Below, one piece after another: positions 1 through 39,856 of a stretch of DNA of 39,856 nt; the stretch's first letter is position 1, and every line of letters starts with the position of its first letter. A program made the position numbers and the translations under genes. Source of the stretch: Chloroflexales bacterium (GTDB lineage: Bacteria > Chloroflexota > Chloroflexia > Chloroflexales > Chloroflexaceae); the NCBI GenBank assembly GCA_022360155.1, contig JAKSDJ010000083.1, positions 1 through 39,856 of the forward strand, read 5' to 3'. The notes under the pieces were generated by a model. It saw only the letters and a list, made by a program, of their open reading frames with translations, was not told the origin of the DNA and made no database searches.

Positions 1-469
1 CAATGACACGCTCCACAGTATAGCGGGTCGTTTCCAGCCGATTGAGTTGCTGCACCCGCTGAACGACTGCCGCCGCGCTCATCCGAATAGTGGGCGTTGG
101 CGTTTCCAGCAATTCAGACACATCAGGCACAACGCCGCCGAAAAAATTGCCAATGCTGCTTGTGGCTTGATTGAAAAAAAATCCAACGATGACCAGCGCT
201 AACAAGCCCCCCAGAAGCACATAGAGGGTCGCTGCCGCACAACTACCCCCACTGCTACGTCGCCGTCTACGCAATCGATCGTCAGAGCGGTTCAAGCTAC
301 GCAGCGCATAATCATCGATATCGTCATCATAGTAGTATTCATCAACTGTATCGTCGACCTCATCGCCGCGCGCCTTACGCAAGCTGCGGGTCATAACCGT
401 CTCACGTCGACGGCGGGGCTGCCGGGCCTCTTCATCTTCATCACCCCAGGATTCGGGATAGCGAGACAT
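1..469 (-). CDS. DUF4230-like membrane protein, 3' part cut off by window edge
   Basis: The ATG at 469-467 follows a good ribosome-binding site (GGAGG, 4 nt spacing). The frame stays open for 156 codons to the window edge. The first 80 or so residues are highly charged: Glu/Asp and Arg clusters, a YYYDDD patch and an RRRRR run just before the membrane. One transmembrane segment follows (AATLYVLLGGLLALVIVGFF). After it comes a segment ending RLETTRYTVERVI, which resembles the beginning of DUF4230 domains as I remember them. The predicted topology is a cytoplasmic charged tail with an extracellular domain. The function of DUF4230 proteins is unknown to me. The family call rests on a short stretch because the rest lies outside the window. 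Confidence 0.6.
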   Translation of the reverse strand, partial: MSRYPESWGDEDEEARQPRRRRETVMTRSLRKARGDEVDDTVDEYYYDDDIDDYALRSLNRSDDRLRRRRRSSGGSCAAATLYVLLGGLLALVIVGFFFNQATSSIGNFFGGVVPDVSELLETPTPTIRMSAAAVVQRVQQLNRLETTRYTVERVI

Positions 470-552
470 AGTACCTCCGTCGCGCCTATGGCAAACACGA
501 CATATGAACATGATTACGAAATATCAGCATAGATGTGACGTTGCGATTCGCG

Positions 553-1296
553 TTAGAGTTTCGCACCTACGTGTACTGCTACTGAGCCCATCCCCAACAG
601 CTTGTAGGTCACATACTCCCATCCAGCGTCACGCATCATCTGCGCGAGGACTGGCGGCGTCGGGAAAGCTCGCGCCGATTGAGGCAGGTACATATACGCA
701 CTGCGATCACCACTGAGGAGCAAGCCAATCCAAGGAACAATCTGTTCAAAATAGAACTGGTGGCCGAGGCGCAAAAGCGGATTCTGCGGGCGAGCCACTT
801 CTAGGCAGGCCATACAAGCGCCAGGTCGAGCCACACGCCACATTTCGTGAAATGCTGCGCCGATATTGGTAACATTGCGCATTGCAAAACCCGTAGTGAT
901 CGTGTCGAATGTATTGTCTGGAAAGGGCAGTTGTAAAGCGTCGCCGCCAGCAAAAGCAGTAACGCCCGGCCGGATAGAGGCGGTGCGCCCAACATTGCTG
1001 TACATTTGCAGTTTGGGCCAGCCAGCATGCATCATAGGAACGCAAAAATCAACCCCCACCGCAATCCCATCAGGCATCCAGGCAGCCAATAAAGGTAGAA
1101 AATCCCCAGTGCCTGTGCCAATATCCAGTGCGCAACCATTGACTGGCGGCGCAACGGCAGACACAACATATTGCCGCCAGGGTTGGTCAAGGCCAAACGT
1201 CATGATCCGATTAACTCGATCATAACTCGGCGCGATCCGTGCAAACATACGCTCGACGTATGTCGCCTTTTCCGCTTGCGGAGGAAGAATGCTCAC
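553..1296 (-). CDS. menG: Demethylmenaquinone methyltransferase (MenG/UbiE family)
   Basis: A 247-residue class I SAM-dependent methyltransferase. The SAM-binding motif DIGTGTGD is near residues 58-65. The UbiE-type N-terminus is present (MFARIAPSYDRVNRIMTFGL), as are the MRNV and YYF-like regions (FYFEQIVPWIGLLLSGDRSAYMYLPQS) and the typical C-terminal GMGSVAVHVG ending. The family methylates demethylmenaquinone to menaquinone, or the equivalent step for ubiquinone; menaquinone is the likely quinone for this kind of organism. The start is GTG (1296-1294) with GGAG upstream. It is the last gene of a minus-strand run, with coaX 183 bp upstream. The exact substrate is inferred from the family. 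Confidence 0.88.
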   Translation of the reverse strand: MSILPPQAEKATYVERMFARIAPSYDRVNRIMTFGLDQPWRQYVVSAVAPPVNGCALDIGTGTGDFLPLLAAWMPDGIAVGVDFCVPMMHAGWPKLQMYSNVGRTASIRPGVTAFAGGDALQLPFPDNTFDTITTGFAMRNVTNIGAAFHEMWRVARPGACMACLEVARPQNPLLRLGHQFYFEQIVPWIGLLLSGDRSAYMYLPQSARAFPTPPVLAQMMRDAGWEYVTYKLLGMGSVAVHVGAKL

Positions 1297-1479
1297 CAGC
1301 TACTCCACTAGAGCTACAAGATTATGCATTGAGCGAACTATGCGACGAGACGTATAAGTGTATTGCATTGACCGCCGCCTGAGCCTGGAATAGGAGCAAG
1401 GCGCAAAACTGGACCCTTTCAGCAAAAGAACAGCTTCCTGCTCCACATACAGCGCGGCGATTTGGATAACATCGGCAGG

Positions 1480-2244
1480 TTAGCGATTCATCTCGTAGAT
1501 TAAGCGCAAGCCCTCAAGAGTCAGGTATGGTTCAACAGCAGAAATTGCCGAGGTCTCGTTGGCAATCGCTTCTGCCAGACCACCGGTAGCCACTACGGTG
1601 CAAGGCTCATCCATCTCCTGTTGCATCCTTGTGACCAAGCCCTCGACCAAGCCCGCATAACCCAGGATCAGGCCTGATTGGATATAGTGAACCGTATTCT
1701 TACCAATCACCTGGGGCGGACGCACAAGTTCAACCTGATACAGGCGAGCAGCCGAGCGGAACAAGGCCTCGGCGCTAATCCCGATGCCTGGCGCGATGGC
1801 GCCGCCAATATAAGCGCCATCGGCAGTAATGACATCAAATGCTGTTGCCGTACCAAAGGCAATCGCAATGACAGGGCCGCCAAACTTGTGATACGCAGCC
1901 AGGCTATTGGCAATGCGATCAGAGCCGAGTTCGTTTGGCGTATCAATCGCATAACGCAACCCCGTCTGGACGCCCGGACTAACAATAACCGGATCGAGGT
2001 GCAGGTATTTCTGAGCCAGTTCGCGAAACTGGGCAGTAAGCGGCGGCACCACGCACGAAATCGCACAACCAACGATTTGAGCAATATCGATGCCGGTCAT
2101 TGCGAAGAGGCTGCGCACCAATACCGCGTATTCGTCGGCTAGCTTAAAGCGCTCGGTCGAAATACGCCAATTATTGATCAATTGCGTCTCTTCATAGACT
2201 CCTAATTTGATGTTCGTATTGCCAATATCAATAGATAGGAGCAT
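1480..2244 (-). CDS. coaX: Type III pantothenate kinase
   Basis: A 254-residue protein of the ASKHA-fold type III pantothenate kinases, which phosphorylate pantothenate in the first step of coenzyme A synthesis. Visible signatures are the N-terminal phosphate-binding DIGNTNIKLGVY (residues 6-17), ELGSDRIANSLAA (about 106-117, with Asp109 as the usual catalytic base) and FGTATAFDVIT (about 130-140). The length fits the family. It starts with ATG and I see no strong ribosome-binding site. It lies 46 bp downstream of the L-asparaginase gene, probably in the same transcript. Confidence 0.95.
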   Translation of the reverse strand: MLLSIDIGNTNIKLGVYEETQLINNWRISTERFKLADEYAVLVRSLFAMTGIDIAQIVGCAISCVVPPLTAQFRELAQKYLHLDPVIVSPGVQTGLRYAIDTPNELGSDRIANSLAAYHKFGGPVIAIAFGTATAFDVITADGAYIGGAIAPGIGISAEALFRSAARLYQVELVRPPQVIGKNTVHYIQSGLILGYAGLVEGLVTRMQQEMDEPCTVVATGGLAEAIANETSAISAVEPYLTLEGLRLIYEMNR

Positions 2245-2290
2245 AGCGAGTGTTACAGTTCTTGTGATTCAATACAGGGATCATGCATAA

Positions 2291-3259
2291 CTATGCCGGG
2301 AACCAACCACGCAACTCTCCATCGTGACGGGCTGCACCCAACGCAACCATGAGCTTGATCCGAGCTTTGGAACCAGTCAAATTGTGAGCCATCAAGACGC
2401 CAAGACGGCGTAGGTCGTGAAATGCGCCAACATAACCATACTCGTCACCCAAGCTACCCGCACTGCAACGTGATGCCAACACTACAGCAACCCGACGCTC
2501 AATTGCTGCAGCAATTGTTGGAAGCCACCAGGGCGGAACCCGTCCGCCACCCAATCCTTCGATCACAATGCCTGCCACCCCGTCATCAATACTATGCTGC
2601 AAGAGGCGATCGTCAGCTCCCTGGACCACCCGGATCAAGTCAACCATCTCTTCGAGGCGCGCACAGGGGATATGCTGGCGCTGTGCAGGATGGTGCGTCA
2701 ACCAGAGCCGACCTCCGTCGATCCGGCCCAGCGGGCCGCTACCCGGCGACAGGAATGCATGCTGCGCTTGGGTATGCACCTTCTGAACAGCGCTGGACGC
2801 ATGGATTTCTTCGTCGAAGACAACGAGCACGCCAAGATCGCGCGCTTCGGCTGAACTTGCGACACGAATGGCATTCGCCAGGTTGACAATCCCATCATAA
2901 CCTACATTGGTCGCTGTTCGCATCGAACCCGTAAAAACCACCGGCTTGGAAGACTTGAGCGTTAGATCGAGAAGATATGCCGTCTCTTCGAGCGTGTCGG
3001 TGCCATGGGTAATAACCACACCATCCATATCGGGCATCAGCAAGATCGATTCAACGCGATGGGCCAATTCAAGCCCATTAACTGGGGTCAAATGACTGCT
3101 TGGCAAGTTCGAGAACTCCTCGAAAACGAGGTCTACCCCTTCACGCGGGAGGAGGATGAGGAAATCTTCGCCCTTCAGCGAGGGAACGGCCCCGCCGACC
3201 ATAGGGCTGCGTTTCATGGCAATGGTACCACCGGTAGTGATGACAACGACTCGTTTCAT
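2291..3259 (-). CDS. ansA: L-asparaginase (type I/II fold)
   Basis: A 322-residue asparaginase, hydrolysing L-asparagine to aspartate and ammonia. Both catalytic motifs are intact: TTGGTIAM at residues 8-15 (nucleophile Thr12) and ITHGTDTLEETA around 83-94 (Thr87-Asp88). The downstream lysine is at VQKVHT (about Lys160). There is no signal peptide, so a cytoplasmic enzyme is expected. The start has a GAGG ribosome-binding site 5 nt upstream. The gene is 39 bp downstream of a methyltransferase gene and 46 bp upstream of coaX. Which of the ansA/ansB subtypes it belongs to is not clear by eye. Confidence 0.92.
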   Translation of the reverse strand: MKRVVVITTGGTIAMKRSPMVGGAVPSLKGEDFLILLPREGVDLVFEEFSNLPSSHLTPVNGLELAHRVESILLMPDMDGVVITHGTDTLEETAYLLDLTLKSSKPVVFTGSMRTATNVGYDGIVNLANAIRVASSAEARDLGVLVVFDEEIHASSAVQKVHTQAQHAFLSPGSGPLGRIDGGRLWLTHHPAQRQHIPCARLEEMVDLIRVVQGADDRLLQHSIDDGVAGIVIEGLGGGRVPPWWLPTIAAAIERRVAVVLASRCSAGSLGDEYGYVGAFHDLRRLGVLMAHNLTGSKARIKLMVALGAARHDGELRGWFPA

Positions 3260-3298
3260 AAGAACCTCAGTAGGCAGTAGGAGACGCAGGATAGCGAG

Positions 3299-4111
3299 TT
3301 ATCCTGCGCCTTGGGGAAGAAAGTAAGCGCTATGTTCTGCTTGCTGCCTCCTGCTTTCCAGTTTGCGTGCCAGCCACAGAATTCGCCGCGATGTTGCGCT
3401 AGGCGGATCAAAGGTGAAGCAGTTGTACGCTGATTCGCAGTACAACGCCGACTGTTCGAGTAGCAATGCGACGGTTTCAGGCGGATAGGCGCGCTCAGCG
3501 TGTATCTCCTCGAAGCGCGTATAGCCCTGATCATCGTCGCCAACCAATCCGGTAAGCATCATTGTCGTTGTTGCCGTTGTCGGGTCGAAGTAGCTCTGAG
3601 TAATCTGAATATAATCGCTCTGCTCTTGAACCTCACAGGCGCCCCAGTGATATTCCAGAAAGTGACAGGTATTCATATCGCCTACGAACAGCCCGCCAGG
3701 GCGCAAAGCAGCAGCTACCGAATGAAAACATGCCCTGAGATCGCTTTCCGTCAGGAGATAGTTCAAGCTGTCATAGGTACAGGTTACCAGATCGAAGCTT
3801 GCCAGGGGAATAGCGCTGGCCACATGACGCATATCTGCCTCGACAAAAACCAAACTGCCAGGGAGATTAGCGTTCACAGCCTTGGCCTGGGCCTGTTCCA
3901 GCATTGCTGCCGACCGATCGAGCCCCCAAACGTGCCATCCTTCACTTGCCAGAATCAGGGCCAGAGTTCCTGTCCCACAGGCCAGATCGAGCGCTCGCAG
4001 ACCAGTCACTGGATGGCGGTGAAGTAATTCTTTGATATATGATGCCATGAGCAGTGCAAAGCGAACTTGACCACTACCATCATAGACGGCTGCATAGCTC
4101 TGATACATCAT
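3299..4111 (-). CDS. Class I SAM-dependent methyltransferase, substrate unknown
   Basis: A 270-residue protein starting MMYQSYAAVYD. It has the SAM-binding motif ALDLACGTGTLALIL (about 40-54) followed by the acidic ribose-binding turn VWGLDRS. Further family elements are FDLVTCTYDSLNYLL and ALRPGGLFVGDMN. It resembles the 'methyltransferase domain 25' group found in many bacteria; I cannot name the substrate. Two ATGs (4111 and 4108) are possible. No ribosome-binding site precedes them, but an extended -10 element lies directly upstream, so the message may be leaderless. It is the first gene of the minus-strand run leading to ansA and coaX. Confidence 0.85.
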   Translation of the reverse strand: MMYQSYAAVYDGSGQVRFALLMASYIKELLHRHPVTGLRALDLACGTGTLALILASEGWHVWGLDRSAAMLEQAQAKAVNANLPGSLVFVEADMRHVASAIPLASFDLVTCTYDSLNYLLTESDLRACFHSVAAALRPGGLFVGDMNTCHFLEYHWGACEVQEQSDYIQITQSYFDPTTATTTMMLTGLVGDDDQGYTRFEEIHAERAYPPETVALLLEQSALYCESAYNCFTFDPPSATSRRILWLARKLESRRQQAEHSAYFLPQGAG

Positions 4112-4117
4112 TGCACC

Positions 4118-4126
4118 ATTGTACCA
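4118..4126 (-). promoter_or_regulatory. Extended -10 promoter element of the methyltransferase-ansA-coaX run
   Basis: Minus-strand TGGTACAAT, an extended -10 (TGn plus TACAAT). It would place the transcription start at or within a base or two of the ATG at 4111. No good -35 element is visible. Confidence 0.45.
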
Positions 4127-4251
4127 CGACCTAGAAACAAGCGATGTTTGGTAGTACGCGCCTTACGAAAACGCTTCACCTTGTTTCCAGACTCGCCGCA
4201 TAACCGAATACAGGGGTAGTTCTCAAGATATATTTCAGTCGTTTGTAGACC

Positions 4252-4294
4252 AAGATAAACACCTCTGAACAGCACTGCCAGAGGTGTTTATCTT
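4252..4294. terminator. Bidirectional hairpin terminator
   Basis: A perfect 16-bp inverted repeat (AAGATAAACACCTCTG and its complement) with an 11-nt loop. It sits 24 bp past the stop of the fasciclin gene and between it and the methyltransferase promoter. The arm ends are A/T rich, so it could act from either side. Confidence 0.8.
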
Positions 4295-4318
4295 ACTAGG
4301 CGACAAACACAGGTCTGT

Positions 4319-4942
4319 TTATTCCGGCGGTATCAACACCTGATCAATCACCAGAATAATACCATTTGCAGCTTGGACAACTGGGCCAAGCAACTGGGCA
4401 TTCCCATTAAATACCAGGTTATCGTCATCAAGCGCGACATTGATTGAGTCGCCTTGCAGGGTGCCAATGGTCTGCAGGGCAGCGACCTGGGACGGCGCCA
4501 AAGGACCAGCCGCACGGTGATAGAGTAAAATGTTACTCAGGTCATCAGGGGCCGCCAATAACTGATCGAGAGCGCCCTCGGGCAGAGCGGCAAAGGCCTC
4601 ATTCGTGGGAGCAAAGAGTGTTTCGGCAGCGCCGCTCGCTAAAAGCGCTTCTTGCAAGTTCGCCTCTTCCAGAGCGGTAACGAGTGTTGAGAAACGATCA
4701 TCATTCTGCAAGAACGTCAAAATATCTGTGTCGACCTGGATCGTTTCAACCGTTGTTGACTGAATGGTTGGCACAATCGAAACAATGTTGGTTGGGCGAG
4801 CGAGAGTGTCACTAGGCAATGATCCATATGATCGTTCTGACGTAGGTAGAGTTGGGTTGCCGTATGACCCAAAGGGCGGACCACATGCGCCCAGGGTCAG
4901 ACAAAAACAGAGACCCAAGGCGAGCGTAAAGGTGCGTCTCAT
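4319..4942 (-). CDS. Fasciclin (FAS1) domain lipoprotein
   Basis: A 207-residue secreted lipoprotein. Residues 1-19 form a signal peptide ending in the lipobox LGAC, so Cys20 would be lipidated and the protein anchored outside the membrane. A Pro/Ser/Thr-rich spacer follows, then one FAS1 domain (about 75-205). FAS1 hallmarks are TLFAPTNEAFAALPEG, LLYHRAAG, the central beta strands and the C-terminal ANGIILVIDQVLIP. FAS1 domains mediate adhesion in many organisms; the partner here is unknown. The start has an AAGGAA ribosome-binding site. It is a single-gene unit ended by the hairpin at 4252-4294. Confidence 0.92.
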   Translation of the reverse strand: MRRTFTLALGLCFCLTLGACGPPFGSYGNPTLPTSERSYGSLPSDTLARPTNIVSIVPTIQSTTVETIQVDTDILTFLQNDDRFSTLVTALEEANLQEALLASGAAETLFAPTNEAFAALPEGALDQLLAAPDDLSNILLYHRAAGPLAPSQVAALQTIGTLQGDSINVALDDDNLVFNGNAQLLGPVVQAANGIILVIDQVLIPPE

Positions 4943-5478
4943 AGCATTTCCTTCTAGCAGTGCATCTTCAAGATACTAACCAGACATCTCGCTGGAGATC
5001 TTGACCTCTCTTGAGCACCATCCTTGCAGCTTTTACACAATTAAGGTCAGCAGGGGTTCGCGCTTCCAGCGCTAATAACGCCGATGGGGTCAACCGCTCA
5101 ACATAGCCATTCGGCAAAGCCGCCGGTACGCTCCATCCGAGGATTCGCTTCTCCCAGCTACCAGGTATTAAAACTGGAAAGATAGTGATAAGGTAAAGTA
5201 TAGCAGAAATATCACAACGCTAGACAATGCTGCACTCTCGATTTCAACACAACGGCGTGCGAAGAAGCGTTCACCAGCCATGGAAAGCGGCGTACGTGAA
5301 CCCACAAGGCTGGCATAGCCCAATCTTGCCCTCAACGAATCTAACGATGTTATGAAAGAAGCCTTGTCATCAGCCACAACCTATGTTAAGGTTAGCTCGT
5401 GGGTTTATACCATAGCTTGGCAGCTTCATGTCGTTATATGAGTAATTGCTAAGTATACGGGTGAGAAAGGAGTAGTTT
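4943..5478. other. Intergenic region between divergent fasciclin and FKBP genes
   Basis: This 536-bp stretch separates two divergently transcribed genes. A 69-codon frame on the minus strand (5168-5377) has no ribosome-binding site and resembles nothing I know, so I do not call it. No promoter could be assigned with confidence. Confidence 0.5.
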
Positions 5479-5907
5479 ATGACAACCGCCAAGCAAGGAG
5501 ATACCGTCCAAGTTCACTATACAGGCAAATTAGAGGACGGCACCATCTTCGACAGTTCAACCAACCGCGAGCCGCTTCAATTTACGATCGGCGCCGGACA
5601 AATTATTGCTGGATTCGAGCATGCCATTATTGGCATGACACCCGGCGAGTCGAAAAGCGCTACCATCGTAGCCGATCAAGCCTATGGGCAGCATCGTGAA
5701 GACATGGTGCTCCAGGTCGAACGCGAACAGTTTCCTTCTCATATCTTGCCCGAAATTGGCCAGCGACTCCAGATTAGTCAGCCCAATGGCCAGCCGATTG
5801 TTGTAACTATCACCGAAGTCTCCCAATCCAACGTAACCCTGGATGCAAATCATCCTCTGGCCGGACAAGATCTGACCTTTGATATCGAGCTTGTCGCAAT
5901 TGAGTAG
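5479..5907 (+). CDS. FKBP-type peptidyl-prolyl isomerase, SlyD-like
   Basis: A 142-residue cytoplasmic FKBP. It starts with the family pattern (GDTVQVHYTGKLEDGTIFDSS) and continues with PLQFTIGAGQIIAGFEHAIIGM. An inserted-flap region (ATIVADQAYGQHREDMVLQVEREQFP) is like that of SlyD proteins, and the end is DANHPLAGQDLTFDIELV. SlyD-type proteins catalyse proline cis-trans isomerisation and act as chaperones. The long His-rich, Cys-rich metal-binding tail of E. coli SlyD is absent. An AGGAG ribosome-binding site precedes the ATG by 8 nt. It is an isolated gene followed by a hairpin at 6034-6055. Confidence 0.95.
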   Translation: MTTAKQGDTVQVHYTGKLEDGTIFDSSTNREPLQFTIGAGQIIAGFEHAIIGMTPGESKSATIVADQAYGQHREDMVLQVEREQFPSHILPEIGQRLQISQPNGQPIVVTITEVSQSNVTLDANHPLAGQDLTFDIELVAIE

Positions 5908-6033
5908 TTTGTATCCTCATGCTTATTATCTAGCTGCCACATTAAGGGCATGTGAGCTGACTCCATATACAGCCTCTTCAGTTCAGCTCGATTAATGTCC
6001 TACTGGGACATAGGCATCTACAGTCTCAGCTTG

Positions 6034-6059
6034 GGGGCGGTTTGTAAGCCGCCCCTTTT
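6034..6059 (+). terminator. Rho-independent terminator
   Basis: GGGGCGG, an 8-nt loop, then CCGCCCC followed by TTTT. It is about 125 bp past the FKBP stop and before the SIMPL gene. Confidence 0.75.
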
Positions 6060-6184
6060 CACTCACAGCAAACGCCTCCCTCCGCACACCGAAACTTTTT
6101 CCTGCCTCCTGCCGTCTCTAGATCGAACAGCAGGATTTTATGGGCCACGTAGAACCCATATACATTTCAAAGGAGACGGTTGCT

Positions 6185-6931
6185 ATGACACGTTCAACTC
6201 AAGCAATTATCGGCATTCTCTCAGGTGCAGTACTCGTAGCCGTGCTTGTTCTAGGCGCTATTATGGGATTATCCCTAACCCAGCCGGCACAAGCGCAAAA
6301 TACAGGCGTAACAGGCATGCGCCAAGTGACAGTTATCGGTGACGGCGAAGTGCGCGGAAAACCAGACACTGCTCACGTCCAGATCGGCGTCGAGACCAAC
6401 GCGGCGACAACGCAAGAGGCGCTCGATCAGAATAACGCCCAGGTTGCAGCTATCATCGCGAAACTCACAGAATTGGGGATCAGCGAGGACGATATCCAGA
6501 CCACCAACTTCAACATCTACGCCGCCTACGATAATGAGGGGCGGCAGGTCACCGGTTACAACGTTAGCAATACCGTTGCTGTCACCATCCGCGATCTTGA
6601 ACAGACTGGCACACTGCTCGACCAGGTCATTCGTGAAGGGGCGAACCGCATTTATGGGATTAGCTTCAGTGTAGATGATCCCAGCACACTCCTCGAACAG
6701 GCGCGGGGCGAGGCCATGGATAACGCCCGGGCCAAAGCCGAACAACTGGCGCAAGGCAGCCGGGCTTCCCTTGGCCAGGTACTTGTAATCACCGAGAATA
6801 TCGGCTCGCCACCACCAATCATGCCACAGGCCGGACGCGCCAACATCGCCGAAGATAAGGCGAATGTTCCCATCCAGGCCGGTGAGCAGACCTTCCAAGT
6901 ACAGGTCCAGGTGACATTTGAGCTGCGTTAA
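6185..6931 (+). CDS. Secreted SIMPL-domain (DUF541) protein
   Basis: I place the start at the ATG at 6185, preceded by AAAGGAG at good spacing, rather than at 6140; this gives 248 residues. Residues 1-37 are a signal peptide or membrane anchor (AIIGILSGAVLVAVLVLGAIMG ... AQAQ). The rest is a SIMPL domain: VTVIGDGEVRGKPDTAHVQIGVETNAATTQEAL, followed by NFNIYAAYDNEGRQVTGYNVSNTVAVTIRDLEQTG and ARAKAEQLAQGSRASLGQV, ending FQVQVQVTFELR. SIMPL proteins are envelope proteins of poorly understood role; the name comes from one mouse signalling protein. A 12-bp inverted repeat 98 bp past the stop probably ends the transcript. Confidence 0.93.
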   Translation: MTRSTQAIIGILSGAVLVAVLVLGAIMGLSLTQPAQAQNTGVTGMRQVTVIGDGEVRGKPDTAHVQIGVETNAATTQEALDQNNAQVAAIIAKLTELGISEDDIQTTNFNIYAAYDNEGRQVTGYNVSNTVAVTIRDLEQTGTLLDQVIREGANRIYGISFSVDDPSTLLEQARGEAMDNARAKAEQLAQGSRASLGQVLVITENIGSPPPIMPQAGRANIAEDKANVPIQAGEQTFQVQVQVTFELR

Positions 6932-7028
6932 CGTAACGGAGAGGCCCACGACTTTACGCTTGTCACACCCAAGTGAACAGCGACATTGTATGACACATTA
7001 GCATACAAACCATCAGCATCGGTCCTCA

Positions 7029-7075
7029 AGCAACACGACGCAGGCAAACACACCAGCACCCCTCGTCGTGTTGCT
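7029..7075 (+). terminator. Probable terminator of the SIMPL gene
   Basis: A 12-bp perfect inverted repeat (AGCAACACGACG and its complement) with a 23-nt loop, followed by CTTTCT. The long loop and short T-run make it a moderate call. Confidence 0.55.
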
Positions 7076-7557
7076 CTTTCTAAAGCCACATTCCTTGTCT
7101 TGCAGAGTAACCGAAATCCATGTATAATCCCCTATACATTACTTAATCGATTCATTAGCATATCCCGAAAGCCTCCAACTACCATGCCACCATTGCACTT
7201 GCCTGGGCGGATGCGCGAATCTTATAACGGAGGCGCCCTTACGAACACTTGGGCTTGTTCGATACTAACACAGAGATGGGGTTGAAGCAGACCTATCCCT
7301 TCAACTACGTCCCCTTCACAACCCCAACAACAAAACGCTGTTTTGCGACAAGTCCATTGCATAATTGCTGTCTTGTGCATTGCGAAAGCAGCACTGATAT
7401 TGCGTTGAAATACATAGCATCTAAAGTATGCTGAAGTATCCAGGCAAGGTTTGTCTCATGTTCACCTGGATCAGGCCAATGGCACAATGTACAAGATTGG
7501 TTATTAGACCGAGATCCATGTTCCCAGCAGTTACAATCACATCCAATCGCTTGTCGT

Positions 7558-7581
7558 GAGAAACAGTGCTTCTCGGTTTTT
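7558..7581 (+). terminator. Small hairpin with T-run upstream of the RsbT-like gene
   Basis: GAGAA, a 7-nt loop, TTCTC, then GGTTTTT. The 5-bp stem is weak. It could be a terminator of upstream transcription or an attenuator of the gene at 7627. Confidence 0.3.
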
Positions 7582-7626
7582 ATACAAATGACATTACCTC
7601 TCTTTCGCAGAACTAATAGCTCTAAC

Positions 7627-8037
7627 ATGGCAGCTCCCAATGTCGTTTCAATCCGTTCGGAGCCGGATGTTCTCGCTGCGCGTATTGCCGCCCGCGATGC
7701 TGCCCGACGAACAGGCTTCAACGCTGTGGACCAAGCCCGTATCGCCACTATAGCGTCGGAATTGGCCCGTTATATCCTGCTCTGTGCCCACGGAGGATGG
7801 GTCACGATCAGTCATATCAGACATGATCAAGAACCCGGGATCGAGTTGGTTGCAGAAGGTCAAGCCCTCGACTCTGCGGAGCCCAGTCGAGAGTTGATTG
7901 GCACAGCCGTAACTCCGGATTGGGAAAACATCCGTTTATTGGCGCACCGCTTGATGGATGAGATGGACATCGTGGGGGATAATGAACCAGAACTGAAGGT
8001 TATCTGCCGCAAGTGGCGACGTCCATGGGCTATCTGA
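7627..8037 (+). CDS. RsbT-like anti-sigma/switch kinase fold protein lacking ATP-binding motifs
   Basis: A 136-residue protein if started at the ATG at 7627; 149 residues are possible from 7588. I prefer 7627 because RsbT proteins begin just ahead of the 'I.SE.D..AAR' segment. It follows Bacillus RsbT along its whole length: SEPDVLAARIAARDAARRTGF, then VDQARIATIASELARYILLCA, GIELVAEG, HRLMDEMDIV and the final RKW. The ATP-binding features of the family are missing. The N-box Asn is Tyr (SELARY instead of SELARN), the DxGxG box reads EGQAL, and the GLGAGLPG lid is replaced by DWENIRLLA. It is therefore unlikely to bind ATP or phosphorylate an RsbS-like partner. No RsbR or RsbS gene is adjacent. 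Confidence 0.75.
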   Translation: MAAPNVVSIRSEPDVLAARIAARDAARRTGFNAVDQARIATIASELARYILLCAHGGWVTISHIRHDQEPGIELVAEGQALDSAEPSRELIGTAVTPDWENIRLLAHRLMDEMDIVGDNEPELKVICRKWRRPWAI

Positions 8038-8373
8038 TACACAGCCATCGCGTAAGAAATCCTCCATCGCTCAGATAGCATGGGCGATGGAGTGCAAGTA
8101 ACCCGCCCGAACGTACAAGCAACTGTCTGTTCAGGCAATGACAGAAGCTTTACCATCGTGATGCCCCTGTAAACGAGAGCATTTGAGGGACTTCCCATTC
8201 CCAGTTTCGCAAGCAATATCCTTTGCCAAAAGCTTGGCAGGTTTGTCGGTCTGTGTTATCGCCTGCTATTGTGAACAAAGTAAAAGAATGAAAGCGTTTT
8301 CTCATTGTTCGCCTAGCTTTTGACTATGCGGGTCAGCCTTCATGACAACCGTGCGCATGTTGCATCTACGATT
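8038..8373. other. Intergenic region between the RsbT-like gene and folK
   Basis: It contains a 9-bp inverted repeat (CTCCATCGC at 8062-8070 and its complement at 8084-8092) 24 bp past the RsbT-like stop. With no T-run it is only a possible terminator. Nothing else is recognisable. Confidence 0.4.
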
Positions 8374-8886
8374 ATGCCAAAAATATCACGCATTTTTTTG
8401 AGTTTGAGCAGTACAGCAGACAACCGAGTCAGGCATCTACGCACCGCTATTGATCACCTACGCACGATTATGGCGCCAGAACGATATTCGAGCCTCTATG
8501 TCATCGCTCCACTAGGTCAAATGGAAGCCGACGCCGTCGTCAGCGCCGTTATCGAAGGCACGACCGAACTCAAGCCCGTCAAACTGCTGAAAGCGATCAA
8601 AGAGATCGAGAGGCTTATGGGCCGAAAGCCCGATGTAAATTATGGTCCTCAGACAATCGACATCGATATCTTGTTCTACGATTCTATTATCATTGAGGCG
8701 TTAGAACTTATCATTCCCCATCCTCGTATATCCGAGCGCGCCTATATACTCAAGCCGCTCGCTGAAATCGCCCCCGCCTTGATGCATCCAGTTTTGTACT
8801 ACACGGTTCGCGAACTCCTCCGTGACACCGATGATGCTGACCAAGTCATTCCTTACACCTCACGCGATATGCCCCATAGAAAATGA
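8374..8886 (+). CDS. folK: FolK-like hydroxymethyldihydropteridine pyrophosphokinase, divergent
   Basis: The frame opens at 8320. The ATG at 8374 (170 residues, MPKISRIFLSL) fits the family start better, although neither has a clear ribosome-binding site. FolK transfers pyrophosphate from ATP to 6-hydroxymethyl-dihydropterin in folate synthesis. The fold is recognisable: RIFLSLSSTADNRVRHLRTAIDHL, the SSLYVIAPLG strand, TIDIDILFYDS with both magnesium aspartates, and IPHPRISERAYILKPLAEIAP. Several normally invariant positions differ. The opening GSN reads SST, the pterin-binding FLN/YLN segment reads VVSA, and the ATP-binding Arg of WGPR is Gln (YGPQ). It may be a slow, specialised or inactive form. 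It converges on murJ with a 22-bp gap. Confidence 0.72.
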   Translation: MPKISRIFLSLSSTADNRVRHLRTAIDHLRTIMAPERYSSLYVIAPLGQMEADAVVSAVIEGTTELKPVKLLKAIKEIERLMGRKPDVNYGPQTIDIDILFYDSIIIEALELIIPHPRISERAYILKPLAEIAPALMHPVLYYTVRELLRDTDDADQVIPYTSRDMPHRK

Positions 8887-8908
8887 TTACGCTCTGCGCA
8901 CTCTACGG

Positions 8909-10540
8909 TTATCGCTCTCTGGCGGCAAGGTGGCGCAATCGAGACAAGACTATACGGGCTTCGCCAGAGCCAAGAAATGCGGCCAAAGTAACATAGAGAG
9001 CCAGGGCGACCATACCAACTGCAACAAGCCAGGCGACAAGCGCAAGCATGTCGGCTCGCCAGGCATACAAGCCATCGAGCGCTAGGAATGGCAGGGTCGC
9101 TAAGGACATTTGGCGCACAGTCCACACCATGCCCCCCAGCACAACTGTAGCCAGACCAGAGGCCAGCACCGAGCGACGGAGTGCGCCATCACGCCAAATA
9201 CCTGGCAAAAGGCGCTGTAACAAGATGAGCAGCAATAACATCTCGATATTATTTGCTACACTGAAAGCCAGCGCCAACGTTCCGACATTACCGCCCATAT
9301 TGAGAGCCAATATGCCCAAGCCAAGGTTTAGACCTACTTGAAGCAATCCGACCAGTACGGGAACAAGGGTCTGCTGCATTGCATAAAACGTACGGATCAG
9401 TATCTCCGATGCAGCAAAAGCCGGCAGCGCCGTCGCGTAGGCCAACAATGGCATAACAGTGAAGGTCAAAGATACCTGGTCGAACTCACCGCGTTGCAGC
9501 ACAAGCCGCACTAGAGGCACAGCCAAAACCATAAGCATAACGGTAGCGGGCAGGGTAAGAAATAGGATCATCCGCAAGGTCTGGCGCACCCGGTCGGCCA
9601 ATTCGTCCAATTGGCGGTCGGCAAACAGGCGCGCCAACAAAGGGAACGCCACCGTGCTCAGACTCAGCGCGAAGATTCCATAGGGAAGCAACATCAACTG
9701 ATAAGCGTAATCCAACCCGGCCAGTTTTTCATCACCTAGAGCCAGCCGTGCCGTCAGCGCTGCGGTAACCAGGATGCTCAACTGCGCCGCCGACTGGCCT
9801 ACGACCCGCGGGGCCATCTGGCTTGCAATCGTGCGCAATTCGGCCATACCGCGCCCCATCGTCAAGCGCAGGCGCATTCCCAAGCGGAAAAGGCCAGGTA
9901 TCTGCACAAGCAAGTAGCCAAGCGCCCCAACAATCACGCCCCAGGCAGTTCCCCAGATCCCCAGTCGCGGCGCAAGCACCAGCGTTCCAGCAATAATCCC
10001 CAGATTGTACACCGAGGGCGCCATAGCGGGGAGAGTGAAGCGATCACGGGCATTGAGCGCGGCCATTGCCAACCCTCCCAGCCCTAGCAACAACGGCGAA
10101 AGGAGAAAGAGCCGGGTGAGATCAGTGATCAACTCGCGACCAGTTGGGGAAAAACCCTGCCCGCCGAAGAACCAGCCAATCAGCAACGGCGCCAGCACCC
10201 AGAGCAAACCGCTTGCTAGAGCAAGTAGCCCCAGTACCCAGGTCAACACTGCACTTGCCATCCGCCAGGCACGCTCGCTGCCATCGCGGTCCCAAACCTC
10301 GATAAACACCGGAATAAAGGTACTGCCCAGCGCTCCGCCAATAATGACAATGTAGAGCAGATCGGGCACTTTGAATGCTGCGCGATAGGCGGCGAAGTCG
10401 GGGGAGGTGCCAAACTGGGCGGCGAGGATGACATCGCGGACGAGTCCGGTGACCCGGCTCAAAATATAGCCCCCCATCACAATCAGGCTGTTGAAGAAAG
10501 GGCTTAGGCGAAGCCGGCGGAGGAATGAGGCAAGTTGCAC
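8909..10540 (-). CDS. murJ: Lipid II flippase MurJ/MviN
   Basis: A 543-residue multi-pass membrane protein of the MOP superfamily that flips the peptidoglycan precursor lipid II. The N-terminus carries the family signature SRVTGLVRDVILAAQFGTSPDFAAYRAAFKVPDLLY and GALGSTFIPVF. The middle has the LLPYGIFALSLSTVAFPLLARL stretch typical of MurJ and about a dozen further hydrophobic segments. I choose the GTG at 10540-10538 because AGAGGG lies 9 nt upstream; an upstream TTG at 10567 has no ribosome-binding site. Its start overlaps the rpsT promoter on the opposite strand. Confidence 0.94.
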   Translation of the reverse strand: MQLASFLRRLRLSPFFNSLIVMGGYILSRVTGLVRDVILAAQFGTSPDFAAYRAAFKVPDLLYIVIIGGALGSTFIPVFIEVWDRDGSERAWRMASAVLTWVLGLLALASGLLWVLAPLLIGWFFGGQGFSPTGRELITDLTRLFLLSPLLLGLGGLAMAALNARDRFTLPAMAPSVYNLGIIAGTLVLAPRLGIWGTAWGVIVGALGYLLVQIPGLFRLGMRLRLTMGRGMAELRTIASQMAPRVVGQSAAQLSILVTAALTARLALGDEKLAGLDYAYQLMLLPYGIFALSLSTVAFPLLARLFADRQLDELADRVRQTLRMILFLTLPATVMLMVLAVPLVRLVLQRGEFDQVSLTFTVMPLLAYATALPAFAASEILIRTFYAMQQTLVPVLVGLLQVGLNLGLGILALNMGGNVGTLALAFSVANNIEMLLLLILLQRLLPGIWRDGALRRSVLASGLATVVLGGMVWTVRQMSLATLPFLALDGLYAWRADMLALVAWLVAVGMVALALYVTLAAFLGSGEARIVLSRLRHLAARER

Positions 10541-10563
10541 AGAAGGCTTCCCTCTGCTATAAT
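10535..10563 (+). promoter_or_regulatory. Sigma-70-type promoter of rpsT
   Basis: TTGCAC, 17 nt, TATAAT. It lies about 110 bp ahead of the rpsT start codon and overlaps the first codons of murJ on the other strand. Confidence 0.75.
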
Positions 10564-10669
10564 TCAAGATTAGTGCATAATAAACGAGTAGTGTGGCAAG
10601 ATTGAAGAGAGATGGTATTAGCCACTTACTGCTCGTTGCTTGTTATTCACCAGTAGGAGGCTGAATACT

Positions 10670-10939
10670 TTGGCGAACACAAAATCGGCAAAAAAGCGCA
10701 TTCGATCAAATGAGCACAAGCGGCTGCGCAACCAGATGTATAAGTCACGTGTCAAGACAATGATTAAAAAAGCCGAACAGGCTATCTTCAGCGGATCGCC
10801 GAGCGAAGAAGCGCTTCGCGAAGCCGTTCGCACGATAGACAAAGCAGCAGTCAAAGGGATTCTTCACAAGAACAACGCGGCACGCCGCAAGTCGCGCCTG
10901 ATGCAAAAGTTTAACGTCGCTACTCGACCCACAACCTGA
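10670..10939 (+). CDS. rpsT: 30S ribosomal protein S20
   Basis: An 89-residue basic protein of the small ribosomal subunit. The family start [29 protein letters not shown] is present, as is the C-terminal [17 protein letters not shown]. The start codon is TTG at 10670, in the place of the usual [10 protein letters not shown] start, with a perfect AGGAGG 9 nt upstream. An upstream ATG at 10640 lacks a ribosome-binding site and would add ten unrelated residues. The unusual TTG start may matter because S20 in E. coli is translationally autoregulated and uses a non-ATG start (UUG). Whether regulation is shared here is not visible. Confidence 0.97.
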
Positions 10940-10952
10940 AACAGCGCAAGGC

Positions 10953-10996
10953 AAACGAGGGACGATGCAGCAAGGTCTTGGCATCGTCCCTCGTTT
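10953..10996. terminator. Bidirectional terminator between rpsT and holA
   Basis: A perfect 16-bp stem (AAACGAGGGACGATGC and its complement) with a 12-nt loop. It lies between two convergent genes, 14 bp from the rpsT stop and 1 bp from the holA stop. The arm ends give A/T runs on both strands. Confidence 0.88.
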
Positions 10997-10997
10997 A

Positions 10998-11948
10998 TCA
11001 TTTGTCGCACACCTCCAACACTAACAGTTCAAGCGCAACATCGGCTTGGATCCGTCCAGTTTTGCTGGCCCGGTCAAGTTCGAGCAAGCGATCATGAATA
11101 AGCTCTAACTTACCCGCTTCGAAGCCGCGCGCTTGTTCCAACGCCTTCCGTATCACAAACGGCTTTTGTCCCAGACGCATTGCTATTTCGTCCTGGCGTA
11201 GGCGCTGCGCCGCCAGTTCGCGCACCCCTAACAAGATCCGCACCTGTCGCGCTAGCATAAACAGAATATATGTCGCCGCCTGCCCTTCATTCAAGAGCGA
11301 GCGCAATCCCTGCAATGCCGTCCCACGCCGTCGCAAACTCAAATTATCAATAAAGGCGAACAAGTTTTGTTCTTGGCCGTCTTGCACCAACAGATCCACA
11401 ACATCAGCATTGATTCGCCCGCCTCGCCCAACGTAGCTCGCTAGCTTATCCAGTTCGTTAACCAACGATCGGCTATTGTTGCCAGCATAGTCAACCAGAC
11501 GCTGCGCCGCCGCTGCATCCAGCCGTACTTGCAGACGTCTGGCCCGCGCATCGAGCCAGCGGCGCAATTCGGCCCCTTCACGCGGCTGAAACTCTTGGAT
11601 CTGGGCAGCCTTTTTGAGATAGGTGAATAGCGAACTACGCCGATCAACATTCTCGCCTTCCACAAAGACGAGGTCACAGGTCGGCGGGATGCGCTCCAGG
11701 TAGGCGCGCAGAGCATCGCGCTCTGGACCAGCTTTCGCATGCTTGAGCGCATCGGTAACGATCACCAGACGACGTTCCGCCAAGAAAGGAGTCACCTCAC
11801 AGGCGCGCGCTAGATCATCAAGCTTGAGCTTGCGCCCTTCAAGCAAGGCTATATTGAAATCGGCAACTTCAACGGGGAGAGATGAACGTAGTTCTGCCAG
11901 AGCTTCGCTGCGCGTGAACTCATCTGGACCGTAAAAGAGGTAAATCAT
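10998..11948 (-). CDS. holA: DNA polymerase III subunit delta
   Basis: A 316-residue protein of the clamp-loader delta family, which opens the beta sliding clamp. It begins YLFYGPDEFTRSEAL and contains TPFLAERRLVIVTDA, LVFVEGENVDRRSSLFTYL, YAGNNSRSLVNELDKLASYVG, LFAFIDNLSLRRR and the C-terminal lid-like LARQVRILLGVRELAAQ, KPFVIRKALEQAR and ELDRASKTGRIQADVALELLVLEV. These elements occur in this order in bacterial delta subunits. It shares the hairpin at 10953-10996 with the convergent rpsT. Confidence 0.94.
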   Translation of the reverse strand: MIYLFYGPDEFTRSEALAELRSSLPVEVADFNIALLEGRKLKLDDLARACEVTPFLAERRLVIVTDALKHAKAGPERDALRAYLERIPPTCDLVFVEGENVDRRSSLFTYLKKAAQIQEFQPREGAELRRWLDARARRLQVRLDAAAAQRLVDYAGNNSRSLVNELDKLASYVGRGGRINADVVDLLVQDGQEQNLFAFIDNLSLRRRGTALQGLRSLLNEGQAATYILFMLARQVRILLGVRELAAQRLRQDEIAMRLGQKPFVIRKALEQARGFEAGKLELIHDRLLELDRASKTGRIQADVALELLVLEVCDK

Positions 11949-12668
11949 ACCACTTGGGAATTTGGCTTCGCGATTTTGCGTTTCTCGGCTGCACAGCCAA
12001 GATTACAATTCAACATCGCAAATCCATGAAATGGCCCTGCCTTGTCGTGAACGGGTCAGTTTCGAACCTGCATAAGCAGGTGGGTGCCCGCCTGTAAGCT
12101 TTTGCGGCCCGCCGCATAACTTAACTCGTTAGAGCAAAGCTCCCAGAGAAACTGTGTTGGCTCAAAACATATACCCGTACACGTACAGGGCGGGGCTACC
12201 AGATAATACCACGGGGCATCAGAATGTGCAACCACTAGCGATAGTCGCACAATATGCATAAAAACTCATCATCTAGCCAGGTCGTAATCCCCCCACATGT
12301 CCGAAGCACACTGAGAGTTTCGCAGATATCATGATAAAAGAGGACGGATCAATTGGAAGCAAGCCACACTTGGGCGCAGCTTCCGCGTGTCTGTCTACTC
12401 AAGCAACATGGGGAGGATATGGCATTCCACTCACAATGACTGCATTGCAATGCAGTCAGAGTTCGGTTTCAAATCTAGCAGTCTGCGGTCAAAAGGATGC
12501 CGGTAGATTTCCGGCGCCCTTTGTTGAGATACCTTGCCCTCAGCGCCAGCATTGTCACATAACCCGCTGGGGGCAAGGAGTTGTTAGCGGTGTATCTAGG
12601 GCGTCCCCTCAACACATCGTTGAGCAATAAGACCTCGAAGTGATACGCTTTATTGAAAGGAGCTACGT
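11949..12668. other. Gene-free region upstream of the 287-residue secreted protein
   Basis: About 720 bp without a convincing gene; the open frames here lack ribosome-binding sites and familiar sequence. The one clear structure is the 22-bp palindrome at 12437-12458. An AAAGGAG ribosome-binding site at the right end belongs to the next gene. Confidence 0.5.
12437..12458. repeat. Perfect 22-bp palindrome
   Basis: Arms TGACTGCATTG and CAATGCAGTCA meet with no spacer, about 210 bp ahead of the secreted-protein gene at 12669. With no loop it suits a dimeric DNA-binding protein better than an RNA hairpin. No function is assigned. Confidence 0.8.
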
Positions 12669-13532
12669 ATGCGACGCATCCTTGGAGTTGTGGCGGCATT
12701 TGTGGCCGTCGCCCTCCTGGCAATTCAACCGGCCACGGCCGCAACCTTAAACCCTACCTTCCAACGAGTCTGGCAGCGACAAGATTTACCGGTAGTACAG
12801 CAGGTCACCAATCGATCCTGGACCTGGGGACCGGCCTCAATCTCCGGTGAACTCCGCGAAACCTTCGTCAACCGCCCCGAGGGAACCCGGCTTGTCCAGT
12901 ATTTCGATAAATCACGGATGGAGATCAACGATCCGACCGCAGACCCCAATGCCACTTGGTATGTGACCAACGGTCTGCTCCCAATCGAGTTGATGACAGG
13001 ACGACTCCAGCTTGGCTATGATGCTTTTGAGTATCGCGGGCCATCTGCTATCGCAGCCATCGGAGATCCCGACAACACCTTCCCGACCTATGCCAGCCTG
13101 CTATGGTTCTATCAAAATCCCGGCCAGGTTAACCTCAGCGACTTGGGCAAACCCGCCACTGGCTTCGTCAACTCTGATGGGTCGATCACCGGATTCAACG
13201 ATTATGTCAACGATCCGGCGACTATGCTGGTGCGCGGCGAGAACAACCACGGTGTCGCTAAAGCTTTTGTCGATTTCATGAACCAGCGTGGTCTGGTCTA
13301 TGAGAATGAGCGCTACATTCGCGACCAAGTCTACGATCCTATCTTCGTTTTCGGTCTGCCGGTTAGTGGCGCTTATTGGACGAAAGTCAAAGTAGCCGGT
13401 ATAGAACGATCGATCCTGTTCCAGGTCTTTGAGCGACGAGTACTAACCTACAACCCGGCCAATCCGCCCGCCTGGCGCGTAGAAATGGGCAACGTCGGCC
13501 AACACTATTATATCTGGCGCTACGGCCAATAA
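12669..13532 (+). CDS. Secreted protein consisting of one unnamed VWxR...HYYxWRYGQ domain
   Basis: A 287-residue protein with a signal peptide (residues 1-24, MRRILGVVAAFVAVALLAIQPATA) and an AAAGGAG ribosome-binding site. The mature part (about 29-287) is one domain I recognise only as recurring in Chloroflexota secreted proteins. It starts FQRVWQRQDLPV and continues RSWTWGP, TRLVQYFDKSRMEIN, YVTNGLLPIELMTGRLQLG, FPTYASL, LFQVFERRVLTYNPANPP and WRVEMGNVGQHYYIWRYGQ at the very C-terminus. The same domain forms the C-terminal third of the 765-residue protein at 15008-17305. The many aromatic residues suggest an extracellular binding domain; no catalytic motif stands out. Its function is unknown. 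Confidence 0.9.
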   Translation: MRRILGVVAAFVAVALLAIQPATAATLNPTFQRVWQRQDLPVVQQVTNRSWTWGPASISGELRETFVNRPEGTRLVQYFDKSRMEINDPTADPNATWYVTNGLLPIELMTGRLQLGYDAFEYRGPSAIAAIGDPDNTFPTYASLLWFYQNPGQVNLSDLGKPATGFVNSDGSITGFNDYVNDPATMLVRGENNHGVAKAFVDFMNQRGLVYENERYIRDQVYDPIFVFGLPVSGAYWTKVKVAGIERSILFQVFERRVLTYNPANPPAWRVEMGNVGQHYYIWRYGQ

Positions 13533-13617
13533 ATGCCGTTTTGGCAGCTATAACAAAAACCCAACGTCATTTGATGACTCTCGGGTCTTTAATCACCTCA
13601 ATCAAACGCTGCCAACC

Positions 13618-14787
13618 TCACATTCCATTACCTGAACCGCCTTCTTCATCAAGGCGCTTGACGATCGCGGTAAACAATCGAGCAGCTCGCTCGATTGTCT
13701 GCTGATCCACTGCTGTTGTATCCGAGTCACGTGACACTGGCTTGGTAAACGTTGCACTAGTCATCAGAGTCAAGGGACGATAACCTTCGGCATGGAGCAG
13801 GGTAGCAAGCGTGGGTGCGGCATGGTACGAGCGCGGTTCAGCGTCGATCCGAGTATCGCTAGCATCTGCGTCAGCAGCAAGCTGCATCAATAGGGGATCA
13901 GCTGAGTATTGGCGCAACAGCACGCCTTCGCGCGAAATATACGTAAGTTGACCTTGAGCAATCATTTCCAGAGCGATGAAGAGCGTTGTATCTTGGGGGA
14001 AAGGGTAACGCTCCAGGAAATTGCGTAAACCGCTATTTCCTGTGGCAGTAGCCCCAAGTGCAACAGCCCACACTTGCACCTGCCGAAGCGTTCCTAAACG
14101 CTCAACGGCAGCAAGCATCGCGGCCAACGCACCTGCTCCGCCTGGCATTTCAGCTTTTGCTGCAGCTTTGGTGCGAAAGGCGCCAGGTATCTGGGTCAAC
14201 AACAAGTACATGACAGGAAGGGCATGGCTATACAGCCAAAAAGGATGTTGCGGATCAAGCAATTGCAGCCCGGACAGGAGGGCCAGCAAGGTGAAGGCAA
14301 TGATTCGTCCAATGATAGCGGCCCGACGCGCACCGCGAAAACGCGCAAACCATCCTTGCTGGAGGGGAGAGTCGAGCGGTGCGAGCAAAACGACACGCCA
14401 GCGCTCTTCTTTTTCGCTAGCGCGTGTTCCAACTACATTCTGGCTTTCACCATGCGACGCCAGAGATGGAAGCGAAATAAGCGCCCCATCACTAAGCACC
14501 AGCGCCAGCCCAAGCAATGCCAACAACAACGACAGCAGCGGCAACCAAACACTGAGCAGCGCAATCAAACCACTTAGGATCGCCAACAGCGGATACGTCC
14601 AACCAAAACTGGCGGGCGCAGTGAACGCTTCAGCACTGACCCGCATCCCTGCCCGGCGTAGACGGCCATCAATATATGCTGCGGCCTGGGCTTCGGCTAG
14701 CGATGTGGCGGAGCGTGGCCCGATGCCCACCATAAGATGATGGACGACATCGAGCGACTCGTCACGCCGGGTACGATTCATAATCAC
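13618..14787 (-). CDS. M28 (aminopeptidase-like) family membrane protein lacking most metal ligands
   Basis: A 389-residue protein, start GTG at 14787 or ATG at 14781. The N-terminal part resembles M28 peptidases (HHLMVGIGPRSATSLAEAQAAAYIDGRLRRAGMRV). A strongly hydrophobic double membrane segment follows (about 70-105), with a second hydrophobic region around 180-215. The M28 core can be traced, but its zinc ligands are mostly gone. The HxD strand reads APLDS, the GADDNASG loop reads PGGAGALAA, the catalytic GAEE pair reads GATATG, and the next Asp is Glu (IALEMIAQG). The late His segment (SYHAAPTLATLLHAEGYRPLTLMT) remains. It is therefore probably not a peptidase. It lies between the two genes sharing the VWxR domain; a link is unproven. 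Confidence 0.72.
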   Translation of the reverse strand: MIMNRTRRDESLDVVHHLMVGIGPRSATSLAEAQAAAYIDGRLRRAGMRVSAEAFTAPASFGWTYPLLAILSGLIALLSVWLPLLSLLLALLGLALVLSDGALISLPSLASHGESQNVVGTRASEKEERWRVVLLAPLDSPLQQGWFARFRGARRAAIIGRIIAFTLLALLSGLQLLDPQHPFWLYSHALPVMYLLLTQIPGAFRTKAAAKAEMPGGAGALAAMLAAVERLGTLRQVQVWAVALGATATGNSGLRNFLERYPFPQDTTLFIALEMIAQGQLTYISREGVLLRQYSADPLLMQLAADADASDTRIDAEPRSYHAAPTLATLLHAEGYRPLTLMTSATFTKPVSRDSDTTAVDQQTIERAARLFTAIVKRLDEEGGSGNGM

Positions 14788-14952
14788 GATGAGCGATGAA
14801 CATGAACGACGAATATATCAGGAGCAAGCCTATCGCGGTTGGATATAGGAGGCTATGTCGATGGAAGAAATGAATTTGGATATCAACTCCAGGATGAGCC
14901 CAACCACCTCATCACTATCTCGGCACAAGCGCCAGACGTATCGTTACATATA

Positions 14953-15009
14953 AACGATCAATGAGCAGCGAGCGATACCTTTTTCAAGCTCACCGCTTCG
15001 TTGATCGTT
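14953..15009 (-). terminator. Possible terminator of the 765-residue secreted-protein gene
   Basis: Inverted repeat AACGATCAA/TTGATCGTT, with partial pairing continuing inward, spanning the TAA stop. A short AT-rich tail follows on the minus strand. It is a moderate call because the T-run is interrupted. Confidence 0.4.
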
Positions 15010-17305
15010 ATGGTAAGGATTGACCGTAGCGCCACTCATAGTAGTGCCGTCCGACATTGCCCATCTCCACCTGCCAACCAGGGGGGTTGCCCGGAGTATA
15101 GGTCAGCACCCGACGCTCGAACGCTTGCACTAGCACATCGCGCGATACACCACCAACCTGAACCCGCACCCAATAAGGCTCGGTGAGCGGATAACCTACA
15201 ACGGAAGGCCAATTGACCAGAGGGCCATCGGCATAGCGCCCCCGCTCGTAGATCTCACCCTGCTCGTTGAGAAATTGCCAGAAGATGGCCGGAATGTTAT
15301 GGCCAGTCTCCGGGAAGTAGCGCACCAAACTCGCCGCAGCTAGACGCGGCCCGGTATAGCGGCCGATCTGCCCGCTACGGTCGAGTGACTCAAGCACATC
15401 ATTGCCGGTCCGGTCGGCAAATGGTTCATCCAGCAACCCGCGCAAGCTGGCATAGGTCGGAGCCGTCGCATCATCGGCATCTCCGGCAAGCACGATATTT
15501 GCCGAACGACGGCGGGTGAACTCGTTATCGCCGATCTGCATCTGACCGCTGATCAGTTCTTTCACCAGCAGGCCATTCGTCACAAACCAGGGGCTCGACC
15601 TGTCGCCGCTCAGATCGTTGATCTCCATTCGCGCCTTGTCGAAATATTGCACTAGGCGTGTACCGGTGGCCGACTGGTTATACATCTCGTTGCGCGTGGC
15701 GAGAGCATCCGGCCCCCACACCCAGGTACGAATCACCCGCTGGTTAGCGATGGGCAAGTCGCTACGCTGCCAGACCTGCTGAAAAGCCACATCAGCAAAG
15801 TCTGCCGCCTGGACCGTATTTACCTGCTCTAGGGCGTTGGTCGAGGTTGGGGTGCTGGTCGGCGTGCTGGTTGATAGCGCAAATGGCGTCGCTACGGTTG
15901 GCTGCTCCTCCGTGGCCGGGGTGGGTCGGATCGGCGTATTCGACGAACGGCCACAATCGGTCTGTCCCGGAACACAAAGCTGCAGGGTAAGGTCATAGCG
16001 AATGAACTGATTGCCAATATCGCCAATATTCTTGACCTGCACGTAATAGTAGCCATCTACAGAGGGGATGAATTCGATCTGCGAGTCAAGCGTTTCACCA
16101 CCGGGTATATCGTCATTGCGGTCAATCAGGCTCACCCCATCGCGGTCGGTCAGGAATATCTCCGTATCGGCGCCAGCCTGAGTGTCCTGATTAACCTGGT
16201 TCGGCCCACGATAGCGCCGGGTGTCGGTGAAGATGAAATAACGTTTGCCCGTTTTGCCGAAGAAATAAACCCAGTCAGCATCGCCATTCGGGCAAAGCCG
16301 CCGATCCTCTTGCAACTCATTCGAGAGAATCAGCTGTGCCTCTTCGGGCAGGCCATCAGGCTCGAATAGATCGAGGCAGACCCCAACAATGGTTGTTGGG
16401 GTTGGTCCAGTCGCTTCGCCGATCAATGCGATAGTGTAGAAATAGTTGGCATTACCACGATTGGCAGTATCACGGACAAGAATATAGTAGCGCCCATCGA
16501 CCGGTATCGTGAACGAAATACGCGGGCGTAGATCATTGGGGTTGGGCGGTTCGCGGTTGAAGAAATCATCGTTGAAGGCAAGGCTGCGCCCCTGCTCGTC
16601 AAACAGTTCCAGCGAGAGGTCCAGCCCAAACGACATTTCACTGATGTCAACCGTATAGGATTTGCCGCCGACCCCGCCAAATACCAGCCAGTCCTGATCA
16701 CCTGCCGGGCAGATCGTGCGCTGCTGGGTGGTGTTGACATCGATTACTTTTGCCGACCCACGGTCATTATCACCCTCAAAACCATCCCGACAGAGCGGCG
16801 CGGGAGTGGCCGTTGGGCCAGCAGTAGGAGTTCGGGTTGGAGTATTTGTCGGAGCAGCAACAACACTGACTTCCAAAAAGGCTACTGCTTGTTCAGTAGG
16901 CGTAGAAGCTCTTGCTGCAACTATATTTAGATTAGCTGTTGTACCAACGGCCGCATTCGCAGAGATGGTTATCCGCACGACAACCGAGCGTTGCGCATTG
17001 GTACTGAGCGCAATGGCTGATGCAGGCGAGAAATCTGCTGTCCACCCTGAGGGTAAATTAGTTACAGATAGGTTGAATGTATCATTAGCTCCATTGTTTC
17101 TTAAGGTTGAGGTAAAAGTGCTTGATTCGCCTGGTTGCGCACTGAATTTCCCACTAGTAGGATTCCAAAAGAAATCAACCTGTTGCAATGGAGCGCTAGG
17201 CGGTGAAGCATCTACAGAAACGCGATGGGTCGCGAAAACTACCACCAGGGTAAGGAGCAGAATAGTAATAACGAGATTTCGTAAATGAGGGTATAGCCGA
17301 ACCAC
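15008..17305 (-). CDS. Large secreted protein: NEW3-like, two PPC domains, Thr/Pro linkers and the shared VWxR domain
   Basis: A 765-residue exported protein. I choose the GTG at 17305 because AGGAG lies 10 nt upstream. After a signal or anchor segment (about 8-33) comes a beta-sandwich like the NEW3/CARDB type (SGKFSAQPGESSTFTSTLRNNGANDTFNLSV). A TNTPTRTPTAGPTATP linker follows. Two bacterial pre-peptidase C-terminal (PPC) domains come next, each beginning at a Cys and reading CPAGDQDWLVF / CPNGDADWVYF, with DGRYYILVRD / DGYYYVQVKN later. A second Thr/Pro linker leads to the roughly 260-residue C-terminal domain (FQQVWQRSDLP ... VGRHYYEWRYGQ) shared with the 12669 gene. The composition suggests a cell-surface or matrix protein that binds polymers. 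No catalytic domain is seen. Confidence 0.88.
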   Translation of the reverse strand: MVRLYPHLRNLVITILLLTLVVVFATHRVSVDASPPSAPLQQVDFFWNPTSGKFSAQPGESSTFTSTLRNNGANDTFNLSVTNLPSGWTADFSPASAIALSTNAQRSVVVRITISANAAVGTTANLNIVAARASTPTEQAVAFLEVSVVAAPTNTPTRTPTAGPTATPAPLCRDGFEGDNDRGSAKVIDVNTTQQRTICPAGDQDWLVFGGVGGKSYTVDISEMSFGLDLSLELFDEQGRSLAFNDDFFNREPPNPNDLRPRISFTIPVDGRYYILVRDTANRGNANYFYTIALIGEATGPTPTTIVGVCLDLFEPDGLPEEAQLILSNELQEDRRLCPNGDADWVYFFGKTGKRYFIFTDTRRYRGPNQVNQDTQAGADTEIFLTDRDGVSLIDRNDDIPGGETLDSQIEFIPSVDGYYYVQVKNIGDIGNQFIRYDLTLQLCVPGQTDCGRSSNTPIRPTPATEEQPTVATPFALSTSTPTSTPTSTNALEQVNTVQAADFADVAFQQVWQRSDLPIANQRVIRTWVWGPDALATRNEMYNQSATGTRLVQYFDKARMEINDLSGDRSSPWFVTNGLLVKELISGQMQIGDNEFTRRRSANIVLAGDADDATAPTYASLRGLLDEPFADRTGNDVLESLDRSGQIGRYTGPRLAAASLVRYFPETGHNIPAIFWQFLNEQGEIYERGRYADGPLVNWPSVVGYPLTEPYWVRVQVGGVSRDVLVQAFERRVLTYTPGNPPGWQVEMGNVGRHYYEWRYGQSLP

Positions 17306-17663
17306 GTGCGACAAACTCCTGACATTCTAACGTAGGGATCAGCAGCCGCATTATAGCACGGCGCATGGCTATGTCAAGCGATGGTCGGGTGACAAGTTGA
17401 TCAGGCGCTAGGCAGGGAAAGGTGACAGGAGTTTTAGATTGACTGGATGCCCCTAACTCATTGGGAAGACTGTTCGCAAGGGCAGGGACTTCCCCTGCCC
17501 CTAACAGCTTCAATTCGCTTTCGTTAGCATCACAACAGAACGTGATAGATTTTCAGTGGCGCGCGTCGCCTCACAGACGAGCGTCCAAGAACTCCGCACA
17601 CTTCACGTAAACTTGTTCCCCTCACCGCACTTCTTGGATTCTCATGCACCCAGATTAGCCCCT
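17306..17663. other. Intergenic region between aroF and the secreted-protein gene
   Basis: It contains a perfect 8-bp inverted repeat, GGGCAGGG (17480-17487) and CCCTGCCC (17493-17500), with a 5-nt loop but no T-run. The motif GTTAGGGGC occurs twice nearby on the minus strand. It may be a dispersed repeat or a weak terminator of aroF. No gene is seen. Confidence 0.45.
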
Positions 17664-18674
17664 CTACCGACCCAGCGCCGCCGCAAGCGCTGCCAAGCGC
17701 GACATCAACGCAGCGAAATTCTCTGGTGTGAGCGATTGCGCGCCGTCGCTCTTGGCCCGATCCGGGTCGGGATGCACCTCGATAATCAGCCCGTCGGCGC
17801 CGGCGGCCAGCGAAGCTAGCGCCAGTGGCGGAACCAGATACCACTTGCCAGTGCCATGGCTAGGGTCGGCGATGACCGGCAGGTGTGAGCGGCGTTTCGC
17901 CAAGGCTACCGCGTTGAGGTCCATCGTGTTGCGCGTGGCCGTCTCGAAAGTACGGATGCCGCGTTCGCAGAGAATGACATTCGGATTGCCCTGCGCCACA
18001 ACGTATTCGGCGCTGAGCAGCCACTCCTCGATGGTCGCTGAAAGGCCGCGCTTGAGCAGTACAGGCTTCCCGGTACGCCCAACTTCTTCGAGGAGTTGGT
18101 AATTCTGCATATTGCGTGCGCCGACCTGGAGCACATCGGCGTAGCGCGCGACAAGATCCACATCGGTTGGCGTCATCACTTCAGTAACAATGGGCAGCCC
18201 AGTTTCGGCGCGAGCCAGCGCCAGTAGACGCAGCCCTTCTTCACCCATTCCCCGGAACGTGTAGGGCGACGAGCGGGGTTTGAACGCGCCGCCGCGCAAC
18301 ATTGTCGCGCCAGCCTCGCGCACAGATCGCGCTGTGGTTATGATCTGCTCTTCGCTCTCAACTGTGCAGGGGCCGGCCATAATTACGCAAGAGCCGGCGC
18401 CAACCGCCACATCACCAACCATCACAATCGTATCCTCTGGGCGGAACTCGCGGGCGGTGAGCTTGTAGGGCCGCGTGATTGGCACGGTCTGCTGGACACC
18501 GGGGAAGACTTCCAACTCCTCACGCAATATTGGCGGTATGGCCGCACCAACCACACCAATAATCGTACGTTCTTCACCTTGGGACAAATGCCCGCGTAAA
18601 CTGTGCTCCTTCAAACGCTCCAGGACTGCGTTAATCTGACTTTCGTCAGCATTACTGCGCATGACAACAATCAT
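17664..18674 (-). CDS. aroF: 3-deoxy-7-phosphoheptulonate (DAHP) synthase, type I-beta with regulatory N-domain
   Basis: A 336-residue enzyme condensing phosphoenolpyruvate and erythrose 4-phosphate in the first committed step of aromatic amino acid synthesis. The start is at 18674 ([21 protein letters not shown]), where AAGGAGGT precedes at ideal spacing. The first 70 or so residues form the ferredoxin-like domain found in the Thermotoga-type enzyme, whose studied members are feedback-inhibited by Phe and Tyr. The TIM-barrel motifs are intact: [68 protein letters not shown] and the final [17 protein letters not shown]. The frame extends 34 codons further to an ATG at 18776, also with GAGAGG upstream, so an extended form is possible. 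It is co-oriented with and downstream of aroH. Confidence 0.95.
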
Positions 18675-18800
18675 AGCGTTGACCTCCTTGTGATCTGTTG
18701 ACGGCTGTTCAATGGCTACCGGCGGCTGGGCGACTATCAAGCGTTGGGCGCTGCGCTGTTCAATAGTAATAGTCATAATGCTTATTTCCTCTCACTGATG

Positions 18801-18831
18801 CAAACAAAAACTCTCAGCTATGAGCTGAGAG
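18801..18831 (-). terminator. Intercistronic terminator-like hairpin across the aroH stop codon
   Basis: On the minus strand CTCTCAGCT, a 3-nt loop CAT, AGCTGAGAG, then TTTTTGTTTG. The aroH stop codon TAG (18820-18818) begins in the loop and runs into the stem. The tail TTTTTGTTTG is identical to that of the terminator ahead of aroH. A ribosome finishing aroH would cover the hairpin. Confidence 0.8.
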
Positions 18832-19225
18832 GTTGGGGTTGGGGCGCAAAGGCTGTCATTATCGCACGTTCTGGGCGTAGTCCCCGCGCACCGCGAATGT
18901 ACACATGGACAACGTCACTGGCGTGCCGGGTGGTATTCCAGTGAACCAGCACCCGGATACAGCGTTGCAAGCTGCCGGGTACATTCATTTCGTGCCCGCA
19001 CAAAAGCGCTGTATCGATCCAGCCCAACTCGCGGGCGGCAACCGCCGGGAACTCGGCATTGAGATCGGGCGTGGTGGTAAAGATCGCGCTGGCGATGTCT
19101 TCCGGTTTGATCCCGTTCGCGGCGATGAGGAGTTGCAATAACTCGCGCGTTGCTTCGAGGATCGCTTCACGTGTGTTTTCGGTTGCGGTGGTCGCACCAC
19201 GGATGCCTCGACACCAGATTGTCAT
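18818..19225 (-). CDS. aroH: Chorismate mutase, AroH type
   Basis: A 135-residue enzyme converting chorismate to prephenate, the branch to Phe and Tyr. It aligns well with the Bacillus subtilis AroH trimer: RGIRGATTATENTREAIL with the active-site Arg, TTTPDLNAEFPAVAARELGW, the CGHEMNVPGSLQRCIRVLV segment with the active-site Glu and Arg, and the C-terminal VHVYIRGARGLRP. I place the start at 19225, where GAGAGGG lies just upstream. A longer frame to 19288 would read through the leader terminator. It is preceded by a Phe/Tyr-rich leader peptide and terminator, and followed by aroF. Confidence 0.95.
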   Translation of the reverse strand: MTIWCRGIRGATTATENTREAILEATRELLQLLIAANGIKPEDIASAIFTTTPDLNAEFPAVAARELGWIDTALLCGHEMNVPGSLQRCIRVLVHWNTTRHASDVVHVYIRGARGLRPERAIMTAFAPQPQPLSS

Positions 19226-19256
19226 GATTGCCCTCTCTATTGACTGTCTAGCAGAC

Positions 19257-19292
19257 AAACAAAAAGGGCGTGGAGCTTGTTGCTCCACGCCC
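19257..19292 (-). terminator. Attenuator terminator ahead of aroH
   Basis: On the minus strand GGGCGTGGAGC, loop AACAA, GCTCCACGCCC, then TTTTTGTTTG. The 11-bp GC-rich stem with a T-run is a textbook intrinsic terminator. It lies after the leader peptide stop and 31 bp before the aroH start. A segment of the leader ORF (19345-19355) can pair, 9 of 11 positions, with 19290-19300, which overlaps the base of this hairpin. That makes a candidate antiterminator. Confidence 0.92.
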
Positions 19293-19317
19293 GCCGATAT
19301 TGTATTGCTATTCTTTC

Positions 19318-19398
19318 TTATATAACGCGAAGCAACCAGGCTTTATGTCGGCTGGTAAAGTAAAAGTAAAAATAAAAGCTGTTGCGACCGTACGACAT
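19318..19398 (-). CDS. Phe/Tyr leader peptide of the aroH-aroF attenuator
   Basis: A 26-codon ORF starting at the ATG at 19398 and ending in TAA at 19320-19318. GAGAGG lies 9 nt upstream of the start. The peptide begins MSYGRNS, then has seven consecutive aromatic codons, FYFYFYF, followed by TSRHKAW and a short tail. Such runs are the hallmark of leader peptides in ribosome-mediated attenuation, as in the Phe-rich leader of enterobacterial pheA. The alternating Phe and Tyr codons would let a ribosome stall when either charged tRNA is short. The promoter is about 38 bp upstream and the terminator begins 25 bp downstream. I infer control of aroH and aroF by Phe and Tyr. Confidence 0.88.
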   Translation of the reverse strand: MSYGRNSFYFYFYFTSRHKAWLLRVI

Positions 19399-19435
19399 TA
19401 TTAAAAGCCTCTCAATATAGGTTGCCTTCAAAGCG

Positions 19436-19464
19436 ACTATAACATACCCGCCTGTGCGAGTCAA
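19436..19464 (-). promoter_or_regulatory. Sigma-70-type promoter of the aroH-aroF leader
   Basis: On the minus strand TTGACT, exactly 17 nt, TATAGT. Transcription would start near 19429, giving a leader of about 200 nt before the aroH start codon. Confidence 0.85.
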
Positions 19465-19505
19465 GAGCAGTTATGACGAAAAACGATAACAAACTTGTCA
19501 TCGCT

Positions 19506-19531
19506 GATACATGATCATCGATACATGATCA
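19506..19531. repeat. Tandem pair of 12-bp direct repeats
   Basis: GATACATGATCA occurs at 19506-19517 and 19520-19531, a 14-bp period. It is directly after the ANTAR gene stop and about 40 bp upstream of the aroH promoter. It could be a regulator site; no family is recognised. Confidence 0.75.
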
Positions 19532-20116
19532 CTATGTACCCAAAAGTTCCTCAGCCTCAATAATCGCCTGGGCAATGTCTTTCATCTTCGCTCGCTTATC
19601 ACGCGCGCGCTGGCGCAGGCGCTCATAGGCGTCCCGCTCGCTCAAACCCAAACGCTGCATCAGAATACCTTTGGCCCGCTCGATCAGCTTACGCGCCTCG
19701 AGCGAGTCTTGCAACTCGACCACCTCGGCCCGTAGCGCCTGGATTTCCCTGAAACGAGCCAGCGCAATATTGATGGCTGGCGGCAATTCGTTTTCGTTCA
19801 CCGGCTTGACTAAATAGCCCAACGCACCTGCCGCTTCCGCCTTACGGATCGTATCTTTGTCCGCGTAGGCAGTAAGCATAATGATAGGAACAGGGTTGTT
19901 ATCCCGAATGCGGGCGGCAGCTTCAGTGCCTTCCATCTCCGGCATGCGAATATCCATAATGATCAGGTCTGGACTCAGGCGACCCGCCAAGTTGATAGCC
20001 TCTGTACCCGAACGGGCAATACCAATTACATCGTAGCCTAACCCTTTGAGTTGTTCCTCGAGCGTAAGCGAGACTAAATCGTTGTCTTCAGCAATCAGAA
20101 TCCGCGTAATCGCCAT
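19532..20116 (-). CDS. Response regulator with C-terminal ANTAR RNA-binding domain
   Basis: A 194-residue protein. Residues 1-120 are a receiver domain with the acidic pair at Glu10-Asp11, phosphoacceptor Asp55 in IIMDIRMPE, the LTAY Thr region and the KPV lysine. A short coiled coil (EIQALRAEVVELQDSLEARKLI) leads to an ANTAR domain (about 140-192: LIERAKGILMQRLGLSERDAYERLRQRARDKRAKMKDIAQAIIEAE). ANTAR proteins such as AmiR and NasR bind paired hairpins in nascent RNA and prevent termination. GAGGAG precedes the ATG. No histidine kinase is adjacent. The next gene downstream on the same strand is aroH, which has its own promoter and attenuator. Confidence 0.95.
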   Translation of the reverse strand: MAITRILIAEDNDLVSLTLEEQLKGLGYDVIGIARSGTEAINLAGRLSPDLIIMDIRMPEMEGTEAAARIRDNNPVPIIMLTAYADKDTIRKAEAAGALGYLVKPVNENELPPAINIALARFREIQALRAEVVELQDSLEARKLIERAKGILMQRLGLSERDAYERLRQRARDKRAKMKDIAQAIIEAEELLGT

Positions 20117-20781
20117 GGCACGCTCTCCTCACGTTGCCTGTTCCTTAGGGCTGCTCTCCATAGGCATCGTGGCACAGTACTGGCTAGCCTATGAGCGAAT
20201 AAAATAGTCCAGGTTGCAAATACCGGGCAACCTGCTTCTTGACGATAAATAGCGGAACTCCTTCGTCAATCCTTCATCCTGGATAACGTGAAGTTCAGCA
20301 AGGCATCAACACATCACATCGGTTTCGCCTAGCAATCGACGATGCGGGCATACAGGGAAACAAAAAGGAATCACAGGAAGGCTCCGCCTACTCACGCTTC
20401 TCTACCACGCAAGTCCTGCGAATCGCTGAATAAACCCAACTTTAAAAGTCGCTGGCGTTCGTCGCTATGCATAATACCACAATTCACCTGACTGTGGAAA
20501 TGAATCGCGGCGACATCGCCAAAGCAGCGTCGGGCGGCATCCATATCAAACGTCCAATCGTTATTCATACGCCGTATCTACACACTCATGCCGATCAACA
20601 GAGAGCAGGCGACCTCCAAGGAACTTGCTGCGCGGGCTCTGTACCGACTAAGCCCCGCTTATGTCTACAAGATAAGGGGACTTTACAATTTGTCTGCACG
20701 CACGGCCCGATTGCTGAAAGCAGAAAGCTTATGATACAATCAGGTCGTAGCGGGATAAAACACTACGCAAGGAGGAGGTAC
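20117..20781. other. Intergenic region between the divergent ANTAR and O-methyltransferase genes
   Basis: 665 bp. It holds a perfect 8-bp inverted repeat (CAGGTTGC 20210-20217, GCAACCTG 20227-20234, 9-nt loop) within the likely ANTAR leader or promoter. The promoter of the methyltransferase is at 20711-20740. The frame open from 20467 is only the in-frame upstream extension of the methyltransferase and has no coding character. Confidence 0.5.
20711..20740 (+). promoter_or_regulatory. Promoter of the O-methyltransferase gene
   Basis: TTGCTG, 18 nt, TACAAT, about 40 bp ahead of the start codon. Confidence 0.55.
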
Positions 20782-21444
20782 ATGCGTTACGATATTACCA
20801 ATATCGCGATCGAAGATTATCTGTCCGATCTTATGCCGCCGCGAATCGAACCGTTGGCGGCGCTAGAGGAGCAAGCAAGACAGCAGGGGCTCTCTCTGGT
20901 TGGCGCGGTGCAAGGCCAGCTTCTCTATCTGTTGGCCCGCAGCATGGAAGCCCGGCAAGTGCTCGAAGTCGGCATCACGACCGGCTATGCTGCGATGTGG
21001 TTATTACAAGCGTTATCCGCTACTGGCGGGTATCTGACCGGTATCGAACGCCAGCCGGAACGTTGTGAACTAGCACGAGGCGTACTGAGCCGAGCGGGAC
21101 TTGGCGACAAAGCCACCATTCACGAAGGCGAATGGTATAATATCCTGCCAACCCTGAGCGGTCCATATGATTTGATCTTTCTTGACATCTTGCGCAGCGT
21201 CTCGAATGTCGATCAGGCCACCCAAGCGCTGGAGATGTGTGTACCGCTGCTACGCACAGGCGGTATGCTCGTTGCCGACAATGTGTTGTGCAGCGCACAG
21301 GTGCTCGAAGATGAGGAAGATGCGCCGCCGCTTGTCCGCGGCATCCAACTCTTTAATAAAGCGGTGATGAGTCATCCGCAACTCGAATCGGTGATCATCC
21401 CATTGCGCGACGGTGTAGCCATTAGTCGGAAACGCGACACGTAA
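20782..21444 (+). CDS. O-methyltransferase, caffeoyl-CoA OMT-like family
   Basis: A 220-residue SAM-dependent methyltransferase. The ATG at 20782 is preceded by AAGGAGGAGG, one of the strongest ribosome-binding sites in the window, so I choose it over the longer open frame. Family features: opening helix (EDYLSDLMPPRIEPLAALEEQARQQG), SAM motif VLEVGITTGYAAMWLLQAL, acidic GIERQPERCELAR, metal-type strand YDLIFLDI and LLRTGGMLVADNVLCSAQV. It ends DGVAISRKR as in bacterial members. The usual magnesium-binding DADK reads DILR, so metal dependence is uncertain. The substrate is not predictable. It is 74 bp upstream of a SpoIIE phosphatase gene. Confidence 0.9.
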   Translation: MRYDITNIAIEDYLSDLMPPRIEPLAALEEQARQQGLSLVGAVQGQLLYLLARSMEARQVLEVGITTGYAAMWLLQALSATGGYLTGIERQPERCELARGVLSRAGLGDKATIHEGEWYNILPTLSGPYDLIFLDILRSVSNVDQATQALEMCVPLLRTGGMLVADNVLCSAQVLEDEEDAPPLVRGIQLFNKAVMSHPQLESVIIPLRDGVAISRKRDT

Positions 21445-21457
21445 GATTCGCAGTGCA

Positions 21458-21482
21458 GTGTAAAATGTCATGTGTAAAATGT
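21458..21482. repeat. Short direct repeats before the phosphatase gene
   Basis: GTGTAAAATGT occurs twice (21458-21468 and 21472-21482) with a 14-bp period. It is followed by further near-copies of the pattern (ATTATGCATTACGTTTTACGC). It looks like a degenerate short tandem repeat tract. Confidence 0.6.
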
Positions 21483-21518
21483 AAATTATGCATTACGTTT
21501 TACGCAATACGACATCTT

Positions 21519-23414
21519 ATGGCCCCAGCAGATACGCAACAACGAATCGCTGAGCTCACAACACTCAACGAACTGGCCCTGACGCTAAACAAAGCGCTTG
21601 ATTTACGCGAAGCGCTAGACAGTGCATTAGCGCATATCGTTGAGTTGATGGGGCTGCATACTGGTTGGATTTTCCTTACCGATGAGAGTAAGGCGTTTAC
21701 ACTTGCAGCGCGTCACAATCTTCCGCCGGCAATCACCTATCCTGGCCCAGCGTGGAACGACGAGTGCGACTGCCAGGAATTATGTGTAGCGGGAAAACTC
21801 AATAAGGCAGTCAACATGGTACGCTGTAGCCGACTGCGTGGTGCAATTGGCGACAAGCGCGGCTTGGCGCAGCACGCCTCTGTACCGTTATGGAGCGGCG
21901 ACGAGATCCTGGGCATTCTAAACGTTGCGACGACGCAATGGGGCCGGATCCCGTCGCCCGAACTGCACTTGCTCTCGGCGGCAGGCTATCTATTGGGCAC
22001 CGCTATCGCTCGGGCCAGACTCTACGAACAAGTCAAGATCCGTCGAGTGCAAGAGCAGGGTGCGCTCCTCAAGCTGTCACAGGAACTGTTGGTTGCCGAC
22101 GACCTCGAGCCGGCATTGCATCGTCTGGTTCGGGTTAGTGCGCGCCTACTCGAAGCCGATGCCTGCGCCTTTATCGAGGCTGATGAACTGATGGGGCGGG
22201 CTATTCTACGCGCCGCCCACGGCTGGGTTCTGCCTGACGAATGCGCCTGGCCGTTGACGCTCGACCCAGATGTACCGCATCTCTGGTATCTTCCCGAAAC
22301 CACAACAGATCTTTCCGCCGATGCACTCACCGATTTACCGCCGCTGCTGGTCCAACAAAATTTCAAGGGTCACCTCGCTGTCGCGGTGACGCTGGGGGGT
22401 ATTCCAATTGGTACACTGATGGTCAATAGCCTGAGCTATCGCCAATTCCTGGACGATGAGAATCAGCTTCTTGGACTGTTGTCGAGTCAGTTGGTCCAAA
22501 CTCTTGAGCGTGATCGGCTCCATCAGGAAGCATTGGCACGTCAGCGCCTTGAGCAAGAACTCGAATTGGCCCGCGACATTCAGGCTAGTTTCTTGCCCGA
22601 TTGCTGCCCGGAGGCGCCGGGCTACGAAATTGCCGCTTACTATCGCGCAGCTCGTCAGGTCGGAGGCGACTTCTATGACTTCTTTGAACTTGCCGCTGAT
22701 CAATCACGGCTGCACGATCCGTATTGGCTAGCCGGCGCGCCTTCCAACCGGACAGAACGGCGTATGGACTCGCTGCAACATGGACAGACGCTCATATCTG
22801 GAACCGAACGCCACTCGGCGCAGGCTGCAAGTGCAAACCGGCTAGGCATCGTGATTGCCGACGTGACCGATAAGGGTGTTCCCGCAGCGCTCTTCATGGC
22901 CCTTTCACGCACACTGCTCCGCGCTACAGCCATCGATGGCCGCTCGCCCGCAACGGTGCTCGATCAGGCCAACCGGCTGATCCTGGCCGATGCGCGGGCT
23001 GGCCTCTTCGTGACATGCTTCTACGCGATACTTGACACGGGGACACACCAGTTAACCTATGCGAATGGCGGGCATAACTACCCACTACTCTATCGTAAAG
23101 CGACGGGGGAAATCGAGCAGCTACGCGCCCAGGGGATCGTGCTAGGGATTATTCCACAACCCCAGTTCGAAGAGCACGCCACGATACTCGAACCAGGCGA
23201 TATTTTGCTGTTCTATACCGATGGCGTTACCGAGGCAATGAATCCGCAACGCGAATTGTTCGGTGACGAACGCCTCATAGAGGTTATGCGCACACACCAT
23301 CGACACCGTCCGGAGGAGATCACCCACGCTGTACTGGAGGCGATTGGCGTTTTCGCCAACGGCCAAAGTCAGAGCGACGACATTACAATAGTTGTTTTGA
23401 AGCGTCAGGAGTAA
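21519..23414 (+). CDS. GAF-GAF-SpoIIE serine/threonine phosphatase (RsbU-like)
   Basis: A 631-residue cytoplasmic signalling protein from the ATG at 21519 (MAPADTQQRIAELTTLNELA). The frame is open further upstream, but that part overlaps a repeat tract. No clear ribosome-binding site is seen. Two GAF sensor domains (about 5-160 and 185-340) and a short coiled coil (RLEQELELARDIQASFLPD) precede a PP2C/SpoIIE domain. Its metal and catalytic motifs are present: VGGDFYDFF, ADVTDKGVPAALFMA, ANGGHNYP, LFYTDGVTEA and SDDITIVVL. A roughly 50-residue polar insertion (22693-22838) separates the first two motifs. Such phosphatases reactivate anti-anti-sigma proteins in partner-switching pathways. The distant RsbT-like gene is the only related component seen. 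Confidence 0.93.
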   Translation: MAPADTQQRIAELTTLNELALTLNKALDLREALDSALAHIVELMGLHTGWIFLTDESKAFTLAARHNLPPAITYPGPAWNDECDCQELCVAGKLNKAVNMVRCSRLRGAIGDKRGLAQHASVPLWSGDEILGILNVATTQWGRIPSPELHLLSAAGYLLGTAIARARLYEQVKIRRVQEQGALLKLSQELLVADDLEPALHRLVRVSARLLEADACAFIEADELMGRAILRAAHGWVLPDECAWPLTLDPDVPHLWYLPETTTDLSADALTDLPPLLVQQNFKGHLAVAVTLGGIPIGTLMVNSLSYRQFLDDENQLLGLLSSQLVQTLERDRLHQEALARQRLEQELELARDIQASFLPDCCPEAPGYEIAAYYRAARQVGGDFYDFFELAADQSRLHDPYWLAGAPSNRTERRMDSLQHGQTLISGTERHSAQAASANRLGIVIADVTDKGVPAALFMALSRTLLRATAIDGRSPATVLDQANRLILADARAGLFVTCFYAILDTGTHQLTYANGGHNYPLLYRKATGEIEQLRAQGIVLGIIPQPQFEEHATILEPGDILLFYTDGVTEAMNPQRELFGDERLIEVMRTHHRHRPEEITHAVLEAIGVFANGQSQSDDITIVVLKRQE

Positions 23415-23447
23415 CACGTACCATTGGTCGTGTTCTACCGTTCCGTA

Positions 23448-24869
23448 TCATGCAACAGGCAGTGTGAAATAAAACGTACTGCCGCGCCCTTCTTCGCTGT
23501 CGGCCCACAAGCGCCCCCCATGACCCTCAATAAGATGCTTGGCGATTGCTAGACCCAGTCCAGTACCGCCAGCATTGCGGTTGCGTGAGCGATCCACCTT
23601 ATAGAAACGCTCGAAAATGCGGGGGATTTCCTGACGCGGAATGCCAATCCCAGTATCCCATACGCTAACCATCATCCAGAGACCAGGTGAGTGCGGCGCT
23701 GGCAGAGTCATAACCGTTCGTTCAGCCACGTTCAGGGTTGCGAGCGGCGTATAATCCGCAACTGACTGATCCAGAGTTTGCCACTGTTCAGACTCGCTGC
23801 CTTCCAGCGTTGACTGTTCGATGGAGCCGAGCAAAGGATGAGCTTCATTCACAGCAATAACGCTGGTGCGTACTGTGATCAATCCATTGAAAGTCGTAAA
23901 TTTCACGGCGTTGTGCAGCAAGTTGAGCAATACCTGACCAATCCGGTCCTCATCTACCAATACCTGGGGCTGATTCGCAGGAATCTGTGCAGCGATGCGG
24001 AGCTGTTTGCGATCGGCCTGCGGTCGAATGCGCCTCAGCGCCCGTTCGACAACCGTGGTAATATCCGAGGGCGACAATTTCAGGGTGACCCGTCCCAATT
24101 CGATCTGCGACAACTCGTGCAACTCATCCACGAGTTGGGTCACCGCGTCGATCTCTTGGGACATCTGCCCCATCATCCGATGAGCGACAGCAATAGGCGG
24201 CTCAGATTGCAAGGTTTCGACCAACAGTTTGAGCGAGGCGAGCGGTGTACGTAACTCGTGCGAGACATTGGCTACTAGGTCGCGCCGCGAACGCTCAAGC
24301 ATGTTGATTTGGGTCATGTCGCGGATGACCAACAAGGCCCCGCACGGCATACTGTTCGGCAACAATGGTGTACAGCGTATGCGCAGGGTGCGCCCGCTTA
24401 GGATCGGCTGAATCGCCGTATCGCGGGTCTCGCCATCGGCAATGACTTTGCTCACTAACTCATCGGCATAATGATCACGAAGGAGAGTAATCAGACCTTG
24501 ATCGCTGGCTTCGTTGGCATGCAACCCCAACAATTCTTCGGCCTTGGCATTCATAAAGTAAATCTGGCGATCAGCATTGACAACCACCAATCCAACATCA
24601 AGGGCTGAAGCAGCAGCCTGGAATAATGGCGGATAGGTCGGAGGCAGCAGCGGATCAGGCGGATCAGGCGGCACTGCCTCGACTTGCGCTTTCTGCGCTT
24701 CTTGCTCAACGATATTGGAGTCAGCGGTTATGCTCTGATTGCCGATTAGCTCTTGATGCATAATTCGAGCACGGTTATCGCGGTTGCGATTCCGCATCCA
24801 GAGCCAAACATTCAGCCCCAGACTCCCTAGAAGCAATGTCCATATTGCTGTGTCAGACATATACGTCAT
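23448..24869 (-). CDS. Sensor histidine kinase with PAS domain (PhoR-like)
   Basis: A 473-residue kinase with one N-terminal membrane segment (about 7-25) and no large extracellular part. A charged and Pro-rich linker (to about 80) leads to a PAS domain (about 82-190: ALDVGLVVVNADRQIYFMNAKAEELLG). The HisKA dimerisation domain has phosphoacceptor His204 in ANVSHELRTPLASLK. The HATPase domain has the N-box LLHNAVKFT, then VWDTGIGIPRQEIPRIFERFYKVDRSR and NAGGTGLGLAIAKHLIEGHGG. The N-lid has an insertion of about 60 residues between TVRTSVIAVN and MVSVWDTG. It follows the response regulator by 28 bp. Layout and partner resemble the PhoR/PhoB pair; the signal is not known. Confidence 0.94.
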   Translation of the reverse strand: MTYMSDTAIWTLLLGSLGLNVWLWMRNRNRDNRARIMHQELIGNQSITADSNIVEQEAQKAQVEAVPPDPPDPLLPPTYPPLFQAAASALDVGLVVVNADRQIYFMNAKAEELLGLHANEASDQGLITLLRDHYADELVSKVIADGETRDTAIQPILSGRTLRIRCTPLLPNSMPCGALLVIRDMTQINMLERSRRDLVANVSHELRTPLASLKLLVETLQSEPPIAVAHRMMGQMSQEIDAVTQLVDELHELSQIELGRVTLKLSPSDITTVVERALRRIRPQADRKQLRIAAQIPANQPQVLVDEDRIGQVLLNLLHNAVKFTTFNGLITVRTSVIAVNEAHPLLGSIEQSTLEGSESEQWQTLDQSVADYTPLATLNVAERTVMTLPAPHSPGLWMMVSVWDTGIGIPRQEIPRIFERFYKVDRSRNRNAGGTGLGLAIAKHLIEGHGGRLWADSEEGRGSTFYFTLPVA

Positions 24870-24897
24870 GCCTGCAAGATCTGCACGCCTTGCGCAT

Positions 24898-25602
24898 TTA
24901 AGCTAGGCCCTCGTCAGACGGAACTTCGAAGCGATAACCAACCCCACGCACCGTCAGGATGTACCGCGGTCGAGCTGGATCTGGCTCGATCTTCTCGCGC
25001 AACCAGCGAATATGTACATCCACTGTGCGGCTATCACCCAGGAAATCAAGACCCCAGACTCGTTCGAGCAGCAGATCACGCGAGAGCGCAATACCCCGGT
25101 TACGGATCAGGCAGGTCAGCAGATCGAATTCTTTCTGGGGCAGGCTCAGTTCGGTGCTACTGCGCCAAGCCCGACGGCTGCTTGTGTCAACCCGTAGTGC
25201 GCCGGCTTCAAGCACCTCGCGGTTGACTCCACGGGGTTGCCGCTCAGCACGCCGCATGATTGCCCGAACCCGGGCCAAGAACTCGCCCAGGCTAAACGGT
25301 TTGCTGATATAATCGTCAGCCCCTAGCTCCAAGCCCGCAATGCGATCGACCTCGTCCTGGCGAGCAGTAAGCATAATGATGGGAACATCGCTCTCTTGCC
25401 GCAGAATCCGGCAGATCGAAAAACCGTCGAGTCGGGGCAACATAATATCCAGCACCAGGAGATCAGGGTTCTCGCGACGAGCTAATTCTAATCCCTGCAC
25501 ACCGTCGTTTGCCAACAGCACCATATAGCCCTCACGCTCAAGGTTGTAGCGCAAGGTTTCGGCCAAAGTCATCTCGTCTTCTACAAGCAATATTGTTGCC
25601 AT
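24898..25602 (-). CDS. OmpR/PhoB-family response regulator
   Basis: A 234-residue transcription factor. The receiver domain has Glu9-Asp10-type acidic residues, phosphoacceptor Asp52 ([13 protein letters not shown]), the LTAR threonine and [10 protein letters not shown] lysine. The C-terminal winged helix (about 130-228) reads [33 protein letters not shown], then [35 protein letters not shown]. It is the first gene of a two-gene operon with the kinase. A tandem 11-bp repeat lies about 130 bp upstream of the start and could be its own operator. Confidence 0.95.
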
Positions 25603-25730
25603 ACCTACCGTGTTATTGTCGCACCACCATAGCTTGGTTCTGTTGCAGAGCCAGATAACGCAACGCTAAATACGCCAACTCCGGACAAGTACCGGTTGTT
25701 GGCGTGTTCAGGATTACCTGGGTCATCATC

Positions 25731-25752
25731 TTAATCGCATTTTAATCGCATT
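25731..25752. promoter_or_regulatory. Tandem 11-bp direct repeat, possible PhoB-type operator
   Basis: TTAATCGCATT is repeated twice with no gap, an 11-bp period matching one helical turn. OmpR/PhoB-family dimers bind tandem 11-bp repeats. It is between the response regulator gene and tRNA-Pro. Confidence 0.5.
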
Positions 25753-25785
25753 ATTCGGCAGAAATGAGGCTGGGGAAACATCATA

Positions 25786-25862
25786 TGGTCGGGGCGGAGG
25801 GATTTGAACCCCCGACCCCCGCGTCCCAAACGCGGTGCTCTACCAGACTGAGCCACGCCCCG
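25786..25862 (-). tRNA. tRNA-Pro (anticodon TGG)
   Basis: A 77-nt cloverleaf on the minus strand. Acceptor CGGGGCG pairs with CGCCCCG, the anticodon stem CCGCG/CGCGG holds loop TTTGGGA, and the T-loop is TTCAAAT. The CCA end is encoded. Confidence 0.96.
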
Positions 25863-25878
25863 ACAGCAACATGATATC

Positions 25879-25887
25879 ATTATACCA
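25879..25887 (-). promoter_or_regulatory. Extended -10 promoter of tRNA-Pro
   Basis: Minus-strand TGGTATAAT, a perfect -10 with the TGn extension, 17 bp before the tRNA. No good -35 is visible. Confidence 0.6.
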
Positions 25888-25981
25888 CGCGATGCCTCAG
25901 CAGGGTAGCAGTTTGTGTGTGGTTTGTCAAGCTTACCGCGCATGAATCTATTGGCGGTACGGCGCCGCCCCATAACTGCTG

Positions 25982-25990
25982 TGTTATAAT
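25982..25990 (+). promoter_or_regulatory. Extended -10 promoter of nrdR
   Basis: TGTTATAAT, a perfect -10 with the TGn extension, about 55 bp before the nrdR ATG. A small inverted repeat (ATAAC, 6 nt, GTTAT) overlaps it. Confidence 0.5.
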
Positions 25991-26045
25991 GCTACCAGTG
26001 AGTTGCCGATATTTTACTGTTCACAGATTTGGTTATTGCAGACGG

Positions 26046-26543
26046 ATGCGCTGTCCTTACTGCCAGAATCAAGATACCGACGTTCTCGACACGCGCAAGC
26101 TCAACGAAGGCGACACCATTCGCCGTCGCCGCAAGTGCCGGGTTTGCAGGCGGCGCTTTACGACCTATGAACGGGTCGAGTCGGTCAGCCTCACGGTGGT
26201 CAAAAAGAATGGCGAGCGCGAGCCGTATGATCGCGAGAAAATTATGCGCGGCATTCGTACCGCTTGCTATCGTCGCCCGGTGTCTGCCAAGAAGTTGGAA
26301 CAACTTGTTAACGATGTCGAGACCTTATTGATGGCGCAGGACGATCAAGAAGTAAGCTCATCCAACATTGGCGACCAGGTTATGCGTCTGCTGCGCAGCG
26401 TCGACGAGGTCGCTTATATTCGTTTTGCATCAGTGTATCGTTCTTTTGCCGATATTGGAATGTTGCGTGAAGCAGTCGAAGAGTTATTGGATCATGAACC
26501 GGTGGCAACCACAGAATCGGGAGCAAGAATGAATGAGTGTTGA
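26046..26543 (+). CDS. nrdR: Transcriptional repressor NrdR
   Basis: A 165-residue regulator of ribonucleotide reductase genes. The ATG at 26046 gives the family start [18 protein letters not shown]. The zinc ribbon has its four cysteines (CPYC and CRVC), followed by [19 protein letters not shown]. The ATP-cone domain reads [20 protein letters not shown], then [33 protein letters not shown] and [15 protein letters not shown]. All are typical. Its end overlaps the next gene by 11 bp. No ribonucleotide reductase gene is in the window. Confidence 0.97.
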
Positions 26544-27471
26544 TATTCAGGAAGAGCAACAACATACCAGGGAGCAGGAGCGGACCAGCAATGCCAATCA
26601 GGAAGAGGCGCCGCGTCCCTCGCTGCTTCAACGTTTCAGCACAGCGCTTTCCCAAATTGAATGGCGCGTTACCTTGATAACTGCGTTTGTCATGTCGATT
26701 GGCTGGTGTATTCTCTTTCTTGCCAACAACCCAATTCTGCAACTCCTCGTTGGGGTCGTGCCGGTTCTGGGCGGTTTGTTTTTGGGGCGGCGCGTACAAC
26801 AGCAACTCTTGCTTCATGGTCTGATTTTAGGTATTAGCGGGTTTTTCATCGGGCTTGTTGTCGTGGCAGGTTATGCCTCGCTGGGGCAAGTCGGGGCTGT
26901 ACCGCCACCCCAAATGACGATAGAACAGGGCCAACCCCCGCAAACACTGTCGGTCGGGCAGGCCGTTTTTTTCTACCTCTCGTTCTCGCTCCTTGCCATG
27001 ATCCCTTTTCCCGCATTCGGTACGGTGATGGCCGGACGTAGCGAGCAGCGCCAACGTGAACTGCGCCGCCAGATCGAGGAGCGCGGCGGGCGGCTAGAAC
27101 GACCGGGCAGCGTTCGCACACTCGAGGATCTGCGCGGCCTATCTTTGCCCCAACTCGGCTCGTATATCATCAACCTGTTCAAGAAGAAGGGCTTCGAATT
27201 CAAAGACTATCGTTTTATTGACAAAGACAAGCATCTCGATGTCGAGCTTGTCTATCAGGAAGAGATCTACCTGATTCGCATGTCGGTAGCCGACAAGGTT
27301 CGCTCCGGCACGGTCGAAAGCCTGGTGCAGGACATGAAGCGACGCGATATTCACAAAGGACTCGTGATCACTTCCACTGAGTTCATGCCTGACGTTATGA
27401 AGGCAGCCAAAGGTCGACGCAACATCGTTGTTGTGGATGGACAGACCCTTTTTGATATGGCGGAGAATTAA
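26533..27471 (+). CDS. Membrane protein with C-terminal Mrr-like restriction-endonuclease-fold domain
   Basis: A 312-residue protein. A charged Gln/Glu-rich N-terminus (1-35) is followed by about four membrane segments ([73 protein letters not shown]) and a charged coil ([16 protein letters not shown]). The last 105 residues follow the Mrr_cat pattern: [35 protein letters not shown], a helix, then [17 protein letters not shown] and [11 protein letters not shown]. In active Mrr enzymes the second strand carries a QxK or ExK lysine; here it reads RMS. Nuclease activity is therefore doubtful. It overlaps nrdR and is 5 bp from fabG, so it is likely co-transcribed. Its role is unknown. Confidence 0.8.
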
Positions 27472-27476
27472 CAAGT

Positions 27477-28226
27477 ATGAGGCTCGATCTAACCGAGCGC
27501 GTGGCTCTGGTGACGGGTGCAGGACGAGGCATCGGGCGAGCGATTGCGTTAACCTTAGCTTCTGCTGGCGCAACCGTCATCGTTAACTATCACAAAAACA
27601 GCAGTACTGCCGAATCGACTGTCGCTGCTGTCGCGGCGAACGGCGCTACCGCCCAGGCAATACAAGCAGACGTCAGCTCAACTGAGGATGTTGAACGCAT
27701 GTTCAAGACTATTCTCAACAGCTATGGGCGTCTTGACATTCTGGTCAACAACGCGGGCATTACCCGCGATACATTGCTGTTGCGAATGAAAGAGGAAGAC
27801 TTCGACGCGGTTATTCAAACCAATCTACGCAGCGTCTATTTGTGCGCCAAGGCTGCGCTCCGCCCGATGACAAAGCAGCGCGCGGGCCGGATTATCAATA
27901 TCACCTCGGTTGTCGGCCTGACTGGCAATGCCGGTCAGGCGAATTATGCCGCAGCAAAAGCGGGCATTATTGGCTTTACAAAGTCTGCCGCCCGCGAGAT
28001 GGCCAGTCGAAACATCACAGTCAACGCCGTGGCGCCCGGTTTCATCGAGACCGAACTCACCGATGTCCTCAGAGACGAAACACGCGCTACCGTGCTCGAG
28101 TCCATACCGCTCGGTCGTCTTGGTCAACCACAAGACGTTGCGGGACTAGTTTGCTTCCTTGCTTCAGATGCCGCTGCCTACATCACTGGTCAGACCTTCA
28201 GCGTCGACGGTGGTATGGTTATGTAA
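27477..28226 (+). CDS. fabG: 3-oxoacyl-[ACP] reductase
   Basis: A 249-residue short-chain dehydrogenase reducing 3-oxoacyl-ACP with NADPH in fatty acid elongation. It shows VTGAGRGIGRAIALTLASAGATVIVNYH, LVNNAGITRDTLLLRMKEEDFD (typical of FabG rather than other SDRs), and the catalytic Ser, Tyr and Lys in NITSVVGLTGNAGQANYAAAKAG. The downstream part reads NITVNAVAPGFIETELTD and the C-terminus AYITGQTFSVDGGMVM. GGAGAA precedes the ATG. accC lies 180 bp downstream and acpP further on, which supports the fatty acid role. Confidence 0.95.
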   Translation: MRLDLTERVALVTGAGRGIGRAIALTLASAGATVIVNYHKNSSTAESTVAAVAANGATAQAIQADVSSTEDVERMFKTILNSYGRLDILVNNAGITRDTLLLRMKEEDFDAVIQTNLRSVYLCAKAALRPMTKQRAGRIINITSVVGLTGNAGQANYAAAKAGIIGFTKSAAREMASRNITVNAVAPGFIETELTDVLRDETRATVLESIPLGRLGQPQDVAGLVCFLASDAAAYITGQTFSVDGGMVM

Positions 28227-28406
28227 CGACAGGTGACGAACGAAACATAACGAACAGCGGTGTCCGTTAGGACAATGAACGCCGCACGAAGGAACGAGGG
28301 ACGATACAGGAGAGCATCGCAGCTCATATTGCCAGTTCCCATCCTCGAAAGCGTTTTTTGACAAGCCCGTTGTTTTTCGTCGCCAATTGGTCACTGGTCA
28401 AAACGA

Positions 28407-29774
28407 ATGCTAGAAAAAGTCCTGGTTGCTAACCGGGGTGAGATTGCGGTACGGATCATACGCGCTTGCCAAGAGTTAGGTATACGCACAGTAGCCGCAT
28501 ACAGCGAGGCTGATCGCGATTCCATGGCGGCGCGCTTGGCTGATGAAGCGGTCTGTATCGGTCCAGCAGCGCCATTGCGCTCATATCTCAACCCGCCCGC
28601 GTTGCTCAGTGCAGCACAAATTACCGGCTGTGACGCAGTTCATCCGGGGTATGGCTTTCTTTCCGAAAATGCCTACTTTGCCGAAATATGTACAGAATGT
28701 AAACTGAAATTTATTGGTCCTGACGCCGCAACGATCCGCCTGATGGGCGACAAAGCCGCTGGCCGCCGCACAATGCAGGCGGCCGGTTTGCCAATCATTC
28801 CCGGGTCCGAAAGCGAATTGAATAGCGTTGATGAAGCCATAGAGGTAGCGCGCCAAATCCGCTATCCAGTGCTGCTGAAACCGACTAACGGCGGCGGCGG
28901 ACGAGGCATGCGCATAGCCAACGACGAAAGCGAATTGATCAAGGCTTACCCAACGGCCCGCGCTGAGGCCGAAGCAGCGTTCGGCGATGGCAGCCTCCTC
29001 CTTGAAAAGTATCTCTCCCAAGTTCGTCACATCGAAATTCAGATCTTGGCTGACCAGTATGGCCACGCCATCCATCTCGGCGAGCGCGACTGCTCAGCGC
29101 AGCGTCGTCATCAGAAGATTGTGGAAGAGTCGCCATCACCAGTGGTCGACCCCCGCTTGCGAAAGCGGATGGGAGAGGCGGCCCTGTGTGGCGTTAGCGC
29201 TATCAACTATGCCAATGCAGGCACGCTCGAGTTTTTGCTCGATCCCGATGGAGCATTCTATTTTATCGAAATGAATACGCGCATCCAGGTCGAGCATGCA
29301 GTCACAGAGCAAGTCTGTGGCATCGACCTGGTCAAATGGCAGCTTCGAATTGCGTGCGGCGAACGCTTGACGATGGAACAGAATGACGTTAGAATACGCG
29401 GGCACGCAATTGAATGCCGTATCAATGCGGAAGATCCCAAACGGGACTTCCTGCCGGTTGCGGGAGAACTAGAGTTTTTTCTACCGCCAGGCGGCCCCGG
29501 AATTCGGATAGACTCGCATTTGTATGCTGGTTATACGCCGCCTGGCTCGTATGATTCATTGCTGGCAAAGATTATCACATGGGGTGCGGACCGGGACGAG
29601 GCTCTCGACCGGATGCGTCGTGCGCTCCGCGAATGTGTCATTACAGGTATAAAGACAACCATCCCGTTCCAACTGGCGCTGATCGATGACCCGGTATTTC
29701 GATCTGGCAATATCTCGACCGGATATGTCAAAGAGTTGCTGCAACGCTGGCGAGAGAGCGGTACAGCAATGTAG
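28407..29774 (+). CDS. accC: Biotin carboxylase subunit of acetyl-CoA carboxylase
   Basis: A 455-residue ATP-grasp enzyme that carboxylates biotin on the carrier protein. It begins LEKVLVANRGEIAVRIIRAC and contains HPGYGFLSENAYFAE, FIGPDAATIRLMGDKAAGRRTM, the glycine-rich GGGGRGM loop, LGERDCSAQRRHQKIVEESP, LEFLLDPDGAFYFIEMNTRIQVEHAVTE and RGHAIECRINAEDP. The usual VEHPVTE is VEHAVTE, a small change. No accB, accA or accD lies next to it. It could also serve another acyl-CoA carboxylase, but the neighbouring fabG and acpP favour fatty acid synthesis. Confidence 0.93.
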   Translation: MLEKVLVANRGEIAVRIIRACQELGIRTVAAYSEADRDSMAARLADEAVCIGPAAPLRSYLNPPALLSAAQITGCDAVHPGYGFLSENAYFAEICTECKLKFIGPDAATIRLMGDKAAGRRTMQAAGLPIIPGSESELNSVDEAIEVARQIRYPVLLKPTNGGGGRGMRIANDESELIKAYPTARAEAEAAFGDGSLLLEKYLSQVRHIEIQILADQYGHAIHLGERDCSAQRRHQKIVEESPSPVVDPRLRKRMGEAALCGVSAINYANAGTLEFLLDPDGAFYFIEMNTRIQVEHAVTEQVCGIDLVKWQLRIACGERLTMEQNDVRIRGHAIECRINAEDPKRDFLPVAGELEFFLPPGGPGIRIDSHLYAGYTPPGSYDSLLAKIITWGADRDEALDRMRRALRECVITGIKTTIPFQLALIDDPVFRSGNISTGYVKELLQRWRESGTAM

Positions 29775-29795
29775 TGACAGCGGCAGAGGACGACA

Positions 29796-30140
29796 GTGCA
29801 AGAGCCAAGCGGGCACGTAACCATTGCACCTCAGGTGCTTACAACCGTTATTAGCCAGACTGCACGTGCAGTCCCAGGCGTTGCACGGCTTGGAACCGTA
29901 CCCCGTCCGTACCTTGGCAATCGAATCGTTCCCAGCGGCGGGGAACACGGTGTGAGTGTACAGATTGTTGCGAATGCGGTACGTGTTCACTGCTATCTGG
30001 TAGCTACGCCCGATACCAATCTCCTCGAATTGGGCATGGCCGTTCAGGCGACTGTTGCCGCAGCTATTCGCGAACTCGTAGGCATGACGGTCGATGAAGT
30101 CAATGTCTACGTGCAAGACGTAGAGGTAGGTCGTGGCTAA
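29796..30140 (+). CDS. Asp23/Gls24-family protein
   Basis: A 114-residue protein with a GTG start and AGAGGA upstream. It has the short family pattern: [29 protein letters not shown], a variable middle, [58 protein letters not shown]. Asp23/Gls24 proteins are tied to envelope stress in firmicutes. In many genomes a copy sits, as here, just before nusB in an accC-asp23-nusB order. Its end overlaps nusB by 8 bp (GTGGCTAA), so the two are translationally coupled. Confidence 0.9.
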
Positions 30141-30564
30141 TCTCCGGCATCGTGTACGTACTATTACTCTACAAATCCTTTTCGAGGTAGACGCGACCGA
30201 CCATCCATTGGATATTGTCCTGGAGCGTTGCCTCGATGAAGAAGAATTACCCTCTGATGGTAAACTCTTTCTGCGCCGTCTCGTGTTCGGCGTATGGGAG
30301 CATCGTTCCTATATTGACCGGATTATTGAAGAGTCTGCGCCAAACTGGCCGGTAACCCAAATGCCGGGTGTGGATAAAGCCATTCTGCGGATTGCGCTCT
30401 TTGAGTTGCTTCTTGATGATAATGAAAAAAAGCCGGTGAAGGCGATCATCAATGAGGCGGTAGAATTGGCGAAACACTTTGGCAGCGATAACTCCAGCCG
30501 TTTTGTTAATGGTGTGCTGGGGACAGTCGTCAATCGATACGCTTCTGAACAAGCAGAGGAATAA
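30133..30564 (+). CDS. nusB: Transcription antitermination factor NusB
   Basis: A 143-residue all-helical RNA-binding protein that acts with NusE on boxA in rRNA antitermination. It begins [23 protein letters not shown] and has [50 protein letters not shown]. The C-terminus reads [33 protein letters not shown]. All are typical of NusB. The start codon GTG overlaps the end of the Asp23-like gene. Confidence 0.96.
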
Positions 30565-30604
30565 GTTCGACAGACAACACAAGGCGATTTCCTTCTTATT
30601 GTTG

Positions 30605-30632
30605 TTGTGTCTGATATTGTGTACGCTATACT
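30605..30632 (+). promoter_or_regulatory. Promoter of acpP
   Basis: TTGTGT, 16 nt, TATACT, 28 bp ahead of the acpP ATG. An imperfect inverted repeat (CAGACA ... TGTCTG) overlapping the -35 may be the nusB terminator. Confidence 0.5.
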
Positions 30633-30659
30633 GAAAAGTATACGAAAGGCAGGATTTGA

Positions 30660-30911
30660 ATGGCTTCACCCGAAATGGAAGAACGTCTCCGCAAAATTGT
30701 CGTCGAGCAACTCGGCGTCGAGGAGAGCAAAATTGTCTCGAGCGCTTCGTTTGCTGACGATCTCAATGCGGACTCGTTGGATCTCGTTGAGTTGATCATG
30801 TCTCTTGAAGAAGAGTTTGGCATCGAAATCTCTGACGAAGATGCGGAGAAAATTTTAACAGTCGGTGATGCATTGAATTACCTTGACGAACATCTTGAGG
30901 ACGGTGCGTAA
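30660..30911 (+). CDS. acpP: Acyl carrier protein
   Basis: An 83-residue acidic protein that carries growing fatty acids on a phosphopantetheine arm. The attachment serine is in the [25 protein letters not shown] motif. The family ending [21 protein letters not shown] is intact. The ATG follows a weak purine-rich site. Together with fabG and accC it points to a fatty acid gene group. Confidence 0.97.
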
Positions 30912-31086
30912 TCGCAAGGTAGATTCACGACACTGTCCATGGTATCATAATTTATAAGAGGAACCATTGGGTTAGCATAGACGAGCATCTCCTTGAAAAG
31001 CAGCGCAGGCGCCAATGGGCTTGTCCCTAGAACGTCCGTTACATCCGCAAGGGGCCAGCATATCGTCACCTGCTACTCGCGAGGCG

Positions 31087-31114
31087 CCAGCCCTGGCACT
31101 ATGCCAGGCGCTGG
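31087..31114 (+). promoter_or_regulatory. Strong hairpin touching the tatA/B ribosome-binding site
   Basis: CCAGCCCTGGC pairs with GCCAGGCGCTGG (11 bp, one bulged base, 5-nt loop). The GGAG of the tatA/B gene starts 2 nt after the stem. It could limit ribosome entry or end upstream transcription, although no T-run follows. Confidence 0.45.
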
Positions 31115-31120
31115 TGGAGC

Positions 31121-31939
31121 ATGATGAACTTCTTTGGTCTTGGGCCGCTTGAGATTTTGTTCATTATTATCATCGGCCTAATTGTCTTTGGGCCAGAGAA
31201 ACTCCCTGAAATCGGGCGCTTTGCCGGTCGCCAACTTGCCAAACTCATGGCGTGGCAGCAACAATCGCCCGAAGCGCAGATGATACAGAAAATACGGCAA
31301 GACTTTGAACAAGAGATCGTCTTATTGCGCGATGAACTGGTTCGTACGCGCCAACAGCTAGATATATCAACTGATGTCAAGCAGCTCCACAGTCAAACGC
31401 AATCGCTTTTGACTGTACAGTCGAGTCCAAGCGGCACCGTTGCTGTTGGCGAGGCTGTCTCGCCCCAATCCAACGATAGTGCAGACTCCAAGGAACGCTC
31501 GATCAGTGAGGCGCACGAACGCCGCCAGAAGTTGTTCGAGGAAGAAGATCTTCATTCAATCGCCCCCCCTTCAACCGGTAGCAGCTTGGCAGAGGCGCCA
31601 TCCAATACAGTTGAGCAATCGCCTGACGATAAACCTAGCGTAGAAGAGCAGAGCATCGCTTCGGCCAATGGCGAACATACTGAAGCCATAACCAGCGCTC
31701 CAGCAACAACACTCTCACCTGAGGCATCCCTGGCATCCGCTGCACCAAGCCCCGACCCAATACCAACCACTAACCATCTCTTCCCAGATGATCGCGAGAT
31801 GTTGCTGCTGCAGATGCAAGCGTTGATGGCCGATCTTCACGCATTACAGGAGCAACTCAAGGCGCGAGGATTGCTTGATCCTGACTGGAAACCGCCATCG
31901 CATGACCAGGCGCTGCCCAAGGAGTCTGTTTCCTCATGA
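31121..31939 (+). CDS. Twin-arginine translocase component TatA/TatB with long C-terminal tail
   Basis: A 272-residue protein. It begins with the family N-terminus: a membrane helix (LGPLEILFIIIIGLIVFGPEKLPEIGR, Glu in the helix as in TatB) followed by an amphipathic helix (FAGRQLAKLMAWQQQ) and a coiled coil to about residue 90. The remaining 180 residues are polar, rich in Ser, Ala, Pro and Glu, and probably disordered, ending in a short Leu-rich helix (MLLLQMQALMADLHALQEQL). The tail is long for the family. Its stop overlaps the tatC start (ATGA). Together they would form the Tat export channel; another TatA may be elsewhere. Confidence 0.9.
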   Translation: MMNFFGLGPLEILFIIIIGLIVFGPEKLPEIGRFAGRQLAKLMAWQQQSPEAQMIQKIRQDFEQEIVLLRDELVRTRQQLDISTDVKQLHSQTQSLLTVQSSPSGTVAVGEAVSPQSNDSADSKERSISEAHERRQKLFEEEDLHSIAPPSTGSSLAEAPSNTVEQSPDDKPSVEEQSIASANGEHTEAITSAPATTLSPEASLASAAPSPDPIPTTNHLFPDDREMLLLQMQALMADLHALQEQLKARGLLDPDWKPPSHDQALPKESVSS

Positions 31940-32727
31940 TCAAGCAGCAGGAAAGCCTACCCAACCCTGTCGGACCTGCTTCCGATGAAGATCAGGGGAT
32001 GACCCTGATCGAGCATCTGGTCGAACTGCGTCGACGCCTGGTACGTGCGTCTCTTGCAGTGCTTGCCGGTCTGTGCGTAGGTGTGTTTCTCGTTCTTGGG
32101 CCAGTTCAGCTTATTGATTTTATTATTCTCAGCTTTGTCGAGAATCAGGGTTATCCTCCTTTACAAGGCGTTCGCACCACCGAGAGCTTTACGAGTTATA
32201 TGACCGTCGCCTTGACCGTTGGGATCATCCTGGCCATGCCGGTTATTGTGTATCAACTGCTGGCCTTTATCGTGCCTGGGCTGACCGATAAAGAGCGGCG
32301 ATTTCTCTTCACTGCACTGCCCTTTGTCACGCTGTTTTTTGTTGCCGGGCTGGCATTTGGCTGGTTTGTCACCGTACCAGTTGCAATCCAGTTCTTAATT
32401 AATTTTGGCAACAACGATTTGATTGAAGTCAGGCCCCAAATATCCGACTTTCTCAACATCTTTACGTTCCTGCTTATCGTGAATGGCATCATCTTCGAGT
32501 TGCCGATTATCATCTATATTCTGGCGCGTATGGGAGTGGTCACTGCACAACAACTCAGCAAATATCGCCGCTATGCCGTCGTGATCGTCGTCATTTTTGC
32601 CGCAATCGTTACTCCAACCGGCGACCCGGTCAACCTGGCTCTTTTGGCAATTCCCACGTATCTTCTGTTTGAATTCGGCATTCTGTTGGCTCGGTTTGTA
32701 CCCAAACGTACGACACGTGACATGTAA
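31936..32727 (+). CDS. tatC: Sec-independent translocase TatC
   Basis: A 263-residue protein with six membrane segments that recognises twin-arginine signal peptides. The N-terminal cytoplasmic part has the family MTLIEHLVELRRRLVRA. Further motifs are LRTTESF-like (VRTTESFTSYMTVALTVGIILAMPVIVYQLLAFIVPGLTDKERRF), FGWFVTVPVAIQFLINF and LPIIIYILARMGVVTAQQL, then YAVVIVVIFAAIVTPTGDPVNLALLAIPTYLLFEFGILLAR. ATGA overlap with the preceding gene gives translational coupling. Confidence 0.97.
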   Translation: MIKQQESLPNPVGPASDEDQGMTLIEHLVELRRRLVRASLAVLAGLCVGVFLVLGPVQLIDFIILSFVENQGYPPLQGVRTTESFTSYMTVALTVGIILAMPVIVYQLLAFIVPGLTDKERRFLFTALPFVTLFFVAGLAFGWFVTVPVAIQFLINFGNNDLIEVRPQISDFLNIFTFLLIVNGIIFELPIIIYILARMGVVTAQQLSKYRRYAVVIVVIFAAIVTPTGDPVNLALLAIPTYLLFEFGILLARFVPKRTTRDM

Positions 32728-32814
32728 CAGGGCCGTTGGCTTTGCTTCATCTAAAGCGCCCACGGGCAACACTAGATTTAGGCTTTATGAAAGACGTTTT
32801 GACCGTGTGCAAAG

Positions 32815-32843
32815 TTGACAAGAGCGTCAGCTATGACTATAAT
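32815..32843 (+). promoter_or_regulatory. Perfect consensus promoter of the tRNA cluster
   Basis: TTGACA, exactly 17 nt, TATAAT, 13 bp upstream of tRNA-Leu. It matches the sigma-70 consensus at all twelve positions and in spacing. Confidence 0.95.
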
Positions 32844-32856
32844 GACAAGAGCTTGT

Positions 32857-32945
<89 letters not shown>

Positions 32946-33021
32946 GGGCGATTAGCTCAGTTGGTAGAGCACCTCGCTTACACCGAGGTTGTCGGCGGTT
33001 CGAGCCCGTCATCGCCCACCA
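32946..33021 (+). tRNA. tRNA-Val (anticodon TAC)
   Basis: A 76-nt cloverleaf. Acceptor GGGCGAT pairs with ATCGCCC, the anticodon stem CCTCG/CGAGG holds CTTACAC, and CCA is encoded. It begins at the base right after the CCA of tRNA-Leu, so the two share a precursor with no spacer. Confidence 0.97.
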
Positions 33022-33105
33022 GTGGTAGATATGCGACGTCAATCTAAAGATAGTTGAGAATGTTTTCAGTTACATACGTTCTCACTTTTTCGTTCGCGTA
33101 GCGTT

Positions 33106-33181
33106 GCCAAGATAGCTCAGTTGGTAGAGCATCGCACTGAAAATGCGAGGGTCGCCAGTTCAAGTCTGGCTCTTGGCACCA
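33106..33181 (+). tRNA. tRNA-Phe (anticodon GAA)
   Basis: A 76-nt cloverleaf. Acceptor GCCAAGA pairs with TCTTGGC, the anticodon stem TCGCA/TGCGA holds CTGAAAA, and CCA is encoded. It is 84 bp after tRNA-Val and probably in the same transcript. Confidence 0.97.
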
Positions 33182-33184
33182 ACT

Positions 33185-33227
33185 ACACAGAATCCTGCAC
33201 CATAAGAAGGTGCAGGATTCTGTGTTT
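33185..33227. terminator. Bidirectional terminator after the tRNA cluster
   Basis: A perfect 17-bp stem (ACACAGAATCCTGCACC and its complement) with a 7-nt loop and T-rich end. It starts 4 bp after tRNA-Phe and also lies past the stop of the convergent aldolase-dehydrogenase gene. Confidence 0.88.
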
Positions 33228-33252
33228 CTGCGAATGAGCCCCCAGGCGCGCC

Positions 33253-35241
33253 TTAGATCACCCGCTCGTTGCCGCCATCGAGCGGAATCTGAGCGCCGGT
33301 GGTTTTGGCAAAGGCCGGGCCGCACAGCGTGGCAACCATGTCAGCGACATCGCGACTGGTGACTTCGACCCGCAGGATGTTGTTGGTTTTATACTCCTCG
33401 ACACTAAGGCCATAGGAAGCAGCGCGCGTGCGCAGAACTTCGTCGGTCCAAATACCGGTATTGAAGACGGCATTAGGGTGAACAACATTGATGCGAACAC
33501 CATCGCCGCCCCACTCCAAGGCAGCGACCCGGGCCAACTGGTTCAGCGCGGCCTTTGAGGCCGAATAGGCGGCTGCACCTGGACCAGGCGCCGGCACATT
33601 CTTCGAACCGACGACCACAACCCGCCCGCCGCGCGGCGCCAGCTTGAGCAGCGGATAGGCTAAACACATCAACAGCAGGTTGGCATCGAGGTTGATCCGC
33701 ATAGTACGTTGCCATTCATCAAGAGTCAGTTCGGCGATGCGACGGCTAGTCGGAAAGATCCCCGCATTTAGAATGAGCATGTCCAGCCCGCCAAAAGCTC
33801 TGACTGTCTGCTCCAAGGCTTGCTCAAGCGCTACGGGATCGGTGACATCGCATGTCAACCCCAGCGCTCCGGTTCGGCTAGAAAGCCTGTCAATCGTCGG
33901 GTTGATGTCCATGCCAATGACAGCAGCGCCTTGCTTCAATAGCGCGTCGACACACGCCTGACCGATGCCCGACGCTGCCCCCGTAACCAAAGCGACTTCA
34001 CCCGCGAACATGGGAGGCTGGCCTTGTTTACGCAGCTTGGCCTGTTCGAGATCCCAGTATTCGACCGCGAAGAGATCTTCGGCGGAGAGCGCCTGATAGC
34101 CGCCCAAAGCCGTCGCACGCTGGATAATCTCTATCGTATGGTGATAAATGTCGGCAACGATGGCCACATCACGCGCCGTGCGCCCCAGCAACGCGATCCC
34201 GAATTCCGGGTCGAGGATCACCCGTGGGGCCGGGTCGAGCATTTGGAGAGACGGACCTTCTCCCGCGAAATCCTGCTTGGCTGCATAGTCATTGAAATAG
34301 CGCTCATACTCAGCGACAAAAGCAGCCACATCACGCCCCAGCAGCGGCAATCGCTTGGTGCGGATGATGTGATCCGGCGTCGCCGGGCCTTGCTGGGCAA
34401 TCACCGCTACATCGGCGCGGCGGGCAAAGCTCAGGCACGTTGGATCACTATAGGTCTCCATAATCATTGGCGCACCTGCGGCCCGCGAAACCTCACAACG
34501 CAACGCAGCCAGATCCTGACGCAGCGAATGTTCAGGCGGCGCAATAGGCAGGACTGTGATCTGCCAAGCGCTCTGCGCAGCCAGATACTCCTCAGCCCGC
34601 GTGACCAATTCGATCATGCGTTCGTAGGCGATCCTGGCTGTCTCGCCAAAGGAGAAGATCCCGTGATTCAGCAAAACCATACCAACGGTTTGCGTTCCGG
34701 CCTGGTCGGGGAAGATCGCTGCGCAGGCGCGGGCCAACTGAAAGCCTGGCATAATGTAGGGAATGATAACAACCTGATCGCCGTAGATCTCCTCGATGCG
34801 CTCGCGACCGTTGGGTGTGTTCGTCACCGTGACAACAGCATCGGCATGGGTGTGGTCCACGAATTTATAGGGAAGGATGGCATGCAAGATCGCCTCGACC
34901 GATGGCGCGGGCGCACCGGCGTTGGTCATATTGCTCTTCAATTCATTGGCCATTTGCGTGTCGGAAAGCGCGTCGAGTTGCGCCAGACGCAGCAGATGTT
35001 GCATCCGCACTGGCGAGAACCCCGCCGAGGCAATGCTTGCCAAATCCCAACCGCTGCCTTTGACATAGAGAATATCCTCGGCCTCGCCAAAAATGTTCGT
35101 TTCGCGGATCTTTACCGATGTATTGCCGCCGCCGTGTAGAACTAACGCCGGATCACGCCCCAACAAGCGCGAGGTATAGACCCGCTGGAACAGGTCGCCG
35201 ACATAGGCGGCAGCTTCTCGGTCGTTCCAAAGACTTTGCAT
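33253..35241 (-). CDS. Bifunctional class II aldolase / short-chain dehydrogenase (rhamnulose-phosphate aldolase-type fusion)
   Basis: A 662-residue fusion. The ATG at 35241 has GAAGGGG upstream; longer starts do not. The N-terminal two-thirds is a class II aldolase domain with the LHGGGNTSVK opening, the zinc-binding His pair in DHTHADAVV and LLNHGIFSFGETARIAYERM. The last 245 residues are an SDR with VTGAASGIGQACVDAL, LILNAGIFP, the catalytic Ser-Tyr-Lys set (VGSKNVPAPGPGAAAYSASKAAL) and a C-terminal LDGGNERVI. Fusions of this kind cleave rhamnulose 1-phosphate and oxidise the lactaldehyde formed; one has been described in Chloroflexus. No other rhamnose gene is nearby, so the substrate is an inference. 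Confidence 0.9.
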   Translation of the reverse strand: MQSLWNDREAAAYVGDLFQRVYTSRLLGRDPALVLHGGGNTSVKIRETNIFGEAEDILYVKGSGWDLASIASAGFSPVRMQHLLRLAQLDALSDTQMANELKSNMTNAGAPAPSVEAILHAILPYKFVDHTHADAVVTVTNTPNGRERIEEIYGDQVVIIPYIMPGFQLARACAAIFPDQAGTQTVGMVLLNHGIFSFGETARIAYERMIELVTRAEEYLAAQSAWQITVLPIAPPEHSLRQDLAALRCEVSRAAGAPMIMETYSDPTCLSFARRADVAVIAQQGPATPDHIIRTKRLPLLGRDVAAFVAEYERYFNDYAAKQDFAGEGPSLQMLDPAPRVILDPEFGIALLGRTARDVAIVADIYHHTIEIIQRATALGGYQALSAEDLFAVEYWDLEQAKLRKQGQPPMFAGEVALVTGAASGIGQACVDALLKQGAAVIGMDINPTIDRLSSRTGALGLTCDVTDPVALEQALEQTVRAFGGLDMLILNAGIFPTSRRIAELTLDEWQRTMRINLDANLLLMCLAYPLLKLAPRGGRVVVVGSKNVPAPGPGAAAYSASKAALNQLARVAALEWGGDGVRINVVHPNAVFNTGIWTDEVLRTRAASYGLSVEEYKTNNILRVEVTSRDVADMVATLCGPAFAKTTGAQIPLDGGNERVI

Positions 35242-35624
35242 AATAAACCCCTTCAAATCCTCATAGAGCATGCGTAGTGGCATAATACTACGACATGATG
35301 ACCGCATAGTTGCAGCCGAGGCAAGGCCTGAACAATAGCGACAAAACCGCAGCGACCAGCTCGCACAAAGCTAGAGTTGGCAGCGCCTCCCATGTCGAGG
35401 ATATCCAAGATGTCCCTGGAATATCGTTAAAGAGTCCTCTAGTCCATCCTTGCGGACATCTTGCTCGAAAGGTTACAATCGGCGTGTTGTCATACAGGGT
35501 GAAAACACAACAATGGCATGTGTGGCTACCTCGGCAGACAACTATTCACATGAGCCCGTCTGCATTCATATATCCTTGAGTAAACACGATACGCTGTTGT
35601 TTGCATACTAGTGAGGAGATTGGT
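35242..35624. other. Intergenic region between divergent genes
   Basis: 383 bp between the aldolase-dehydrogenase and the orphan helical protein. I see a GAGGAG ribosome-binding site at its right end and no other clear element. The 89-codon frame at 35310-35579 has no ribosome-binding site. Confidence 0.45.
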
Positions 35625-36323
35625 ATGACTTGCCGCTTTGCTCGCTCACGAATTTATACGCTCGCAGCCTGTAGCCGTCGGGAATGTGTTCGCCAGTTAC
35701 ATCAACTCCACCGTGATGGTCTTGTGCTGCTCGAACGAGCCATTCGCTTGCGCCTGATTGATGAAGACGAATATGTGCAATTCGCGGAACAGTTGCAGCA
35801 CCATAAACGACGCTTTGTGCGCAACATCATGCAAGCGGCGCGCCTCGTCGTCGTCCAAGAGAAAACAAGGCGAATCACGCATGACTACACAGTGATCATC
35901 ACCGCGTTGCGTACGAAGCTCTATGCTCGCGAGTGCGCCCTCGCCCCGGACGAACGCCTGGAACGGACCAGATTGGCAGTCGTTACGGAGTTGCAATCAT
36001 TGCATAGCGATGGGGTCTTGACGAACCGCGATTACGATGCAACGATGGCGACGGCGCTCGACTATCATCAGGTATTCTTGAACTCGTTGCAGGGCCAGTG
36101 TTCGAGCACACAGGATGAAATAACCGACCGTTTCCTCAAATCATGCTATGCAGCAATGATGAACATTGTCTACCGGGTGCATGTGCGCGTCACCTCAAAC
36201 CGAGACTTCCCTGCTCGCACCTATGTGCGCTCTATAACACCACCATGTCATCGCGATGAACCACTTCAGCGCCATACTCATAGCCTAATGCCTTGGCAAT
36301 CTGCCGCGATTGGAGTCCTTTGA
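35625..36323 (+). CDS. Orphan mostly helical protein, function unknown
   Basis: A 232-residue protein starting MTCRFARSRIYTLAACSRRE, with GAGGAG 8 nt upstream of the ATG. I do not recognise it. It is rich in Arg, Leu, His and Gln and looks helical and cytoplasmic, with no signal peptide or membrane segment. Two stretches resemble each other: QLHQLHRDGLVLLERAI followed by DEDEYVQFAEQLQHHKRRF, and ELQSLHSDGVL followed by NRDYDATMATALDYHQVF. This suggests an internally duplicated helical hairpin of the kind seen in short SHOCT-like modules (LxxLHxDGxL...Y/F). Its last 92 bp overlap the 3' end of proB on the other strand. The good ribosome-binding site and length argue that it is real. Confidence 0.6.
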   Translation: MTCRFARSRIYTLAACSRRECVRQLHQLHRDGLVLLERAIRLRLIDEDEYVQFAEQLQHHKRRFVRNIMQAARLVVVQEKTRRITHDYTVIITALRTKLYARECALAPDERLERTRLAVVTELQSLHSDGVLTNRDYDATMATALDYHQVFLNSLQGQCSSTQDEITDRFLKSCYAAMMNIVYRVHVRVTSNRDFPARTYVRSITPPCHRDEPLQRHTHSLMPWQSAAIGVL

Positions 36324-37356
36324 TTAATTGCAGGTCGGCGGCGCGATACTGGGTCAGCCCACACGCAATTTCGCGCCCTGCCTGGTCATAGATACGAATG
36401 GTCTGTCCGCGTTCAAAGTCCCCTTCGACATCAACCACTCCCGCTGGCAAAAGACTCTTTCCGTTTTGCGTAAGCGCTCGCGCCGCACCGGTATCAATCG
36501 ACACACGACTATGACGCACCGTTTCGGCAAGGAGCCAGCGCTTACGCGCCTCCATACGGTTAACATTGCTTGGAAAGCGTGTTCCAAGCCGCTGACCGGC
36601 TGCTACCCGCAAGATCATATCCGGCTCGCTCCCGCTGGCAATAACGACTGTGGCGCCAGATCGGGTCGCTAGGTCAGCAGCCTGGATTTTGGTGTACATG
36701 CCGCCCGTCCCGCGATGTGTGCCACTGCCTCCAGCGATTGCCCAGATGTGCTGATCGATCTGTTCGACGGTTTCGAGCAGTGTTGCTGTCGGATTGCGGC
36801 GCGGATCGGCGCTGTAGAGTCCATGCATATCAGTGAGGATCAACAGCAGATCGGCATCGACTACGTTGGCAACCAGGGCGGAGAGGGTATCGTTGTCACC
36901 CACGCGAATTTCAGCCGTTGCAACAGCATCATTCTCGTTGATGATAGGCACAATGCCACGTTCGAGGCAGTGCAGCAGAGTGTTCCGCGCATTGAGGTAA
37001 CGCTTGCGATCACGCAGATCATCGCGCGTAAGCAGGGCCTGAGCAACGTGTAGCCCATAGATATCAAATAGTTGTTCGTAGAGATGCATCAGTCGTCCCT
37101 GGCCAACTGCGGCGAGCACCTGTTTGAAGGGGACATTGCTCTTGTTACGCTTGCGCGGTGGAAAACCCAGTTGCTCCCAACCCGCCGCGATCGCCCCCGA
37201 TGAAACCAACAAAACCTGTACGCCCCGCTCACGGAGCGCCGCCACCTGTCGCGCAAGATCGACCATAAAGGGGCGGTTGAGGCGGTCAGTTCCCGCAGTA
37301 AGCACGCTAGTGCCAAGTTTGACAACAATTCGATTGAGAGCGATGTTTTCAGCCAT
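36232..37356 (-). CDS. proB: Glutamate 5-kinase with C-terminal PUA domain
   Basis: A 374-residue enzyme that phosphorylates glutamate in the first step of proline synthesis. I choose the ATG at 37356 (MAENIALNRIVVKLGTSVLT). Kinase motifs: VVKLGTSVLT, LVSSGAIAAGW, QALLTRDDLRDRKRYLNARNTLLHCL, IVPIINENDAVATAEIRVGDNDTLSALVA, LLILTDMHGLYSADPR and GTGGMYTKIQAADLATRSG. The PUA domain (about 275-372) follows, with DTGAARALTQNGKSLLPAGVVDVEGDFERG. The usual partner proA is not adjacent. The ribosome-binding site is weak and close to the start. Confidence 0.95.
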   Translation of the reverse strand: MAENIALNRIVVKLGTSVLTAGTDRLNRPFMVDLARQVAALRERGVQVLLVSSGAIAAGWEQLGFPPRKRNKSNVPFKQVLAAVGQGRLMHLYEQLFDIYGLHVAQALLTRDDLRDRKRYLNARNTLLHCLERGIVPIINENDAVATAEIRVGDNDTLSALVANVVDADLLLILTDMHGLYSADPRRNPTATLLETVEQIDQHIWAIAGGSGTHRGTGGMYTKIQAADLATRSGATVVIASGSEPDMILRVAAGQRLGTRFPSNVNRMEARKRWLLAETVRHSRVSIDTGAARALTQNGKSLLPAGVVDVEGDFERGQTIRIYDQAGREIACGLTQYRAADLQLIKGLQSRQIAKALGYEYGAEVVHRDDMVVL

Positions 37357-37900
37357 ATCTCTTTTTGTAGCTGTTTGCGCAACTGGGCGGATGCATCGCT
37401 GGACAGTAAGCAAGCGGCATAAAGGGATCGGCTGGGGCCGTTCACGTCAACTGTTTCCGCTCCAAGCTACCTGCTTATAGCCAACCCCAGTGGCGATAAA
37501 ATCGTGCGCTCGCCTATAGTATACTGCACGTTTGCGCCCTGCCTGGATGCTGCAACTATTCCAGCAAGAACTCTTTCGCGACGCCTAGCAATATCCGCGA
37601 TGGGCGCCAGATTCCCAAGAACCTGACACCTTCAAACTCCGCAAACTTGTCAATTCAGCGATTCTCGACTAAACTCAACACTGCAGAACGAATATAGCCG
37701 GACGTTCGATGTGTATCATTGCGTCGTTACGCCATCACAACATCGTTGCGCCACCCGGCACGAGTTTCAGGAAAGCGAGACTAATCATTTTGTACGGCCT
37801 TGAGGTCGGTACAGTCAAGTACGCAGCAGCGCCGCCGTAACACTCTCGCATACCAGAGCGCTGTGGTGTCCACGCAAGACACAATAAGGCCCTGACTAAG
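37357..37900. other. Gene-free region between divergent proB and the GT39-like gene
   Basis: 544 bp with no frame that has a ribosome-binding site and protein-like sequence. No clear promoter, terminator or repeat could be assigned by eye. Confidence 0.45.
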
Positions 37901-39856
37901 ATGGCGAGTCGTCCCTTGCGCCATTTTCATACTTCCAACATAGGCATCGCCGGGGTGCTCTTCTGCGGCGGGTTATTGCTGCGTGTCTGGACGCTTGGCT
38001 GGGGCTTGCCCTACATCGAACACCCCGACGAACCATTCTACGTCGAGATTATCGTACGGATGGTCCGTAGCGGTGATCCCAATCCCTTCTCATTCTGGCA
38101 TCCATCGTTGCTCTTCTATATACTGGCTGTCGTCACGTGGCTGCATGGCTGGTGGGGCGTCCATACCGGGCTCTACGCTTCGCTCAATGATATACCAATC
38201 AAAACCTACCTGTTTACGACCGCCCCCGACCTCTACATCTGGAATCGTGCCGCAGTCGCCTGCATCGCTGCGGTAACTGTGCCCCTGCTCTACCTGCTGG
38301 GGCGTCAGATGTTCGATCGGCGCGTCGCTCTGCTCAGCGCCGTGCTTCTGGCGATAGCGACGTTTCACATTGAAAACAGCTATTTTATCGCAACCAGCGC
38401 CACAGCCGGACTCTTCACAACGCTGATCCTCGTTGGCGCATGGGGCGTAGCAAGCAGCGGAAACTGGCGTAGCTACCTGCTTGTGGGGGTAGGCGCGGGA
38501 CTGGCCGCCGGCGCCAAGTACAACGCCGGAGTCATTGGACTGGCGGTCGTCGTCAGCCATCTGTGCTACTGGCAGCGGAAAAGTTGGGGTTCGCCGCTCT
38601 GGCGCGTGCTCATGAGCGGCGGCGTGGCGCTTTTGGTGTTTAGTCTGACGAACCCATTTGCAATCCTCGACTGGGGCCGGTTTATTGCTGACCTGAAGAC
38701 GCAATCAGCCGCGTATACTGCGGGCAGCGGCGACTTCGCCGGCCCTTGGAACATCGGCGGTTATGCGCACTTTCTCTGGGATGAAGGGTTGCTCGCCGCC
38801 GGGTGCCTCGTGACGCTGCTTGGGCTCCCGCGTCTACTCTATCGTTTTCCGCGCCAGATCGCCCTGTTGTCGACCGCAATTGCGCTAGAGTTGCTTCTGC
38901 TGCTAGCATACGAGACCAACTTCGTCCGCAACTTACTTCTCATTTTTCCCTTACTCATCTTACTGACCGCCGCGAGCGCCGTCGCTCTGGCAGATCTGAT
39001 CCGTCAGCAAGCGCCTCGCCACGTTGCGCTCGCAGGTCTTACATTGCTCCTGCTTGTTCCCCAGGCAAATGATACCGCCTGGCTCCTCAACTACTGGAGC
39101 AAACCCTACACTCTGGTCGATGCCGCTGAACAGCTACGCTTACTCCCAAGCGGGATGCTCGCCGCCGTCGAAATGAACCCAGTGCAGTGGTCTGGCGACC
39201 CGGCGGTGACGCCCGTGCGCTGGGTTGCCTCTCACCCGCTCGACTGGTATCGGGCCAGAGGCTTTCGCTATCTCTTCGTAAATAGCGACTACTACGGGGC
39301 TGAGTCGCGGGCGCAGTATGAGCGCCTGCTCCAGAGCACCCCCATTATCGCGCAATATCCCGAGCGTGATCTCGGGCTGCAACCCGGTCCTGGCGGCGCC
39401 ATCCTCGATCTAGGTGAACAGAGCGATTTGATCCCGTTCGTCCAACGCGAAGTGTATTTCGTCGATAGAATCGCGCTGCTTGGCTATGAGGCGCAACCAG
39501 GGGAGCTACGCACCCATATTACACCGCTGGAAGGCGCTGCTGTGCATGAACTGGGTATTGGGCAAGGTCTTCAGATCAATCTCTACTGGCGTGCTTTGGC
39601 GACAATGGAGCGCGACTACACCCTCTTCATTCATGTTATCGATCAACAGGGCGAGCGCGTCGCCCAGCGTGATTTGCCGCTACGCTATGAGGACTATCCA
39701 ACGTCGCAGTGGCAAGCGGGAGAATTAGTTATTGACCGCGCCGATCTCCCTCTCCGCGCATTACCGCCGGGCGAGTACCGACTCGAATGCGGCCTCTATG
39801 ATGCGACCAGTGGTGAGGCTTTACCGGCGCAAGGCGAACAAGAAGAATCAGAACCA
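37901..39856 (+). CDS. GT39/PMT-like membrane glycosyltransferase, 3' end beyond window
   Basis: The frame is open from the ATG at 37901 for 652 codons to the window edge. About ten membrane segments fill the first 400 residues. The first extracellular loop carries the family acidic motif (GLPYIEHPDEPFYVEIIVRM), where the Asp of HPDE is the expected catalytic or metal residue. Next come HPSLLFYILAVVTWL and IWNRAAVACIAAVTVPLLYLLGRQMFDRRVALLSAVLLAIATFHIENSYF, as in PMT_2 proteins. Soluble C-terminal parts follow, including a beta-rich segment (INLYWRALATMERDYTLFIHVID ... PPGEYRLECGLYDATSG) that often ends such Chloroflexota proteins. It probably transfers a sugar from a lipid carrier; the acceptor is unknown. 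Confidence 0.82.
   Translation, partial: MASRPLRHFHTSNIGIAGVLFCGGLLLRVWTLGWGLPYIEHPDEPFYVEIIVRMVRSGDPNPFSFWHPSLLFYILAVVTWLHGWWGVHTGLYASLNDIPIKTYLFTTAPDLYIWNRAAVACIAAVTVPLLYLLGRQMFDRRVALLSAVLLAIATFHIENSYFIATSATAGLFTTLILVGAWGVASSGNWRSYLLVGVGAGLAAGAKYNAGVIGLAVVVSHLCYWQRKSWGSPLWRVLMSGGVALLVFSLTNPFAILDWGRFIADLKTQSAAYTAGSGDFAGPWNIGGYAHFLWDEGLLAAGCLVTLLGLPRLLYRFPRQIALLSTAIALELLLLLAYETNFVRNLLLIFPLLILLTAASAVALADLIRQQAPRHVALAGLTLLLLVPQANDTAWLLNYWSKPYTLVDAAEQLRLLPSGMLAAVEMNPVQWSGDPAVTPVRWVASHPLDWYRARGFRYLFVNSDYYGAESRAQYERLLQSTPIIAQYPERDLGLQPGPGGAILDLGEQSDLIPFVQREVYFVDRIALLGYEAQPGELRTHITPLEGAAVHELGIGQGLQINLYWRALATMERDYTLFIHVIDQQGERVAQRDLPLRYEDYPTSQWQAGELVIDRADLPLRALPPGEYRLECGLYDATSGEALPAQGEQEESEP

Follow-up and report, generated by a model that had tools for sequence, protein, structure and literature searches.

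An unnamed domain occurs twice in one locus

Within the window, by which we mean the whole 39,856-nucleotide stretch of Chloroflexales DNA that was analysed, an unnamed domain of about 260 residues is encoded twice within 5 kb, and the locus raises the question of what this domain is and what it could do for the proteins that carry it. One copy makes up a 287-residue protein (P0001), and the other forms the C-terminal end of a 765-residue protein (P0002) encoded on the opposite strand.

12669-13532, plus strand: open reading frame of P0001, a 287-residue putatively secreted protein that is the two-unit domain alone
12669-12743, plus strand: signal-peptide-like start of P0001, about residues 1-25, judged by eye
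15008-17305, minus strand: open reading frame of P0002, a 765-residue putatively secreted protein with NEW3, two PPC stretches (Pfam) and then the two-unit domain
16940-17137, minus strand: NEW3 (NPCBM_assoc, PF10633), P0002 residues 57-122, 36.3 bits (cut-off 24.4)
16472-16693, minus strand: PPC (PF04151), best stretch, P0002 residues 205-278, 37 bits (cut-off 25.9)
15020-15796, minus strand: second copy of the two-unit domain, at the C-terminal end of P0002, 44% identical to P0001 and scoring 380 bits with the domain profile (profile A1)

BLASTP aligned residues 31-287 of P0001 with residues 508-762 of P0002 with 116 identities in 261 positions (E 8e-67), and the likeness of the two copies is far above chance. 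The preliminary description of this DNA, which was made from the letters alone, had proposed that the domain is present twice, and all the shared blocks that it listed lie inside this single alignment. P0001 starts with a hydrophobic run with an Ala-rich end, which is a low-confidence helix in the predicted model; when this putative signal is removed at a cleavage site judged by eye, about 262 residues are left, and the domain makes up this mature part as described before. The reading frame of P0002 is open from a TTG at 17314, which gives 768 residues. PPC, with two stretches above the Pfam cut-off, and NEW3 were both recognized correctly in the preliminary description; they lie upstream of the domain and are separate known domains unrelated to it. 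Furthermore, no model in Pfam-A or NCBIfam covers either copy of the domain, which bears out the view that no named family includes it, and we found no description of it from Chloroflexota in open-licence papers.

The two copies look like incidental neighbours

The ten other genes tested from positions 8909-24869 of the window were all absent from the surroundings (flanks of up to 5 kb) of the 17 closest relatives of P0001 (L037-L053), where the P0002 query matched solely via the shared domain. On this result, the proximity of both copies in the window looks incidental, and the idea that it points to a joint function was given up. P0002 itself has a conserved partner gene.

13618-14787, minus strand: gene for a 389-residue membrane protein, downstream of P0002 and on the same strand, with no Pfam match

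Four relatives of P0002 that adjoin the same partner gene are without the two-unit domain, so the gene pair persists without it. Some P0002 relatives, such as L156, L157, L158 and L160, carry only NEW3 and PPC. By eye, the partner resembled an M28 peptidase; this assignment was rejected, as neither the window protein nor five relatives matched M28 at E ≤ 10, and the presumed ligand-motif residues are not conserved in 21 sequences.

The domain appears to consist of two related units around an insert

The domain is laid out as an N unit of about 85 residues, an insert of about 73 residues and a C unit of about 100 residues.

12750-13004, plus strand: N-terminal LGFP-like unit of P0001, residues 28-112, hhalign with the single-repeat profile 94.0%
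13005-13223, plus strand: insert between the P0001 units, residues 113-185, which holds the PTYASL block and has no similarity to the repeat profile
13224-13529, plus strand: C-terminal LGFP-like unit of P0001, residues 186-287, hhalign 98.0% and structure match to 6SWZ/6SX4
15542-15793, minus strand: LGFP-like N unit in the copy of P0002, matched by the single-repeat profile at i-E 0.021
15020-15325, minus strand: LGFP-like C unit in the copy of P0002, matched in register by the single-repeat profile at i-E 0.00016

A direct hhalign comparison of the N half with the C half gave no significant similarity; the internal duplication emerged only via bridging single repeats, together with the secondary structure of the model. 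The bridging profile was built from eight single repeats taken from further secreted proteins that this genome encodes, with members of the two-unit domain excluded. Among 111 domain reading frames, it matched the C half in 81 (i-E < 1e-3) and the N half in 108 (i-E < 10, best 0.0012), and it covered the conserved motif in both halves in 100; 101 of the N-half matches landed on profile positions 35-39, and a reversed-database control gave 0 matches in the domain frames. In hhalign, the single-repeat profile was aligned with the C unit at E 1.6e-13 and with the N unit at E 1.4e-7, while similarity to the insert was absent (0.6%). The N unit of P0001 carries the motif run WGP...VQYFDKxRMEI...VTNGLL, and the match in the N unit of P0002 is in register with VQYF[DE][KR]. 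An LG-x-P-like motif was found in both units in profile A1, which was built from 57 sequences: G229 and P231 of the G-x-P turn in the C unit are invariant, and in the N unit W53 and G54 are invariant and P55 is conserved in at least 90%, the G and P here having no spacer residue. The earlier view of the domain holds in part: it is real, modular and secreted-looking, but a single stand-alone fold is not supported, and two related units plus an insert describe it better.

The C unit is related to LGFP repeats

The single repeats that bridge the two units belong to a family that is nameless in the libraries searched, with the consensus FWxxNGGLxxFGxP...VQYFERxRFExHPE...VLLGxLG in Chloroflexota. 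These repeats are often paired, and they sit on YkuD transpeptidase, VanW, polysaccharide deacetylase, glycoside hydrolase and other secreted proteins. Their unit and register match those of the two-unit domain, and in the pairs the loop of the second unit is often longer and its helix often starts with TGH-x-I, as in the C unit; unlike the two-unit domain, they are short, mutually similar and separable and lack the insert with the PTYASL block. The Pfam LGFP cut-off was passed by one of nine of these proteins (L125, 23.4 against 22 bits), and the single-repeat profile recovered seven of the eight Chloroflexota loci found by Pfam LGFP (sequence E 1.3e-7 to 0.014).

At E ≤ 10, PF08310 matched 0 of the 57 domain copies, with none in P0001 or P0002 (Pfam cut-off 22 bits), and on the genome of origin Pfam LGFP gave nothing above its cut-off. 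In profile-profile comparisons, Pfam-LGFP units were aligned with the single repeat at 97.0% and with the C unit at 87.0% (E 4.1e-6), and none of 100 column-shuffled controls was as good for each of the repeat-N, repeat-C and LGFP-C comparisons. Pfam-LGFP units and the N unit gave 0.3% when compared directly, with 19 of 100 column shuffles as good, and the N unit is reached from LGFP solely through the bridging single repeat. Profile comparison and the structure match described below make it clear that the C unit is related to the LGFP repeat. That the N unit is of the same kind as the C unit is well supported, though less strongly, and from its sequence we take it with moderate confidence to be a more degenerate unit of the LGFP kind.

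The predicted structure of P0001 (pLDDT 91.5, pTM 0.86) gave as the top structural match of the whole domain the C-terminal repeat domain of MytA (6SWZ/6SX4, Z 4.5/4.4), with residues 24-228 of the model aligned to 443-525 of 6SWZ (3.0 Å over 76 residues). The C unit alone matched the same two entries best, at Z 6.8/6.7 and 1.6 Å over 59/57 residues, with an unrelated third row at Z 4.2; this comparison uses a predicted model, and a Z below 8 may reflect a shared arrangement only. Foldseek gave nothing significant for the whole domain (best E 0.25), for the C unit (best E 0.48, with 6SWZ absent among the 50 matches listed) or for the C unit against a viral library. A PDB sequence search with P0002 and profile A1 returned only chance rows (such as WW domains, rhomboid and myoglobin), and the single-repeat profile matched no PDB chain; it is thus structure, and not a PDB sequence search, that connects the domain with MytA. 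A confident match to a characterized family, which the preliminary description had set against its own proposal, was half obtained: profile-profile comparison and structure provide it, and the curated Pfam score does not. Counting against the LGFP reading are the missing Pfam match, the insignificant Foldseek results, the Z below 8 and the N unit that is not directly reached.

According to PMC11299179, the LGFP unit folds as an N-terminal helix and a three- or four-stranded antiparallel sheet, an arrangement that the C unit model fits (Z 6.8 to 6SWZ), and MytA and the GH70 enzyme GtfD carry five plain LGFP repeats in tandem. The domain resembles the LGFP repeat (PF08310, Corynebacterium glutamicum MytA) in its helix and small antiparallel sheet, its G-x-P turn, its Q-x-F-[EQD]-[RK] strand, its apparent secretion and its combination with wall-active and other enzymes. 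It is unlike the LGFP repeat in that it stays below the Pfam score, has two units with an insert in place of the runs of five described there, has a longer loop from helix to G-x-P turn in the C unit and is nearly limited to one class in the Chloroflexota sample.

The domain is class-wide and modular

The two-unit domain was found in 35 of the 37 sampled genomes of Chloroflexia, the class of the window, and in 2 of the 264 sampled genomes from the rest of the phylum Chloroflexota, with 1 to 16 matches per genome across 41 genomes. Its fusion partners come from many extracellular families unrelated to one another; it stands at the frame end or alone in 37 of 78 loci, and more than 60 residues follow it in 41 of 78. 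This range of fusions and the placement at either end are as expected of a targeting module. In tblastn searches, the domain was not matched in phages, and three plasmid records were matched, all from Thermomicrobium or Candidatus Chlorohelix. In addition, Pfam-LGFP units in Chloroflexota accompany Amidase_2 and M23, and the company that the single-unit relatives keep with peptidoglycan-active enzymes favours a wall-binding role.

A probable surface-binding module and the alternatives to it

We think it probable that the domain is two LGFP-type units fused around an insert that serve Chloroflexia as a non-covalent wall- or surface-polymer-binding module anchoring the attached proteins. Each unit would combine a short helix with an LG/FG/WG-x-P-like turn and with a small antiparallel sheet on which the VQ-x-F-[ED]-[RK] motif lies, and secreted proteins would bear the domain at either end or be the domain alone. 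By analogy with what is thought of LGFP repeats, the domain would bind a cell-wall or surface polymer non-covalently, and once bound it may keep on the cell surface the enzyme, propeller, protease or PPC/NEW3 stalk to which it is joined. The LGFP domain of MytA is reported second-hand to interact with peptidoglycan-arabinogalactan (PMC11299179). The polymer-binding side of the adhesive or polymer-binding role first suggested for the domain is thus its best reading, as a presumed role.

It is unlikely, though the least so among the alternatives, that an LGFP-derived domain has lost glycan binding and become a protein-protein or structural module, such as part of an envelope lattice or stalk, with the 287-residue protein as the free subunit. 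The many copies per genome, the stand-alone version with a signal-like start, the conserved charged residues (D80, K81, R83, E85, R256 and R257) instead of an obvious aromatic platform and the conserved gene pair of P0002 with a membrane protein would all suit such a module; however, the range of fused enzymes is more like that of a targeting module than of a dedicated assembly part, and the gene pair persists in the four P0002 relatives without the domain. Still less probable, to our minds, is a convergent resemblance, in which a domain that arose independently in Chloroflexia would share a small antiparallel sheet and a motif with LGFP. The failure of Pfam LGFP to match any of the 57 copies directly, the insignificant Foldseek results and the Z below 8 would fit convergence, but the profile links run via intermediates, are in the correct register and were equalled by 0 of 100 shuffles, and LGFP comes first structurally with a clear gap, so that convergence would have had to yield sequence and structure both. 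An enzymatic role for the domain, such as one on glycans, is highly improbable: many charged residues are invariant among the 57 sequences (E64, R74, D80, K81, E85, D133 and H279), but no catalytic family was matched in Pfam, NCBIfam or PDB sequence searches, the enzymes joined to the domain are of many kinds with no relation to one another, and several invariant residues fall inside the motif common to single repeats.

Returning to the binding module, Chloroflexota are not known to produce arabinogalactan, and the ligand there would therefore differ from that of MytA. More tentatively, and with rather more doubt than belief, we suggest that the domain may be a general non-covalent surface-sorting module of the class, with one class-specific wall or surface polymer as its ligand, and that its gain or loss at either end could decide whether secreted proteases, glycosidases, nucleases, propellers and PPC stalks are free or cell-bound.

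These findings suggest where the domain comes from and give it a function that can be tested; it occurs in almost all sampled genomes of the class, often in many copies, and lies outside Pfam-A and NCBIfam. If wall binding is true, it would explain how secreted enzymes are retained at the surface of these bacteria, their surface proteome could be identified by sequence, and the domain may serve as an anchor tag for surface display. LGFP-type binding, whose ligand in mycolate actinobacteria includes arabinogalactan, would then reach beyond that group to a phylum whose envelope is of another kind.

No Pfam-A or NCBIfam family covers the shared domain

The two-unit domain was found in two reading frames of the window:

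12669-13532, + strand: P0001 frame, 287 aa, with a signal-like start judged by eye
15008-17305/17314, - strand: P0002 reading frame, 765/768 aa

In pairwise alignment, the whole mature length of P0001 matched residues 508-762 of P0002 with 116 of 261 positions identical (E 8e-67), bearing out the preliminary description of a domain common to both proteins. Its reported fusion to PPC and NEW3-like domains was also confirmed, with NEW3 and two PPC stretches passing the Pfam cut-offs in P0002. The description of the domain as unnamed held as well: in scans of P0001 and P0002, none of the Pfam-A or NCBIfam families covered it, and when 57 aligned domain copies were scanned singly, each Pfam family matched four at most (best E 0.003; APOC4, a chance-type row). 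The window's own genome contains four full or near-full copies, as found by a domain-profile search.

Repeat architecture and kinship with LGFP

The preliminary description had taken the domain as one fold. Full-length alignment stood but a single fold was not supported: the predicted element order repeats and a single-repeat profile matches both halves. The predicted model was confident (pLDDT 91.5, pTM 0.86), and its element order occurs twice, first as helix 29-43, strands 62-65, 73-79, 83-86 and 99-101, and helix 104-110, and again as helix 198-204, strands 236-242, 245-254, 258-261 and 271-273, and helix 276-285. The domain profile also picked out, with weak scores over one half only, further secreted proteins from the window's own genome; they carry single repeats (FWxxNGGLxxFGxP...VQYFERxRFExHPE...VLLGxLG), often paired. 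Against 111 domain frames (a gene read at several loci contributing one frame for each), a profile built from eight of these repeats matched the C half in 81 at i-E<1e-3; at i-E<10 it matched the N half in 108, with a best value of 0.0012. The motif was matched in both halves in 100/111 frames, and reversed sequences gave 0 matches in domain frames. By profile-profile comparison, the single repeats scored 98.0% against the C unit, 94.0% against the N unit and 0.6% against the insert between them; direct comparison of the N and C units gave no significant match.

Pfam LGFP (PF08310) was matched in 8 of the 121 Chloroflexota genomes drawn. Eight units from five of the 8 loci, leaving out three near-copies of the first (L130-L132), scored 97.0% against the single repeats, 87.0% against the C unit, 0.3% against the N unit and 0.2% against the insert. 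Of 100 column shuffles of the target, none reached the unshuffled score for repeat-N, repeat-C or LGFP-C, and 19 did for LGFP-N. One single-repeat protein, L125, passed the LGFP cut-off (23.4 vs 22 bits), and the eight others scanned with it were below. In the structure prediction and fold comparison proposed earlier, the MytA repeat domain ranked first both for the whole-domain model (Z 4.5 and 4.4) and for the C unit folded alone (pLDDT 86.6; Z 6.8 and 6.7, 1.6 Å; third row 4.2); Foldseek's own scores were significant for neither. Taken together, the profile comparisons, shuffles, L125 score and structure ranking give good support for an LGFP-type C unit, and the N unit is probably LGFP-type too. 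Unlike PF08310, the two-unit domain falls below the curated Pfam score and lacks a tandem repeat run; it was therefore not filed in that family and is a related variant of LGFP.

Distribution and fusion partners

All 41 genomes searched (own plus 40 relatives) contained the two-unit domain, each giving 1 to 16 matches at E<=0.001, with half-length ones counted. Of 301 genomes drawn evenly from the phylum, 37 contained it at E<=1e-15; counting table rows, these were 35/37 of the window's class and 2/264 in the rest of the phylum, which answers the earlier call for a check of taxonomic spread. When one genome of each species was scanned with a pattern, 295 relatives turned up, and the best 80 of them, at 78 loci, were studied. 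Named sources among these best 80 of 295 were Chloroflexota or Thermomicrobia, except one labelled Gracilibacteria (L041).

The domain stood at the frame end or alone in 37/78 loci and was followed by >60 aa in 41/78. When the 59 long frames (>=380 aa) among the 78 loci were scanned, the Pfam partners among the families listed (25 of 46) included glycoside hydrolase folds, SNase, NHL and other propellers, subtilase, lamin-tail, Gmad2, PD40, PPC, periplasmic binding protein and CAP, each in 1 to 6 frames. This partner range is that of a targeting or binding module. On the 918-kb plasmid of Thermomicrobium roseum (L139, 2384-3958), the fusion partner of the domain is annotated as a thermonuclease family protein.

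P0002 and a membrane protein gene form a conserved pair

P0002 and the same-strand gene for a 389-aa membrane protein (13618-14787, -) are a conserved gene pair, the partner gene being present in 40/41 genomes. Regions were fetched from 20 of the 39 other genomes with the partner, 14 picked as side by side and 6 as seemingly not, by comparing the match places of domain and partner. In 14/14 adjacency-picked genomes, the domain protein was encoded immediately upstream of the partner, with both genes on one strand. Among the other six, four still had a P0002-related NEW3-PPC protein upstream but without the two-unit domain, and two had neither there. A NEW3-PPC protein followed by the partner was thus seen in 18/20 fetched regions (14 with the domain, 4 without), 14 of the 20 being adjacency-picked. 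Four upstream relatives lack it, so P0002 ends in a two-unit domain that is detachable. The partner protein (window copy and relatives scanned) had no Pfam match. Among the 17 closest relatives of P0001, with flanks of up to 5 kb and ten other window genes compared, no conserved neighbour of such kind was seen.

A putative surface anchor

Excerpts of published work report that MytA LGFP repeats interact with peptidoglycan-arabinogalactan (PMC11299179), list LGFP among mycobacteriophage endolysin domains with 'cell wall binding?' (PMC3314691) and state peptidoglycan interaction for Corynebacterium LGFP proteins (PMC12113857). In Chloroflexota, single-unit relatives occur together with YkuD L,D-transpeptidase, VanW and polysaccharide deacetylase; for Pfam-LGFP units the partners are Amidase_2 and M23. 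From the LGFP literature and these wall-enzyme partners, we infer that the two-unit domain is most likely a putative anchor, which would bind wall or surface glycan non-covalently. Other single-unit partners have no obvious wall link (e.g. glucose/sorbosone dehydrogenase, GH99); they fit an anchor without proving a wall ligand. The strongest doubts about the putative anchor are the missing Pfam score and the moderate Z.

Fusions of LGFP or LGFP-type units to the wall-active enzymes Amidase_2, M23, YkuD L,D-transpeptidase and VanW were seen at Chloroflexota loci L129, L134, L125 and L123. In the window's own genome (L120, L122, L119, L121), single units occur on GH99, cellulase-type, CBM11/CBM30-type and glucose/sorbosone dehydrogenase proteins. 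The L082 contig encodes a two-unit-domain protein and, ~2.2 kb downstream, a polysaccharide deacetylase (8010-9521) that carries two LGFP-type single units.

In kind the two-unit domain is ordinary; what is new is its form, that of an unnamed LGFP-repeat relative with a class-wide distribution.

Follow-up and report, generated by a model that had tools for sequence, protein, structure and literature searches.

The systems closest to the one described here are amino acid biosynthetic operons under ribosome-mediated attenuation. In the aroR leader of Corynebacterium glutamicum, Phe-Tyr-Phe codons attenuate the DAHP synthase operon (aroF) (Neshat et al., 2014, as described in PMC11802643), and the leader is reported there as responding to Phe and not to Tyr. 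A survey of 2010 gave leader-peptide systems as known only from Proteobacteria and Actinobacteria, to which it added the Firmicutes (PMC2965389). The window analysed here, positions 1 to 39,856 of contig JAKSDJ010000083.1 of a Chloroflexales bacterium (source genome of 8.9 Mb in 1048 contigs), very probably carries a further attenuator of this kind, which would sense charged tRNA-Phe and tRNA-Tyr jointly and control aroH and probably also aroF.

The aroR system is the closest known case, as it likewise combines an aromatic leader peptide, ribosome-mediated attenuation and a DAHP synthase operon. It belongs to another phylum, and only three aromatic codons are named in its published description, whereas the leaders described below have five to eight mixed Phe/Tyr (Trp) codons and precede a chorismate mutase gene. 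With the enterobacterial pheL-pheA and trpL systems the locus shares control codons, a leader stop codon, an antiterminator, an intrinsic terminator and the same logic. Unlike these, it has joint Phe and Tyr codons and no conserved 1:2 hairpin, and its antiterminator segment, which competes for the terminator sequence, is contained entirely within the last part of the leader ORF. The histidine leader peptides of Firmicutes (PMC2965389, PMC9413887) were similarly found by comparison outside the Proteobacteria and Actinobacteria, but differ in amino acid, genes and phylum. A search of the window with Rfam at gathering scores returned tRNA and 6S RNA only and no leader family, while at permissive scores the best matches to the leader were L20_leader (19 bits) and the trpB motif (16.4 bits), both far below the cut-off. 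The 6S RNA gene is located at 12030-12199 on the minus strand (58.8 bits, above the gathering score).

All parts of the leader locus lie on the minus strand, in the order of extended -10 promoter, leader ORF, intrinsic terminator, aroH and aroF. The promoter, recognised from the sequence and from relatives, is TTGACT-N17-tgtTATAGT (19464-19436), with a TG ahead of the -10 element. The leader ORF runs from an ATG at 19398 to a TAA at 19318 and its 26 codons (19398-19318) encode the peptide MSYGRNSFYFYFYFTSRHKAWLLRVI, with homologous ORFs in relatives. It is preceded by a putative ribosome-binding site, GAGAGG (19413-19408), although in the other leaders of the order this site is mostly just weak and purine-rich. 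Within the ORF are seven consecutive control codons, TTT TAT TTT TAC TTT TAC TTT, encoding FYFYFYF (19377-19357). The ORF is followed by the terminator, GGGCGTGGAGC(aacaa)GCTCCACGCCC, with an 11-bp stem (19292-19266) and the T-rich tail TTTTTGTTTG extending to 19256. The gene aroH (19225-18818, ATG at 19225) encodes a monofunctional chorismate mutase of the AroH class (PF07736, E-value 2e-45; TIGR01796). Next is aroF (18674-17664), encoding a DAHP synthase with a ferredoxin-like regulatory domain (PF00793, PF18152, NF006421); the model covers the longest ORF from residue 35 onward, and the true start is probably 18674. Both genes feed the synthesis of Phe and Tyr. Directly upstream of the leader is a gene for an ANTAR-domain response regulator (19532-20116, minus strand), a neighbour shared by 31 of the 66 loci checked for it in the order. 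In a preliminary description of this DNA, made from its sequence alone, a Phe/Tyr leader peptide and terminator ahead of aroH-aroF had been proposed, with a near-consensus promoter, a 26-codon ORF with its GAGAGG and FYFYFYF run, and an 11-bp hairpin with a T-rich tail; all of these are present at the positions given here, and the run, stop position, terminator and promoter are conserved among relatives.

Of 82 genomes from the order, comprising Chloroflexaceae and the Roseiflexus- and Herpetosiphon-type families, 75 yielded an aroH gene, and 70 aroH loci were examined. An aromatic-rich leader ORF of 19-32 codons was identified upstream of aroH at 68 of these, bearing out the expectation that the aromatic run would be conserved in related genomes. 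One of the order leaders (L029) is doubtful. At two loci (L060 and L062, from the related genomes G057 and G058) the leader is absent, with aroH-aroF present and aroH lying inside a longer open frame; a lineage-specific loss is probable here. Phe and Tyr both occur within the run of all 68 leaders and Trp occurs in addition in 13 (among them L014, L017, L019, L020, L021, L025, L030, L033 and L046), a Roseiflexus-type example being YFFWFWYF, such that these leaders may sense Phe, Tyr and Trp alike. The strict alternation of Phe and Tyr codons emphasised in the preliminary description is peculiar to a few species, but the conserved feature is the mixture of the two.

Codons of the run are aromatic in 76% of cases, against 31% expected from shuffling of the same bases, and codons for Leu, Ile or Val and stop codons together make up 1.5% of the run against 35% expected. 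In the other frames of the run the aromatic share is 14-23%. The aromatic excess and the depletion of Leu, Ile, Val and stop codons relative to shuffles show that selection acts on the codons and not merely on a U-rich tract. Taken alone, the bare seven-codon TWY pattern is not uncommon, with five matches at three separate places in the 8.9-Mb genome and six for a reversed control pattern; the evidence that the leader is more than chance lies in its conservation. A second seven-codon Phe/Tyr match of the genome (C682) was rejected, as there is no leader-like ORF there. A covariance model of the leader gave one full-length match per genome in 38 of 41 genomes of the family, always beside aroH; three genomes gave no match, and these were also the ones from which no aroH had been recovered.

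All 68 of 68 relatives have a promoter that is no worse than that of the window and is similarly spaced from the start of the leader, compared with 5% of shuffles. No structure of the leader region is better conserved than the terminator: across 52 distinct sequences, 97.9% of the stem cells are paired and 63 cells have changed on both sides, a level of covariation reached by none of 500 shuffles. Conservation of the terminator in relatives, which had been put forward as a check of the proposal, is thereby borne out, with poor U-tracts in several Chloroflexus-type leaders and with one locus (L043) where the leader is present and no terminator was found.

The segment GTTGCTTCGCGTT (19336-19324), within the 3′ end of the leader ORF, can form 13 bp with GGCGTGGAGCAAC (19291-19279), which comprises the 5′ arm of the terminator and its loop. 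This pairing constitutes the predicted antiterminator. For almost every complete leader the duplex energy lies at about -15 to -28 kcal/mol, and at 48 of 55 loci the pairing exceeds 95% of shuffles that keep the peptide but exchange synonymous codons; 86% of its cells are paired, compared with 33-53% for slid controls. There is no excess of compensatory changes over shuffles, since the arm on the ORF side is nearly invariant. A different antiterminator had been suggested in the preliminary description, between 19355-19345 and 19300-19290; the pairing of 9 of 11 bases is present in the window but is not conserved, being paired in 42% of cells over 52 distinct relatives, which is no better than slid controls (up to 40.8%), and it was rejected as the general antiterminator.

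The geometry of these leaders is also well kept. In 52 of 53 leaders the distance from the last aromatic codon to the first base of the antiterminator is 14-23 nt (median 17), and the 5′ arm ends from -10 to +2 nt relative to the leader stop codon, where it would be covered by a terminating ribosome; the position of the stop is conserved. The antiterminator start is expected to fall just past the reach of a ribosome stalled at the last aromatic codon, and a stalled and a terminating ribosome would act oppositely on this arm. The equilibrium favours the terminator (-23.7 kcal/mol) over the antiterminator (-17.2 kcal/mol), and the terminator is still obtained in folds where the assumed ribosome positions are blocked, from which we infer that the switch would have to be kinetic; an RNA ending at 19279 folds into the antiterminator.

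When the leader RNA of the window species is folded to minimum energy with no ribosome on it, a strong protector (1:2) hairpin is predicted (19425-19332), which joins the beginning of the leader to 19350-19332, AGGCUUU and AUGUCG pairing with CGACAUAAAGCCU and GCAACC with GGUUGC. Such a hairpin is better than shuffles in just 8 of 53 relatives and is unsupported as a conserved part of the system. With the exception of a conserved protector hairpin, all testable defining features of leader-peptide attenuators appear to be present, as judged from sequence.

The leader, its codons, promoter and terminator, the alternative pairing and the geometry can be read directly from the loci compared, and together they suggest the following course of events, in which translation of the leader, stalling of the ribosome, a switch of kinetic nature and a response to Phe/Tyr supply are proposed. 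Judged from the promoter, the transcript would begin about 30 nt ahead of the leader ORF. When Phe and Tyr are plentiful, the ribosome would reach the stop codon and cover 19336-19324, allowing the terminator at 19292-19266 to form and transcription to stop. When charged tRNA-Phe or tRNA-Tyr is scarce, the ribosome would stall in the FYFYFYF run, leaving 19336-19324 free to pair with 19291-19279 once the latter is transcribed; this pairing would block the terminator and the polymerase would continue.

Joint control of chorismate mutase and DAHP synthase, as stated in the preliminary description, is favoured by gene order, with aroF directly downstream of aroH and on the same strand at 67 of 67 testable loci, but is made less certain for aroF by a terminator-like hairpin, CTCTCAGCT(cat)AGCTGAGAG, at 18831-18811, which overlaps the aroH stop codon. 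This hairpin precedes aroF and shares the tail TTTTTGTTTG with the terminator of the attenuator. Control of aroF could be uncoupled by it in the window species and would be weaker there than that of aroH because of its position between the two genes. Similar intercistronic hairpins were identified at about 10 other loci, while most loci are without one, and the attenuator's share of aroF transcription may therefore vary. It may even be that the attenuator controls aroH only and that aroF has a promoter of its own past the hairpin, as the hairpin and the 143-nt gap between the genes in the window and the similar hairpins elsewhere would allow; this we regard as unlikely, given the constant same-strand adjacency of the two genes, the majority of loci lacking such a hairpin and the leader's promoter being the sole promoter-like site detected within 18700-19560. 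A search of the stretch between aroH and aroF for a further aromatic leader turned up nothing consistent among the loci.

The neighbouring ANTAR gene allows a leader with two inputs to be conceived, in which the ribosome would sense Phe/Tyr(/Trp) and the ANTAR regulator would bind the nascent leader and add an environmental signal, an arrangement to which we give little credence. Slightly less credible again is a nascent-peptide arrest similar to that of TnaC, where the peptide together with free Phe/Tyr bound in the ribosome would stall translation in place of a shortage of charged tRNA. The residues F-T/S-S/G, which follow the run directly, and AW-S/L-LR at the end of the peptide are fairly conserved in two families, as such an arrest might require, but the latter stretch is also where the antiterminator arm is encoded, and it differs in Anaerolineae and in the remaining families of the order, while in the run itself the aromatic class alone is kept, with the order and number of residues varying. 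That the short ORF is incidental and the terminator or U-rich tract is regulatory, as part of a protein- or metabolite-binding leader, is the most improbable reading of all, for although no structure is better conserved than the terminator and the adjoining gene at 31 of 66 loci encodes an RNA-binding (ANTAR) regulator, the leader is retained at loci without that gene, no Rfam riboswitch or T-box was found at gathering scores and nothing convincing at permissive scores, and the aromatic share of the run (76% against 31%, with 14-23% in other frames) together with its near lack of Leu, Ile and Val codons speaks against it.

With ribosome-mediated attenuation as the preferred reading, its distribution was followed beyond the order. 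In other orders of the class, 2 of 40 aroH loci reached the threshold for a leader, both weakly. A wider sample consisted of 80 named aroH loci from GTDB genomes, where leaders with 5-8 aromatic residues in 9 were also identified in records of Ardenticatenia, Caldilineae, Anaerolineae and Thermoflexales; many of these have a terminator and several a strong antiterminator, while the planctomycetal and dehalococcoidial aroH genes of this sample were without a leader. Among a further 38 families of the phylum, such a leader was present at about 18 of 60 aroH loci. The state of the leader was consistent within families sampled at least twice, for example with f65, f59, f47, f75 and f17 positive and f28, f60 and f77 negative. 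On a tree of aroH the trait is clustered (11 changes compared with 29 when shuffled), with the leader-bearing loci L133, L134 and L136 counted as having none; as few branches are resolved and these three rows are mislabelled, the tree does not decide between an old origin and repeated gain. Upstream of trpE, no Trp-rich or equally dense aromatic leader was found at any of 30 loci, nor was an aromatic leader of such density found upstream of pheA, also at 30 loci. The attenuator proposed from the window genome is thus one that extends throughout the order, and comparable leaders recur in further classes of Chloroflexota.

The mechanism class is already known, and what appears to be new is a leader-peptide attenuator in Chloroflexota, a mixed-aromatic sensor and chorismate mutase as the first target, no earlier report of a leader-peptide attenuator in this phylum having been found in the literature searched. 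The suggestion in the preliminary description that joint Phe and Tyr sensing by strictly alternating codons in a Chloroflexota-like genome had not been described holds as far as that literature goes, but needs to be qualified by the Phe-Tyr-Phe leader of C. glutamicum aroR, as it is described in PMC11802643.

The leader provides a ready marker for the annotation of short ORFs and a clean system in which joint amino acid sensing can be tested. The variation between Phe/Tyr and Phe/Tyr/Trp leaders illustrates how, in a branched pathway, a single sensor might be adjusted to several of the end products. Its conservation throughout the order and its recurrence in other classes suggest that this mode of amino acid sensing is either old or easily gained in the phylum.
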